In this document: in pieces, positions 1-64,000 of the stretch
Position numbering within the stretch: the first letter of the stretch is position 1
How the letters are laid out: each line of letters opens with the position of its first letter
Source of the DNA: Branchiostoma floridae
Lineage: Eukaryota > Chordata > Leptocardii > Amphioxiformes > Branchiostomatidae
DNA: 64,000 bases
Direction: 5' to 3'
Assembly: GCF_000003815.2 (NCBI RefSeq)
Contig: NC_049981.1
Location: forward strand, 6,532,445 to 6,596,444
Notes under the pieces: generated by a model
Databases searched by the model: none
What the model saw: the letters and a program-made list of their open reading frames with translations, nothing else
Told to the model about the DNA's origin: nothing
Made by a program: the position numbers and the translations under genes

Positions 1-815
1 CCCCCTCCCCCTATTGACCAGATTTTGCCTGTGGGGCCCAATTATTTCGAAACAGGTTTTTGTTTGCCTCTGCATATAATTGGATGGTTGTCCATCACCC
101 TTAAGGCAGTCTTGTCACATGTCCTTTTGTTTCTTATGGTAGACTGCCTTCTTGGAAAGTACCATAAGTTGTAGCCTCCTTCACAGACCTCTGGCGTGGC
201 GGCATAGCAAGAGCAATGATTTGCCATTTTTAAGATGAGCGCTATATCGGATAAGGAAATATTTCCTCACACACTTGGGTGGTACACAACTCCCTTTATG
301 AACAGAGAACTTATCGTGAAACTTGTGAATCAGCGGTTCCCTAAATAATGGACGCCTCCACGTGCACGTAAGACGTCTGCGAAGGAGGCTACTTAATGCT
401 TCAGTGACTGGGCGTCTTTTGCAACATTTCTCCTGAGATTCTTAACCTCACTGAGACATACGCACATCTCTGGTGCGGGTGTGTCAGATTTCACTCCGGA
501 GTTTTTCATCACTTGGAGGCCGTTGGTTTATCGGCTTGTCCAACTATAAAGGTATGTGCACATTCTTTATAAACCGTATCTCAGGTGCTAGAAAAATTAG
601 AGGAATTTGTTCGAATTTGTGTTTTTTTTGGTCATTTTTCAAACCAGCTGGTTTTAGAAGCTATGCACAGACAATATCCCAGTTCACAATTGGTAGCTCG
701 CTAATATTGGACAGTTTTTTTTACCAAATCCAAATGACACAGGCCTTGGATGACATGCTATTCAGCTACAGGTCAAATACTGACATATAAGGATCTCGAC
801 TAAACCTTGGTCTTA
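1..815. other. Intergenic/unknown, no gene recognised
   Basis: AT-rich sequence with only short, unconvincing open frames and no splice-bounded exon or known domain visible. 1062-1543 is similar. I see no RNA gene or clear repeat structure here. Confidence 0.4.
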
Positions 816-1058
816 TACCCCCTTTCCACTAGGACGGCGATCTCGACGCGCTCTCTCTGCGACCTCAAATTTGAAATATCGCTCAACGAATTCTATAGAA
901 AAGAAATGAAACTTTTTACAATTTGTGTGTTTTGTTGTCTTTTTAGTCTCACTTTTACGTTTTGTATGATATACCAAGTGTGAAAGCAAATGTTGGACAT
1001 ATCCTATTTCGGTCGCACTGAGAGCGCAGCGCGATCGCCGCGCTAGTGGGAAGGAGGC
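816..1058. mobile_element. MITE family H, copy 1 (PIF/Harbinger or ISL2EU-like)
   Basis: A 243-bp non-coding element with terminal inverted repeats: the left end begins TACCCCCTTTCCACTAGGAC and the right end reads as its diverged complement (GCGCTAGTGGGAAGGAGG). It is flanked by TTA at 813-815 and 1059-1061. Three other copies lie at 2273-3324, 39655-39889 and 60229-60471 and share the interior, including GAAAAGAAA and TTTGTGTGTTTTGTTGTC. Three-base TTA (or TA) targets plus this terminus suit PIF/Harbinger or ISL2EU-type MITEs. The superfamily name is inferred. Confidence 0.8.
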
Positions 1059-1543
1059 TTACACTGACCAGTCACTATACTTTAGCACAATGACTTTGTT
1101 GCTCTAGTGCTGTTGTACAGTCAATTGTACAATTTAACAGGCTAAATGAGTATGGGAGTACCAGTAATCGAACAAGTATGATACTCAGGCTAGCAAACTA
1201 TAGCTATCAGTTCAGCAAAGTAGCCTACAACTAAAAATAAAACGACTTTTTGTTTACTTAGGCTAACGTCACATCCCACAAAGGGACCCGGCATTTTTAG
1301 AATACGAAAAGTACGATATAAAAGACAACAAAAACACAAAACGGACCAAAATGATTCAAGAGCATGACTTGTCTTGTGTATATTTATTTGCATAAACTTG
1401 AAATGATTCGTACCACTAACAGCCCGTCCGGGCCCTGGTAGGAAATGTGACGTAGGCCTACGTTACCTCTTGGTAATGCATAACATGTGACGCTTGTGAA
1501 TAAGGCTCCACGTAATCTTAATTGTATCAATAAATTTACTACT

Positions 1544-2264
1544 AGAGTCAATTCCAAGTCACCGAGATGGTTTTGAAATAATATTTGTAATAAGATTGAA
1601 CTATTTTGAGTAAAAGAACATTTCAGTCACTTAAGTTCGAAATTGTTCAAACATTTCAAAATGAAAGTTTAAACATGTTTGAACCTTTTCATAATTGTTG
1701 GAACATTTGGGAAAGTAATGATATAATTATCTCTTTATTTAGAACAATTTTCAAATATCTCTGTGTTTTTGTTACTGTTCCAACATGTTCCAACATTTTG
1801 TGTCATTTTTTCCCTCCATAAAAACTTTTATTGACCCCATAAACAAAGCTCCTAAGCTTGGTCCTTTGTTTGGCTCTTGTATTTTTAGACTTTCTTTAGT
1901 ATACACTGGTGAGTCTTTTGTGAGAAGGTGGCAGACAGACATAATTTCCTGCACTTGGCAGGGATGTGTGAATTTCCCTCTTCCCAGCCCACTGACCCAG
2001 TTTCATCATATTGTTTCCATGTTCGAACATGTGATCACAAATGATGCATCTATGTTGGAACAGTTTAGAAACTAACAGAAATAATGTATTTGATGTTAGA
2101 AATGTTTCTAACATGTTTGAATACTATAGAAATATTTAGAACGTCACAGAGATGTTATAAATAGTTCTAAACAGTTACTTATCACAGTTAGATTGTTACA
2201 ATGATTTCCAAAATGTTGGAACAAAAGGCAAGAAACACCCTCTCGGTAATATGGAATCGACTCT
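1544..2264. mobile_element. Non-autonomous TIR element, about 720 bp
   Basis: The left end reads AGAGTCAATTCCAAGTCACC and the right end, on the other strand, AGAGTCGATTCCATATTACC followed by GAGA in both. This gives about 26 bp of imperfect terminal inverted repeat. The interior is AT-rich and full of short inverted words such as GTTCCAACATGTTC and ATGTTGGAACA. No transposase frame is visible. No clear target duplication was found, so the superfamily is unknown. Confidence 0.6.
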
Positions 2265-2272
2265 ATTTCTTA

Positions 2273-3324
2273 TAGCCCAAACCACTTCCTACCACTATTA
2301 GCCCCAAGGACGGTGCTTTCGCCGCGCTCTTTCTGCGACCTAAAATTTGACACATCCCTCAGCGAATTGTATAGAAAAGAAACGAATCTTTTTACATTTT
2401 CTGTGTTTTGTTGTCTCCTTAGTCAGGCTTTTACGTTTGTATGATGTATCATAGGTCGGTCGGTTGCTAGGGTATTCTTTCCCGTTGCTATGCGCGTTCG
2501 ATAGAATATCGGGTTACTGGATGCCTACCTTTGCCTATCCGTAAAATGAAAATAAACAAAATGTTTTGACAAAGAAATTTTTTCAAAATAATTTTAAATT
2601 AGTAAATTTTCAATCTTGTCGTTTAAATTTAAATAGCTGTTTCGTTTCCATGTTGCTCAAAAAGACGACCATTTTCTGTTCTCGGAAAGGCATTTAATTT
2701 GACCAAACTCTTAATAAGATGGGCCGCATGCGTCATCGAAATTTCTCGATTAATATATTTTTCGTCATCTATGAGGAAAATAAAACTTTTTTGCTTTTGG
2801 GATTTTTCAATTTTTTATTCCAAGCAAAGTTACAGTCGAACATATGCCAAAAACTGCATTTTTCGCACTTAATTATATTCAAGGTCACCAACACAAACGT
2901 CAGTGGCTTCGTTGAATATTACAGGTCCCAAACAAAGTGATAGCATGTATGTACTGTCCAGAAAATTGTTTATTTTATTGAAAAACTATGTTTTTTGGCT
3001 AATTCAGTGATTACCGGCAACGACCGCAGATGGCCCAAAATAAAACATGGGGTCGGTTCGAATTATGTCAGATCGAACATTGTGGAATAAGGTTCGAATT
3101 CTGCTAGACATGTGAGGTTTTGAGCCCGTATTTGACCACCGTGTCAATTGATGTGTATGTATTCATGTGTGGGAAATGACCCTAGCATACCGCTGCCTGT
3201 GACCCAATTGTATTGTATCGTTGCAATTCTAATAAATCAAATCAAATCAAAGCGAAGGTTACACATATTCTATTAAAGTCGTTACGAGAGCGCAGCGCGG
3301 TCGCCATCTATTGGAAAAGCGGAC
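2273..3324. mobile_element. MITE family H, copy 2, split by an insertion
   Basis: The left half (2273-2451) and right half (3249-3324) align to copy 1, but about 800 bp separates them. TTA flanks both outer ends (2270-2272, 3325-3327), so the MITE inserted first and was later interrupted. Both halves are diverged, consistent with an old copy. Confidence 0.7.
2452..3248 (+). mobile_element. Retroposon insertion with (AAATC)n tail
   Basis: This sequence interrupts MITE copy 2. Its 3' end reads CTAATAAATCAAATCAAATC, a polyadenylation-like AATAAA followed by a short AAATC tandem, as in 3' tails of many invertebrate non-LTR elements. No reverse transcriptase frame is visible, so it is either a strongly 5'-truncated LINE or a SINE. 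The 5' boundary is placed where similarity to the MITE is lost. The insert may be composite. Confidence 0.5.
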
Positions 3325-3327
3325 TTA

Positions 3328-3553
3328 TACCCTGTCACATTTCGCGAAAATCGATGGGACGACGAGCCTGGCTTACATTCATAACTTTATTGCACAACAA
3401 TTGTACAAGGTACAAAGTATCATCATGGCTTATATGTGACAGGGACGGTTTTCAGGTGAAAAATATACACGTAACCCTCCGTCGATCTTAAATATGGCCG
3501 ATCGATATCTTCCATCGATATGCTCGAAGATCGTGGATAATGTGACAGGGGTA
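3328..3553. mobile_element. Small TIR element, TACCCTGTCACATT ends
   Basis: The left end TACCCTGTCACATT is matched in inverted orientation by AATGTGACAGGGGTA at the right end. The element is about 220 bp and non-coding, and abuts the right end of the family H MITE. TA at both outer edges could be the target duplication. The interior contains ATCGAT-rich imperfect palindromes. Confidence 0.65.
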
Positions 3554-4155
3554 TTAGACGACAATTTTGCAGTTCGCTCTGCTAGTATTTGACGCATGCG
3601 TCTCTTTTTAGTTTGATTTGTTTGCAGGTTTTTAGTCTTTTTTCCTGAAAAATGATGTCATGTTACTGAAAAAGGAGACTAAACCTTGTACAGTATTGTC
3701 GGGAGAAAGAAAAGACGTAACAGTTTGGGTGTATCGTCTGGTACCTCTGTAAACATCGTTTTGTAACTGAGGATGATTGATGGATCATACATCAAAGGAA
3801 TCTCCGTAATTTTCGCCTGCGGTGTTCCTTTTGTTCTGTGGTATTTGTCCCAAAATTGGATCCTCCTTACAGACGTAATCCGCGAGAAAAGAAGAGTGCG
3901 TCAGTCTTTTGCTCGTTTTCGTCGACAAGAACAAATACATGTAGTGTAGGTATACGAAATGGGTCAAACGCATTTTTCGGCAAGTCATAGACTAGACATA
4001 GCGTCACTGACGACTTTTGCTGGTACTGCAGCAGAACTTGCGCCTTTTCCAATCAGTTCACACTGCAGGCATGTTATGGACACGATTATTGACAAATTAT
4101 TAAAAGCGATTGTGACTACCTTCCTTTCTGAATTTACCGGAAACATCCGCGCGAA

Positions 4156-4255
4156 NNNNNNNNNNNNNNNNNNNNNNNNNNNNNNNNNNNNNNNNNNNNN
4201 NNNNNNNNNNNNNNNNNNNNNNNNNNNNNNNNNNNNNNNNNNNNNNNNNNNNNNN
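4156..4255. other. Assembly gap (100 N)
   Basis: A run of exactly 100 N, the usual placeholder for a gap of unknown size. It lies 23 bp before the signal-peptide ATG at 4279, so the promoter and 5' UTR of the D8C/EGF gene are missing or rearranged here. Confidence 0.95.
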
Positions 4256-4278
4256 TTGTGCTGCAGCAGGTAAACAGA

Positions 4279-4345
4279 ATGGATCACCGCTGGGTCTGTT
4301 TGAGTATCTCCCTGGCATTACTGGCGGGCACGGCGAGAAGCCAAG
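4279..4345 (+). CDS. D8C/EGF secreted protein, exon 1 (signal peptide)
   Basis: Predicted first coding exon. It encodes 22 residues starting MDHRWVCLSISLALLAG and ending TARSQ, a textbook secretory signal: short basic N-region, hydrophobic core, and small residues (Ala, Ser) before the cut. The exon ends CAAG before GTAGGA, a good donor, in phase 1. The next exon (5611) needs exactly one preceding base, so the join is in frame. I chose this ATG because no upstream in-frame ATG is visible before the 100-N gap. The gene product should enter the secretory pathway. Confidence 0.8.
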
Positions 4346-4714
4346 GTAGGAACATGGTATCTGTTTATAGTCATTCAGTGTAAGCTGTCACAAACGGACC
4401 TTCATTTGTTCAATGTTTCGGTAAGGCTCTCGCAGGCAACACAAGTAAATTTTGTCCTTATTACAAATATTGGTAACAAATAACCATATAAACAATAGGT
4501 TCTTGTTCGTTTTGAACTTTACCTATTCATTCATAGTAAAGTTCATTATGCGATGAGGAATACGAAAGATGGCCGTCGAAACGTTTACAAAATATGATTA
4601 ACGACGGAGACTACGTTCAATATGCCAGAGCCTGTTTATAAAGTATCTATATTTCAATTTTATGCTAATGTTGCTGAGTTGTATGAATAGTTATAGGAAG
4701 GAGCATGGTCAAAC

Positions 4715-4988
4715 GGCGTGGCGTTGGCGTGGCGTAACTGGTAGAGCATTCGGCTCGGAATCGAAAGGTTCCGAGTTCAATTCCCACCATGCCCCGACGT
4801 TGTGCCCTTGGGAAGGGCAGTTTACACGACTTTCCCTTACGGTGGAGTGACCCCCACCGAGCCTCTTCGGCTAATCTGTCTAACTGTGTGTAAGAAACAC
4901 ACTACGGATTTGGTGCGTCGATGTGCCAACATCTGCACTTTGACTTCCACTAAGAACCGTTATTTTTTTTAATTTTTAAATTTTTTTT
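4715..4988 (+). mobile_element. tRNA-derived SINE with 10-bp target duplication
   Basis: The head resembles a tRNA gene: an A-box-like GGCGTAACTGGTAGAGC and a B-box-like GAGTTCAATTCCC about 30 bp later. A tRNA-unrelated body and an A/T-rich 3' tail follow. ATGGTCAAAC occurs immediately before (4705-4714) and after (4989-4998) the element, a clean target-site duplication. It lies in intron 1 of the D8C/EGF gene in sense orientation. It is a SINE, not a functional tRNA. Confidence 0.8.
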
Positions 4989-5610
4989 ATGGTCAAACCG
5001 CAATTCCGACTAAAAACATCGACTCCAAACCTATTTCCCCCGAAAACAAATCTGATATTAATAATTCAAAGTGGTTAATGCTCAAACGTTTTACTTGGAT
5101 CATTTTACAAAATGTTCAATGCATACATATACCAAATTCAAAGTCATTTAATCGTAATACTGAAATATACAGTTTTAGGTCATGTAATTGTAAAACCAAA
5201 ATATACAGCTTTGGTCGGAAAATAGTCCAAATACTTCCATTAAATTATTCTAAAGACATTTAAGAAACGTCTTGGCGTATTGGCCTGCTCTACACTTTTA
5301 TGTCATTAGGCCAAGGAACGACGGCGATCTTTCCCCTTAAAGATTATGACAGGAGTAGAAAGAAGAAGAATAAGAAGAAATAAGCAGAAACATTACGAAT
5401 ACTGTATTTCTAAAATAATTAACGAGCGCCCGGATGCCATCCATAAAATATACTTGCTGTGGTCTAATACAAACTTGTAACAAATATCATGCAGCAACCA
5501 AAGGAATACACACTAGTGATACAATCAACTTAATATAACAAAATTGGGTAGAAAATAGAATTTGCATATCAGTGATTTCCGATCTATTCTACCTATTCCT
5601 GTTTGTTCAG

Positions 5611-5982
5611 ATCCGTGCATGCCCAGCGACTACATTGAACTGAATCAGGCATGGCGGAACGTCCAACAGGTCAACGATGGCAGCGAGGATAGGTGTGACC
5701 GTGGGTTTGCCGGAGAGTGGTACCGCTTCACGGGTGCTGCGGGAAATGCCATGCCGACACAGGCACCACCCAGCCATTACAGGTGCGGTACCGACGCCCC
5801 GATGTGGATGAACGGGCAACATCCCACCCTTGCTGACGGTGAAGTCTCCCGCCAGGCGTGTGCGTACTGGAACGGTAACCCCTGTCACGAGCAAACAACA
5901 ATCCAGGTGCGGGCCTGCAGCGGCGGCTACTTCGTGTATAAACTCCCCATAGTTCCTGCGTGCGCCGTGGTCTACTGTGGCG
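5611..5982 (+). CDS. D8C/EGF secreted protein, exon 2 (first D8C domain)
   Basis: This 372-bp exon lies between TTTGTTCAG and GTAAGTGA, phase 1 to phase 1, and encodes a complete 124-residue domain. Eight cysteines fall at about residues 3, 29, 59, 84, 92, 103, 118 and 123. Diagnostic stretches are YIELNQAWRN, CDRGFAGEWYRFTG, MWMNGQHPTLADGEV and GYFVYKLP. This is the eight-cysteine D8C pattern of uromodulin, GP2 and related extracellular proteins, where it precedes a ZP polymerisation module. No ZP module is seen in this window. A near-identical exon lies at 9914. Confidence 0.85.
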
Positions 5983-6060
5983 GTAAGTGATCAACAGTTT
6001 CACAACTTCGAACTAGAGATATTCATGGCCAAAAATAAGAGTATAGTAATTAGCTATATC

Positions 6061-6389
6061 CTAAGGCCACAACAAGTAAATTTAATGGAAGACATCCTCT
6101 GCAAACTGCAAAAATAATGAGGTAGGGCGAAAAAAAAACAAGACGGGTAAAAAAAAAACAAGATGGCAAATTTTCAAAATAGACACCATAAACGTTGTAA
6201 CAAGAATTGAACTGACAAACTATGGCATCACGACCAACAAGGCATTCATTCCTATATTAAAGAAATGCACTTAGTGTAGTGTAGTAAAAGTGACACCAGT
6301 GTGGTAAACTGGTATCACTAACCATGTTGGCATCTACATGTACACTCATGACTTCCATATTGGTGCCACTCTTACAACTATCCAGCAAG
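6061..6389. mobile_element. TIR element (TAGGCCAC family), left part, cut by gap
   Basis: This is the paralogous copy of the left part of the element at 10362-10890, within the duplicated intron. It starts TAAGGCCACAACAAGTAAAT and runs into the 135-N gap. A right-end fragment of the same family (GCCATCCATAAAATATACTT) lies near 5430-5510. Confidence 0.55.
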
Positions 6390-6524
6390 NNNNNNNNNNN
6401 NNNNNNNNNNNNNNNNNNNNNNNNNNNNNNNNNNNNNNNNNNNNNNNNNNNNNNNNNNNNNNNNNNNNNNNNNNNNNNNNNNNNNNNNNNNNNNNNNNNN
6501 NNNNNNNNNNNNNNNNNNNNNNNN
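6390..6524. other. Assembly gap (135 N) replacing about 2.5 kb present in the paralogous copy
   Basis: Sequence left of the gap matches 10674-10684 and sequence right of it matches 13183 onward. The second copy therefore has about 2.5 kb where this copy has only 135 N. Either that segment is an insertion in copy 2, or the gap is undersized because the cruciform-forming sequence at 13030-13229 hindered assembly. Confidence 0.85.
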
Positions 6525-7210
6525 TTGTTCCATTTCTACGATTTTCCAGCGATCCGGAGTCTGGTAGAGACTAGATTTTGGCACCACTGTACTGCATTTG
6601 CTCTTTGTTGCAAAACAACAACAACAACAATTCCGAGGCCGATTGCCCATGCTAAGATTTCTAATTCTAACTGATCATAATGTTTATACAAGATCTTTTG
6701 AACAGACTGTTTTTACAAACTGGGCCGATACGTTTCAACTAACAGATCACTAACTTCTTGAATCTTCTTAACTCTTAGGTGGTACATAAAGGAGCAGTTG
6801 GGCGTAGCCGTCAAACCATACGTGAATGGTAGTGAAATTCGGTGCTTTCAGTTGTAAATTAGTTAATCGGCAGAATAGCAGTGGCACGCGAGGGGAGTGG
6901 GGAGTTTTTCACAGCTTTTGTTTTGACTAAACAGTAGATGATAAATATGACACAGAATAACTTTGCGCAAAGCTTTGTATCGCTTACAACGCATATTGTA
7001 ACAACAACAGTCCACAAATATTTAACCCATACAAGAGCGACGTGAAATTAAAAAGACAGCTTTTGTCTTGACCGCGTACGAAGTCCGTGGTTTATGACAA
7101 GACAAGCATATGCATGTACATGCAATACTTAAAATATTTGAGAAGTGTTTGCATGCTAAATGCATATTTTGGAAACACGTGGAAACCTATATGTTGTGAT
7201 ATGTTGTAAT

Positions 7211-7620
7211 TTTTTCACATAAAATCACATTATTAGCTAGGACACCGGCAAATGTGAAATTATGTGAAACACGTTCACATAAAATAACATTTTGATCTGT
7301 TATGTGAAAATATGTGATTTCAACTTCACATAATTTCACATTCGCCTCCGTCCAGTTTGCAGAGTAAAACCGTTTCACATCCCTTCACATTTTAACACAT
7401 TTTACATTCACATTTTTTGGGTCACGTTTTTGGGTTGTGCGATTTCACATAATCGATTCACATTTTTCGAAGGGTCACATTATTTCACATAGAAAAACAT
7501 TTGACGATTCACATTTTGAAAATAAATCACATTTTGGGTTTCACATTTTTCTAAAGGAAGTCACATTATATCACATTTTCTTGGCATCGTGCACTAAATT
7601 CACATAATTTTCACATTTAT
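7211..7620. repeat. CACAT-rich tract, copy 1
   Basis: About 400 bp in which TCACAT or TTCACAT recurs every 10-30 bp, with some GTGAAA and ATGTGAA in the opposite orientation. The tract ends directly before the acceptor of the truncated EGF exon at 7632. A nearly identical copy is at 13868-14277. No coding potential is believed. Confidence 0.75.
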
Positions 7621-7631
7621 GCACCTTGTAG

Positions 7632-7757
7632 TGTGCTCGCCCAACCCGTGCCACGCCCGGGCCACCTGCACATATATCACCCCTTCACTGGACGCAACTT
7701 GTACCTGTAACACAGGATATACAGGAGATGGTCGCGCTGACGGAACTGGATGTTCAG
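7632..7757 (+). CDS. D8C/EGF secreted protein, truncated EGF exon 1
   Basis: This 126-bp candidate exon begins after CTTGTAG and ends at TTCAG before GTATTG, phase 1 to 1, encoding 42 residues. It retains all six EGF cysteines (CSPNPCHARATC, then ATCTC, then the last Cys in GTGCSG) but lacks the DIN residues that open the full EGF exons. The 5' part has been replaced by the CACAT tract, which supplies the new AG. The frame is open and in phase, so it could be spliced in. It could equally be a skipped relic. Confidence 0.5.
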
Positions 7758-8333
7758 GTATTGTGGCAAAAACATGATGCTGGGATCTTGTTTTTGGGAA
7801 TGTCTATGGGCTCCTTTAGTACGGTGATTTGATCATGTTCTATCTTTACCTTTGCCAGAATGGCTAAGGTTATGTTTTGGGCTTATGGGTCTGTCTGTGT
7901 GTGTGTTAACAGTATAACTCAAGAAGCCTTGGATGGATCCCGATAATATTTGGTAGGTGGGTAGGGGTCGGGAAAACAAAAGTCAAGTTCGATTATGGGC
8001 CCCCTAGCGGCTTGCTAAGGTACTGCAGCAGAATCTCAATTTTTGATATCTCGTCTTCTGGACATGCTGTGGTTATGATTTTTGAGTGGTAGATAGCCCT
8101 TGGCAGCCCTTGATAGCCCTTAAGTGCTGTAAGTTTGGACCCCCTAGCGGCTTGTTTGGAACTGCAGTCGCCGACTTCCTTTCAAAATTTGGACGAGAAT
8201 AACTCGAGAACGTGCAGATGGATCGTCATGATTATTAGTATGTAGATAGCCCAAGTAACAATGTACAAAATAGAATACTAATTATGCAAATCAGTAAACT
8301 AATTTGCATAATTAATGAGGAAAGTTTATGAAT

Positions 8334-8433
8334 NNNNNNNNNNNNNNNNNNNNNNNNNNNNNNNNNNNNNNNNNNNNNNNNNNNNNNNNNNNNNNNNNNN
8401 NNNNNNNNNNNNNNNNNNNNNNNNNNNNNNNNN
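8334..8433. other. Assembly gap (100 N)
   Basis: A run of 100 N inside the first intron block. The paralogous copies read straight through this point with only a few bases, so the true missing sequence is probably very short. Confidence 0.95.
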
Positions 8434-9460
8434 TGAATTTCATGATAGGACTTTCAAACTTGGTCCCATATATAGATGAGAAAGAGAGAAAATATGAATG
8501 CATATTATTTATGCAAATGACGGCTCATTTACATAACTAATGACAAAATATGAACGTGTGACGGGATCGTCATGATTTTTGGTATGTTGGTAGCCAAAGG
8601 GAAGACTTACATGATGGAATTCTAATTATGCAAATCGACAGCTAATTTGCATAATAAATGAGGAAAGTGTGTAAATCCACTGCATTCCTTTATAGGACTG
8701 TCAAACTTGTCACATTTGTAGCTTAGAAAGAAAGAAATATCAATACATATTAATTATGCAGATGATGATCTCATTTTCATAATTAATGGAAAATATGAAC
8801 GTGTTGACGGAGCGTCATGATTTTTGGTATGTAGATAGCCTAAGTAAAAAATTACATAATGAGATACTAGTTATGCAAATTAACAGCTAATTTGCATAAT
8901 TAACAAGGAAAGTTGGTAAATCCACTGCATTCCGTGATAGCACTTTCAAACTTGTCACATATGTAACTGAGAAAGATGGCAGAGAGACATGTTTGAGTCC
9001 GCTAAACGTCTTTTCTTGAACTGCAGGAGCCGGTTTAGTTTCCTACTTTGAAAGAGAATAAGTCAAGAAGGGATGAAAGGATCATCATGATTTTTGGTAG
9101 CTTAATAGGTTAAGTGATGCTTGATACAATCTAATATCAGTATGTAAATAGGGATCGGATGTGTATAAGCAATGGCGAAATGTTATGAACCAACTCCAGG
9201 CATATAAAATAAAATGTAATGAGTAACACATTTATGTCTACAGACATCATTCTACATAACAAACCTGGTTTATTTGGCAAAGGTATGTGTTCGTGGAACT
9301 CTAGTTTTATTCTTTCTTCAAATCAGATTTGGTAGGAGAAGAAGAACAAGGAGATGAGACGCGATAAAAACAATATATTTCAATCTATGTTTGGATTGAA
9401 ATATAACTACGAATGCAATATATTTCACAATACCTGTGGCATGGCTGAAATATAACAACA

Positions 9461-9498
9461 TTTCACTCCGTACCATACCTAGGTATGGTGGAGTGAAA
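9461..9498. repeat. Short perfect-like hairpin in intron block
   Basis: TTTCACTCC, then TACCATACCT, then AGGTATGGT, then GGAGTGAAA form a near-perfect palindrome of 38 bp centred on CCTAGG. The same hairpin is present near 16019 and 18812. The fourth block copy is broken just before it, at 21306. A second hairpin (ATTTCAATC/GATTGAAAT) lies about 80 bp upstream in each copy. Confidence 0.7.
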
Positions 9499-9913
9499 GC
9501 TTAGACGTACTGAAGTGTTAATTTTTTATGTAACAGTAGTAGTATTTGGTTTATTGATAAAAACATGTATCAAATCGGCTTTGCAGTAAAACTGAATTAT
9601 GCCGAGATTTACAATCAACAAATCAACAGTAATACCAGAGCAAAGTTATCAATACGATATGAAATTGTTCACGGGATTACAATATGTGCAAATAACGTAC
9701 AAGTTCAATGACGTTTAGTGTACGGGTAGTCTTTTGTATATATTAGCAGACCGGAGACAAAATTTTAATTTGGACTTCCTAGCGGGAGCCTGGTGTACCG
9801 GGCAGAAGCTTCGAATCTCTTGTTCCGGTCATGACATGCTCATAATTTTGAATTCTAGATATTTTTGGTGAGGTATAATATGCTCAATACCTTGTTTTTA
9901 CTGCAAACTCCAG

Positions 9914-10282
9914 CCTGCTCGCCCAGCGACTACATTGAACTGAATGAGGCATGGCGGAACGTCCAACAGGTCAACGATGGTAACCAAAATATGTGTGACC
10001 GTGGGTTTGCTGGAGAGTGGTACCGCTTCACGGGTGCTGCGGGAAATGCCATGCCGACACAGGCACCACCCAGCAACTACAGGTGCGGTACCGACGCCCC
10101 GATGTGGATGAACGGGCAACATCCCACCCTTGCTGACGGTGAAGTCTCCCGCCAGGTGTGTGCGTCCTGGAGCGGTAACCCCTGTTTCAGGCAAACAACA
10201 ATCCAGGTGCGGGCCTGCAGCGGCGGCTACTTCGTGTATAAACTCCCCATAGTTCCTGCGTGCAGCCTGGTCTACTGTGGCG
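9914..10282 (+). CDS. D8C/EGF secreted protein, second D8C exon
   Basis: This 369-bp exon lies between AAACTCCAG and GTAAGTGA, phase 1 to 1, encoding 123 residues nearly identical to the exon at 5611. It has the same eight-cysteine spacing and the WYRFTG and GYFVYKLP motifs. It opens ACSPSDY instead of DPCMPSDY, and the few other changes are conservative. Its acceptor region is shared with the EGF exons (ACTGCAAACTCCAG), showing that the duplication breakpoint lies at the intron-exon edge. It could be used in series with, or alternatively to, the first D8C exon. Confidence 0.85.
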
Positions 10283-10361
10283 GTAAGTGATCAACAGTTT
10301 CACAACTTCGATCTAGAGATATTCATGGCCCAAAATAAGAGTATAGTACTTAGCTATATCC

Positions 10362-10890
10362 TAAGGCCACAACAAGTAAATTTAATGGAAGACATCCTCT
10401 GCAAACTGCAAAAATAATGAGGTAGGGCGAAAAAAAAACAAGACGGGTAAAAAAAAACAAGATGGCAAATTTTCAAAATAGACACCATAAACGTTGTAAC
10501 AAGAATTGAACTGACAAACTATGGCATCACGACCAACAAGGCATTCATTCCTATATTAAAGAAATGCACTTAGTGTAGTGTAGTAAAAGTGACACCAGTG
10601 TGGTAAACTGGTATCACTAACCATGTTGGCATCTACATGTACACTCATGACTTCCATATTGGTGCCACTCTTACAACTATCCAGTAAGTTTCACTTCTGC
10701 AACTACAGTCAATGCTACCTATCTAGTGCCAATTCTATATACAATTATTTGGTTACAACAGAACTCATTTACCAATTTTTGTCTATCTGACCATCCATGA
10801 AGAAGAAAGAAAATCTTTTTTTTTTCTGAAATCAGCCGAAAATTAATGAGCGCGCGGATGTCATCCATAAAATTTACTTGCTGTGGCCTA
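10362..10890. mobile_element. Non-autonomous TIR element (TAGGCCAC family), about 530 bp
   Basis: The left end reads TAAGGCCACAACAAGTAAAT and the right end, complemented, TAGGCCACAGCAAGTAAATT. Similarity continues through ATGGA.GACATCC to about 35 bp of TIR. No transposase is visible. It lies in the intron after the second D8C exon. A truncated copy is at 6061. Confidence 0.65.
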
Positions 10891-13029
10891 ATAATAATAA
10901 GAAGGGTCGCTCCTGAAATTTAAACCAGTGTTTATGATACACTGATCAAATTGTATCAGTTTCTATCAGTTGCTGCAACATAATAGTAAACAGTTTCACT
11001 TGATTGTTGCTCACAGTCAGCTGTATCTAGTAATGTGCACTCTCACTTCAAAATGACTTTAAGGGATTATTTGTTTATTTTGAGACCAAAAACGTACATT
11101 TTTGCCTTCTTGTGTCTTGACATTGAAAACGACTTGAAATTCGGGATAGGGGCGCCTAGGTCCATGCCCACTACTAAAAAAATGCACAAAATTCTTCACA
11201 TCATACTTGCCATCGTCCCCCTGTGTGATTACTGCAGCCACGTGCCAGCTCCTTCCGCGCTTTTTAGATAAGTCTGTCATCTGCTCTCTGGATTTTAATG
11301 AAAGGAATTAATGTTTCATGGCCCAGTCCATGACAACTAGAGCTAATTGTTTATCTTCCTGTTGCAAAGAAGACTGGCAAGATCCTGGTAAACTCCTCCT
11401 AGCAAATTGGACTTCCAACTGTAAGTGGCTGAATGTAATTGTTCAAGTCGAAGCATAGTCAACTCGAGTGTTCCTCTGTGTTTTGTACTTTAGAAAGACT
11501 ACTGTCTATCTCAGCACATCCTCCAGATACAATCTCAATTATTAATCTCATGCCTAGGGTTGTTTGTGAGTCAGTTCTTACAGTTGACGTTGCTTACCAC
11601 CGTTCCTATAAGCCCTTGGGCCACACACTGGTGCATACATGTATTAAGCGGGGGGCCAGTCTACTGTTTGTGTTATTGTTAGTGTGTGTAATGCTATCAC
11701 ACTCTTTCCTAAATGTTGCGTGGTAGGGAGATAAGGCATTGTGTCCAACTTTTTTTAAAGTTACTTTGTTATGACACTGTCAGGAATCAAACTCACAACC
11801 TACCAAGGTGGATACTCCATCGGCCTTCGCACTGGTAGTATACTGATCCTACTTTATCAAGCAATGTACACAAACCTAATAAGATTTTCCTTTTGTTATT
11901 CACATTGCGTTTGTTAATTGGTCTTTCTAAATAAATTGTTTATATAAAAAAGCTCTGTTACCATGTAACTTGTAATTTAAATACCATGCAGACCCATGTG
12001 CAAACTTTTTTTTTTTAGATCCCATATACTGTTTCATTCTAACGTTAGTAGATGTTTGTCGGAGATCATATTTGGCAATCTTTGGCAGTTCAGTCTTTGG
12101 TAATATGTTGTATTTAACACAGTTTTGTATACATGGTATCACATTTCTAGTGCCCTGATAACCCCCATGCAGATCCGTGTGAGTTTGGATCCATGTGTCC
12201 TGTGTAATCACATTTCTGGTGTCCTGATAACCCCCATGCAGAGCCCTTTTCATTGTGTTCAACATAGCAGTAGATATACGCGGCGATTTAATAAGGTACC
12301 TACTTAGCGACATTAGGGAGGAACAATAAAATATGTCAAATCAGCATAATTCTTTTCAAGTATCCTTATATCCCCCATGCAGAGCCCCAATTAATATTTC
12401 CAACCAACCAATCAATCAATCAAACAATTAAAGTATATAAGTTATGCATGGTTTACGAGATGGCATGAGCAGAATGTGCCAGAAATCTTGACTCTGAACT
12501 GTTGTATTTTGCTTGAAACATGACTGAATACCCCTTTAGCAACGGCCTTAACAACAGTTTTGCTAACAGATTCTGAAAAAAATGACGTTAGAAAACAGTA
12601 TTCCTGCATCTATTTAACAATAAACATAACAACTTTTCTCCTTAGACTTCTACTGAGATAACCAAAGCAAAATACATCGGAAAAGTTTGTTCTGCATAGC
12701 AGTTTTGTTGTGGAGTATGATCCAAAACCTCCTTAGCAACGGCCTTAGCAACGGCCTTAGCGACGATATTGGCAATAGAATATGGCAGATGTGTCAACAT
12801 TCACACATTCATATCTCCGGATCGCATTGGCGGATTTTGATGATTTAAAGGTTGATATGGAGGGTATGATTTGGACGGTAGGTCTAACTCATCAGGCAAG
12901 GCCCCGTAGGTCTGCTCTAAGGATGACCGGAAGGGCCGACGGGGGTCTTTTATGAGCGCAGCGGGGTGCCATTATCTGGTGGATCGGTGCCTTTGAATTG
13001 ACTCGAGTGCCAGTTTCGTTGATTTTGGT
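10891..13029. other. Intron sequence without recognised genes
   Basis: No convincing exon is visible. It includes a loosely repeated phrase TGATAACCCCCATGCAGA (near 12157, 12226 and in part at 12370) and a region with repeated CCTTAGCAACGG (12540-12770). Paralogous sequence in the first unit is replaced by the 135-N gap. Confidence 0.4.
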
Positions 13030-13229
13030 AGTCTCTACCAGACTCCGGATCGCTGGAAAATCGTAGAAATGGAACAACTTATAGAGAGGAATATAATCGG
13101 CCAGGGAACAGCTCGCGATCCTAGGTAGATCGCGTGCTGTTCCCTGGCCGGTTTATTCCTCTGGCCGGCTTACTCCTCTATTTGTTCCATTTCTACGATT
13201 TTCCAGCGATCCGGAGTCTGGTAGAGACT
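13030..13229. repeat. Long inverted repeat with inner hairpin
   Basis: A 48-bp perfect inverted repeat: the left arm is 13030-13077 and the right arm 13182-13229, both containing GGATCGCTGGAAAATCGTAG or its complement. Inside is a second hairpin, GGCCAGGGAACAG with CTGTTCCCTGGCC. The structure should extrude as a cruciform. The sequence of the right arm resumes immediately after the N gap in the first gene unit (6525). Confidence 0.85.
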
Positions 13230-16200
13230 AGATTTTGGCACCACTGTACTGCATTTCCTCTTTGTTGCAAAACAACAACAACAACAATTCCGAGGCCGAT
13301 TGCCCATGCTAAGATTTCTAATTCTAACTGATCATAATGTTTATACAAGATCTTTTGAACAGACTGTTTTTACAAACTGGGCCGATACGTTTCAACTAAC
13401 AGATCACTAACTTCTTGAATCTTCTTAACTCTTAGGTGGTACATAAAGGAGCAGTTGGGCGTAGCCGTCAAACCATACGTGAATGGTAGTGAAATTCGGT
13501 GCTTTCAGTTGTAAATTAGTTAATCGGCAGAATAGCAGTGGCACGCGAGGGGAGTGGGGAGTTTTTCACAGCTTTTGTTTTGACTAAACAGTAGATGATA
13601 AATATGACACAGAATAACTTTGCGCAAAGCTTTGTATCGCTTACAACGCATATTGTAACAACAACAGTCTACAAATATTTAACCCATACAAGAGCGACGT
13701 GGAATTAAAAAGACAGCTTTTGTCTTGACCGCGTACGAAGTCCGTGGTTTATGACAAGACAAGCATATGCATGTACATGCAATACTTAAAATATTTGAGA
13801 AGTGTTTGCATGCTAAATGCATATTTTGGAAACACGTGGAAACCTATATGTTGTGATATGTTGTAATTTTTTCACATAAAATCACATTATTAGCTAGGAC
13901 ACCGGCAAATGTGAAATTATGTGAAACACGTTCACATAAAATAACATTTTGATCTGTTATGTGAAAATATGTGATTTCAACTTCACATAATTTCACATTC
14001 GCCTCCGTCCAGTTTGCAGAATAAAACCGTTTCACATCCCTTCACATTTTAACACATTTTACATTCACATTTTTTGGGTCACGTTTTTGGGTTGTGCGAT
14101 TTCACATAATCGATTCACATTTTTCGAAGGGTCACATTATTTCACATAGAAAAACATTTGACGATTCACATTTTGAAAATAAATCACATTTTGGGTTTCA
14201 CGTTTTTCTAAAGGAAGTCACATTATATCACATTTTCTTGGCATCGTGCACTAAATTCACATAATTTTCACATTTATGCACCATGTAGTGTGCTCGCCCA
14301 ACCCGTGCCACGCCCAGGCCACCTGCACAGATATCACCCCTTCACTGGACGCAACTTGTACCTGTAACACAGGATATACAGGAGATGGTCGCGCTGATGG
14401 AACTGGATGTTCAGGTATTGTGGCAAAAACATGATGCTGGGATCTTGTTTTTGGCAATGTCTATGGGCTCCTTTAGTACGGTGATTTGATCATGTTCTAT
14501 CTTTAACTTTGCCAGAATGGCTAAGGTTATGTTTTGGGCTTGTGGGTCTGTCTGTGTGTGTGTTAACAGTATAACTCAAGAAGCCTTGGATGGATCCCGA
14601 TAATATTTGGTAGGTGGGTAGGGGTCGGGAAAACAAAAGTCAAGTTCGATTATGGGCCGCCTAGCGGCTTGCTAAGGTACTGCAGCAGAATCTCAATTTT
14701 TGATATCTCGTCTTCTGGACATGCTGTGGTTATGATTTTTGAGTGGTAGATAGCCCTTGGTAGCCCTTGATAGCCCTTAAGTGCTGTAAGTTTGGACCCC
14801 CTAGCGGCTTGTTTGGAACTGCAGTCGCCGACTTCCTTTCAAAATTTGGACGAGAATAACTCGAGAACGTGTAGATGGATCGTCATGATTATTGGTATGT
14901 AGATAGCCCAAGTAACAATGTACAAAATAGAATACTAATCATGCAAATCAGTAACTAATTTGCATAATTAATGAGGAAAGTTTATAAATCCACTGCATTT
15001 CATGATAGGACTTTCAAACTTGTCACATATATAGATGAGAAAGAGAGAAATATGAATGCATATTAATTATGCAAATGACGGCTCATGTACATAACTAATG
15101 ACAAAATATGAACGTGTTGACGGATCGTCATGATTTTTGCCATGTAGGTAGCCAAAGGGAAGACTTACATGATGGAATTCTAATTATGCAAATCGACAGC
15201 TAATTTGCATAATAAATGAGGAAAGTGTGTAAATCCACTGCATTCCTTTATAGGACTTTCAAACTTGTCACATTTGTAGCTGAGAAAGAAAGAAATATCA
15301 ATACATATTAATTATGCAGATGATGATCTCATTTGCATAATTAATGGAAAATATGAACGTGTTGACGGAGCGTCATGATTTTTGGTATGTAGATAGCCTA
15401 AGTAAAAAATTACATAATGAGATACTAGTTATGCAAATTAACAGCTAATTTGCATAATTAACAAGGAAAGTTGGTAAATCCACTGCATTCCGTGATAGCA
15501 CTTTCAAAGTTGTCACATTTGTAACTGAGAAAGATGGCAGAGAGACATGTTTGAGTCCGCTAAACGTCTTTTCTTGAACTGCAGGAGCCGGTTTAGTTTC
15601 CTACTTTGAAAGAGAATAAGTCAAGAAGGGATGAAAGGATCATCATGATTTTTGGTAGCTTAATAGGTTAAGTGATGCTTGATACAATTTAATATCAGTA
15701 TGTAAATAGGGATCGGATGTGTATAAGCAATGGCGAAATGTTATGAACCAACTCCAGGCATATAAAATAAAATGTAATGAGTAACACATTTATGTCTACA
15801 GACATCAATCTACACAACAAACCTGGTTTATTTGGCAAAGGAATGTGTTCGTGGAACTCTAGTTTTATTCTTTCTTCAAATCAGATTTGGTAGGAGAAGA
15901 AGAACAAGGAGATGAGACGCGACAAAAACAATATATTTCAATCTATGTTTGGATTGAAATATAACTACGAATGCAATATATTTCACAATACCTGTGGCAT
16001 GGCTGAAATATAACAACATTTCACTCCGTACCATACCTAGGTATGGTGGAGTGAAAGCTTAGACGTACTGAAGTGTTCATTTTTTATGTAACAGTAGTAG
16101 TATTTGGTTTATTGATAAAAACATGTATCAAATCGGCTTTGCAGTAAAACTGAATTATGCCGAGATTTACAATCAACAAATCAACAGTAATACCAGAGCA

Positions 16201-16471
16201 AAGTTATCAATACGATATGAAATTGTTCACGGGATTACAATATGTGCAAATAACGTACAAGTTCAATGACGTTTAGTGTACGGGTAGTCTTTTGTATATA
16301 TTAGCAGACCGAAGACAAAATTTTAATTTGGACTTCCTAGCGGGAGCCTGGTGTACCGGGCAGAAGCTTCGAATCTCTTGTTCCGGTCATGACATGCTCA
16401 TAATTTTGAATTCTAGATATTTTTGGTGAGATATAATATGCTCAATACCTTGTTTTTACTGCAAACTCCAG
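13183..16471. repeat. Segmental duplicate of 6525-9913
   Basis: About 3.3 kb nearly identical to 6525-9913, including the CACAT tract (13868-14277), the truncated EGF exon, the Oct-like dyad array and the hairpins. Differences are scattered single bases plus the N gap in copy 1. High identity across intron sequence points to recent duplication or to ongoing homogenisation. Confidence 0.85.
14289..14414 (+). CDS. D8C/EGF secreted protein, truncated EGF exon 2
   Basis: Paralogue of the exon at 7632: 126 bp, phase 1 to 1, acceptor CATGTAG next to the CACAT tract, donor GTATTG. It encodes six cysteines in the EGF pattern (CSPNPCHAQATC onward) and lacks the DIN opening. The preserved frame in both copies argues mildly for function. 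The weak pyrimidine tract argues against. Confidence 0.5.
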
Positions 16472-16609
16472 ACATCAACGCCTGCTCGCCCAACCCGTGC
16501 CACGCCCAGGCCACCTGCACAGATAACCCCGCCCCTTCACTGGACGCAACTTGTACCTGTAACACAGGATATACAGGAGATGGTCGCGCTGACGGAACTG
16601 GATGTTCAG
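16472..16609 (+). CDS. D8C/EGF secreted protein, EGF exon a
   Basis: This 138-bp exon lies between CAAACTCCAG and GTATTG, phase 1 to 1, encoding 46 residues. It opens DINACSPNPCHAQATC and continues to TCTCNTGYTGDGRADGTGC. Six cysteines (about residues 5, 10, 16, 28, 30 and 45) make one EGF domain. The DIN opening resembles calcium-binding EGF, but the usual Glu/Gln before the first Cys is Ala and the Asn/Asp-aromatic hydroxylation consensus is not evident, so calcium binding is uncertain. Such symmetric exons can be added without frame loss. Confidence 0.85.
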
Positions 16610-17056
16610 GTATTGTGGCAAAAACATGATGCTGGGATCTTGTTTATGACAATGTCTATGGGCTCCTTTAGTACGGTGATTTGATCATGTTCTATCTTTT
16701 TATTCTTTCTTCAAATCATGTTTTTATCATACGTCTTTATTCTATTTCAATTGTTTTTACTGCAAACTCCAGACATCAACGCCTGCTCGCCCAACCCGTG
16801 CCACGCCCAGGCCACCTGCACAGATAACCCCGCCCCTTCACTGGACGCAACTTGTACCTGTAACACAGGATATACAGGAGATGGTCGCGCTGACGGAACT
16901 GGATGTTCAGGTATTGTGGCAAAAACATGATGCTGGGATCTTGTTTATGACAATGTCTATGGGCTCCTTTAGTACGGTGATTTGATCATGTTCTATCTTT
17001 TTATTCTTTCTTCAAATCATGTTTTTATCATACGTCTTTATTCTATTTCAATTGTC
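16610..17056. repeat. 301-bp tandem exon-intron unit
   Basis: Intron sequence 16610-16762 and 16911-17056 is essentially identical, and exons a and b are identical. The unit (exon plus about 163 bp of intron, from 16472 to 16773) is therefore a direct tandem repeat of 301 bp. The same short intron recurs at 19406-19552. Confidence 0.85.
16773..16910 (+). CDS. D8C/EGF secreted protein, EGF exon b
   Basis: Identical in nucleotide sequence to exon a over all 138 bp, with the same acceptor (CAAACTCCAG) and donor. It arose by the 301-bp tandem duplication. It encodes one complete six-cysteine EGF domain, phase 1 to 1. Identity this complete means either a very recent event, gene conversion, or an assembly duplication. 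Confidence 0.8.
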
Positions 17057-17065
17057 CTTGTCCAG

Positions 17066-17209
17066 ACACCAATGTCTGCTCGAACTCGCCCAACCCGTGC
17101 CACGCCCAGGCCACCTGCACAGATAACCCCGCCCCTTCACTGGACGCAACTTGTACCTGTAACACAGGATATACAGGAGATGGTCGCGCTGACGGAACTG
17201 GATGTTCAG
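17066..17209 (+). CDS. D8C/EGF secreted protein, EGF exon c
   Basis: This 144-bp exon has a different acceptor (CTTGTCCAG) and opens DTNVCSNSPNPC, two residues longer than exons a and b. The remainder is identical. Phase 1 to 1, six core cysteines. Here Val replaces Ala before the first Cys. It is followed by the long intron block with the Oct-like dyads. Confidence 0.85.
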
Positions 17210-19267
17210 GTATTGTGGCAAAAACATGATGCTGGGATCTTGTTTTTGGCAATGTCTATGGGCTCCTTTAGTACGGTGATTTGATCATGTTCTATCTTTA
17301 CCTTTGCCAGAATGGCTAAGGTTATGTTTTGGGCTTATGGGTCTGTCTGTGTGTGTGTTAACAGTATAACTCAAGAAGCCTTGGATGGATCCCGATAATA
17401 TTTAGTAGGTGGGTAGGGGTCGGGAAAACGAAGGTCAAGTTCGATTATGGGCCCCCTAGCGGCTTGCTAAGGTACTGCAGCAGAATCTCAATTTTTGATA
17501 TCTCGTCTTCTGGACATGCTGTGGTTATGATTTTTGAGTGGTAGATAGCCCTTGGTAGCCCTTGATAGCCCTTAAGTGCTGTAAGTTTGGACCCCCTAGC
17601 GGCTTGTTTGGAACTGCAGTCGCCGACTTCCTTTCAAAATTTGGACGAGAATAACTCGAGAACGTGTAGATGGATCGTCATGATTTTTGGTATGTAGATA
17701 GCCCAAGTAACAATGTACAAAATAGAATACTAATTATGCAAATCAGTAACTAATTTGTATAATTAATGAGGAAAGTTTATAAATACACTGAATTTCATGA
17801 TAGGACTTTCAAACTTGTCACATATATAGATGAGAAAGAGAGAAATATGAATGCATATTAATTATGCAAATGACGGCCTCATTTACATAACTAATGACAA
17901 ACTATGAACGTGTTGACGGATCGTCATGATTTTTGGTATGTAGGTAGCCAAAGGGAAGACTTACATGATGGAATTCTAATTATGCAAATCGACAGCTAAT
18001 TTGCATAATAAATGAGGAAAGTGTGTAAATCCACTGCATTCCTTTATAGGACTTTCAAACTTGTCACATTTGTAGCTGAGAAAGAAAGAAATATCAATAC
18101 ATATTAATTATGCAGATGATGATCTCATTTGCATAATTAATGGAAAATATGAACGTGTTGACGGAGCGTCATGATTTTTGGTATGTAGATAGCCTAAGTA
18201 AAAAATTACATAATGAGATACTAGTTATGCAAATTAACAGCTAATTTGCATAATTAACAAGGAAAGTTGGTAAATCCACTGCATTCCGTGATAGCACTTT
18301 CAAACTTGTCACATATGTAACTGAGAAAGATGGCAGAGAGACATGTTTGAGTCCGCTAAACGTCTTTTCTTGAACTGCAGGAGCCGGTTTAGTTTCCTAC
18401 TTTGAAAGAGAATAAGTCAAGAAGGGATGAAAGGATCATCATGATTTTTGGTAGCTTAATAGGTTAAGTGATGCTTGATACAATTTAATATTAGTATGTA
18501 AATAGGGTTCGGATGTGTATAAGCAATGGCGAAATGTTATGAACCAACTCCAGGCATATAAAATAAAATGTAATGAGTAACACATTTATGTCTACAGACA
18601 TCATTCAACATAACAAACCTGGTTTAATTGGCAAAGGTATGTGTTCGTGGAACTCTAGTTTTATTCTTTCTTCAAATCAGATTTGGTAGGAGAAGAAGAA
18701 CAAGGAGATGAGACGCGACAAAAACAATATATTTCAATCTATGTTTGGATTGAAATATAACTACGAATGCAATATATTTCACAATACCTGTGGCATGGCT
18801 GAAATATAACAACATTTCACTCCGTACCATACCTAGGTATGGTGGAGTGAAAGCTTAGACGTACTGAAGTGTTCATCTTTTATGTAACAGTAGTAGTATT
18901 TGGTTTATTGATAAAAACATGTATCAAATCGGCTTTGCAGTAAAACTGAATTATGCCGAGATTTACAATCAACAAATCAACAGTAATACCAGAGCAAAGT
19001 TATCAATATGATATGAAATTGTTCACGGGATTACAATATGTGCAAATAACGTACAAATTCAATGACGTTTAGTGTACGGGTAGTCTTTTGTATATATTAG
19101 CAGAACGGAGACAAAATTTTAATTTGGACTTCCTAGCGGGAGCCTGGTGTACCGGGCAGAAGCTTCGAATCTCTTGTTCCGGTCATGACATGCTCATAAT
19201 TTTGAATTCTAGATATTTTTGGTGAGATATAATATGCTCAATACCTTGTTTTTACTGCAAACTCCAG
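17210..19267. repeat. Duplicated intron block, copy 3
   Basis: Nearly identical to 7758-9913 and 14415-16471. It links EGF exon c to exon d. No gap interrupts it, so it is the cleanest copy for defining the repeat unit. Confidence 0.85.
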
Positions 19268-19405
19268 ACATCAACGCCTGCTCGCCCAACCCGTGCCACG
19301 CCCAGGCCACCTGCACAGATAACCCCGCCCCTTCACTGGACGCAACTTGTACCTGTAACACAGGATATACAGGAGATGGTCGCGCTGATGGAACTGGATG
19401 TTCAG
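19268..19405 (+). CDS. D8C/EGF secreted protein, EGF exon d
   Basis: 138 bp, phase 1 to 1, one silent difference from exon a (GAC to GAT in the RADGTG stretch). It has the same CAAACTCCAG acceptor. Together with exon e it forms a duplicate of the a-c module with one copy of the short intron missing. It encodes a complete EGF domain opening DINAC. Confidence 0.85.
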
Positions 19406-19560
19406 GTATTGTGTCAAAAACATGATGCTGGGATATTGTTTATGACAATGTCTATGGGCTCCTTTAGTACGGTGATTTGATCATGTTCTATCTTTTTATT
19501 CTTTCTTCAAATCATGTTTTTATCATACGTCTTTATTCTATTTCAATTGTCCTTGTCCAG

Positions 19561-19704
19561 ACACCAATGTCTGCTCGAACTCGCCCAACCCGTGCCACGC
19601 CCAGGCCACCTGCACAGATAACCCCGCCCCTTCACTGGACGCAACTTGTACCTGTAACACAGGATATACCGGAGATGGTCGCGCTGACGGAACTGGATGT
19701 TCAG
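19561..19704 (+). CDS. D8C/EGF secreted protein, EGF exon e (last seen)
   Basis: 144 bp, acceptor CTTGTCCAG, opening DTNVCSNSPNPC as in exon c, phase 1 to 1. It is the last recognisable exon of the gene in this window. The following intron block breaks off at 21306 into transposon sequence. The 3' exons (stop codon and possible ZP, TM or GPI region) are either beyond the transposon graveyard or on another scaffold. Confidence 0.8.
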
Positions 19705-21306
19705 GTATTGTGGCAAAAACATGATGCTGGGATCTTGTTTTTGGCAATGTCTATGGGCTCCTTTAGTACGGTGATTTGATCATGTTCTATCTTTACCTTT
19801 GCCAGAATGGCTAAGGTTATGTTTTTTGGGCTTATGGGTCTGTCTGTGTGTGTGTTAACAGTATAACTCAAGAAGCCTTGGATGGATCCCGATAATATTT
19901 AGTAGGTGGGTAGGGGTCGGGAAAACGAAGGTCAAGTTCGATTATGGGCCCCCTAGCGGCTTGCTAAGGTACTGCAGCAGAATCTCAATTTTTGATATCT
20001 CGTCTTCTGGACATGCTGTGGTTATGATTTTTGAGTGGTAGATAGCCCTTGGTAGCCCTTGATAGCCCTTAAGTGCTGTAAGTTTGGACCCCCTAGCGGC
20101 TTGTTTGGAACTGCAGTCGCCGACTTCCTTTCAAAATTTGGACGAGAATAACTCGAGAACGTGTAGATGGATCGTCATGATTTTTGGTATGTAGATAGCC
20201 CAAGTAACAATGTACAAAATAGAATACTAATTATGCAAATCAGTAACTAATTTGCATAATTAATGAGGAAAGTTTATAAATCCACTGAATTTCATGATAG
20301 GACTTTCAAACTTGTCACATATATAGATGAGAAAGAGAGAAATATGAATGCATATTAATTATGCAAATGACGGCCTCATTTACATAACTAATGACAAAAT
20401 ATGAACGTGTTGACGGATCGTCATGATTTTTGGTATGTAGGTAGCCATAGGGAAGACTTACATGATGGAATTCTAATTATGCAAATCGACAGCTAATTTG
20501 CATAATAAATGAGGAAAGTGTGTAAATCCACTGCATTCCTTTATAGGACTTTCAAACTTGTCACATTTGTAGCTGAGAAAGAAAGAAATATCAATACATA
20601 TTAATTATGCAGATGATGATCTCATTTGCATAATTAATGGAAAATATGAACGTGTTGACGGAGCGTCATGATTTTTGGTATGTAGATAGCCTAAGTAAAA
20701 AATTACATAATGAGATACTAGTTATGCAAATTAACAGCTAATTTGCATAATTAACAAGGAAAGTTGGTAAATCCACTGCATTCCGTGATAGCACTTTCAA
20801 ACTTGTCACATATGTAACTGAGAAAGATGGCAGAGAGACATGTTTGAGTCCGCTAAACGTCTTTTCTTGAACTGCAGGAGCCGGTTTAGTTTCCTACTTT
20901 GAAAGAGAATAAGTCAAGAAGGGATGAAAGGATCATCATGATTTTTGGTAGCTTAATAGGTTAAGTGATGCTTGATACAATTTAATATTAGTATGTAAAT
21001 AGGGATCGGATGTGTATAAGCAATGGCGAAATGTTATGAACCAACTCCAGGCATATAAAATAAAGTGTAATGAGTAACACATTTATGACTACAAACATCA
21101 TTCAACATAACAAACCTGGTTTAATTGGCAAAGGTATGTGTTCGTGGAACTCTAGTTTTATTCTTTCTTCAAATCAGATTTGGTAGGAGAAGAAGAACAA
21201 GGAGATGAGACGCGACAAAAACAATATATTTCAATCTATGTTTGGATTAAAATATAACTACGAATGCAATATATTTCACAATACCTGTGGCATGGCTGAA
21301 ATATAA
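19705..21306. repeat. Duplicated intron block, copy 4, truncated
   Basis: Matches the other blocks up to GAAATATAACAAC, then switches abruptly to unrelated sequence beginning ACTATTCCAAATGAGG. The break falls just before the CCTAGG hairpin present in the other copies. Confidence 0.85.
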
Positions 21307-21493
21307 CAACTATTCCAAATGAGGCACATGATTGCTTCTGTCCGGGTTTCGCGTCGTTAAGAGGCGACACCTGGTCGGGAGCAGTCCACGTGCTCTCATT
21401 AACCACCTGTACATCCTCACCTGTGCATAGAACCTTTTATACGCCCTGCGCCTTTCATTCCCATATGTTGGCCGAGCTACGCCGGAGAGGTCG
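21307..21493. repeat. Dispersed repeat R1, copy 1
   Basis: About 185 bp from ACTATTCCAAATGAGGCACA to CCGGAGAGGTCGG, repeated almost exactly at 32305-32490 in the same orientation, 11 kb away. It may be a terminal or split repeat of a retroelement whose coding debris lies between the two copies. That link is inference. Confidence 0.75.
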
Positions 21494-21959
21494 GGCTTGG
21501 TGCTGGTTCGCCTGAGTTCATCGTTTTGGCTAGCTGTGCCCGCCTGCCCTCCCACCCCGCTTCCCGCTTGCCTGCTCGTACGTCCTGCCGGCTCTTTTCA
21601 ACCCATTCTGCCCGCGTTAGGCGAGGAACTCTACAGGGCCAAGAACTTCAGGAACGCACAGGATTTTGGAGCACACATTTGTGAGGTGACATTAGGAGCG
21701 TTTGATTTTTCTTTTTCCCTAGTTTGTGCGGTTTTGCCATGTTGACTTCCGTTCGTAAATTGTTCTCGTTTGGTTGACAGTAGTAGTTTCACGAAGTGAG
21801 TGGTATTTTCACAGCCGTGCAGGCCGGTATGTTATTTCGGTGATAAATGTTTTCGCATTACTTAGTTTGATATGTTAATTTGGTGATTGGCATGCTCGAA
21901 GCTTTGGAGTTAAACACGTTTTCGGGGTAATTAGCTCGTATGATGCAGTCGTTTCGGAT

Positions 21960-22640
21960 ATTGGCGAATGGTTTGCTCGCAGTGCTATGGTTTTAATGTT
22001 ATGGGACCACAGAGACACATATAAGAAGAGGAAGACATGTGAATTTGGCGAATGGTTTGCTCGCAGTGTTTGGGTTTGATATGGTGGCTGGCCCCACATG
22101 TGAATTTGGCGAACTTTGTGCTCGTAGTCTTTGGGTTTGATATATGGTGGCCACAGAAACACAAAGAAGTAGTAGTAGTAGTAGTAGGCATCCTTCCATC
22201 TTTGCAGATAATGGAAGTGTTTTTGTTTGATAGGGTGGCCACAGAAAAAAAAAAAGAAGAAGAAAAAGAAGACATGTGAATTTGACGAATTTGTGCTCGT
22301 AATCTTTTGGTTGGACATGGTAACCACAGAAACGCAAAGAAGAAGGAGAAAACTTGTGATTTTGGCGAATGGTGTGCTCGCAAAGTTATGGTTTGACTTG
22401 GTGCCTGCCAGAACACAAAGAAGAAGAAGACGTGTGAATTTTTATTGGCGCAGATTGTTTTTTGATTTTGGCAAATGCAGTGCTCGCGCCGTTATGATTT
22501 GGCATGTGTTTTCGGCAGTTCGACTTCGCATCTTTTACGTAAAACTTGATTTGGATATTGGCCGAGGGTTTGATTGAAATTTTCATGGTGCAGATTGGCG
22601 TGTAAATTTGGCGAAGGGTGTGCTCGCAGTGTTATGAATG
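21960..22640. repeat. Degenerate minisatellite, about 60-105-bp period
   Basis: About seven diverged units contain AATTTGGCGAATGGTTTGCT or variants, then TGGTTTGA.ATGGTGGCC, ACAGAAACACAAAGAAGAAG and GACATGTG. Units start near 21962, 22042, 22102, 22278, 22358 and 22605. Imperfect GAA and GTA microsatellites lie inside. It may be a 5' leader array of the adjacent retroelement. Confidence 0.65.
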
Positions 22641-22789
22641 ATTGCAACCGTTAGTTGCATTTTTTGTCGCGCTGGGCTAAGTCGTATCACCTGGCAACAT
22701 CCATATACTGGTAACGTTGGTAACTTATTCATTTACATTTTTTGTGTGCATTTTTGCGTCTAATCTATACTCAAGTACATGAGGATCCA

Positions 22790-23105
22790 TCCTCTCAGTC
22801 TTGCTACGGGCACCGGGGTCACTAAGAACCCTTGACGTTGGTCTGCCCCTAACCAGGGGTTGGTGTTCCGTCCCCGGGCTGACCTTGGTTGGATTGCGAT
22901 GTGTCGTTTCTAGTAGTAGTCCGGTTAAGCTGCATTGTCATTTTCGTTTGTTTTCTCGTTGGTCGTGCAGACCTACCTGGTGTCTGGTGACAAGTGGCGT
23001 CTGTGTTTGGGAGTTTTTAGGGATGTTAAGTTGAATGTTTGGCAGCTCAATCGTAAAGGTCAGCCTTGGGACGGCTCCAACCTTTGCTCTAATTCGTGCA
23101 GGAGG
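22790..23105 (+). mobile_element. YR-retroelement fragment, copy 1
   Basis: Parallels 25525-25870. Shared stretches are CTAACCAGGGGTTGG / TTAACCAAGGGTTGA, GGGCTGACCTTGGTTGG, and a coding motif PWDGSN here versus PWDDSN there. The copy is cut at about 23105, where LINE sequence begins. Confidence 0.55.
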
Positions 23106-23995
23106 TCGATTAAATATACTTTAAGTTGGATAGAATCTTTGCTGTCAGAGAGTAGACAAAGAGTTTGTGTTGATGAAAAAGATCAGAATGTGTCCACACT
23201 ATGAAATACACAGTGATAAGCTGGAAAAAGGACACCCCGAGATAGTTAATGTACCGCAATGTTACTTGTACCCTAATGGAGTTTACGCAGCAGGAAAAGC
23301 ACTTGGGCATCACCATTGACAGGGAACTGAGTTTCAGTAAGCACATATCTTACATATGTATTAAGACAAATAAGATTGCAGGACTCATTGGAGAACATTT
23401 TGCATTTATAGACAAGGTGGTGTTCTTTCTCCTATATAAGTCAATAAGTCCCTGGTATTCAACTAGTCAAGAGTACGAGGCTCCAACATGGTCATCCTAT
23501 ACATTGAAGCAGGTCCTGGAACTTGAAAAGATCCGAAAGAGCCTAAGAGAGTCCTCGGCCCTAGTAGGTTAACCGTTGAAGAGAGTTTGAAGGCTCTGAA
23601 ATCACCAACATTGGTCTTTAGGAGAATCAGAGGAGATCTCATAAACACTATATGTCATTTTGAGCTAATTAAGAACACTCGAACAACACTGTTTCCGGAT
23701 TAAGAAAAAAGCGCCGATCGAGAAGTAATAGAAGGACACACTTCTTCTGTATCAGGGTTATCTCGTGGTGGAATAAGCTACCAAAATCTGTGGTGACATC
23801 TCCAAGCGTAAACTGTTCTGAAGAGAGACTGGATAACCACTTGAGGCAACACAGGTCACACTACATCTTAAAAGCCCTGGATAATCTGCAGTTATCAGGG
23901 ATGACAGTGTTTTGAGAATGAGTGAGTGGCCTAAATAGGAACAGGGGTTCCTACCTTTGCCAGAAGAATTCTATTCTACTCTAATAAATTGTTGG
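23106..23995 (+). mobile_element. LINE (L2/CR1/Jockey-like) fragment, degenerate
   Basis: In broken frames it shows hallmarks of a non-LTR reverse transcriptase C-terminal half: SWIESLL...RQRV, then KHLGITIDRELSFSKHI with NKIAGLI and FLLYKS (thumb), then EESLKALKSPTLVFRR, then a tail with WWNKLPKSVV and PSVNCFEERLDNHL. Stops and frameshifts are frequent. It ends near CTAATAAATTGTT. The palm segment with the catalytic motif is missing between 23200 and 23249. Confidence 0.75.
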
Positions 23996-24039
23996 GGTTT
24001 CAGTCAAACAGGTGCCAGGTAGCAGTCGTAGGTGGCACT

Positions 24040-24290
24040 ACTAGTGATTGTCTTTCATTGCAGACGGCGTCCTACAAGGGGCCGTGCTCGGACTGTTATA
24101 TTTCATATTGTACATAGATGACATGCCAAGCTACTTAACCACTGAAGGTCAGATAGTACTCTTCAAAGTCGGTTACAAGAAATGTTGTTTTGAATACTGA
24201 TTGCAACAGTACTGAGAGGTGGCTGGATGGAATAGACTGACAACTAATGTACCTAGATACGAGTCAAGAAACAGAAGTTTTGAATTTTGT
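24040..24290 (+). mobile_element. LINE reverse transcriptase palm fragment (YIDD)
   Basis: Translation gives DGVLQGAVLGLLYFILYIDDMPSYLTTEGQ in two stretches, matching the non-LTR palm consensus (SGVPQGSVLGPLLF..YINDLP). The catalytic-site YIDD is present. Soon after it becomes frameshifted. It lies downstream of the thumb fragment, the reverse of the protein order, so it is a separate insertion or a rearranged piece. Confidence 0.7.
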
Positions 24291-24324
24291 GTTTTCTGCT
24301 AGATATCGGGTAGTGGTTTCATTT

Positions 24325-24860
24325 TTTAATGAATGAATGATTGTAGTCATTTATTGTACATTGTTGGTTAAACGAGCCAAGTACAGGTCGCAACAAGACA
24401 TAACATGGATTGGTATACTATAATAGTATCACAAATCTACTCTACACAGAAGTTCGGCTTCTTCTCGCGTCTTGGTGATTGTGAAACTGTAGGACTGTAT
24501 TGGTTTAGCTATGGTTGGTTTGTCAAAGCATATGAGGATTATAAACTTGTCAGTGCTATTCATGTGTCTAAAGTGAGGGAAGCTACTTTCTTTATAAAAA
24601 GATAGCGCATTTCTATCTTGTCATACATATCACAATCAACAGTGAAGTGCACGTCATCTTCTACCATGTTTGAAGTACAAAAATGGGCAGACTCTTAAAT
24701 GAATCATTGCAGGTCCCTACGGTCAAACTCGCATCCGGCCGTAGAAAAAAAAAATCTTCTTACATAGGTGTATTTGTTTGGAGGGAATTGCAAGCTGTGG
24801 TTAGAGTGGCCACAACTCACCACTCATTTAAGAAACTTCTGAATCCGACTTTTAATCCAT
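24325..24860 (-). mobile_element. LINE 3' end, minus strand
   Basis: Read on the minus strand it contains VEDDVHFTVDCDMYDKIEMR, the C-terminal Cys-rich motif of an amphioxus-type LINE, and CDLYLARLTNN. It ends with AATAAATGACTACAATC and a (CATT)n tail (plus-strand AATGAATGAATG at 24329). It is a diverged relative of 27060-27950. Confidence 0.65.
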
Positions 24861-25524
24861 AGGCCCTGTTTTACGATTCGGTGCGGATAACAACTGTGAG
24901 AAGTGGTATGATTGTGTTTCTTGCAGGGTGGACTTGTCTTGGTTAGGTATACTAGTATAAAAATAGTGTTTAAACTCTATATATGCGTGTACCCAGGGTC
25001 TCCCTGGTAAGCAGTGTTTATCCACCCTGATTATGAATACAAATATAGATAAGTTGATTCAGTGTTTGAGGAGCGCGTGCCGTTGCAGGTTCAGGTGTTT
25101 AGAATCTTTGGGACACTTAAGGTATGGAATCAGACGTTTGGTTATGAGTATCATCCGAATCTAGGGAGAATGGTCCTGGGAGCGCTTGGCCCTAAGGAGG
25201 ACGAAGAAATCTTCGTTCTCGTTTTTTACTGCCATTGGCATTTACTAAAGAAGCTAAGTCTCTGCGTAAAACGGTGCATGTTACGGTCGGTTTACCGGCA
25301 TCGGTTGAAGTTAAGCTGAGCAAGGGGAAGTAAGAGGAATTCCTTGGCTGTGCAGTTCTTGAGAACCCCTTCAGGCTTTAGAAGCGGGATGGGTGCGTGG
25401 TATTGGAGTTGCAACTCTAATCGATCTTTGGCAAAGCAGTGCAACAAAATTTTTCGGTTCTGTCTTAGTTCTCCATAATAATTTTAAGGTGACCATTTGT
25501 GTATTCGTGGCCTCGTCCTTCCTC
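24861..25524 (+). other. Probable retroelement ORF1 remnant / unknown
   Basis: A short open stretch (25140-25330) encodes LGALGPKEDEEIFVLV and, after a frameshift, KSLRKTVHVTVGLPASVEVKLSKGK. I do not recognise a named domain. Its position directly upstream of the YR-retroelement RT fragment suggests the first ORF of that element. Confidence 0.35.
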
Positions 25525-26630
25525 TCAATCCTGTTTCGAACTTCGCCGGGTTACTAACAACCCTCTACTTACGTAGGCCCTTAACCAAGGGTTGAGGTTC
25601 GTCTCAGGGCTGACCTTGGTTGGCTCGAGTGTTGTCGCTGTTTATGGTTACAGTTTTCAAGAGAGTTAAGGTTTCCTCTCTTGCTATCTAGCAGTTCGGT
25701 GAGCGGAAACTTGCTAGACGCGATTGGTCTTTTCCTGACTGGGAATATCAAGATCCGTTCGACCCTGAGTCGGCGGCGCAGCGGGCGCAACAGCGACAAC
25801 TCCGATTTGTCGACTTCCGAGGTGAGCCGTGGGATGATTCCAACCCTAGTGCTCCAGGTGTGCAGGATATCGCGTCGGGGTCTGTGCAAGCGAGTCCAGC
25901 TATGGTCAAGTTTACAGACCCTAATTCTTTTATAGCAGGCCAATTAGGCCATCATACTGCGGAGTGGAAATTGATTTTGGCCGACCATCCAGATAAGGAT
26001 ATGCTCTTAGAGTGGGTGAATAAAGGGGTAGACGTGTACAAGTTCATTACTCCATTTAAAGGCAAGTTTCGGGGAAATCGAATTAAGGTAGACTTTCCTG
26101 AGCCGCAAGTGTTTGTTAACAACATGTATTGTAAATCTTTTGTGAAGTTTATTGCTTCCTTTCCATTATTGGATAGGCTGGAAACGGGCGCAATCTAAAT
26201 TTTGGGGGAAGGTAGGTGAAGGCGCACCACCCTACCTAATAATGCTCTTAACGGTGGATCCGGCTAAGCCTCGTTTGTGTTGTGATCAGAGATATCTGAA
26301 TTCATTCATTATAAGGATTGCCCGTTTGTCTTAGATAAGTTGGTCGACGTTACCAAGTATGTTAGGCCAAACACGTTTCAAACGAAGTGCGATGATAAGT
26401 CGAGCTACGACCACATCTCGATACATCCAGAATCTAGGACGCTGCTTGGTTTTCAGTGGGTGGGCTTCTGGTTTGTTTGTAATAATCTTCCTTCTGGGTT
26501 CAAATCGTCGGCCATGATTTATAACACGTTAGGTTTGGCCGCGACAAGGAGAGTACTGTCAGTAACAAGATCAAACGCAGCGCTAAATTTGTATATTCAA
26601 CTCCAACAAGCTCCCCTCTTTCCATGACTG
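25525..26630 (+). mobile_element. DIRS/Ngaro-like (tyrosine-recombinase) retroelement RT fragment
   Basis: Broken reading frames encode PWDDSN, then NSFIAGQLGHHTAEWKLIL, WVNKGVDVYKFITPFKG, GEGAPPYLIMLLTVDPAKPR, CDDKSSYDHISI and FQWVGFWFV. The order and motifs (APP.L..PLTV.P.KPRL, DDKS.YDH, GF.W) are those of reverse transcriptases from tyrosine-recombinase retroelements. Frameshifts near 26195 and 26325, plus truncation before the catalytic DD motif, make it non-functional. No tyrosine recombinase was seen nearby. Confidence 0.65.
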
Positions 26631-27059
26631 ACAGCCAGTCATCTCTCATATTAACCAAGGCAGATGTGGTCGAGCGATTAGGATGGTAAGCGGGTTATGC
26701 AGTTGACACAATATCGTTTAAGTTATAATAGCGCAAAATCATGAACAACTCTTTCGAACACTTTGCTCGCACCTCAACACTGAAAGTAGCCTGGTTGGCC
26801 GGCTGTTTTTTCCAGTCAGTCGCGTTCTGGAATTCTTAGGGAGGGGGCGTACTTTTGTGTCTCTCCATTGACTGGGGAAAAGGCCGGGGATTAGTGACTG
26901 ATTGACAATGGGGTGCACAGGTGCGGTTATATACAAATATGGCAATCTCATTAATCTGTTTTCCATATGGTCCACAGCGCATGATGCTGGTATAGGTATG
27001 TCAGTCAGCAGCCCCAGAATGCCATCTCTACTAATTGTCTTGAATTAATTTCAGACGGC

Positions 27060-27950
27060 ATTCTTTATGTGACATAAGTGAATGAAGAATTTTATGGCAC
27101 ATTTTTGCCCCACTGGGCTAAGTACAGGTCATATGGTAACGGTTATATATATATGCAGCAATGGAAACAATCACACACGTCTACATATGCAGATATGCAT
27201 CTAATCTATTCTAGTACATTCGATTTCCTCTTGCTTCTTGGTAATTGCATAAATGTAGCTAGCTGTATGGTTAATTAGGGTTGGTTTATCAAAAGCTGTC
27301 AGGAATAAAAGTTCTCCTTGTCCTTCAAGTGTATGAAGTGGGGATATTTACTTGACACATAGTCAAATAGGATGCTCCTATTGCTATCATACAACGGACA
27401 TTCCACAGTAAATTGTACTTCATCTTCTACTTTACCTAAACTAAAAAAAAAAGGCAGTTTCTTTGCTCTAGAGGACTGTGGTTATTTCTTCCTGATTAGA
27501 TTCGTAATTTGTGACGACTGATTCTTAGTTTTGTGATTTTAGATCCGTGGCATAAATTGGTAATCTTAAGATATTCTTCTTCGTTATAAGATTGTTTTGA
27601 TAATCGGTATGTTCGTAGTTTATTTTTCGTAGTCGCAGCTCTTTTATTGTTGTGGATTTCAGATAGAAAGGTCGGGAAATAAATATCCTTTCAGCCCTGA
27701 TAGATTAGTGAAATAATTTGAGGTGTACTTGAGACTGTTGACTTGGCGTTTTTGCCAGACGAAAGCATAGCCACATTTTCTCCAGAGAGTTGCGTACACC
27801 AGAAGCCCAACATTTAGCACCAGATGCTTCTAAATCCATTTGGCACAAGAGAGCTTCTGCTTGAAGGTTGTCAGCTGGCACGTTCTTACAAAGTCGAATG
27901 GAATATGTGATGGTATTTAGGTAGGCCTCCAGATATATTATGTTGTTCAA
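27060..27950 (-). mobile_element. LINE 3' half, minus strand
   Basis: Minus-strand translation gives KNVPADNLQAEALLCQMDLEA with KCWASGVRNSLEKM, then KITKLRISRHKLRI, then VEDEVQFTVECPLYDSNRSI and FDYVSSKYPHF. This is the post-RT region plus terminal Cys-rich motif of a LINE family. Several stops interrupt it. The order is correct over nearly 0.9 kb, so it is one fragment. Confidence 0.7.
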
Positions 27951-28603
27951 TTCAGTTCAGTCACAGTTGGATTGGAAGATCAATATCTGTTCTGTAAGTT
28001 TTGTTTTTGTCAATATAGTACTAGTTGTTGGTAAAGTAATTGGCAATGTCAGATGGTTTGGAATGGAATTTTGCCATCAACTTCCACTCAGGATGGGGAT
28101 TGGGTATTACAGCGACCCGGTGACTGCAAAAACTGCAAGAGAAGATCCATATGAAAGGCAGGGTATCACCCCGGGCAGACAGTGCCCATGTTCGTAGGAA
28201 AAGTGACTTCATAACGACTTTTCGTTGGGATTGTAAGCAGAATTGTTTGGGTTCTCCTAGACAAGAGGTGCTCTCGTCAGTGCGTGGGCAAACCGTTATA
28301 ATTAACTTTGGTGAGGGTTAACGGAAGCTCAACCTGGCGTTTGTTGAACGCAGGACGTGAAAGATAGGTACTGTGATGCGTCGTTTTTTCCGCCCACAAG
28401 TGTGATAAAACCAAAAAAAAAAGAAGTTTGGACGGTGGCTTTGTCTCATGAGTGAGAACTAGTACATATGCACAATCCGAGAGAGTGTTGTCGGTGAAGA
28501 TATCAGTAAGACGAGTTTAAATGTAGTGCTAGACAGGGAGGCGATGACGTGCTTTTGTGGACAGCGAAAGGAAATAAAGACAACTTCGGAGTCTGCGATA
28601 ATA

Positions 28604-28693
28604 GCTGGTTTAGGTATGGGAAAGTGTTGAGGTTTGGGGAAAGTAATGAGGTGTGGGGAAAAGGTTTGAGGTTTGAGGAAAGGTGAAAGGTGT
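28604..28693. repeat. 90-bp direct repeat, left copy
   Basis: GCTGGTTTAGGTATGGGAAA through GGTGAAAGGTGT is repeated with no difference I can see at 32066-32155. The pair encloses about 3.4 kb rich in CTTTCCG/CGGAAAG. It could be terminal direct repeats of an element, or a duplication made on insertion. Confidence 0.8.
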
Positions 28694-29250
28694 CATCTAT
28701 CCGCGAACGTAAAGATCCCCTTTAATGTTACCTTTACGTTGGCACTTATATGTACTTATATGCACTCCTCACGTGCCTTTCCGCAACTATTAGACGCTTA
28801 AAGGCGTCGTTAATGACAGTTTTTCGTAACCTATACGGGAGGAAAGTATGCGTTTATTAAGACCTTTCTGCACCCTTTCCGCAACTTAACGACATCTATC
28901 CGTGAACGTAAAGATTCCCTTTAATGCACTTATATGTACGTTTCGGCACTCCTTCACGTGCCTTTCCGCAACTATTAGACGCTTAAAGGCGTCGTTAATG
29001 ACAGTTTTTCGTAACCTATACGGGCGGAAAGCACGCGTTTCTTAAGACCTTTCCGTGATCTTTTGACCACATTTACAGTCGATTTCCGTCACGATTTCCC
29101 CACGTTTATGTGTCGTTTACACACCCTGAAAGGCACGCGAAGAAGTGCAGAAACGTACTTATCCGAACGCTTTCCGTGATCTTTCCTTGGACTATAGTTG
29201 TCATTTATTTTTAGTAAAGGCGGCGTAAGTTTAAACCTTTCTGCATCTTT
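28694..29250. repeat. About 200-bp tandem repeat (CTTTCCG-rich)
   Basis: CATCTATCCGCGAACGTAAA at 28694 and GACATCTATCCGTGAACGTA near 28890 start two near-identical units. Both include CTTTCCGCAACTATTAGACG and TTAAAGGCGTCGTTAATGAC and CGTAACCTATACGGG. A degenerate third follows. Unit length is about 196-200 bp. Confidence 0.75.
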
Positions 29251-29339
29251 AGGTAGGCTTTATGTGTTTTTTGTGGCTTAAATTGGAACTTTTGCATCGG
29301 GTATGCGTGTCTTATTTGGTGTGAATCATACCTACACCG

Positions 29340-30016
29340 GTATCTATGGCTTTGCCGTCTAAACTATCTTGTGAGTCCAATTGTGGACTTGGATTGGTCG
29401 ACCGAGGGAACAATCGGTGTACAATATCCATGCACGAATCTCCGCTACATTTAAGTCCACAATTTGGAGTCCAGTGTCGGGCGATACGCCTGGAAAGACA
29501 TCATTTCAAGCAGCATAGTTCCATCTGGCCATCACATTAGGAAAAATCCGCTGAGATTCCCGAAGACGGGTACTGTTTTGTGATGAACAGGCCGTGCTCT
29601 CCATATCTCCGCCAACTTATGCTGGTCAAGATGACACAGTCTTGAATTCACCCTGAGTTGTGCCCCTTTGAAGACTCTCCAACATACTCCGTTTCTGGCA
29701 AGCCTTGAGTGTCCTATGGTTATGTCCGTTCCGTCCTGTAGTTCCGTTCGAATCCATTTGCGGCAAAGCCACGCCGATAATCCGTGTGTTGAAACGGATC
29801 CAAGGCTCCTTCTTGACTTGTCCCGAAACAGACGCCCTGCAAACTGGTTTCTTCTATAAATTATGGTATATTCGTTAGGTTTAAAAAACCCACCTTTGTC
29901 TGTCATTGGATAACGCCCTATCACATGACTGGCCTCTTCTGGGAGCTGCTAATTAGAAATTCAATGCCGCGTTGTTCGTTATTCATAGTTGACGGCGAAT
30001 AAATTTGAATTTGAAA
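29340..30016 (+). mobile_element. Possible LINE 3' remnant
   Basis: It ends GCGAATAAATTTGAATTTGA, a polyadenylation-like AATAAA followed by a TTGAA tandem typical of LINE tails. Upstream frames are broken and give no firm reverse transcriptase motif. It appears to lie inside the CTTTCCG-rich element as a later insertion. Confidence 0.4.
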
Positions 30017-30429
30017 AACACCATCCCCTTTGTACGCTGTTTAGCCAATGTTAAGCTAAACACAACTGTTACCACACTAGAAAATACCAGCCTTTCTGGG
30101 AGAACGTGATTATTGCTTGTAGATAATAAATGTTCTTCCAGATGATAAGAAAGTTTTTTTGTACAATTATATAAACAGCAAACCCGCTATATTCCCATGA
30201 TACGTTACCGCGTAGTGAGGACGCTATGTCGTCGGGATGCCAAGCTGCAAGGCACAGCCACCCGCGAGCGACATACTGCACAGGCCGCCCAGTACTAGTC
30301 CTCTTACCCTGAACGGGAACATGCCGTAATTATGACCACCAATCTTCGGGGGCATGTACCCAGTCCTCCCGGCGACTGTTGTTTCCTTTCAACAAGGAGG
30401 TTAAATATTTAATTTCCTTGCTTTCAACG

Positions 30430-31770
30430 CTACCTCTCCAACATCTTTTTCTGTAACTATCAATCTCCACCTCTGTAAAGAAAGTTCAGAGAGTTTTCTG
30501 AAAAGTAAGCTCAAAGGCAAAGGTAACGGAACGATATCGGTAACATACGATACTACTGGAAAAAGTAAACGCTACCTTTCCGACATCTTTCTTGCACCTG
30601 TACATAGCATCTTTTTGTGTAAAGTGAGCTCAATGGTAACGTAAAGACATTGGAAATATACCATATGTTCCATGAGGATATTTTGATTTTCCTGGTTTCG
30701 TCAAACACGCTAACACAGAATGAGTTATTCAGGCGAGGTCGCTACTTTAGTGAGAGGCGCATGTGGTATATTGAGTGGAAAATACTCGTAATTTGGTAAA
30801 AGCAATGCCTCTTTTAAGAATAATAATTAACGCTACCTTTCCGTTTGCACCTAGTACCTATACATTCCAAAAATTGTATCTGCTATATGTAAGTTTTAAC
30901 CAGGAGCAAATGTTGCTTATCTTGGTTAAACTCAACACGTTAACACAGCAGGGGCTATTCAGGCGAAGCTGCTGCGTTAGTGAGGGCGCATGTGGTATAT
31001 TGAGCGGAAAATAATGCCTCTTCTTCAAATAATGATTAACGCTACCTTTCCGACATCTTTTTTCCACCTATACATAAAAGGGGGGAGGTTTGCTTAAACC
31101 TCCCCCTTTTATGTAAAGTCAGCTCAAATGTAACGGAAAGACATCGGAAAGATTGTATCTGTTATATGTAACTTTCACAAAGGAGATTTGCTTTTCTTGG
31201 TTAAACTTAACACGCAAACACTATTCATTTGAAGCCGCTGCTTAAGTGAACGGCGCATGTGGTATATTGAGCGGAAAATACTCTTAATTTGGTAAAAGCA
31301 ATGCCTCTTCTTCAAGTAATGATTAACGCTACCTTTCCGACATCTTTTTTCCGCCTATACATAAAAGGGGGGAGGTTTGCTTAAACCTCCCCCCTTTTAT
31401 GTAAAGTCAGCTCAAATGTAACGGAAAGATATCGGAAAGATTGTATCTGTTATATGTAGCTTTCACACAGGATATTTACTTTTCTTGGTTAAACTAAACA
31501 CGCAAACACAGCAGGAGCTATTCATTTGAAGCCGCTGCTTTATTGAACGGCGCATGTGGTATATTGAGTGGAAAATACTCTTAATTTGGTAAAAGCAATG
31601 CCTCTTCTTAGAAATAAACGCTACCATACCTATACATAAAAGGGGGAGGTCTCCATAGACCTATACTGATAAGAGTATGTAAAATGAGATCAATTGTAAC
31701 GGAAGGGCAATGAAAATATATCATCTCCTATTGGTAATTTCCACCTTAGAGAACCACGAAAATAAAAAAA
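30430..31770. repeat. Six diverged tandem units with perfect hairpins
   Basis: Units starting AACGCTACCTTTCCGACATC or variants occur near 30432, 30569, 30829, 31039, 31325 and 31618, with periods of about 140-290 bp. Each carries CGGAAAGA, TTATATGTAACTTTCAC and GGCGCATGTGGTATATTGAG. Two units contain a nearly perfect hairpin (31071-31115 and 31358-31403: TACATAAAAGGGGGGAGG, loop, complement). Confidence 0.8.
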
Positions 31771-32065
31771 AAGGCGAAGGTTAACTGATTGTATGTGAAC
31801 GTATGGTCGGTTCAAAGCCTGTAGATGTTTTCTGTACATAAGCAATACCCGTTTCATATACGGCGCATATAAGGATGCTTAAAGGTTATGTAAAGATATT
31901 ACATGTATTTAATCTGCCTTAACGAATACGGAAAGGTTACGGAAATGTAAAACCATGGTTTCCGTTGTCTTTACGATACCGTAAACTCTGCGGAAATATT
32001 TTCCCACCTTTAGGCTACATTTAAGTATCTCGGAAAGTATGCTTAAATATTCGTTTTCGTGCTGT

Positions 32066-32155
32066 GCTGGTTTAGGTATGGGAAAGTGTTGAGGTTTGGG
32101 GAAAGTAATGAGGTGTGGGGAAAAGGTTTGAGGTTTGAGGAAAGGTGAAAGGTGT
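32066..32155. repeat. 90-bp direct repeat, right copy
   Basis: Same sequence as 28604-28693. To its left the CTTTCCG-rich element ends CGGAAAGTATGCTTAAATAT; to its right is unrelated sequence starting GGAAGTCAAGACG. Confidence 0.8.
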
Positions 32156-32239
32156 GGAAGTCAAGACGTGGGTAAGATTCGGAAAGCTTTACGTGATGAA
32201 ACAAGCCCGAGATGGTGCGCATGGAGGTGGGACCACGGA

Positions 32240-33278
32240 GGACTTTTTTGCCCATACCTTAACCTTCTTCCGGAGATTCGCCTGGGGTCACTGCGGATAG
32301 GGTACTATTCCAAATGAGGCACATGATTGCTTCTGACCGGGTTTCGCGTCGTTAAGAGGCGACACCTGGTCGGGAGCAGTCCACGTGCTCTCATTAACCA
32401 CCTGTACATCCTCACCTGTGCATAGAACCTTTTATACGCCCTGCGCCTTTCATTCCCATATGTTGGCCGAGCTACGCCGGAGAGGTCGGACGGAGGTAGC
32501 TGGGGAGCTTTATAGAAGTTGAGGGACATGGACGGAAGTGACTTGAGGGTGTATGATTTTAAGTGGATGGTATAAAGATATGAAGAGGGTATGGAAAGAC
32601 AGGCCTATGAAGCTGGGAACTAAATTGAATCCATAATGCGTCTGAACTTTGTGAGGTTTCGTACGGTTTAGAAACTTGTCAAGCGACATCAAGAGCTTGA
32701 CACCATCCTGGAGATGGTAACAACACATCTTGAACTAGGAACATGGAGAGGGGTCTATTGTTGCGTTCGTCAAGCGCGGGAGAGGTGGCTAGGCCTGGTA
32801 TACTTCTACCGCGGATGGCTTTGAACTCGGTTCCAAAAGGGAAAAGAGATAGGGCGGCAAATGATCTAGAATGTCTGGCGGGGTTTGGATGAAGTAAGAT
32901 TCTTTTGGTAAGACACTGGATAGCGGGAATTGGAAAGCTGTGGTAGCCCGCTTTGGAGGTAGCTGGGATGCGGCGAAGAAGAAGAAGATGTTGGATGAGT
33001 TTAGGGCAGCCCACCGAACATTCGCTAATCCAGCCGCGGACAAGAAGATTGGTGTAGCTTTTGTCAGACCGTCCCCGTTGCCGTGGATGTGTTGCACAAG
33101 AGACGTGGGACGTTTGGGGAAGTAAGGGCACTAAAACACCCGCCCTCCCGCCCTTTTTTCCATTCTCTGCTCGTAGACCGTTCAGTGACCCTTCGGTCGA
33201 CACTCCGGACTTTTTTGCCCATACCTTAACCTTCTTCCGGAGATTCGCCTGGGGTCACTGCGGATAGGGTACTATTCC
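32240..33278. repeat. Segment bounded by a 72-bp direct repeat, containing R1 copy 2
   Basis: GGACTTTTTTGCCCATACCT through GGGTACTATTCC occurs at 32240-32311 and again at 33207-33278. Immediately after the first copy, R1 copy 2 runs to about 32490, followed by about 700 bp of unrecognised sequence. The arrangement resembles direct terminal repeats of a roughly 1-kb element or a solo fragment of a larger one. Confidence 0.65.
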
Positions 33279-34050
33279 TAGGAGAGGAAAATAAGAATAC
33301 ATTGATCATCATCTCAGGTTGTAAGTTTACTCCTCTTGGTGGTACATCTTGCAGACATTGACTTGCTGCTGGTGATTGTATGTCAATGAACACACAAAAC
33401 AATAATAAGAACTAGTTTCAAAATGAATGTTACGTTCTAGTCTACAAAAATAATAATAAGTCGAACTGTTCTTGTTTGTTAGAAAAACATTAGAAGTTAA
33501 ACCGTAATTAATAAGAAGTTAATGACTGATACATAAACAATTAGTTTACACACTTGTTTACAAGAACAATGTAAAGTTCTAGTTTACCATCAAAGTTACG
33601 TTCTAGCTAAAATGTAAAGTTCTAGTTTTTTAGAAAACTATCAAACAAGATTTATGATCATAGAAGTTAAAAGATTGGAAATCAAATTGAACACGGAACG
33701 CTTCCAACAAAATACATGTAGTAACATTTTAGAAACTAAATCCTATTACACAACAACCAACTGAACTATTCGTGTGGAACCAACTTACCTGAATAGCTGA
33801 ACAAGATGCTGGGTCAAAGTTGAACTGTAACTTTGAACACAAAAAAATGGACTTGGCCAAATTTCCAACAGTCCAACTCAAGTCTTTGTCCAGGAATGAG
33901 CCATCCACCGTTTTTGTGACGTCACGTTATGCAGATAGAACATGACTCGGTAAACAGTAGATCATAACTAACAGTCAAACAAACCCAAACTTCTGGAGAA
34001 AACATAAAAGCTGTTGCCTTCACATCAAAACTGAAGTGACTTTATTGACA
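33279..34050. other. No gene recognised; contains dispersed-repeat motif
   Basis: AT-rich with repeated AAAGTTCTAGTTT words (33400-33690). At 33875-33985 a stretch (CAAGTCTTTGTCCAGGAATG, GTTATGCAGATAGAACATGA, AACAGTAGATCATAA) is related to 61575-61670, so it belongs to a dispersed repeat. Confidence 0.45.
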
Positions 34051-34151
34051 ACGTGCTAATTACTAGTATAAGTCATCTGAATTGTCTGATTCACTGTCCC
34101 ACCTGGCTCGCAGAACTGCCTATTGTAATCTTCACACCTGTGAGATTTCCC

Positions 34152-34579
34152 CTAGACGGTGTGAGTCCGCATGTGTTTCTTAAGATTTCCAAGCTGACTG
34201 AACTGCCTGCTGCACTCCTCACAACTGTAAGGTTTCTCCCCTGTGTGAGTCCGCATGTGTTTCTTAAGATTTCGCAGATCACTGAACTGCTTGCTGCAAT
34301 CCTCACAACTGTAGGGTTTCTCACCTGTGTGAGTCCGCATGTGGATTTTCAGCGCACCCAGCTGACAAAACTGCTTGCTACACTCCTCACACGTATAGGG
34401 TTTCTCACATGTGTGAGTCCGCACGTGTCTTTTCAGAGCAACCAGCTCGCTGAACTGCTTGCTGCACTCCTCACACTTGAAGGGCTTCTCCCCTGTGGAG
34501 TCCGCATGTGAATCTTCAGATGACCAGGTTGACTGAACTGCTTGCTGCATTCGTCACACGTGTAGGTCTATCACCTGTG
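34152..34579 (-). CDS. C2H2 zinc-finger exon (partial, with frameshifts)
   Basis: The minus strand encodes four intact C2H2 fingers (openings [40 protein letters not shown]; each ends H.RTH) joined by TGEKP linkers, one altered to CEKP. The frame ends after MRTHTV with a stop at 34152. A fifth finger upstream (34505-34579) is split by two 1-bp deletions, beside an N gap. Past the stop a degraded finger-like stretch continues to about 34055. Such arrays bind DNA in the nucleus. It is either a pseudogene or a gene damaged by poor sequence at a contig edge. Confidence 0.75.
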
Positions 34580-34679
34580 NNNNNNNNNNNNNNNNNNNNN
34601 NNNNNNNNNNNNNNNNNNNNNNNNNNNNNNNNNNNNNNNNNNNNNNNNNNNNNNNNNNNNNNNNNNNNNNNNNNNNNNN
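34580..34679. other. Assembly gap (100 N)
   Basis: A run of 100 N that cuts the zinc-finger exon. More fingers and the acceptor probably lie in it. Confidence 0.95.
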
Positions 34680-34810
34680 ATATAAATCCTTGTTTCGCAA
34701 TTCCAAAATTCACGGAATTGTTTAAAACATTTGTTTAGCAATCATTCTATAATTGCTTTTAGCTATTTCATCCTGCATTTTGAGATGGCAACATAAAAGA
34801 AAGTGGAAAC

Positions 34811-34959
34811 CTGCCTTGCATGTCATGAGTGCTGACTTCGTTGTCACTGGTGCTGAATGCTGATGAAGATGATGAAGAGGAAGGAGACAGGAGGCTGTTG
34901 GTTCTCTGTGCCTTCTCTATGGCCAATGGAGGCAGTTTCTCTCCTCCAGGGACCATGTT
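34811..34959 (-). CDS. Ser-rich internal exon, minus strand
   Basis: This 149-bp candidate exon follows an acceptor TGCTCTGTAG and ends before GTTTCC. It starts in phase 0 and ends in phase 2. It encodes NMVPGGEKLPPLAIEKAQR followed by a serine run (SSSSSSS) and SDNEVSTHDM. It lies between the coiled-coil exons (37367 onward, ending phase 0) and the zinc-finger exon (34579 down). Phase allows joining to the coiled-coil gene. A linker exon of the zinc-finger gene is equally possible. No known domain. Confidence 0.45.
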
Positions 34960-35007
34960 CTACAGAGCATACATGTACATTCAACAGTTAAAACAGTCCT
35001 GATAGTC

Positions 35008-35048
35008 ACTGATGAAAGATAACGGATGTTATCTGAAACGTCTGACCA
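35008..35048. repeat. Short hairpin with GAAACGTC tail motif
   Basis: CTGATGAAAGATAACGGATG followed by TTATCTGAAACGTCTGACC contains AGATAAC/GTTATCT. Similar GTCAT-GAAACGT phrases occur at 46205-46255 and a looser one near 35290. These look like 3' pieces of dispersed retroposons. Confidence 0.4.
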
Positions 35049-35049
35049 T

Positions 35050-37366
35050 TTACCAAAAATCATATTCAGTTGTTTTGAGTTTCAGTTTTGCTATTTGGCT
35101 AATCTTCAGTACAATCTAAGCTTTTTTGAAGCCATAGGGGCAGTGTGTTGATAATCTATTTTGTCTTTGGCATGGTATTGGAAGGCTATTGTAATAATAT
35201 GTAAATACTTTGATTTGTATGTTAAAGTTTGGGACTGTATCTGTAAGCAGCGACACCTGCAGTGCGATCTGAACCAGTCAGAAGTGCTCTGAGGAAGGTG
35301 ACAGACAGTCGCTCAGTTGTCGACTGAATAAAACACCAGGTTCTTTGTTATTCAGTACAGTTAAGGGTTGTTACAATTGATTACATTGATAGACAAGACT
35401 GTTCACAACTCGTACTAAACGGATCATGGAAAATTGGTGGTAACGTGTTGTTTGCCCCTGGACTTTGTTTCCTTTAATCTGTTCCAGTCCTAAGAATCAA
35501 AGCCTTACGTAAGGAGTTCAAAACCAAGGTCAAGGCTTTGACAAAGGTCAAGACTGTGTTGTGTGGGCCTGGAGGGATGAAGGATTTTGCTGGATTGCAG
35601 AATGGTGGTGTTGCTCCATTCTAAATTGGAGTTGTGTTAACCTTGACTTTAAACTGGGAAAATCATGCAAAACTTACAAGTACATATGACTTTAAAGACA
35701 AACAAGAGAACAAAACACACAAAGCGTAAAACATTTTTTTCCTTGAGTGCTTAACTACCAACACACTGCAGCTTCCCTGAGATACCCCGCACAGGGGGTG
35801 AGCAAAACATGTTTTGTCACACCAAGGAGGTCCTTTTGTAACCTCGTTGGTCACACTTGGTGTGAAGTACATGTACTTGAGCCTCCAGCATCGGTGGCAG
35901 GAAAGACCCCCGGTCATGGCTAAACCGAAAAGAGGGTTTGATTAATCCTGTAAAGGACCCACGGTCATGGCTTAGACCAAAACATGGGAAGATTTATCCT
36001 CCTGAGATAATCGCTTGCACCTGTAGGAAGACAGCAAGGCCATGGCTTGGCAAGAAGTACTAGGGTAACATCAATCTATTCTTTCCACTTGTGGAATGTG
36101 TCACAGGAATCTCCCAACATTTAAGCTTTGCAGAGAAGATTAATTTTAGCTTTGTGCAAAGGATCTTTTACAAGGGCTCCTCGGATGTGTCATAGGACTT
36201 TGAACAAAGCAACCCACTTTAAAAAGCATGGCATTGCAAAGACAACAGTGTCATTGGGATTTGAACAAAGCAAACCACTTTGCCAGCTCGAGACTTTGTC
36301 TATGATTTTTCTTTTTTTATTTGTTGTATTGGAAAATAGGACTGCTCAATGAGTAATTCCCCAGCAAATATTGGAGATAAAAATCATACATGTGTATTTA
36401 GATGAAGTAGTGGCTGCCATAGAAGCCCAATCAGCCAGAAAGCATCGCAATTTTCTACCCAACATCTGCTTGAAGGTCGTTCTGGAAGTCAATGACCCAG
36501 AGGTCAATACCTGCTGCAATGTAGGTCAAAGCCCAGCCTTGAGATTGTTGTGATGACAGACCAGTGATTTGCCATGTAATCAGTCCCCAGGCCTGTCATC
36601 GCTGCTGCTACTGTGCCAGGTTAGATTCAAGCCTGCTGGCCAGTTGTTGGACATAAGTGCTGCTATTAGATGGGGACTACAAATGTATGGCTTAGCCGAG
36701 AGGTTCAATGCAAGAGCTTAAACCAAGAAACATTACAGAATACATTAGACAGGTCATGTAAACATGTGGTTTGCTGATTGTTAACACCTCTTTTCTAATG
36801 GGTGTCCCTTAAAACACACTGTCTGTAACAGTTGAAGCCCATGGAAAAAGAAAGCTTGAAGCCCCTGGATAAAAGAGTTTGAGATTTTTGCTCAGTGTTA
36901 TTTTATATGTAATTTTGATTCAGCAGTTTTTTTTCTGGAGTACAGTGTATTCAAATTCCTAATCTCCTGGCAGATGTTGGGTCTACTGTCTTGGCTCAGT
37001 GTTTTATATCTTTATACTTTTCTGTCTTTGAGAATAAAAATACAAGGAGAGAAAAATAAGACCCCTAGTCATATAAGTCTCAAAAACATTGGAGATTATC
37101 AATTTCCTAAACCTAGAAACAAACAAACCAACCTCGGCATAGATGTAGGGTCTGGCTTTTGTCAATTTTTTTTGTCTAATATTAAAGGACAGGACAAGAG
37201 AAAAACAGGTTAACTGTACATATACCTACCTTCCTACCTACCTAGTCCCTTGACCGTCTGTCTCTTGCTATAGTCAGCCTTTCCTGCAGGTTGAGGGATG
37301 TCCACTCTCTGACTCTCTGATATAAGAAGCCTCAAAAACACACCAAAAATACTAACAAGTTCCTAC
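35050..37366. other. No gene recognised
   Basis: No splice-bounded exon with recognisable content. Weak local repeats occur: GGTCATGGCTTA-type phrases at 35905-36045 and AACAAAGCAAACCACTTT at 36200-36280. If the coiled-coil gene has further exons toward 34.8 kb, this is its intron. Confidence 0.4.
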
Positions 37367-37590
37367 CTTGAGTTGGTTGTACTTCCATCCCAGCTGCGTG
37401 GTGACCATGGAGTGCTTCAGGTCCAGCTCTCGCACCTGTCTGTCCATGATCCTCAGGTCCCGCTTTGTGGTCTCCATCTCCCGCTGGGTCTGCCCGACCT
37501 CCGCACCCTGCTTCTCTGCCACTGCCTCAAGCTCCTTCGCCGTTTTGCGCAGGCTTTCCAGCACCGACGCCTGCTTGCTGATGACCATGC
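37367..37590 (-). CDS. Secreted coiled-coil protein, exon 2
   Basis: This 224-bp exon on the minus strand begins after AACAAG and ends CTCAAG before GTAGGA. It encodes GMVISKQASVLESLRKTAKE through LGWKYNQLK, a heptad-rich helix. It enters with two bases that complete the phase-1 codon of exon 1, and leaves in phase 0. The acceptor has a poor pyrimidine tract. A partial duplicate of its first 19 bases lies at 37720-37740. The exon extends the coiled coil of exon 1 by about 75 residues. Confidence 0.65.
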
Positions 37591-37965
37591 CTTGTTTATT
37601 TGTTTGTATAAGGAATTTCCATTAGTCTTGACATACAAATGTACAACCACTTCTCTTCCTGGAGTCTTCTTCCATAAAATACTATTTGCGAAACGTTGTC
37701 ATACTAGCACTTATCACCCGCTTGCTGATGACCATGCCTTGTTTGTCGATGAAGATTAGACCTCCAGGTGATAGAATATGCCAAAAGCAGTTACTCAAGC
37801 AACTGGGTATGATTTTGGAAACGGCCAGATGTTTCAGATAGTATCCGCTATCTTTCGTCAGTGACACTTGCCTTGTATGTTTGTTTACTAAAGAATCTCC
37901 ATTAGTATTTTGATATACAACCGCTACTCATCCTGTAGTACTCTTCCATAAAATACAATAAATCA
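37590..37965. repeat. Local tandem duplication in coiled-coil gene intron
   Basis: TTCCATTAGTCTTGACATACAA...TCTTCCATAAAATAC (37617-37682) recurs in diverged form at 37898-37960, and TGCTTGCTGATGACCATGCC recurs at 37722. The unit is about 280 bp. The second copy includes the first bases of exon 2, giving a decoy acceptor. Confidence 0.6.
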
Positions 37966-38144
37966 TAATCTACTAAGTTACAACCACAATACAATAAATT
38001 ACACATTTAACATCAATCAATAACATCATTTAACAATATTACTTCGTAAAATGTGAACCTGAATATCATTTGTTGGGTTTCAGATGGTAAATGACAATTA
38101 ACATCAATCAATAACATTATCTAAAATCAACCAACAGCATTCAC

Positions 38145-38899
38145 CTTGCCCCTGGAAGAGGTCCCCCAGGCTGGTAAGGCGGCGTCTTTGCAGCGACAAC
38201 GTCTCGTTGACGTCGTGGAAGCTTCTCCTCAATGTCCTGATCTCATCGCTCTGCGAGGCGACCAGCTTGCCCAAGCTGCCAATAGAAACATCTCTCCTGG
38301 ACGGGTCCTTCTGAACTCCCGGGCGATCGTTAACGTGGAGCTGCGCGATGAGGGCGCTGTTTTCGATGAGCATGGCCTCCATGCTGCTGCCTTTCTCCTG
38401 CAACCTGTTCACCACGTCTCTCAGCATCTTGTTCTCTGTCTCCAGCTGGTCGATCTTCCTGGTCTGGTTCTGGATGATGTGGTCCAGGCTCCACCCATTA
38501 GCGCTTGCTCTCGGAATCAGAGGGGTCGTGGTCAGGATCTCCTGGACGGCGGACTGCCCCGACCACTTGCTCTTGAAGAGCGTGGCGCTAAGATCCGAGA
38601 ACGTCTTGAGCATCTGCTGCTGCTCCTTTTCGAGGCGGTCGTTCCGGTCTTGGAGGTCACGGATCTTGCCGGCCTGGCTTCGCAGCTGGCTCTTCAGTTT
38701 GTGGTTCTGGGCCTCGAAAACGTTGGTCTGGATGCGGAATTTCTTCTGCAGCTCTTCGTAGTGGTTTTCCAACATGGCGACTTTGTTGTGCAGGGTGCTG
38801 GGGTCCGATGGGGTGGTGAAGCGATGGGCCCATGCCGTCGTCTCCAGAGACAAACACATCACCAGGAATACAAGCTGTCCTGCCATCTTCAGTCACTGC
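38145..38899 (-). CDS. Secreted coiled-coil protein, exon 1
   Basis: Coding runs from ATG at 38886 down to 38145 (247 codons plus one base). A likely 5' UTR acceptor (TTTTACCAG) sits at 38900, so the exon starts at 38899. The first 20 residues, MAGQLVFLVMCLSLETTAWA, form a signal peptide. The rest is mostly charged heptads (TLHNKVAMLENHYEELQKKF; RKIDQLETENKMLRDVVNRL; SQSDEIRTLRRSFHDVNETL) with a break near TTTPLIPRASANG. The donor is CAAG/GTGAAT. N-terminal halves of fibrinogen-related or angiopoietin-like proteins look like this, but no fibrinogen domain is found, so I do not name it. Confidence 0.75.
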
Positions 38900-39516
38900 C
38901 TGGTAAAATAAGAACAAAATCAGTTGCGAGACTCGAGATACTGGTGACTGTAGCAGGCAAGTAGGTGAGATTGCGATAGAATCGCTGCCCAAAAATAGAT
39001 AAGAACAAAATTAGCTGTAATTTAGACCAGAAATACTTGTGACTATAGCTGGCAAAGATGTGCAAATTTTTGGCAAAAAAGCCAAGACATCCCCATGTTC
39101 TTCTTGGCATTGCTTCTATATATAGCTATTGCTGCCAACATGCAGAATTTGCAGCTCTCCCCCTCTCTGTCTGTCTCTCTCTCTCTCTTTCCTTATATTA
39201 TACTAGTATCTATATGGTGAGACTGGCTGGCACATACATAGCTTCATTTGTCATGATTATCAGCATCTTTCAGTTGCCAACAAAACAGCAGGACAGAAGC
39301 CTAAATGCCTTCACCTTTGTGCTGTAATCTCAGTCCAATATTGCTCTATGTCAGCTTAGCCAAAAATGTACAGCACCTGCAACTATTTTGATAGCTTCGT
39401 GCTACCGTGCAGGTTTTGGATGTCGTGACAATTTTCGAGGAAACGAAGAGGAGGAAGGGACTTGGCTACTGCACAAAGTCTGTTATACGAAGACGAAGCC
39501 ACACCTGTTATGTTCT

Positions 39517-39616
39517 NNNNNNNNNNNNNNNNNNNNNNNNNNNNNNNNNNNNNNNNNNNNNNNNNNNNNNNNNNNNNNNNNNNNNNNNNNNNNNNNNNNN
39601 NNNNNNNNNNNNNNNN
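39517..39616. other. Assembly gap (100 N)
   Basis: A run of 100 N in intergenic sequence, just left of a MITE. Confidence 0.95.
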
Positions 39617-39720
39617 GGACAAACTAGTACCATACGGCGCCTTTGAGTTGTTTATACCCCCTTTCCACTAGGACGGCGCTCTCGCCGCACTCTCTCTGCG
39701 ACCTAAAATTTTACTTCCTC

Positions 39721-39763
<43 letters not shown>

Positions 39764-40215
39764 TTTCTTCTCAGTCACAATTAAACGTTTTGTATAATAT
39801 ACCCAGTGTGAAAGCAAAGGTTACACATATCCTATTGTAGCGGTCGCAGTGAGAGCGCAGCGCGATCGCCGTCCAGTGCAAAAGGGGCCTTACTAGGTGT
39901 GCACAAGTCAGTAGATGCAGATTTCGTACTTTTTCACAGACACAGCAAAATGATTATTAAACAAACTAGTACCAGCCACGCCTTTTGAATAATAGTTGTT
40001 TACTAGGTATGCACAAGTCAGTAAATAGTGATTTCGTACTTTTCTTTTTACAAAGACACAGCAAAATGATTACAGTTTTAGACAAACTAGTACCAGCCAC
40101 GACATTTTGAACCTGCGCAATTCAGTAGAATTTGATGCAGATTTCGTACTATTCTTTTCACAAAGGCACAGAAAAATAATTATTAGACAAACAAGTGGCA
40201 TACCGCGCACTTAAT
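39617..40215. repeat. About 120-bp tandem repeat hosting a MITE
   Basis: Diverged units share GACAAACTAGTACCA, ACTAGGTATGCACAAGTCAG and GATTTCGTACT...CACAGCAAAATGATTA. Units can be followed at about 39617, 39965 and 40080, with a partial one to 40200. The MITE at 39655-39889 interrupts the first unit. Confidence 0.65.
39655..39889. mobile_element. MITE family H, copy 3 (with ATC microsatellite)
   Basis: 235 bp, TIR CCCCCTTTCCACTAGGACGG with the inverted match GCCGTCCAGTGCAAAAGGGG. TTA is at 39652-39654 and 39890-39892. An (ATC)14-like microsatellite replaces part of the interior. The uninterrupted site TTGTTTACTAGG is present in the next tandem unit (about 40000), confirming insertion at TTA. 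Confidence 0.85.
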
Positions 40216-40599
40216 AACTACCTAGTTGTTGACAAGGCAACCTCACGTAGACACCACAGATGAAGTCTGTTACATGCAGTGGGTAGGTAAACTCTAAGAT
40301 AGACAGATATAAAAGCTAGCTGTCTTTAGCCATTTACGATTTTTGACCAACGTTCTTAGCTTGGATTAATAGACATACATAGGGCGACTCCTGTCTACTA
40401 TATCCTACTTTGATAATAACTAACTTAGTCTTCATGAATGTCATGCGTTTTTTTTTGCTGTGGGATTTATTCATAATGGGGATATAGATCCAGTTATCGA
40501 CAATGAACTTGTTACGTAAATGTTTTTTTCTCCGGGGGTTATGATATGTCCACTGCTTCTTTCTCAGTTATCAGTTTCTAAATTTTTACTCTCTCCACT

Positions 40600-41350
40600 A
40601 GCTCATTATCTTCGCCAGAAGATTATAAGATTGCTTACTTGGGTCTGTATGTAGGTCAACAGCATATAAGTCGAGAAATTGTGGATGGAACTTTTTGATT
40701 TTTTGTAGGTGTGTAGCGGTTGTCGAAAGGCATGCCTAGTTTGAAAATGGTTTACCTGGCGTTTTCCTACGGCACAGCAGCGAGCTTTGTATTTTTTCGA
40801 GGTTTGTGTCGAGAAGCATAACTCAAAATGCAGCTGGGTGATTTCTACAATATTTGGCAGGTGTGTAGCGGTTGTGTAAAGGATTGTCATGTGCGAGAAT
40901 GGTTTAGCTAGCTTTTACCTATGGTGCTGTAGCTGGCTTTATATGTAATTGCGTTTGTCTGTTAACACGATAACTCGAGATGTTCTACATGGATGCTAAT
41001 GATATTTTGTTGATAGGTAGGGGACACAGAAAGGAAGGTCAAGTTCGATAATGGGCCTCCTAGCGACTTGTTTTGGTACTGCAAGTGAGCGTCAAAGCTT
41101 GCGCCTAAATTTTCCAGAAGTGCCATGTTCATGATTTTTAAGTGGTGGATAGCTGTTGGGACTAGGAGTGAATGGTGTAATTTTGGGCCCCCTAGCAGCT
41201 TGTTTGGAACTGCAGTGGGTCTTATAGTTTGTAACTTTTAAGAAGGATAACTGCAGAGGGGATTGATGGATATTCTTTGCTTTTGGTGGGTAGGTACTTA
41301 GGGTGATTATCAACATAATGAGATGCTAATTATGTAAATCGCGATCTACT
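40600..41350. repeat. Dispersed relative of the EGF-gene intron repeat
   Basis: It shares, in order, GTCTGTTAACACGATAACTC, GGTCAAGTTCGATAATGGGC, CCTAGCGACTTG, GATTTTTAAGTGGTGGATAG, CCCCCTAGCAGCTTGTTTGG, AACTGCAG and ATGCTAATTATGTAAATC with 7870-8300. Divergence is much higher than among the gene-internal copies. Confidence 0.7.
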
Positions 41351-42079
41351 TAATATAATTACTTTGGGATTCTTATCATGGAGAGAAGCACATCCCTTAC
41401 AAAAGTGGTGTGCAGTGCAATATGACACTGGCACCATTGTCACCCTAGTCCAGCACTAATGTGTGGACCATTAATCATCATTTATCATTCAAGCCCTTCA
41501 GACAGAAGCAGAAGCCTGATCTCATTTCCCTGACAAGGGCCAGTCACACCAAATTAACCCCCTGCCCTCAGTCTCAGGAATAGCACAGACAAATCAAAGG
41601 TAGAGCAGAACTAATCGTCATGCCATGGCAGGGTGTTACACGCCCGCCCGTTTGAGGCATAAGACATGGTCACATAAAAAAAGATTTAAACATCGCAGTG
41701 GGCCAAATCAGGCTGTCAAAGGTGCCAACGTAATCCTCATGTGTTGTTCGATCGCCTACAGTACGCTTAATGATTCAAATACTATTTCGGCATGAGATTT
41801 GAAGAGTCAAAGTTGGCCTTCAAACTGGCTGTTTTTGCCTGATTTTGGCCTCGATTTCGCACTGCATGGGGGTTTCCGTGCAACCGATTACGACAATATC
41901 ATATACTTGTGCTAGGTTGTAGAGGAGGATCTAAGTAAGGCTTATGAATATACTAGTAGTCTAGATATGTACCCATGCCTCAGTGAAATTAAGATTGTAA
42001 AGGGACTCTTGACGATAGTATGTTTGGGCTTGCCGAACGTTTTTCAAGATATCGTCTCAGCCCACACGGCAAATCTGCC

Positions 42080-42194
42080 AAGTTCTGAGGTCCCCTCTCA
42101 CGAACTCATATTAATGACTGAGCTCAATGTTGGCAAGATCAAATCCATAGTTATTGGAAGCCGGCACAAACTAAAACATAAACAAGCCTTATAG
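42080..42194 (+). mobile_element. Short LINE RT relic
   Basis: Encodes ELNVGKIKSIVIGSRHKLKHKQ, matching the post-catalytic segment of L2/CR1-type reverse transcriptases (LN..KTK.MVIG.R.K). Nothing recognisable extends it on either side. Confidence 0.45.
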
Positions 42195-42214
42195 CTTTAC
42201 ATTATAACGTTCTT

Positions 42215-42740
42215 ACAGCGCTTTTATATAAGTGTGTCATTTTAATGACACAGACAGTCCTCTGAACACGTATTTTTGCTATTACTATGTTTTATATAGT
42301 TTTTACAGCGCTTTTCTATAAGTGTGTCATTTTAATGACACAGTCTTCTAAACACGTATTTTTGCTAAATTATTACTCTGTTTTATAAATTTTTTACAGC
42401 GCTTTTCTATAAGTGTGTCATTCTAATGACACAGTCTTCTGAACACGTTTTTTTGCTATTACATGTACTCTGTTTTAAAACGTTTTTACAGCGCTTTTCT
42501 AGAAGTGTGTCATTCTAAAGACTGAACACGATATTTCGCTATTACTCTGTTTTATCATGTTTTTACAGCGCTTTTCTATAGTGTCATTTTAATGACACAG
42601 TCTTGTGAACACGTTTTTTTGCTATTGCTCTGTTTTATGTTTTTACTGCGCTTTTCTATAACTTTGTCATTCTAAAGACACAGTCTTCTGAACACGTATT
42701 TTTGCTATCACTGTGTTTTATAAAGTTTTTACAGCGACTG
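42215..42740. repeat. Minisatellite with embedded hairpin, 77-92-bp period
   Basis: Seven starts of TTTTTACAGCGCTTTTCTAT or variants (near 42214, 42301, 42392, 42483, 42562, 42641 and 42725). Each unit carries GTGTCATTTTAATGACAC, a perfect palindrome in several copies, then GAACACGTATTTTTGCTATT. Confidence 0.8.
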
Positions 42741-43335
42741 TGTAAAATACCTCTGACTTAACTCGCGATTGCAAAACTTTACTTACTATTTTCATGAGAT
42801 GGACACAAACATTCACCAAGGCAGGGCCGTAACAATCCTTAAGTATGACCCTTAGATAACCATTAGATGACCTTTTATCTAATATATAGGCCAGTCACTC
42901 AAAGTTTGTTTATTATTTCTTTTTTACGAAAAGACTGCAATGTACATTTTGTAGAGTGAAATCTTATATAAAACTAAAGACCTAGCCTAACCTAGCCTAA
43001 CTAAAGACCTTACATCCAGCTTTGCTATATTAACATCTCGTATTAAGCTGTATTTGGTGCTTAGCCGGCCCATTATAGCCATAATTACATACATTAATCA
43101 TTAAAAAACAACGACCTTCGATAAAAAATGTTTATTTGGCGAAGATGTGTGTTCGAGGAACTCTAGTTGTATCTTAAGCTCAATGAATTTCAAAGATAAG
43201 GAACTATTTTCCTTTTACGTTCAGTTATGTTGTCTTAGAAATCACATCCTGCATCATATTTTACTATAGTATCGAAGAAGCACGAATCCAATTTTGATTC
43301 CTGTGCGTAGCTTTAAAGAAGATAACAGTATATCG

Positions 43336-43860
43336 GGGGGGGGGGGGGGGGGATCGGGATGGGGGTGGGTCCGGAGGTGGGGGGGGGGGGGGGGGGGTCT
43401 AGGGAGGGTGGGGGGGGGGGGGCGCTGCGGGGGGGGCTCGATTGGAGGGGGGGGGGGGGGGGCGGGGGGGCTGGGCCTTGGCGGGGGGGGGCGGGGGGGG
43501 TGGGGGGGCGGGGGGAAAGGGCGGGGGGGGCGGGATGGGGGGTTGGGGGGGGGGGGCTGGGGATGGGTGGGGAGGAGGGGGCGGGGGGGGTCTGGGCTCA
43601 GGGGGGGGGGCGGGGGGGGGGGGGGAGGGGGGGGGTTTGGGCGGGGGGGGGGGGGGGGTAATCTGGGGGGGGGGGGGGGGGGGGGGGGGGGGTGTGCGGG
43701 GGTGGAGGGGGGTGGCAGGGGGGGGGGATGGGGGCGGGCGGGGGGGGGGTGGGGGGGGCGGGGGGGGGCGAGGGGGGCGGAGGGCGGGGGGGGGTTGGCT
43801 GGGGGGGGGGGGGGGGAAGGTAGGGGGGGGGGCAGGGGGTACCGGGGGGGGGAGATGGGT
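43336..43860. repeat. Poly-G / G-quadruplex-prone tract
   Basis: About 520 bp of almost pure G on the plus strand with scattered C, T and A. Open frames through it are low-complexity Gly-rich or Pro-rich artefacts. The run lengths are likely unreliable and some of the tract may be sequencing artefact. Confidence 0.85.
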
Positions 43861-44034
43861 GCGAGTCTAAGGTGCGACGCAACTCCGGGTATGTTGCAGA
43901 ATTATCACGAGACTCAATGGCCGACCGGGAGGACGTCCCCAAGGGGGGGCGAGGGGGGCTAAGACACAGTTCAGCCCTTGGAAACTGCCTTTGCCCACAT
44001 AGATCTGTTTTGGGGATCACGCTGCACGGGCGCT

Positions 44035-44508
44035 AAAGGTGAACTCTCACTGTGTTTGGGGCACCTCTGCGACACTGCGGGGCTCGTTCACTGCGGCACT
44101 GTTTTGTTATTTTCGCGATTTTTAATGATTTAGATACTGCGTATGACTTAGAAGACAACACGATACACAAAATGGAAGAAAACTCGTTCTTTATCTCTGA
44201 AATTCGTTGAGTCATCTACGAACCCCGCAGTGCCGCATCGGTGCCCCAAATGCAGTAAAGGTGCACTCTCACCGTACTTGGGGCACGCTTGCGGCATTAT
44301 GGGGTTCGAAAAATACTCAGCGAATTTAAGAGATAAAGAGCGAATTTTCTATTTTTTTGTGTATTGTGTCGTCTTATAAGTCCTACTTTTACGTATTACG
44401 CAATATATAAACTACAAAAATCAGAGAAAATATTAACAAAACAGTCACACAGTGAACTAACCCCACAATGCCGCAAGTGTGCCCCAAGTCCTGTGAGAGT
44501 GCACTTTG
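44035..44508. mobile_element. Two adjacent MITE copies (family G)
   Basis: The first is about 44035-44257 and the second 44257-44508, sharing AAAGGTG.ACTCTCAC ends. The second has the right end GTGAGAGTGCACTTT, the inverse of its left end. TIRs continue through GGGGCAC, GCGGCA and GGGGTTCG or their complements. A partial third copy lies at 55480-55562 (CGTTGAGTCATCTACGAACC, CAGTGCCGCACCGGTGCCCC). Confidence 0.7.
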
Positions 44509-44571
44509 AGAGTCCACGTTAAGCGATCCCTGTCTAGTGGAAAGTGAAAGACGAGTCAAGTCTAGTCTAAA

Positions 44572-45436
44572 GTGAAAGATGAGTCTCCACTTGAGTTACA
44601 TGTGGGTGGGTCACCGTGGGTGGGGTGGGGCGAGTCGAAGCTTGTCTGCCGTTTTGCACATAAGCGTCACGGGTGCTTAAATCCGGGGTATTTTCTTCCT
44701 TGTTGCCTGCATGTCATTGCTGTTACACAAGAACATGAATGGGTTACACATCTGCAAGATATACTATGCAGGCATGGTTTCCAAAATGTTTGGCTAAACC
44801 CTAATGTCGATGCCAAATATTTTGGAAACATGTTTAAGGAACGCCTAAAGGACACATTTCTTTCGAACTGGAGACAAAAGATAAGAAACTTTAGTAAACT
44901 GGCAACATTAAGACAACCTTCGCTCTAGAAAATTACCTATTATCAATTCAAAGCAGATTATTTACTAATAGCATAACAAAACTAAGGATTGGAGCACATG
45001 CTTTGGAAATTGAAAAGGGTCGTCACAAAAATATACCAGCTGAAAAGAGAATGTGTCCCATCTGCAAAGACAGTATTGAAGATGAGATGAATATCATTTC
45101 ATGATGATATGCCTTTATTACGATGAAGAAAGGAAAAAGTTATTGACCATGTATAACAACGGAAGAACATTACCTAAAACAAGCAGAGAAATATTCGATG
45201 TACTTCTATCATGTCCTGACTCCATATCTGTGCACGTAGGCCAATATATCTATAATGCTATGCAAAAGAGATAGAGACAGTGCTTTAACAATGTGAAATA
45301 CACAATGCCGCCATATTTTCTATCATGTTAGACTAGTATACTGATGTAAGTAGTTTGTAGTTGTTAGTTATACGTAATTTGCCATACATTGTACCTGTTA
45401 CAATCGTTGTGCAATAAACTTGACTTGACTTGACTT
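44572..45436 (+). mobile_element. LINE 3' end with (TTGAC)n tail
   Basis: Frames encode TQEHEWVTHLQDILCRHGFQ, NMFKERLKDTFLSNWRQKI, then SIQSRLFTNSITKLRIGAHA and MCPICKDSIEDEMN (terminal Cys-rich motif). The end is GCAATAAACTTGACTTGACT. A stop at 44926 and later frameshifts make it inactive. It is the plus-strand counterpart of the LINE type seen at 27060-27950. Confidence 0.75.
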
Positions 45437-47358
45437 GTAATGCAGGTTTAGTTTTCAGTAGCACGGCGCGTGCGCTGTATCTCCAGAACGCTGGGTGCCA
45501 TTGTGTTGCTATTTGGTGGAGGTGTCCTCATTGTCAGGTATGAATTTGTTTCACCTTGTGTTCGAACTTGACACTGTAGGCTGATGCTGTTTTTTGGTAG
45601 GGGCAGGTCCACTAATATCTGCTTGGTTGTGAATACAGGGGATGGGTTTTGTGTGGCTGTGTGATATATATATGGCCTCCTTCGGTCAATATTGACCATG
45701 GTAAAATCTGTGTGAGTGACAGGTCTAAGTTTAGATATCCTGTGGAACAGCTAATCCTAAGGAACAGGTAATAGGTCGGTATGCTTGGTTGTTATCACAG
45801 CTGGTGGGTTGGGGGAGCGATCAGGTGATGCTGTTGTTTTTGTGCTCCGTTTCTTCCTTCAATCAATGGTTCAATGGTTCAATAGTTCAATGGTTCAAAG
45901 TTAACCCAGCCCTTACAAAGGCCCTTTTGAAGGCCCTTCTCAATCCCACTCAAGATTTAAACCTTCATTATACGCAGTTGTTACCAGTTGTGGTCGGTAC
46001 TGAAAGCCTCTTAACATCTGGTTACATCGAATGAATGAAACGCTCGTATGGCGATATTTCAGATCCATTGGTGTGAGATATAATTTATTGAATTATCTCA
46101 CATAACAGTTATGCATTAGCTATTCAAAAAGATTAAATAAATGCCTAATCAGGCTAATGCATTGTATGTGAATATATATATACATTGTATGTGAATATAT
46201 AAAGGAGCAAAGACGTCATTGAAACGTTTTGAGATAATGATGTCATCGAAACGTATGACCGCAGCAAAACACTAACCTGAGTTTAGTAGAACGCGAGCTT
46301 CGTGAGCTCAAAGCGTTACACGAAAAGTAGCAATAGATAATATTGGCGGGTCACTATTTACATTTTAAATGCTAACACTAGTACTGCTGAAAGCGATAAT
46401 TGTTTTTTTGCAATGCATTTTCTGCATGCGAAGCAGCCAGGTTTGCGATAGTTACAGGTTCATACATTTGTATACCTCTTCAAACAAATCACTTGACAAC
46501 GTGTCCTACTAGCTCAGTGTTCAAATCCGTGGACTGGAAATTTTTTTCAACTTTCTTTTTTTATTTAATTTTTTACATGCATTAAAGTACTAGTAAACAA
46601 TACTTTTGTCTTTTGACCAGAACATTTGGGACTTTCTGTTATAGTTGTGGATTTTTCCGCCGTTGGGATATTTGAATGAACGACGAGACATGTAATACAT
46701 AACGCATTTAATGTCTCTGATTATATGTCGTTCTAACTTTTTTTTAAATGCCCATACAACAATTACAAGACAAGAAACTGATTTTCTCGAAAAAAAATTG
46801 CATAATGTATGACAAAAAGTTTCACTAAACATATTCATTTTTATATTCCTGGACATGCCTCAGTTGCATATTTGTGAATCTCTCCATGCGACCGTATCAG
46901 GTTTAGTTACTCTGTTTCTATTTATATGACATTCTAATAACTAGAAAAAACGTTCACAAAGTCACTAAAACCTTTTTTTAAAGCACTTGTGTTGGTTGTC
47001 TCTGCTTATTTTGATGTAATTCTCATGTTTATTGATGAGCGCCGGCGAAGCACCGATGTACTTTTTCCTGACGATATCCCTACTACAAGCCAAAACACAG
47101 GTTTTTTTAGAAGCACTTGTTTCCTGTGTGTCTGGTTTGAAGGCTGGCTTCTGTAGTGGTACATGTATGCCACTTTCAGTGTACACTCAGTTTACGTGTC
47201 ACACCAGTGGCTTCTGTTCTAAGAGTGCTTGTAGGTTGGTTGGATCTGCTGCTGTATTGGTCAGGTATAAGTTTTGGTGCTGAAGACTTAAGGGTTGCTT
47301 TCAGTCCTGTACAAGACTGTATACTTGTGATACGAGGTTATGAGCGTGTTTGGTCATC
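45437..47358. other. No gene recognised
   Basis: Contains a short TTCAATGG tandem (45863-45900) and two GTCAT.GAAACGT phrases (46213-46255) of a dispersed repeat. Nothing else stands out. Confidence 0.4.
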
Positions 47359-47430
47359 ATGGGGAAACGAAAGAAGATACGAGTTTCTAAGGTGGAGGAG
47401 AAGGAGATAGAGCGTCAGCGTAAGAGAGTG
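47359..47430 (+). CDS. Possible first exon, very basic N-terminus
   Basis: ATG at 47359 opens 24 codons (MGKRKKIRVSKVEEKEIERQ, then RKRV) followed directly by GTATGTGTAAG, a strong donor, in phase 0. The charged, basic sequence looks like a real protein start rather than random DNA. No second exon could be identified downstream. It may belong to an unrecognised gene or transposon. Confidence 0.3.
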
Positions 47431-48159
47431 GTATGTGTAAGATTTTTTGCAGATTATGTATGCCCTTGTATTTGTTGTCTATAATACTGATAGTCATATG
47501 TGATGTATGATTGTGCTTGTTTGTACCTTGTTTTAGTGTATATATTCCTCCTAGAAATTAGTATTCATATTAGGGAAAATGGTTTAGATGTCATGTGATA
47601 TCTGGAATGAAGGGTGTCTTTAAATTATGCCAGTAGAAGTCATGACTAGAACCTGCACTGTATTTATACGGTTGTGTGTCCAGTGTTACAGATGATCAGG
47701 TGAACTTATATAAGTGACTTAAACTAACATTTGACAACTACTGCAACAACCAGAACGCTACCAATTGCACGCCATTCAAACAAAATTACACAGCCGACAC
47801 AGTCACAAATACACAATAGCTTAACAATCACCCATTACATTTCATGCAGGTCTAAGGTCTACGAACTCTTGTTTGCCAAGTGTTTGAGGAGCAGTCACAC
47901 CTCGAACACTTTCAGGTCGTCAAATTGGGGGGGGGGGGGGCGAGATCACTGGGTGTAGCGAAATCGCTGTGACACCGGCGAACCTCGAGCGTTAGTGATC
48001 TTTAGTACTTTCTATACTTAGACATGATGATTTTGTTTTGTAGTGTTCAATGATTGATCTAGGTGTATGCAGGTGTTGTTCTATGTAATTTTGTATTAGT
48101 ATGTAAAATTTACAACGTGTTAGATATTCTTTGAAACTTGATTTTTGCTCCTCCTATTT

Positions 48160-49215
48160 TCCGGATGAAAGTCTGAGCATCGTATATTCACGATGGTCAA
48201 ATTTGGCCCCGAAGTTTCCATTCGAACGAAGGGTCGAGTTACCGTGGCTCCCGCCGCGCACTCCGGGGAATCTCACAGTAACTGGAACATCTTCCAACAG
48301 ATCATGGTAGTTAGAAAATCAACCGCTCACACGTGCCTCGTCGATATTATATGAAAACTGGCAGTGTGTACACGTCAAATCTTACCGTGTACGTGTGCTG
48401 CAAAGTTTTGTCTCCATGTTTTCGGAAATGTGCCTTGTTGGTTGATTTAGAAAGGGTGTTCGGTTGACCCAAAAAACAAATACCATATTAGATTGGTCCT
48501 AAATTTGACTGAAAATCCAAATATTTTATATCACATAGGTAATGATATTAAGATCAAACTTTCTGTCTTTTTTCAACTTCTACTTAAAACTATTTTTACA
48601 GCCAAGATAAGGTCGAAAAATCGTCATTTTTCCAAATTCTCACACTCAAAGACGAGTTATTCAAAATTGCCTCCATGTTCCAAAAATCCCTAAGACACAA
48701 AGCTGGAGATATTAGTTGTCGACAATATAAGTCCTGAAAGAGTTGATTTGCAAGCGTTTTGTAAGCGATTTAAATACCATGTTTGGTCCTATGTCGAGTC
48801 GCACTGATAGGGACATGGGGTAATTGATACCGCCGTAAACAAGTGTTGTTATATTCAAGGTCAACGATAATGACGCCAGCATCTTTGTTACATGTCACAT
48901 GTTCCAAACTAAGCGGCAGCAAAACTAAGCTTGTCAAATAACTGTTTATATTTGTGAAAATGTATATTTTTCTTCTGACTCACGGCACCTGGGAAAATGA
49001 GGGCGTGTTTACTGTAACAACCTGCGGATGACCGCGGGTGACCCCCAATAGAACGCCCGTTCTGTTCGATCACGTCAGCGTTCTGTTTGATTACGTCATA
49101 TCGTGCATGACTCGTGTTCTAAATCCCCACATAGAAGTCTCGAAATTTTGTGGCCAAATTTTACCATCGTGATTTAGGACTTGATCTGACTCTTTAATAA
49201 AATGCTCTCCTATTT
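48160..49215. mobile_element. Non-autonomous TIR element, about 1.05 kb
   Basis: TCACGATGGTCAAATTTGGC near 48190 is matched inversely by GCCAAATTTTACCATCGTGA near 49152-49172. Weaker similarity extends outward (AAAGTCTGAGCA versus the complement of TGATCTGACTCTTT). The interior has no transposase frame. The outer boundary and target duplication are unclear. Confidence 0.55.
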
Positions 49216-49799
49216 CAACAGAAAGACTTTAGCTATCCGTCTTAATATTTTGTAGCTCAGTGGTCACAATTAATCTACCGGGAAAGATGTGTAACTAAGA
49301 GAAATGTGGAAATGGCATATTAGATTTAAACGCTTGTGACTTGTTTTCATAATTTTAGTGTTTCTCTGGTTGTGCATTTGTGTTCAATATAAAAAAAAAA
49401 TCTCTGGTTGTACATCTTGTTCCTAATAGTATGCTTCCCTAGTTGTGCATTCATGTTCAAGTTAACGTACGGTTGTTTGGAAAAATAAGCTTAAGGAAAC
49501 TACACGCCATGCATCCGTATGTATGGCTTTAGAGGCTTTATTCGGTCCATTAGCAGAGATGGCGGAGATGGCGTGTTTTCACAACGAGTAAACATTGATA
49601 AACAAATGGAGAAAAGCAACGAAACGCCACGCTCTGAAGTTGAATGTCTTTGACACCTGTAAAGCTATTTGTACCTATGTGGTATTCACATTTACCTTAC
49701 ATTCTGTGGGAGTCCTGTGATTCAAGTCACTTGCATAGAGTTGCGACCATCTGAACTCTTTTGGTTTGTTAAAAACTGGAGCTTTATAATAAACCAAAT

Positions 49800-49881
49800 T
49801 TTTACACGTACAATCGCACATACGCACACAGACATATATACATATACAAAATACACACACATACAAATACGCACGCACGCA

Positions 49882-49928
<47 letters not shown>

Positions 49929-50160
49929 ACAGAGACATACATACATACATACATACATACATAAATACATGTATAGGCCCGCACACACACATACCCACAC
50001 ACGCACGCATATATAATATATACACACGCGCATATGCACACGCACATACACATAACATATAAATGTACACACATACGTACAAACACACACAGAGAGACAC
50101 ACACACACATGTATGCACTAAAGCACACACACACACACACAAACGTACATAAACACACTT
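49800..50160. repeat. CA/ACAT microsatellite
   Basis: A long impure (CA)n with ACATACAT and CACGCA interruptions. Open frames here are low-complexity artefacts. Confidence 0.95.
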
Positions 50161-50629
50161 TTGTTGGACTGGTATTCTGTCAGACACGTTCACAGGAGTT
50201 CCTTTTTTTCTCGGAAAAGAGCTTATTATAGGCTCTTGCCAACGACCTTTCCATTGACCCTCGGCACAGCTGTTAACTTACCCGCATGAGCATTGTTGAC
50301 AGTGTTGACAGTTTACAGTGTCACGGCTACGGTCAGTAGATTGTGTCAGGGTGAGCAAAGCCTTTGGTCCCGTGCATTGTAGCTTCGTGCGGTAATAATC
50401 AAACGTAAAAGACCTCAACACACTTATCGATAATACTAGGATGACTCGGTTTGAGCAGTTTTATGATTTATTTATTAGGATTCTCCATATACGATGACAA
50501 TGGAGGGTATGGCGGAACAGGTGTCAATGGACACCTTTTCAAAGCCGCCATGCACACATGTTCGCATATGTTTACAAGGCGGGGTTAAGCCCCCTTTAAG
50601 CCGGCTTTAAGCCCCGATTACAAATTAAG

Positions 50630-51429
50630 AATTCAGCTCGGCCGACTTGTCAGCGAGCTCCAAATGGGAATTTTTGGCCGGAGTATGACCGGCGTTTGGG
50701 CGATTACGCGGGCTTCGGACGATTTTTAGCAGCTCGGCCGGCGTTTGCGGGGCACTTGCAGCTGCGCTTAATTTCAACGAGGCCACGGCGGCGATTGTTG
50801 AGCTCGGAGAGCTCGTCAACGGGTTGCCTGTAGCTCGACCGGAGCTTGCCCGAGCAATTGCCAAGACTTGGCCAATACTCGGGCGGAAACCCGGCGGTTT
50901 TTGACTCTCTTTTTTCGGTCGGAGCTTGCCCGAACTCTTCGGCGTCACGCCAGCCTCGCTCGGGTTCCCTACAATAACCGGACGATATTCCGTCCGACAT
51001 TGACAAGTTTGGCGTGCTTCGGGCGAGCGTCGTGCTGCTGTCGGTGGGAGCTTGGAAGGGCTCAGGCAGAATTTTAACTGTTGCCTAATCAATTTTACAC
51101 CTGTGTTGAACACGTGCTTTTGTTTTGGGGTTTCATCTTTAGTAGACAGTTTGGTCCTTAATATAAGATAAATAAAGACTACTGTATAAACGTTTCTAAG
51201 AATGCTGCGTACCTTTAATAATGAAAGGTAATTGGACACGAAGACAGTACTTCCCATTTATTTTTTTGCTATTGGTTTGGATGTGTGAGATCATATATTC
51301 TTCATGTATGAAGGCTTCCAGCCTGAAACTCGGACGGCCTTTGCCGGCCTTCGACCGAGGTTCGCCCGAAGTTCGCCCTATTTCCGCTTTGTCAAAATAT
51401 TGTATTATGGTGAATCAGACTGGTCTGTT
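50630..51429. repeat. Dispersed repeat X, copy 1
   Basis: GC-rich sequence with GCTCGGCCG, CTCGACCGGAGCTTGCCCG and CGGACGATATTCCGTCCGAC, followed by an AT-rich half (GATAAATAAAGACTACTGTA, GGCTTCCAGCCTG). It is colinear with 52406-52454 plus 53945-54713. It runs into a 100-N gap. No protein domain is recognised in either strand. Confidence 0.75.
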
Positions 51430-51529
51430 NNNNNNNNNNNNNNNNNNNNNNNNNNNNNNNNNNNNNNNNNNNNNNNNNNNNNNNNNNNNNNNNNNNNNNN
51501 NNNNNNNNNNNNNNNNNNNNNNNNNNNNN
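51430..51529. other. Assembly gap (100 N)
   Basis: A run of 100 N. Repeat X stops at its left edge. Confidence 0.95.
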
Positions 51530-52454
51530 TATTGCATATACCTGAGTCTTGACATAAGATGTATTTCATTGTATTCACCTGTCCTCATGCAACCTATATA
51601 TCTCCAATATGAAGTCTCTACCATGAAGTGACCACAAAAGAACTATGTAATGTCTTTATTAATTATGCAAATATTAGGTATTAATTAGAATAACGCACAT
51701 TTTGGTATGTGCACCTGGCCAAGGGATATAACATGACTGTTTTTCTAGTATTTAGGAACTGATGCATTTACCCGTGTTTCTTAAGACTGGTACTTTACCA
51801 GTGTTTGTGTAGCATTTAGCAACAGCTATATCAACTTGCGCGTAGATAGTGTTTATAATGAGAAACTATTATTCACGTGTGTTTTTGTTAGTGCTTTGGA
51901 AATGTTTCCAGCACAAGAAAGAAAACACTGTGACAAATTTAAAACATATAGCTGACGTATTCCGTACCATAGACGGTGTTGATTTATACTTTCGCAGTAG
52001 CACTGTTTTTATGCCACCTCAGCTGCAAAAAATGTCTTTTTCATTTCAATGTCATGTTTGCACCGAACAATATAGTATCGACTTTAGAGGTATGACATCT
52101 TACGGTACGGTAATAAGGTGCCAGGTAACACACCATATACGTTACTCCCCAGGTGCAGTATAGTACTAGGTAGCGCACCTGTAATATGTAGTAACCAGCT
52201 GCTCTTGGGGGGGGGGCGAAAACGCTAAAGGGGGGCGAAAACGCTAGTGATCTCGACCCCCGGGGGGGCGAGATCGCCGGGGGGGCGAGATCGCTGTCAC
52301 ACCGGTGCTCGGCCGACGTTGAAATTCGGCGAGCTCTGACCGAGCTACAAATTCGGCCGGCGTCCGCATGAATTGTAAACCCGGCTTAACAAATCAAGAA
52401 TTTAGCTCGGCCGAGTTGTTGGCGAGCTCCAAATGGACATTTTCGGCCGGAGTA

Positions 52455-53944
52455 TGTCCAGAAAAGGGGTAATTGTACGAAGTTAGTGTGAACGAACTTG
52501 TGCGAACTTGTACGAAGTTAAAGGTAGACCGTAATCGGTAAACTTCGGAAGTTTTAAGTGACGTCATCTAACTTTGTACAGGTAGGCAGGGTTGGTGTAC
52601 GATGTACGATGTACGATGTACGAACTTAAAAAAATCTAACTTAGTACAGAGGGGCAGGGTTGATGTACGATGTACGATGTACGAACTTAAAAAAATCTAA
52701 CTTAGTACAGAGGGGCAGGGTTGATGTACGATGTACGATGTACGAACTTAAAAAATCTAACTTAGTACAGAGGGGCAGGGTTGATGTACGATGAACGATG
52801 TACGAACTTAAAAAATCTAACTTAGTACAGAGGGGCAGGGTTGATGTACGATGTACGATGTACGAACTTAAAAAATCCAACTTAGTACATAGGGGCAGGG
52901 TTGGTGTACGATGTACGATGTACGAACTTAAAAAAATCAGAGAAAACTGGAGAGAGCAGGACTGCTGACCTTGTAAATTATCAAAATTAATGTTCAACAA
53001 AGATAAATGCAATACATGTTGCATTTTTATTATTTTCAGACAAAACATCGTTATTCTACATGTTTCACATTTACCATGTGCGACAGGTGAAAGTAGAATA
53101 GAATGCTGCGTACAGAGTTAGCATAACCCACAGTAGGGCTGGGTATCGGTACAACGTACCGGTACAAAACCGGTTTTTCTTATTGGACCGGTCCAGAAAA
53201 ACCGGACCTGAAAAAATAGGGTGGACCGGACGTTGGACCGATTAGAAAATTAAGAGATTATTTTGTCAGGCATTCACACGTTTTGGCGCTTGTAGGTGGA
53301 AGAAAATAAGAGTAAAGTACTAGAGTAGAGTTAATAGTAATGTCTACCAAGTTTTACAGCCAATCGTACAGGTGAAGTTAGCGTTGTAGGATTTTAAAAC
53401 GCCAGTGTAAGTCTCATACTCCACCAAACAGATTTCTTTGTAGTGAAATGGACCATTGGTATGAGTCATACTGAATCAGGTCCAGGTTCAGGTCTGGACC
53501 TGGACCTGATCCTCTGGACCTGAACCGGACCTGGACCTGAATTTTCTGTACCGGTACCCAGCCCTAACCCACAGCATAGTCAAAATATCTTAACTTCGTA
53601 CATCGTACATCGTACATTAGGTCCGCCCCATGTACGAACTTAGCATAACCCACAAAATAGAAAAATCTTAACTTCGAACATCGTACATCGTACATTAGGT
53701 CCGCCCCATGTACGAACTAAGCATAACCCACGAAGTAGAAAACATATTAACTTCGAACATCGTACATCGTACATTAGGTCCGCCCCATGTACGAACTTAG
53801 CGTAGCTACGTCACAGATAATTGTCGACGTTTCCCGAACTTTGCCGACAGCGGTTGTCGGAAGTTGACGGAAGCTAGAAGTTGTCGGAAATTACGTGTGA
53901 CGTAGGCTGATCCAAACTTCGTACATTTCACCCATTTCTGGACA
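52455..53944. mobile_element. TIR element Y with inverted GTACGATGTACG arrays
   Basis: The left end TGTCCAGAAAAGGGG and the right end (complement) TGTCCAGAAATGGGT give about 30 bp of TIR, both followed by ..TGTACGAAGTT. GTATG flanks both sides, probably the target duplication. Inside, six units of about 63 bp (52590-52940) carry GTACGATGTACGATGTACGA, and three units of about 82 bp (53583-53805) carry the inverse, CATCGTACATCGTACAT. It is inserted into repeat X copy 2. No transposase is visible. Confidence 0.75.
53134..53566. mobile_element. hAT-type MITE with 8-bp target duplication
   Basis: A 433-bp element starting TAGGGCTGGGTA and ending TACCCAGCCCTA, with the inner ACCGGTAC motif also inverted. 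ACCCACAG is directly repeated on both sides (53126-53133 and 53567-53574). An 8-bp duplication with TAGGGCTGGG ends is diagnostic of hAT non-autonomous elements. The interior is rich in CCGGACCTG/CAGGTCCGG palindromes. It sits inside element Y. Confidence 0.9.
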
Positions 53945-54720
53945 TGTATGCGGCGTTTTGGCGATTATGCGGGCCTCGACCGTTTTTTTTTTGCAGCTTG
54001 GCCGGCGTTTGCGGGGCACTTGCAGCTGCGCTTAATTTCAGCGAGGCCTCGGCGGCGAGCTCGGAGTGCTCGTCAATTGGTTGCCTGTAGCTCGACCGGA
54101 GCTAGTCCGAGCAATGGTCAATACTCGGGCGGCCAATACTCGACGGTTTTTTACTCTCTCTTTTTCGGTCGGAGTTTGCCCGAACTCTTCTGCCTCGCAC
54201 CAGGCTCGTTCGGGTTTCCTGCAATAACCGGACGATATTCCGTCCGACTTCTGACAAGTTTGGCGTGCTTTGGGCGAGCGTTGTGCTGGTGTCGCTGGGA
54301 GCTCGGGAGGGCTCCGGCAGAATTTTAACTGTCACCATATCAATTTGACACCTGTGCTGAACAATTGCCTTTGCTTTGGGCTTTCATCTTTAGTAAACAG
54401 TTTGTTCTGAATTATAAGATAAATAAAGACTACTGTATGAACTTTTCTAAGGAAGCTGCTTACCTTTAATAAAGTAAGGCAATTGGACACGAAAACAGTG
54501 GTACTTCCTATTTATTTTTTGCTATAGGTTTGGATGTGTGAAATCATATATTCTTCATGTCTGAAGGCTTCCAGTTTGAAAGTAAGACGGCCTTTGCCGG
54601 CCTTCGCTCGAGGTTCGCCCGAGGTTCGCCCGAGGTTTGCTAAAAGTTCCCCCGATTTCAGCTTTGTCAGAATTATTGTATTATGATGAATAAGACTGGT
54701 CTGTTCACTTTGTGGCTCTT

Positions 54721-55460
54721 GCGGTAGAGTTTGGATTGGTGTATCACAACGTTCCTGTTGATATTATTGTTTTCAGTGTGCCCGTCTACTCCACTCATGT
54801 CCTGCATATATCCCGCAATATATCCCGAAATTAAATTTGACACAAAATTTGGCTTTTTACAAGGTTAGTAAGTTCTGACTTCGTCCATGTTCAAGACATA
54901 GTACAATCTCATTAACAACTTACAGTTGTGTTGGACAGACGTCTGACGGGCCATTTGTAAAGGGGCAGATTTTCAGCGAAAAATACAGCCGATACTGAGG
55001 GCGATGTTGACATTTGGCGAGCTCTTACCGAGCTACAAATTCGGCCGGCGTACGCATGAATTGTAAAGCCGGCTTTATAACGCCCCTTACGGGGTTGCAT
55101 ACCCTTTCGCTGGCTAATTACAAGACGGGAATGGCCAGGTCTCCCGTCCGGGTGAATGATGTAAATCAACGTATAAGGTTCGCCAGGCCTCCAACTGGGT
55201 GATTTGAAGTGAATCACCAACTCCAGACAGAAAGGTTTGCGCATCTCACACCGTACCATCGTATGTGTGGGGGTTCTTTCACGTGCATGGGGTGTGACTC
55301 TCCCCATACACGGTCTCCAGTCCTATCAGAGGGACGGCCCTAGCCGAAGCTGGGTACTCATTTTCACCCGAGTATAGTGAGGAAAGCGTGCCGCTGCGCC
55401 ACGCGATCCCACGCATGGTTTTCTCAGGTTGGCATGATATAAATAGAATACACGATTGGC
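54721..55460. other. No gene recognised
   Basis: Contains the 55015-55080 fragment of repeat X and a GC-rich stretch (55080-55420) with no clear identity. Open frames are short. Confidence 0.4.
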
Positions 55461-55869
55461 ATCCATGTCAACCACGTAAGAAAATTCGTTATTTATCTCT
55501 GGAATTCGTTGAGTCATCTACGAACCCCGCAGTGCCGCACCGGTGCCCCAAGTGCAGTGAGATACCGCCTTTAGCAAACTAACCACAAAGATGAAGTTAA
55601 TTAATTACCCCCCTGCCAAGTAATGTATGTTGAAACATAACATATATTATATATATATAACATATATTATATGCATAACTATATATAGCCTACACATTTT
55701 TTTTTACCTTTTTACGGTATTGTTTAATTTCATTTAGGTATTTAAAAGTAATTCTACCCTTGTCATTACTTTTAGGAAGTAACTTTGCACACGATAAAGA
55801 CGATATAAGTAGCATATTGAAAACTGCGGTCAAGGTGTAAATAACGCCGAAGAACGGTAATTCAATCGC

Positions 55870-56150
55870 GGTGTTCCGAAAGTGCGAAAAGGAACGAAAA
55901 GGAACGAAAAGGAACGAAAGGAGCGAAAAGGAACGAAAAGGAACGAAAAGGAACGAAAAGAAACGAAAAGGAACGAAAAGGAAAGTACCGAACGTGCGAA
56001 AAGGAACGAAAAGGAAAGTACCGAAAGTGCGAAAAGGAACGAAAAGATTGGATAGGAACGAAAAGGAAAGTACCGAAAGTGCGAAAAGGAACGAAAAAGA
56101 ACGAAAAGATTGGATAGGAACGAAAAGGAACGAAAAGGAACGAAGTATGA
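55870..56150 (+). repeat. GGAACGAAAA tandem array, left arm
   Basis: About 25 copies of a 10-bp repeat (GGAACGAAAA), with interspersed GTACCGAAAGTGCGAAAA higher-order spacers. The array reads as Lys-Arg-rich or Phe-Ser-rich artefact proteins. It is inverted relative to 57255-57437. Confidence 0.9.
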
Positions 56151-57254
56151 AGCAAAGTGAAATAAATCGATGGGAATATCAGGTAACGGTACTGTGATTG
56201 ACAAATGCATTTGCAACTGACTTTATTTTTGCATTTTGCGGCTTGTTCCACGAAAATCCTAGAGCTCCGATGGTTAAACGGTGAACCGGCGGGAAAGTGC
56301 ACGCGTGGAAATAGCTAAATACAAATCAAAGGCGATGGGCGGAGTCACGAATCAGTGCGTCTCGGGTTCCCACGCGGGCTGTCACAGGGGGGGTTCTTTT
56401 GAAAGCCGCTGAGTAGCGCGCCTAAAAAACTTTTGACGGGTTGTCGTTTTTTACGGTCTCAAAAATGTCACAAAGTCGTTTTCTAGTAGTCCCGGCCTAA
56501 ATTATAAGCGGCCCCGGGCAATCGGGACACAGCGTTGATTTCAATTCGAGGTCTGGTTCCAAAGACTTTTTCTGCCGAACCCGCACGGGAGACGTGAGTC
56601 GCCCGCCAGATCTCTCAATAGTTTCCCAATATCTTTTGCACAAATTCCTCACGTTGGCCCTTTCTTCCCGCCAAAATGATGAATACTCAAGGTACAACGT
56701 GATGAAAGCTCCTTGGTACAATCACTACAATGTATACATGTCTATCCTTTCACACCTTTTCTTTTGTCGTGAACGAGCTAGAAGATAAGTCTCCAGTCTC
56801 CAGAAAACCATGTTGTGGGCCCTGTTGAAGGGAGCTGTCATGCTCGTGGGGCAGCAGTTTATTAGCGTATCATTCCAGACCGGATTTCTATTAGACGTAA
56901 ACAATCGCAGGTCATTTGCATGCGGTGCTCCCATCTTGAGAGAACAGAAGCCACCCAAATACAACAACAACGCTGCAATCTTGCCTCATTCTGAAAATGT
57001 ACATTAATCGATATTTATCTATCACCCGCCAGTAACTGGATTTTAGTCCTTACTTTCTTATCTCAGTTCTGTTTCCTTGTATTTCGCTGATCTTCAGAGA
57101 ATGATTTAGCCACACATACACAACAGCCTAAAACAGCCCCGTAAAGATTTCATATTGCCATATTCTGAGAAAAATAAAACACGTTTCATGGGCTTCTAGC
57201 GTACGCAGTACCAGTTCCTTATATTCTCATTCATTTCATTTTAGTTTGCTTCAT
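56151..57254. other. Spacer of the fold-back structure
   Basis: About 1.1 kb between the two inverted arrays. The inner borders are inverted copies of each other (GGAACGAAGTATGAAGCAAA at 56137 and its complement at 57245). Open frames up to 80 codons exist but none is recognisable. Confidence 0.5.
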
Positions 57255-57437
57255 ACTTCGTTCCTTTTCGTTCCTTTTCGCACTTTCGGTAGCGAATGTG
57301 CGAAAAGGAACGAAAAGGAACGTTTGTTTCTTTTCGTTCCTTTTCGCTCCTTTTCGTTGTTTTTCGTTCCTTTTCGTTCCTTTTCGTTCCTTTTCGTTCC
57401 TTTTCGCTCCTTTTCGTTCCTTTTCGCACTTTCGGTA
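57255..57437 (-). repeat. TTCCTTTTCG tandem array, right arm
   Basis: About 16 copies of the same 10-bp repeat in the opposite orientation, ending TTCGCACTTTCGGTA, the inverse of the left arm's beginning (CCGAAAGTGCGAAAA). A direct duplicate of left-flank sequence (GTATTGAAAACT...GTGTAAATAACGC, 55815-55845) follows at 57493-57530. Confidence 0.9.
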
Positions 57438-58477
57438 GACCCTTCAATCGTACCTGTCAAAACCTAACTTTGCAGATAAATTCATTATATGTGGCGTATT
57501 GAAAACTACAATCAAGGTAATGTGTAAATAACGCTAAGGAATTGTAATAAAATTGGACCGCTCAAAGCTAGGGTCTAGAGATGCTGTCATCACTGTCTAT
57601 TTTTGCCATGACGTTTTAATCAATATTTAGCCTACAACAAAGTTGGTTTAACGTTAACAATGCCATGTCAAATGCTTTCCCACACATTTTTTATCAATTG
57701 ACAATGCTATGATTTCCAATAACCTGTTCCTCTGGACTGGAAACGCAACGGTGCCTCACATCAGTTTGAGTGCAAGGGAAAATCGGAGAAACCCCAGTGT
57801 ATCCCCGCAGTACCTCCAGAGTGCCTCCGCTCAGTGAGATAGGACCTTAAACGGCTGTAATGTCGTAGTATGCGAAAGTAAATACCAAAGTCAAAGAAGA
57901 AGGTGTGAAAAATCTATTGTTCTGTTCAGTAATTTCTTCAACCTTTCTGACCATTTAGACTTCAAATGAAGGAATGTTTTGGCCATACCTTTTTATTTGA
58001 TGTCATCCATGTTATCGAATCGACATAACCTAGGTTTTATTCATATTTCTTCGTGGTATTGCAATCAAAGTATGTCAATAACGTTGTGTTTTCGTAGACG
58101 AATAGACTAAACCCTTTGAAAACAACACGGAAGAGTGGAATTCTTACGTACACCTGTTTGAAGAACCAATAAACACATATCTGCATTCTGTAATTCATAC
58201 CTAAGTTTTGTCTTGCGTAGCACATGTTTAGATGGATTCGGTGATGTCACTGCCGTTAGCAATTTCCGTGTTTTGCTTTCATATATCACAAGTACTGGTG
58301 GGAGAAAACAAGTAGTCCTGTTGTTGGTTGTTAGGAGTACAGAAGAAAAGGCCATGAGAACGAAAATTTCTCACGACAAAACCACAACATGACAACACAG
58401 CCGATAGCTGATTTTGAATTGTCAACATTTTTTAACAAAGTCACATGGATGTGTTGCATTTCCTTCCCTTTTTCTTT

Positions 58478-58560
58478 CTTCTTTCCTCCTTCCTTTACTT
58501 CCTTCCTTCCTTCCTTCCCTCCTTCCTTTACTTCATTTCTTCATTCCTGTCTTTTTTCCT
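58478..58560. repeat. (TTCC)n microsatellite
   Basis: An impure CTTCCTTC tandem 90 bp upstream of the first visible chitin synthase exon. It may double as an extended pyrimidine tract. Confidence 0.9.
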
Positions 58561-58653
58561 TCCTGTCTTTCCGCTTAAAATAGAATCCCATACTTACTAT
58601 ACTTTTAAGCATACAATTTATACAAGTTATTGATATGAATTTCCGTCCCTTAG

Positions 58654-59329
58654 GGCGCAGTTCTCAGCATCTGTGAGGTGACCGGCCTGTGCCTCCTCAC
58701 CTTGCGGGTCATGCCGTCCGTTACCCCGGCTCTCAGCGTGGTCCTCTCCAACGGGATCCTCTTCGTGCCAATTGTCAGCCACACAGCCCAAAATATAACC
58801 GTCCTATGGAAGCAGAAAAAGAAACGACACTGCCGACGTATTTCTCGTCTTGTTACGTGCGTGTTCTGTGTTCTGGCTTGTGGGGGACTTGTCGGTGTTT
58901 GGTGTTACTTTAGAAAGCAGAAATACGTGGAAGAAACTGTCGTTTCGCTACTGCTTCTGTCCACAGCTTGGGCTCCAAAGCTTCAAGAGTATCAGACCGA
59001 ATGCCTTCGCGCGTCCAAATCGTCAAAACCGGACCATGATAACTCAAGATGGAAGGTAGGGATCTTAAACAATCTAGTAAAACTTGTGTCTGCCCTTGTG
59101 ATACCTGACCTATTGACGTATGTTGGACTAACGGATATGTGCTCTACCTGGGTTTGGATCAAGCCAAACCTCTATGCACACTTCACGATTGACCACCCGG
59201 CTATGGTCAGTTTTATCGTGAACGTGACCGCTAGCTTCGCGGGGTACATCCTGGCATGGACCGCCTGTGCTTTACGCATGGGCTTCTTCGGATTCGCCCT
59301 GCCGGCTTTTCTAAGCACTGTGGTTACAG
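58654..59329 (+). CDS. Chitin synthase, partial: membrane-region exon
   Basis: This 676-bp exon lies between CGTCCCTTAG and GTACGT, entering in phase 0 and leaving in phase 1, encoding 225 residues. It opens GAVLSICEVTGLCLLTLRVM, matching the conserved N-terminal membrane block of animal chitin synthases (SICE..GL.LL.FRV.PS). About five hydrophobic segments follow (ILFVPIV; LVTCVFCVLACGGLVGVWCY; VKLVSALVIPDLLTYVGL; MVSFIVNVTASFAGYILAW; FFGFALPAFLSTVV). The enzyme polymerises UDP-GlcNAc into chitin at membranes. Upstream coding exons were not found in this window. Confidence 0.88.
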
Positions 59330-59939
59330 GTACGTATGTTGCTTTTTGTGGCTTTAAGTCTCTGGACAGAACAAATTTTTCACTTTAGATTCTTTGACTC
59401 TGCTTTACAAAATAAGGGGAAATATATCTTCTACAAACCCACTAGTTCTAAATATGTAGCACAAGAAAATGTAGACAAGGCGGACAAGATATATTGTAAT
59501 AGTCATCCATCTACCATCCATCCATNNNNNNNNNNNNNNNNNNNNNNNNNNNNNNNNNNNNNNNNNNNNNNNNNNNNNNNNNNNNNNNNNNNNNNNNNNN
59601 NNNNNNNNNNNNNNNNNNNNNNNNNATCCATCCATCCATACAGCCATTCATCCATACATTCATCCATGCATACATCCATCCATACATACATTCATCCATT
59701 CATCCATTCATACGCACATCCATCCATCCATCCATCCAATCATCCACCCTTCCATCCATCCATCCATCCATCCATCCATCCATCCATACATACATACATA
59801 CATACATACATACATACATACATACATACAATGGCTAATGTTATACATAGAGAAGATGATACGACAATGTGTGAGGTTCTTGAGAATAATTCTACAGACT
59901 TTTCAATATGCTATACATCTATATCAAAATACATTTCAG
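59330..59939. other. Chitin synthase intron with CATC/CATA microsatellites and gap
   Basis: CATC-rich repeats (59505-59525, 59626-59790) flank a 100-N gap (59526-59625), and CATA repeats follow to 59830. The frame that runs through them is artefactual. Confidence 0.9.
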
Positions 59940-60127
59940 GAATCATATTCGTCAAACCAATATGTTCTACCATGAATTTCATCCATCCCGACACCTGCTT
60001 AATGTTTGAGGGTGAGGACTTCGCGTGGGACGTCGGGGTCGGTCTGGGCTTGCTGCTGGTCCAGTTCTTCACCACCACATGGTTCGTCATGAGGAGCCCA
60101 ACTATCGTCATGGAACGGGAAGCACAG
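59940..60127 (+). CDS. Chitin synthase, second visible exon
   Basis: 188 bp between ACATTTCAG and GTAAAATT, entering in phase 1 and leaving in phase 0. It completes a Gly codon with the previous exon and encodes [40 protein letters not shown] and [16 protein letters not shown]. The last part is a transmembrane segment followed by a basic/acidic cytosolic turn. The order and content continue the chitin synthase membrane domain without a gap. Confidence 0.88.
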
Positions 60128-60228
60128 GTAAAATTGGAAAAAGAAATGTACATTCTTAATAAAATTTATATATTTCTTCACTTGTGTAATAATCTAAAGG
60201 TCTTAGTGACGAATATTCTCGCTCCATA

Positions 60229-60471
60229 TGACCCCTGTCGACTAAGGCGGCGCTCTCGCGGCTCTCTCACCGCGACCTAAAATTTGACAGATCGCTTAAC
60301 GATTTGTATAGAAAAGAAACGGATCTTTTTACACTTTGTGTGTTTTGTTGTCCTCTACGTCACACCCTCACATGCTGCATGATATACCTAGTATAAAATG
60401 AAAGGTTACAGATATCCTATTTAGGTCGCAGTGAGAGCACAGCGCGATCGCCGTCTAGAGGAAAGGGGGCC
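60229..60471. mobile_element. MITE family H, copy 4
   Basis: The left end is diverged (ACCCCTGTCGACTAAGGCGG) and the right end is CGATCGCCGTCTAGAGGAAA. The interior is closely like copy 1. It lies in the chitin synthase intron, and its right edge adjoins another TIR element. The target duplication is not clear here. Confidence 0.75.
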
Positions 60472-60473
60472 TG

Positions 60474-61406
60474 AAGGTGGGGCCACACGTGCGTATATTT
60501 TCAAGTTTAAGAGTTCCGTTTTGACATTTTGGCTAATTTCTTCCATACGTGGCCGCACGCACAAGACGCACCTCAAACGCATCTGAATCGTTTTGTGAAA
60601 GTTTCAAGTACGCAGGCAAACGAAAATATACGCCAAGTACGCCCGATAGTTTTGGACATGCACAAAAGTATCGTTCGTACGCAGTTTGGTGGCCAAAACG
60701 TAATGAATACGCAATACATTGGTCCTACGTTGGTCGAGTGCGGTATGAAGACGCTATATGTTTGCGCTTTATACGCAGTAATACGCGGATATCGCGGTAT
60801 TGCGAGTACATAGCGTACTTACAGCGCAGACACAACGCACCATGAACGATCGTATAACAAGTACCCACATAAATCACGATTTAGTGCCGTACGTTCTGCG
60901 ATCGGGTTGCGCATACTACGCCTACTGATAGCGTGATCGACGCACACTCCAGATTTGGAATAAATACGTAGGTGCATCTGAGTCTAGACAAAACAGATCA
61001 TCTCAAGATGGCAGATCCAGGCCAGGACCGACGAATTTGTACCTGGGGCATGGAGAGATGGTCACAACTTGCAGGACACCATCAATGTGACAGGTCCTAA
61101 CAGAGCCAACAGGGAGGGGAAGATGCAGAGGAAACTGTTGAAGCACTGGGTCAATACGCCCAACATACGTACATCATACGCAGCTATTCGCAGCACGGAA
61201 AATTCTGTTGCGCATTTCATATGCAATCATACGCACATCATGCAAAAAGGATACGCTGAAGCCGTAATTCAAACGCCAGATGGGTTCGACGTGCAATTTC
61301 ATTAATTCAAAAAATATTCCAAATGTTGGGCGTACGGCCGCGTATTGACAAAATTTCATGCGGAAACATGCTCACTTGAAAATATACGCGGGTGTAACCC
61401 CACCTT
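60474..61406. mobile_element. Non-autonomous TIR element, 933 bp, CG-rich dinucleotide words
   Basis: The left end AAGGTGGGGCCACACGTGCG and the inverted right end AAGGTGGGGTTACACCCGCG continue together through TATATTTTCAAGT, giving 33 bp of TIR. The interior is full of TACGCA, TACGTA and ACGCAC words and has no convincing gene. It sits in the chitin synthase intron. Target duplication not resolved. Confidence 0.8.
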
Positions 61407-61574
61407 TAGTAATGAAAAGTTGTAGTTGTACATGTTCTGGCCACCCTGGTTCAACCGTGTATTCTCCGCCCAGTGAATGCAGTAATATCTGACTCTTGAA
61501 CTAATTTTTTTAAAAACTGTAATATCCTCCAACAAGAAAATTGGACTCACCCATGTTTTCGACTGAACAGCATC

Positions 61575-61670
61575 AGTCTTTGTCAAGGAATTAATAATTC
61601 ACTGGTGCCGTGACATCAGGTTATGCAGAGAGAACACGTGACTCCGTGAGCAGTGAATCATAAGTTGCAA
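61575..61670. repeat. Dispersed repeat shared with 33875-33985
   Basis: CAGTCTTTGTCAAGGAATTA, GGTTATGCAGAGAGAACACG and GCAGTGAATCATAA match the earlier stretch in the same order. The family is unknown. Confidence 0.6.
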
Positions 61671-61755
61671 GAAATCTATGGCGCCCACCGTCTGTGTCCG
61701 GGATCTTATTAAAGAAACACTTACATTACTTTCTTTTTACCCCAAACCTCTTCAG

Positions 61756-61908
61756 CTGTTTTGGCTGCCGGGATACAACAGCGTGTTCCCCGCCCAGTGG
61801 ATGCTGTTGAGCCGTAAGAACAGGAACACGAAGGGGGAGGACTTCACCACACGGAAGAAGACCAAACAGAACACGCACGTCTACATCTGCACTACAATGT
61901 ACCACGAG
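61756..61908 (+). CDS. Chitin synthase, third visible exon (start of catalytic domain)
   Basis: 153 bp, phase 0 to 0, between an excellent acceptor (CTCTTCAG) and GTGAGAAA. It encodes LFWLPGYNSVFPAQWMLLSR, then a basic stretch, then THVYICTTMYHE. CTTMYHE corresponds to the C.TM.HE block that begins the family-2 glycosyltransferase region in animal chitin synthases. Catalytic motifs further on (DxD, EDR, QRRRW) must lie on exons beyond 64000. Joined to the previous exons it yields a continuous 339-residue partial protein. Confidence 0.9.
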
Positions 61909-62103
61909 GTGAGAAAATATGTTTGTTTGACGCTTGTCAGTAAAATTTTGTGTTAACCCTTGTCTTGCTGAGATTTTTTTTGCAAATTTGTCTTGAGGGT
62001 GTTTTAGTACGTATTTATGACAACTTTTAGCTGCTAAAAGGACAAATATAGACACATTAAAATCCTCTTAAGAGGCTTCAGAGAAAATGAAAGGGGACTT
62101 TAA

Positions 62104-63063
62104 CCCTCAAACCACCGTACCTTTTTTGTGACGTAGATTACCGTATGGGGTCAAAACTGACCCCAAAACGTTTGGTACAAATTCAGTGTTTTGTGTGACT
62201 CTTTTTGTGATTTGTATATATGTATAGTTTCATTAATCAATGTGGGGCAGTCTGACATGATTAGCTGAGAATATTTCTAGCGCATTATCATAATTTATGC
62301 AAAAGATCATGAGGACCACATTTTGCACCAATGCTATTCAGACCGGGAAGGAGGCTTTTGATGCCCGTACCAACTTCAGTGCCTTATAGCGCCTGAATAG
62401 CTTATACTAGGGCCATGAAACTCGGTAACTTTTTAGAAAATGTTAAAAGCAAACATTTTCAGTGAACAAAGTATGTTCGTCATTTTTCATGTTACCATGG
62501 CAACGGAATTCTGACACATATTTATTACGAAATTTTCTAATTTTGTACTTAACATTTAAGTTTTAAGGTTTCCTTAGCAAATAACAGTTGTTTATCACAT
62601 CTTATGAAATTCAACGTAAATTTCATGACTCAATATTCATAATTTATGCAATTTGATGACGTCATCAGGCAAATTCCAAGATGGCGGCCGAAATAACCTA
62701 GATGACGTCATAATGTCGTCATATAACATGATAATGTCACAAAAATTGTTACAATAATTTTGGCTTACATGTACATCATTCTCTGAAAATTTCGTGATCC
62801 TATGAAAAGTAGTTTAAGTGTGGGTCACAAAAGTTTGTTTAAAAAAATGCTGGGGTCAGTTTTGACCCCACTGGACCATGCATAAACTTTTTAGGATAAC
62901 TTAATAAAAAATGAGCCAATCTCGGTAAAAACGTATAAGAAGTTATAGGACATATATACAAACAAACTCCTAAAAGAAAATTTGTTTTTGACAAGAAATG
63001 CCATAATGGCACACATCGATATTCGTCTGGGGTCAGTTTTGACCCCATACGGTAGTTTGAGGG
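62104..63063. mobile_element. piggyBac-like MITE with TTAA target duplication
   Basis: 960 bp, beginning CCCTCAAACCACCGTA and ending in its inverse (TACGGTAGTTTGAGGG), flanked by TTAA at 62100-62103 and 63064-63067. Just inside the ends, GGGGTCAAAACTGACCCC and its inverse recur (62148, 63030), and a third copy of that palindrome lies near 62854. No transposase is present. CCC ends with a TTAA target are characteristic of piggyBac elements. Confidence 0.9.
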
Positions 63064-63109
63064 TTAAACATGTATTAATGATGTTTTTCTAAGTGTGTAT
63101 GATAACTTT

Positions 63110-63763
63110 AAGGTTTCAGGATCGGTTAAATTGGAATATTGCCTTTCCATTTTTTTTCTCATTAATGACTTGAGAAAGAATGGAGCCCTAACGAATTTTG
63201 ATAGATGGTCATAAAAGCATTCTAAATCGGATTTTTTGGCCATATGGATGACGTCATCAGGTTTTATTGAACCTGATGTTATTTTTTTCTATGAGAAAAT
63301 ACAGGACTTTGGTACATACCACTGTAATGAAAGTTTTTCATGTGCATAATGATCATGATGAAAGCTACAAACTCAGGTTTGCGCCAATTGATATCTGCTA
63401 AATGTTCTGTAATTATTAGAGAATGATTTTTTTAATTAGATGGAAACAATTATTTTCTAATAACTACAGATCATTAACAGATATGAACTGGTGCAAACGT
63501 GAGTATGTAGCTTTCATCATTATGCACATGAAAAACATAGTTTCATTACAGTGGTATGTACCAAAGTGCTGTATTTTCTCATAGAAAAAATAATATCAGG
63601 GGCAATATAACCTGATGACGTCATCCATATGGCCCCAAAAAATCAGATTTAGAATTCTTTTATACCCATCTATCAAAATCCGTTAGGGCTCCATTTTTTC
63701 TTAACTCATTAATGAGAACAAAATGGAAGGTCAAAATGCCAATTTAGCCGATCCTGAAACCTT
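63110..63763. repeat. 654-bp near-palindrome (snap-back element)
   Basis: The left arm starts AAGGTTTCAGGATCGGTTAA; the right end, complemented, starts AAGGTTTCAGGATCGGCTAA. The arms (about 310 bp each) remain similar throughout: ATATGGATGACGTCATCAGG, AAAATACAGGACTTTGGTAC and TGCATAATGATCATG have inverted partners. The centre is near 63436 with a short loop. A CRE-like TGACGTCA is in each arm. It inserted in one copy of the local duplication. Confidence 0.9.
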
Positions 63764-64000
63764 ATTAATAAGCTGCTAAAAGGGCAACAACAAAAAAACA
63801 CATCTTATAAACATCTTAATGCAGACGTATATGACACGTATAAATGCATCAGAAGAAATAAACGTGAACTTTAAACATGTATTAATGGCGTTTCAATAAT
63901 CAGTTACGAAATATCTAAGCTACTGAAAGGCCACTTAAAAAACTGGAAAATACGGATCTATAATCACCTAATGATCATCTTTACACACACGCAAATAAGC

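Follow-up and report, generated by a model that had tools for sequence, protein, structure and literature searches.

A probably young tandem array of D8C and EGF exons in a lancelet secreted-protein gene

Proteins with repeated domains are common, but the early steps in their growth are usually blurred by time, and a locus of Branchiostoma floridae at which D8C and EGF exons recur in near-identical copies raises the question of whether such steps can be seen here, or whether the copies are older and kept alike, or are partly a product of the assembly, near-identical tandem copies being what assemblers get wrong. We analysed a whole stretch of 64,000 nucleotides (the window), for which a preliminary description had noted exon repetition at 5611..19704; the repetition is confirmed, with corrections to its module boundaries, gaps and right edge. 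Our reading, which we hold to be probable, is that of a genuine young KIV-2-like coding tandem exon array within one secreted-protein gene. Repeat proteins are known to be built in this manner, and the locus is a new clear example, in which the joints, the microhomology at them and a good part of the succession of steps are still readable, although not every join of the draft assembly is secure.

Architecture of the gene and its right edge

In the window lies the 5′ portion of a gene for a secreted protein, in the order signal peptide, D8C, EGF, D8C and six EGF exons (Table 1), the label "signal peptide" for 4279-4345 being read from the sequence alone. The spliced frame is open across 587 codons and contains two D8C and seven EGF stretches without a stop, with AG at 9/9 acceptors and GT at 10/10 donors. 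Both D8C exons lie well above the 27-bit cut-off of the Pfam D8C family (PF23283), and the EGF_3 and EGF families each match seven stretches above theirs. All internal exons had been said to be phase 1-1, and this holds for the nine checked, each of which is preceded by AG, followed by GT and of a length divisible by three; each duplication step would thus stay in frame, so that changes in copy number would be tolerated. The predicted product is an extracellular protein of the form D8C-EGF-D8C-EGF(6). Scans of the 64-kb window for tRNA genes and Rfam families found nothing.

Table 1. Positions of exons, introns and other features within the window.
Feature	Position	Strand	Remarks
Signal-peptide-like exon	4279..4345	+	MDHRWVCLSISLALLAGTARSQ; open frame, GT donor; ends in phase 1; in-frame splice to D8C1
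D8C1 exon	5611..5982	+	Pfam D8C_UMOD 73.9 bits; DPC start in common with GP2 (alignment)
Intron X, unit A	5983..7631	+	Contains assembly gap 6390-6524 (135 N)
EGF_A exon	7632..7757	+	Pfam EGF_3 37.6 bits
Intron Y, unit A	7758..9913	+	Contains assembly gap 8334-8433 (100 N)
D8C2 exon	9914..10282	+	Pfam D8C_UMOD 79.8 bits; first 12 nt and upstream splice site as in EGFa; joined to D8C at GCCCA
Intron X, unit B	10283..14288	+	10689-13181 not seen in unit A; inverted repeat near 13029-13230
EGF_B exon	14289..14414	+	
Intron Y, unit B	14415..16471	+	
Two identical 301-bp units	16450..17051	+	EGFa 16472-16609, EGFb 16773-16910; TTGT at boundaries
EGFc exon	17066..17209	+	
Intron Y following EGFc	17210..19267	+	
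EGFd exon	19268..19405	+	
EGFe exon	19561..19704	+	
Truncated intron Y following EGFe	19705..21308	+	
Retroelement-like segment	21309..33278	.	Split direct repeats A1 21309-21494, B1 32240-32311, A2 32304-32489, B2 33207-33278

The array does not end at a natural repeat boundary; its right edge at 21308 is where a retroelement-like segment begins. The split direct repeats of this segment (A, 186 bp, 99.5% identical; B, 72 bp, 100%) are ordered A1, B1-A2, B2, which we take to be the mark of Ngaro/PAT-like tyrosine-recombinase retroelements, and three open reading frames within the segment, examined for reverse transcriptase and tyrosine recombinase, matched no Pfam family at E 0.01. The far flank is not the rest of the interrupted intron Y, which makes the 21308/21309 join doubtful and means that at least one contig join, or the chromosome itself, is rearranged. 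The stop of the array at the element would also suit a truncated gene or young pseudogene whose 3′ end was lost to it; a non-exhaustive search of the window identified no downstream exon of this gene and no terminal one carrying a stop codon, and the 10 open reading frames downstream of 21309 held no match to a ZP module. The open spliced frame and the complete set of splice sites argue against such decay, which we regard as quite unlikely.

Nested duplications and the assembly

Exons and introns are repeated together, head to tail, at four levels. The smallest is a 301-bp exon-intron unit, claimed previously and now seen to be an exact copy (16450-16750 and 16751-17051, 0/301 differences), so that EGFa and EGFb are indeed identical at the DNA level. 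A "2.8-kb EGF module" had also been proposed; the repetition stands, but its boundaries do not, as two things were mixed. One is a period of 2,495 bp, by which EGFb-EGFc-intron Y recurs as EGFd-EGFe-intron Y (16751-18813 and 19246-21310, 99.3% identity), EGFa being an extra 301-bp copy, and the other is a separate level with a period of 2,795 bp, running from EGF_B to EGFc (14293-17000 and 17085-19794, 97.7%). The larger D8C-EGF unit of the same account is present, though unit A crosses two N gaps and unit B has 2,493 bp (10689-13181) that are missing from unit A or hidden in its gap. With repeats 0.3 to 2.7 kb long and 97-100% identical, a chance origin is excluded.

An assembly artefact had also been suggested, and how far the assembly can be trusted differs along the array. 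Unit A is joined over its two gaps, and directly after the second of these, 8434-8600 differs from unit B at 11/165 sites and in two gap columns, which looks like poor contig-edge sequence. From 8434 to 34579 the sequence is one gap-free stretch that includes D8C2 with its fusion to intron Y, and the six EGF exons that follow. For these an assembly artefact is less likely than for the gap and retroelement joins, as the stretch is free of gaps and the fusion joint is in frame and keeps a cysteine.

With that contig edge omitted, units A and B differ at 32/3401 sites of clean non-coding DNA (0.94%), and taken separately, the three pieces of contig in unit A are similarly diverged from unit B (X 4/406 in piece 1; X 6/1107 and Y 9/575 in piece 2; Y 13/1313 in piece 3), which fits one duplicated unit. 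These values bear on a partial artefact in which both haplotypes of a highly heterozygous individual were placed one after the other, unit A or the EGF modules being the other allele instead of a second copy. The gaps, the poor edge at 8434 and the doubtful retroelement join are what such an error might leave, and passages of PMC2632668 report allelic swaps and misassemblies in an early lancelet draft. Against it, divergence between the units is below the lancelet heterozygosity of 3.2-4.2% given in PMC12862219, a comparison tempered by the fact that local heterozygosity can be lower. Moreover, intron Y stands upstream of D8C2 within the gap-free stretch, whereas the signal-peptide exon and a unique intron stand upstream of D8C1; the two therefore lie in different places unless that stretch is chimeric at the 5-bp in-frame joint. 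On balance we consider the haplotype explanation rather doubtful.

Divergence and order of the copies

The four Y introns, compared at columns free of gaps and N in every copy, have 45 two-state variable columns, seven of which split the copies 2:2, and all seven give the branching AB|ce. The oldest visible split is that of the introns following EGF_B and EGFc (29/2057), and those following EGFc and EGFe differ at 9/1602. Exon repetition "caught very early", as had been suggested, is supported by the graded, low divergence from this split (29/2057) through units A and B (32/3401) and c/e (9/1602) to the 301-bp pair (0/301). The companion suggestion, active homogenisation, finds no support in the introns, where 7/7 informative sites support one branching. 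Concerted evolution, with gene conversion keeping the copies of an older array alike, would account for the great similarity of the copies, the identical 301-bp pair and the patchy changes of the D8C exons, but not for the lack of any conflicting site among the seven or for the grading of divergence, and we think it very unlikely. The intron sites thus favour stepwise duplication over homogenisation. Duplication of D8C as the oldest step was considered and dropped, since the B and c introns are more diverged than units A and B. The case for the 301-bp pair being more recent than c/e is not strong, as 0/301 differences would arise with a chance of about 0.18 at the c/e rate.

Under stepwise duplication, the oldest visible event would have separated the Y introns belonging to D8C units from those of the later EGF modules. 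A tandem duplication with one end within the D8C exon and the other at the beginning of an EGF exon farther along may then have produced D8C2, with a first cysteine derived from EGF, after which the EGF module would have doubled (b-c-Y to d-e-Y) and the 301-bp copy would have arisen, probably as the youngest step. Microhomology of 4-5 bp at two joints, TTGT at the 301-bp unit and GCCCA at the D8C2 fusion, suggests template switching during replication, or else end joining. Unequal exchange among the near-identical copies of intron Y could gain or lose modules of 2.5-2.8 kb, and from this single assembly we would predict copy number to be polymorphic in the population.

Fusion and divergence of the D8C exons

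D8C2 is a fusion, in which the end of an EGF-type intron and the start of an EGF exon, including a cysteine, run in frame into D8C; it is a case where the exon of another domain supplies the first cysteine of a domain. The DPC start of GP2 is kept in D8C1 and absent from D8C2, which marks D8C1 as the older arrangement.

The two D8C exons differ at 20/360 sites, compared to the 32/3401 of the non-coding DNA (Fisher p 1.8e-8 by sites). The differences lie mainly in multi-base patches, which carry most of the signal, and when changes separated by no more than 5 nt are counted as one event the excess is much weaker (9 against 3.4 expected, p 0.008). Replacement of the amino acid is seen in 13/15 changed codons; positive selection by dN/dS was considered and dropped, with dN (0.059) close to dS (0.053). 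From their pattern the patchy changes look imported, and homogenisation would be compatible with them here. Their simplest source would be other alleles or paralogues of D8C, through short templated replacements; that selection for different binding surfaces has retained them is a guess. In a bolder proposal the D8C exon would serve as a hypervariable recognition module: following a duplication whose neighbouring introns are about 1% different, the two exons would have acquired blocks of multi-base, mostly replacing changes beside the cysteines, in short templated patches with other D8C copies as donors. We put it forward as a tentative and unlikely one; if true, the gene would pair rapid change in the number of EGF spacers with diversifying binding heads, like a germline-encoded immune receptor. 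Confirmation of the patchy divergence in more alleles would provide a testable case of a recognition domain diversifying in a growing array.

Several known systems resemble the locus in part. The KIV-2-type array, as excerpts on it describe, likewise has near-identical kilobase exon-intron units repeated in tandem within the coding part of a single gene for a secreted protein; its copy number varies between individuals, whereas here there is one assembly, with other domains and several nested unit sizes. Exons of phase 1-1 have been moved or multiplied at a high rate in lancelets (PMC4284660), a genome-wide statistic as opposed to our single locus. The lancelet VCBP genes, in the portions of PMC2632668 that treat them, show copy-number and haplotype variation and have retroelements nearby, one of them Ngaro-like, but there whole genes with immunoglobulin-type domains are copied and here exons. 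Among the open-licence literature matches listed, none describes a D8C/EGF exon array gene in amphioxus or Branchiostoma; an expression paper, in extract, names an amphioxus "Uromodulin" gene and gives no structure there (PMC5752451).

Uromodulin and GP2, in the passages of PMC8930769 that describe them, likewise have a D8C_UMOD domain (D8C or D10C) adjoining EGF domains. The present gene differs in having two D8C domains; the C-terminal ZP module that belongs to uromodulin and GP2 was not seen in the window, which shows the 5′ part of this gene. The D10C of GP2 has five disulfide pairs in the same source, and by alignment 8/10 of its cysteines are kept here: four pairs are complete, and the pair formed by the third and sixth cysteines (C3-C6) lacks both. 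The predicted fold of D8C2, with D8C1 as the sole other row, has a mean pLDDT of 41.5, too poor to place the variable residues. No N-X-S/T site occurs in the 587 residues, unlike a FimH decoy with its high-mannose N-glycan in the D10C groove. Eight residues past C8, the N of the printed uromodulin sequence, which is N275 in the numbering used in those passages of PMC8930769, corresponds to K in D8C2.

Gene structure and levels of repetition

The 5′ part of one gene lies at 4279-19704 on the + strand, where a signal-peptide-like exon is followed by nine exons in the order D8C1, EGF_A, D8C2, EGF_B, EGFa, EGFb, EGFc, EGFd and EGFe, each preceded by AG, followed by GT and of a length divisible by three. 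Spliced, the exons give 587 codons with no stop and 59 cysteines, in which Pfam finds two D8C_UMOD and seven EGF_3 stretches. By sequence, GP2 and uromodulin (UMOD; E 1.1e-28 to 1.8e-25) come closest among solved structures. The product is most likely extracellular, its two D8C heads being carried on EGF spacers. In alignment the D8C domain retains 8 of the 10 D10C cysteines, the two absent (C3 and C6) forming a pair in GP2 according to PMC8930769. The same paper places the FimH-binding glycan of uromodulin at N275, whereas here the aligned position is a lysine and the 587-codon known part contains no N-X-S/T site. The protein is thus D8C-like, but it is not expected to serve as a glycan decoy in the way uromodulin does.

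Self-comparison of the window, together with pairwise alignments, gave four levels of repetition. The smallest (a) is the 301-bp exon-intron unit of the preliminary description, which is indeed present in two copies with 0 differences; TTGT stands at the left edge, middle and right edge of the doubled unit. With X denoting the intron after a D8C exon and Y the long intron after EGF_A, EGF_B, EGFc and EGFe, level (b) pairs EGFb-EGFc-Y with EGFd-EGFe-Y (period 2,495 bp, 99.3%; 9/1,602 sites differing in the Y parts), level (c) pairs EGF_B-Y-EGFa with EGFc-Y-EGFd (period 2,795 bp, 97.7%; 29/2,057 in the Y parts), and level (d) pairs unit A (D8C1-X-EGF_A-Y) with unit B (D8C2-X-EGF_B-Y). The 2.8-kb EGF module proposed earlier is found as a repeat but not as one unit, being level (b) plus an extra 301-bp copy. 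Intron Y additionally contains an older 245-246 bp repeat with 82-84% matches. Among the exons, EGF_A and EGF_B differ at 3/126 sites, two of them non-silent, and EGFa/EGFd and EGFc/EGFe at one silent site each.

We consider it rather probable that this is a real, young, nested exon array, the caveats being the gap joins and the join to a retroelement. Tandem copying of 1-1 exons is an already known process, described as a genome-wide tendency of lancelets in PMC4284660, and the coding tandem array of LPA is an earlier example of it; what is unusual here is that the fusion joint can still be read and that the D8C pair has diverged in patches.

Order of the duplications and divergence of the D8C pair

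The four Y introns (A, B, c and e, following EGF_A, EGF_B, EGFc and EGFe) were compared over columns free of gaps and N, so that the 3′ stretch absent from the last copy does not count. Of the 45 two-state variable columns, 17 set A alone apart, 13 B, 3 c and 5 e. All seven informative columns separate A and B from c and e; neither of the two other groupings receives any support, and the introns fit stepwise duplication with no visible exchange among them. Divergence ranks as B/c (1.41%), A/B (0.94%; 32/3,401 non-coding sites between units A and B once the contig edge 8434-8600 is excluded), c/e (0.56%) and the 301-bp pair (0), with B/c and A/B close to each other and 0/301 not significantly under 0.56%; in Y alone, A/B is 1.17% (22/1,888). 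If the host is taken to be a lancelet and the Branchiostoma floridae rate quoted in PMC12862219 (5.89e-9 per base per generation) is applied, our own arithmetic puts B/c, A/B and c/e at about 1.2, 0.8 and 0.5 million generations and the identical pair below about 0.85 million (95%).

The D8C2 exon sits behind the splice acceptor of an EGF-type intron Y. It opens with 12 nt identical to positions 10-21 of EGFa and lacks the nine nucleotides with which the EGF exon begins; homology to D8C1 starts within an overlapping GCCCA. We take D8C1 as the older form because it shares the domain start DPC with GP2, where D8C2 has AC; the first cysteine of D8C2 appears to derive from EGF exon sequence. Three rearrangement joints (7632, 9914 and 16751) coincide with the 5′ end of an EGF exon, or of what the fusion left of one, or lie within about 25 bp of it, a pattern that would suit a breakpoint hotspot there.

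Counted from the CCCAGC codons that both exons have, 20/360 sites differ between D8C1 and D8C2, and 10/1,513 in intron X. Fifteen codons are changed, 13 with amino-acid replacement, and there are no cysteine losses or indels; dN (0.059) and dS (0.053) are alike. At the non-coding rate 2.7 non-silent and 0.7 silent changes would be expected, compared to 16 (p 2.4e-8) and 4 (p 0.007) observed. Neighbouring changes are at most 2 nt apart in 10/19 pairs, a figure reached by 0 of 20,000 random placements. Since the excess shrinks to 9 against 3.4 expected (p 0.008) once changes are merged into events, most of the signal consists of multi-base patches, a pattern that points to copying from another template more than to point mutation. 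Selection on the pair is possible. By our own count 12 of the 13 changed residues lie within 4 residues of a cysteine, as does roughly half of the domain.

Assembly joins, right edge and surrounding features

Positions of gaps and repeats in the window, with the signal-peptide-like exon
Feature	Position	Strand	Remark
N runs	4156-4255; 6390-6524; 8334-8433		next at 34580
Signal-peptide-like exon	4279-4345	+	ends in phase 1
301-bp unit	16450-16750; 16751-17051		level (a)
Inverted repeat, intron X of unit B	13029-13162; 13085-13230		82.6%, imperfect
Near-palindrome, intron Y	18815-18852		copies at 9461-9498, 16019-16056
Split direct repeat A1; A2	21309-21494; 32304-32489		185/186
Split direct repeat B1; B2	32240-32311; 33207-33278		72/72
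90-bp direct repeat	28604-28693; 32066-32155		identical

Unit A is assembled from three pieces, whose non-coding differences from unit B are similar (4/406, 15/1682 and 13/1313); D8C2 and six EGF exons lie inside a single gap-free piece (8434-34579). At the place of the first unit A gap, unit B has 2,493 extra bases ending in the inverted repeat, and the piece 6525-8333 begins in an arm of that repeat, a possible reason for the gap. The second gap matches about 4 bases of unit B, and its 100 N are therefore nominal.

The right edge of the array (21309) is less sound than these joins. The segment 21309-33278, of about 12 kb, carries its split repeats in the order A1, B1-A2, B2, which we take to be that of Ngaro/PAT-like tyrosine-recombinase retroelements; three ORFs scanned within it gave no Pfam match. 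Intron Y does not continue past 33278. Its 456 missing bases have full-length matches in the window in no place but the other three Y copies, the remaining matches being a near-palindrome within those copies and the 22 bases preceding EGFb. This would mean either a chromosomal rearrangement at the element or a contig that is chimeric within it. The near-palindrome (about 40 bp, 90% self-complementary) starts within about 4 bp of where the segment breaks the last Y copy, and the segment also holds a 90-bp direct repeat besides the split ones.

Elsewhere, a C2H2 zinc-finger ORF (34155-34553, - strand) adjoins the assembly gap at 34580, and long G runs fill about 500 bp of the + strand at 43335-43860, where both strands have long, probably spurious, open frames. 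An ORF at 58657-59385 (+) weakly matches the chitin synthase N-terminal domain PF23000 (E 0.00095; 18.6 bits, under the Pfam cut-off of 23.5). Two 10-bp tandem arrays (55885-56144 and 57326-57426; CGAAAAGGAA and GTTCCTTTTC) form an inverted pair about 1.2 kb apart.
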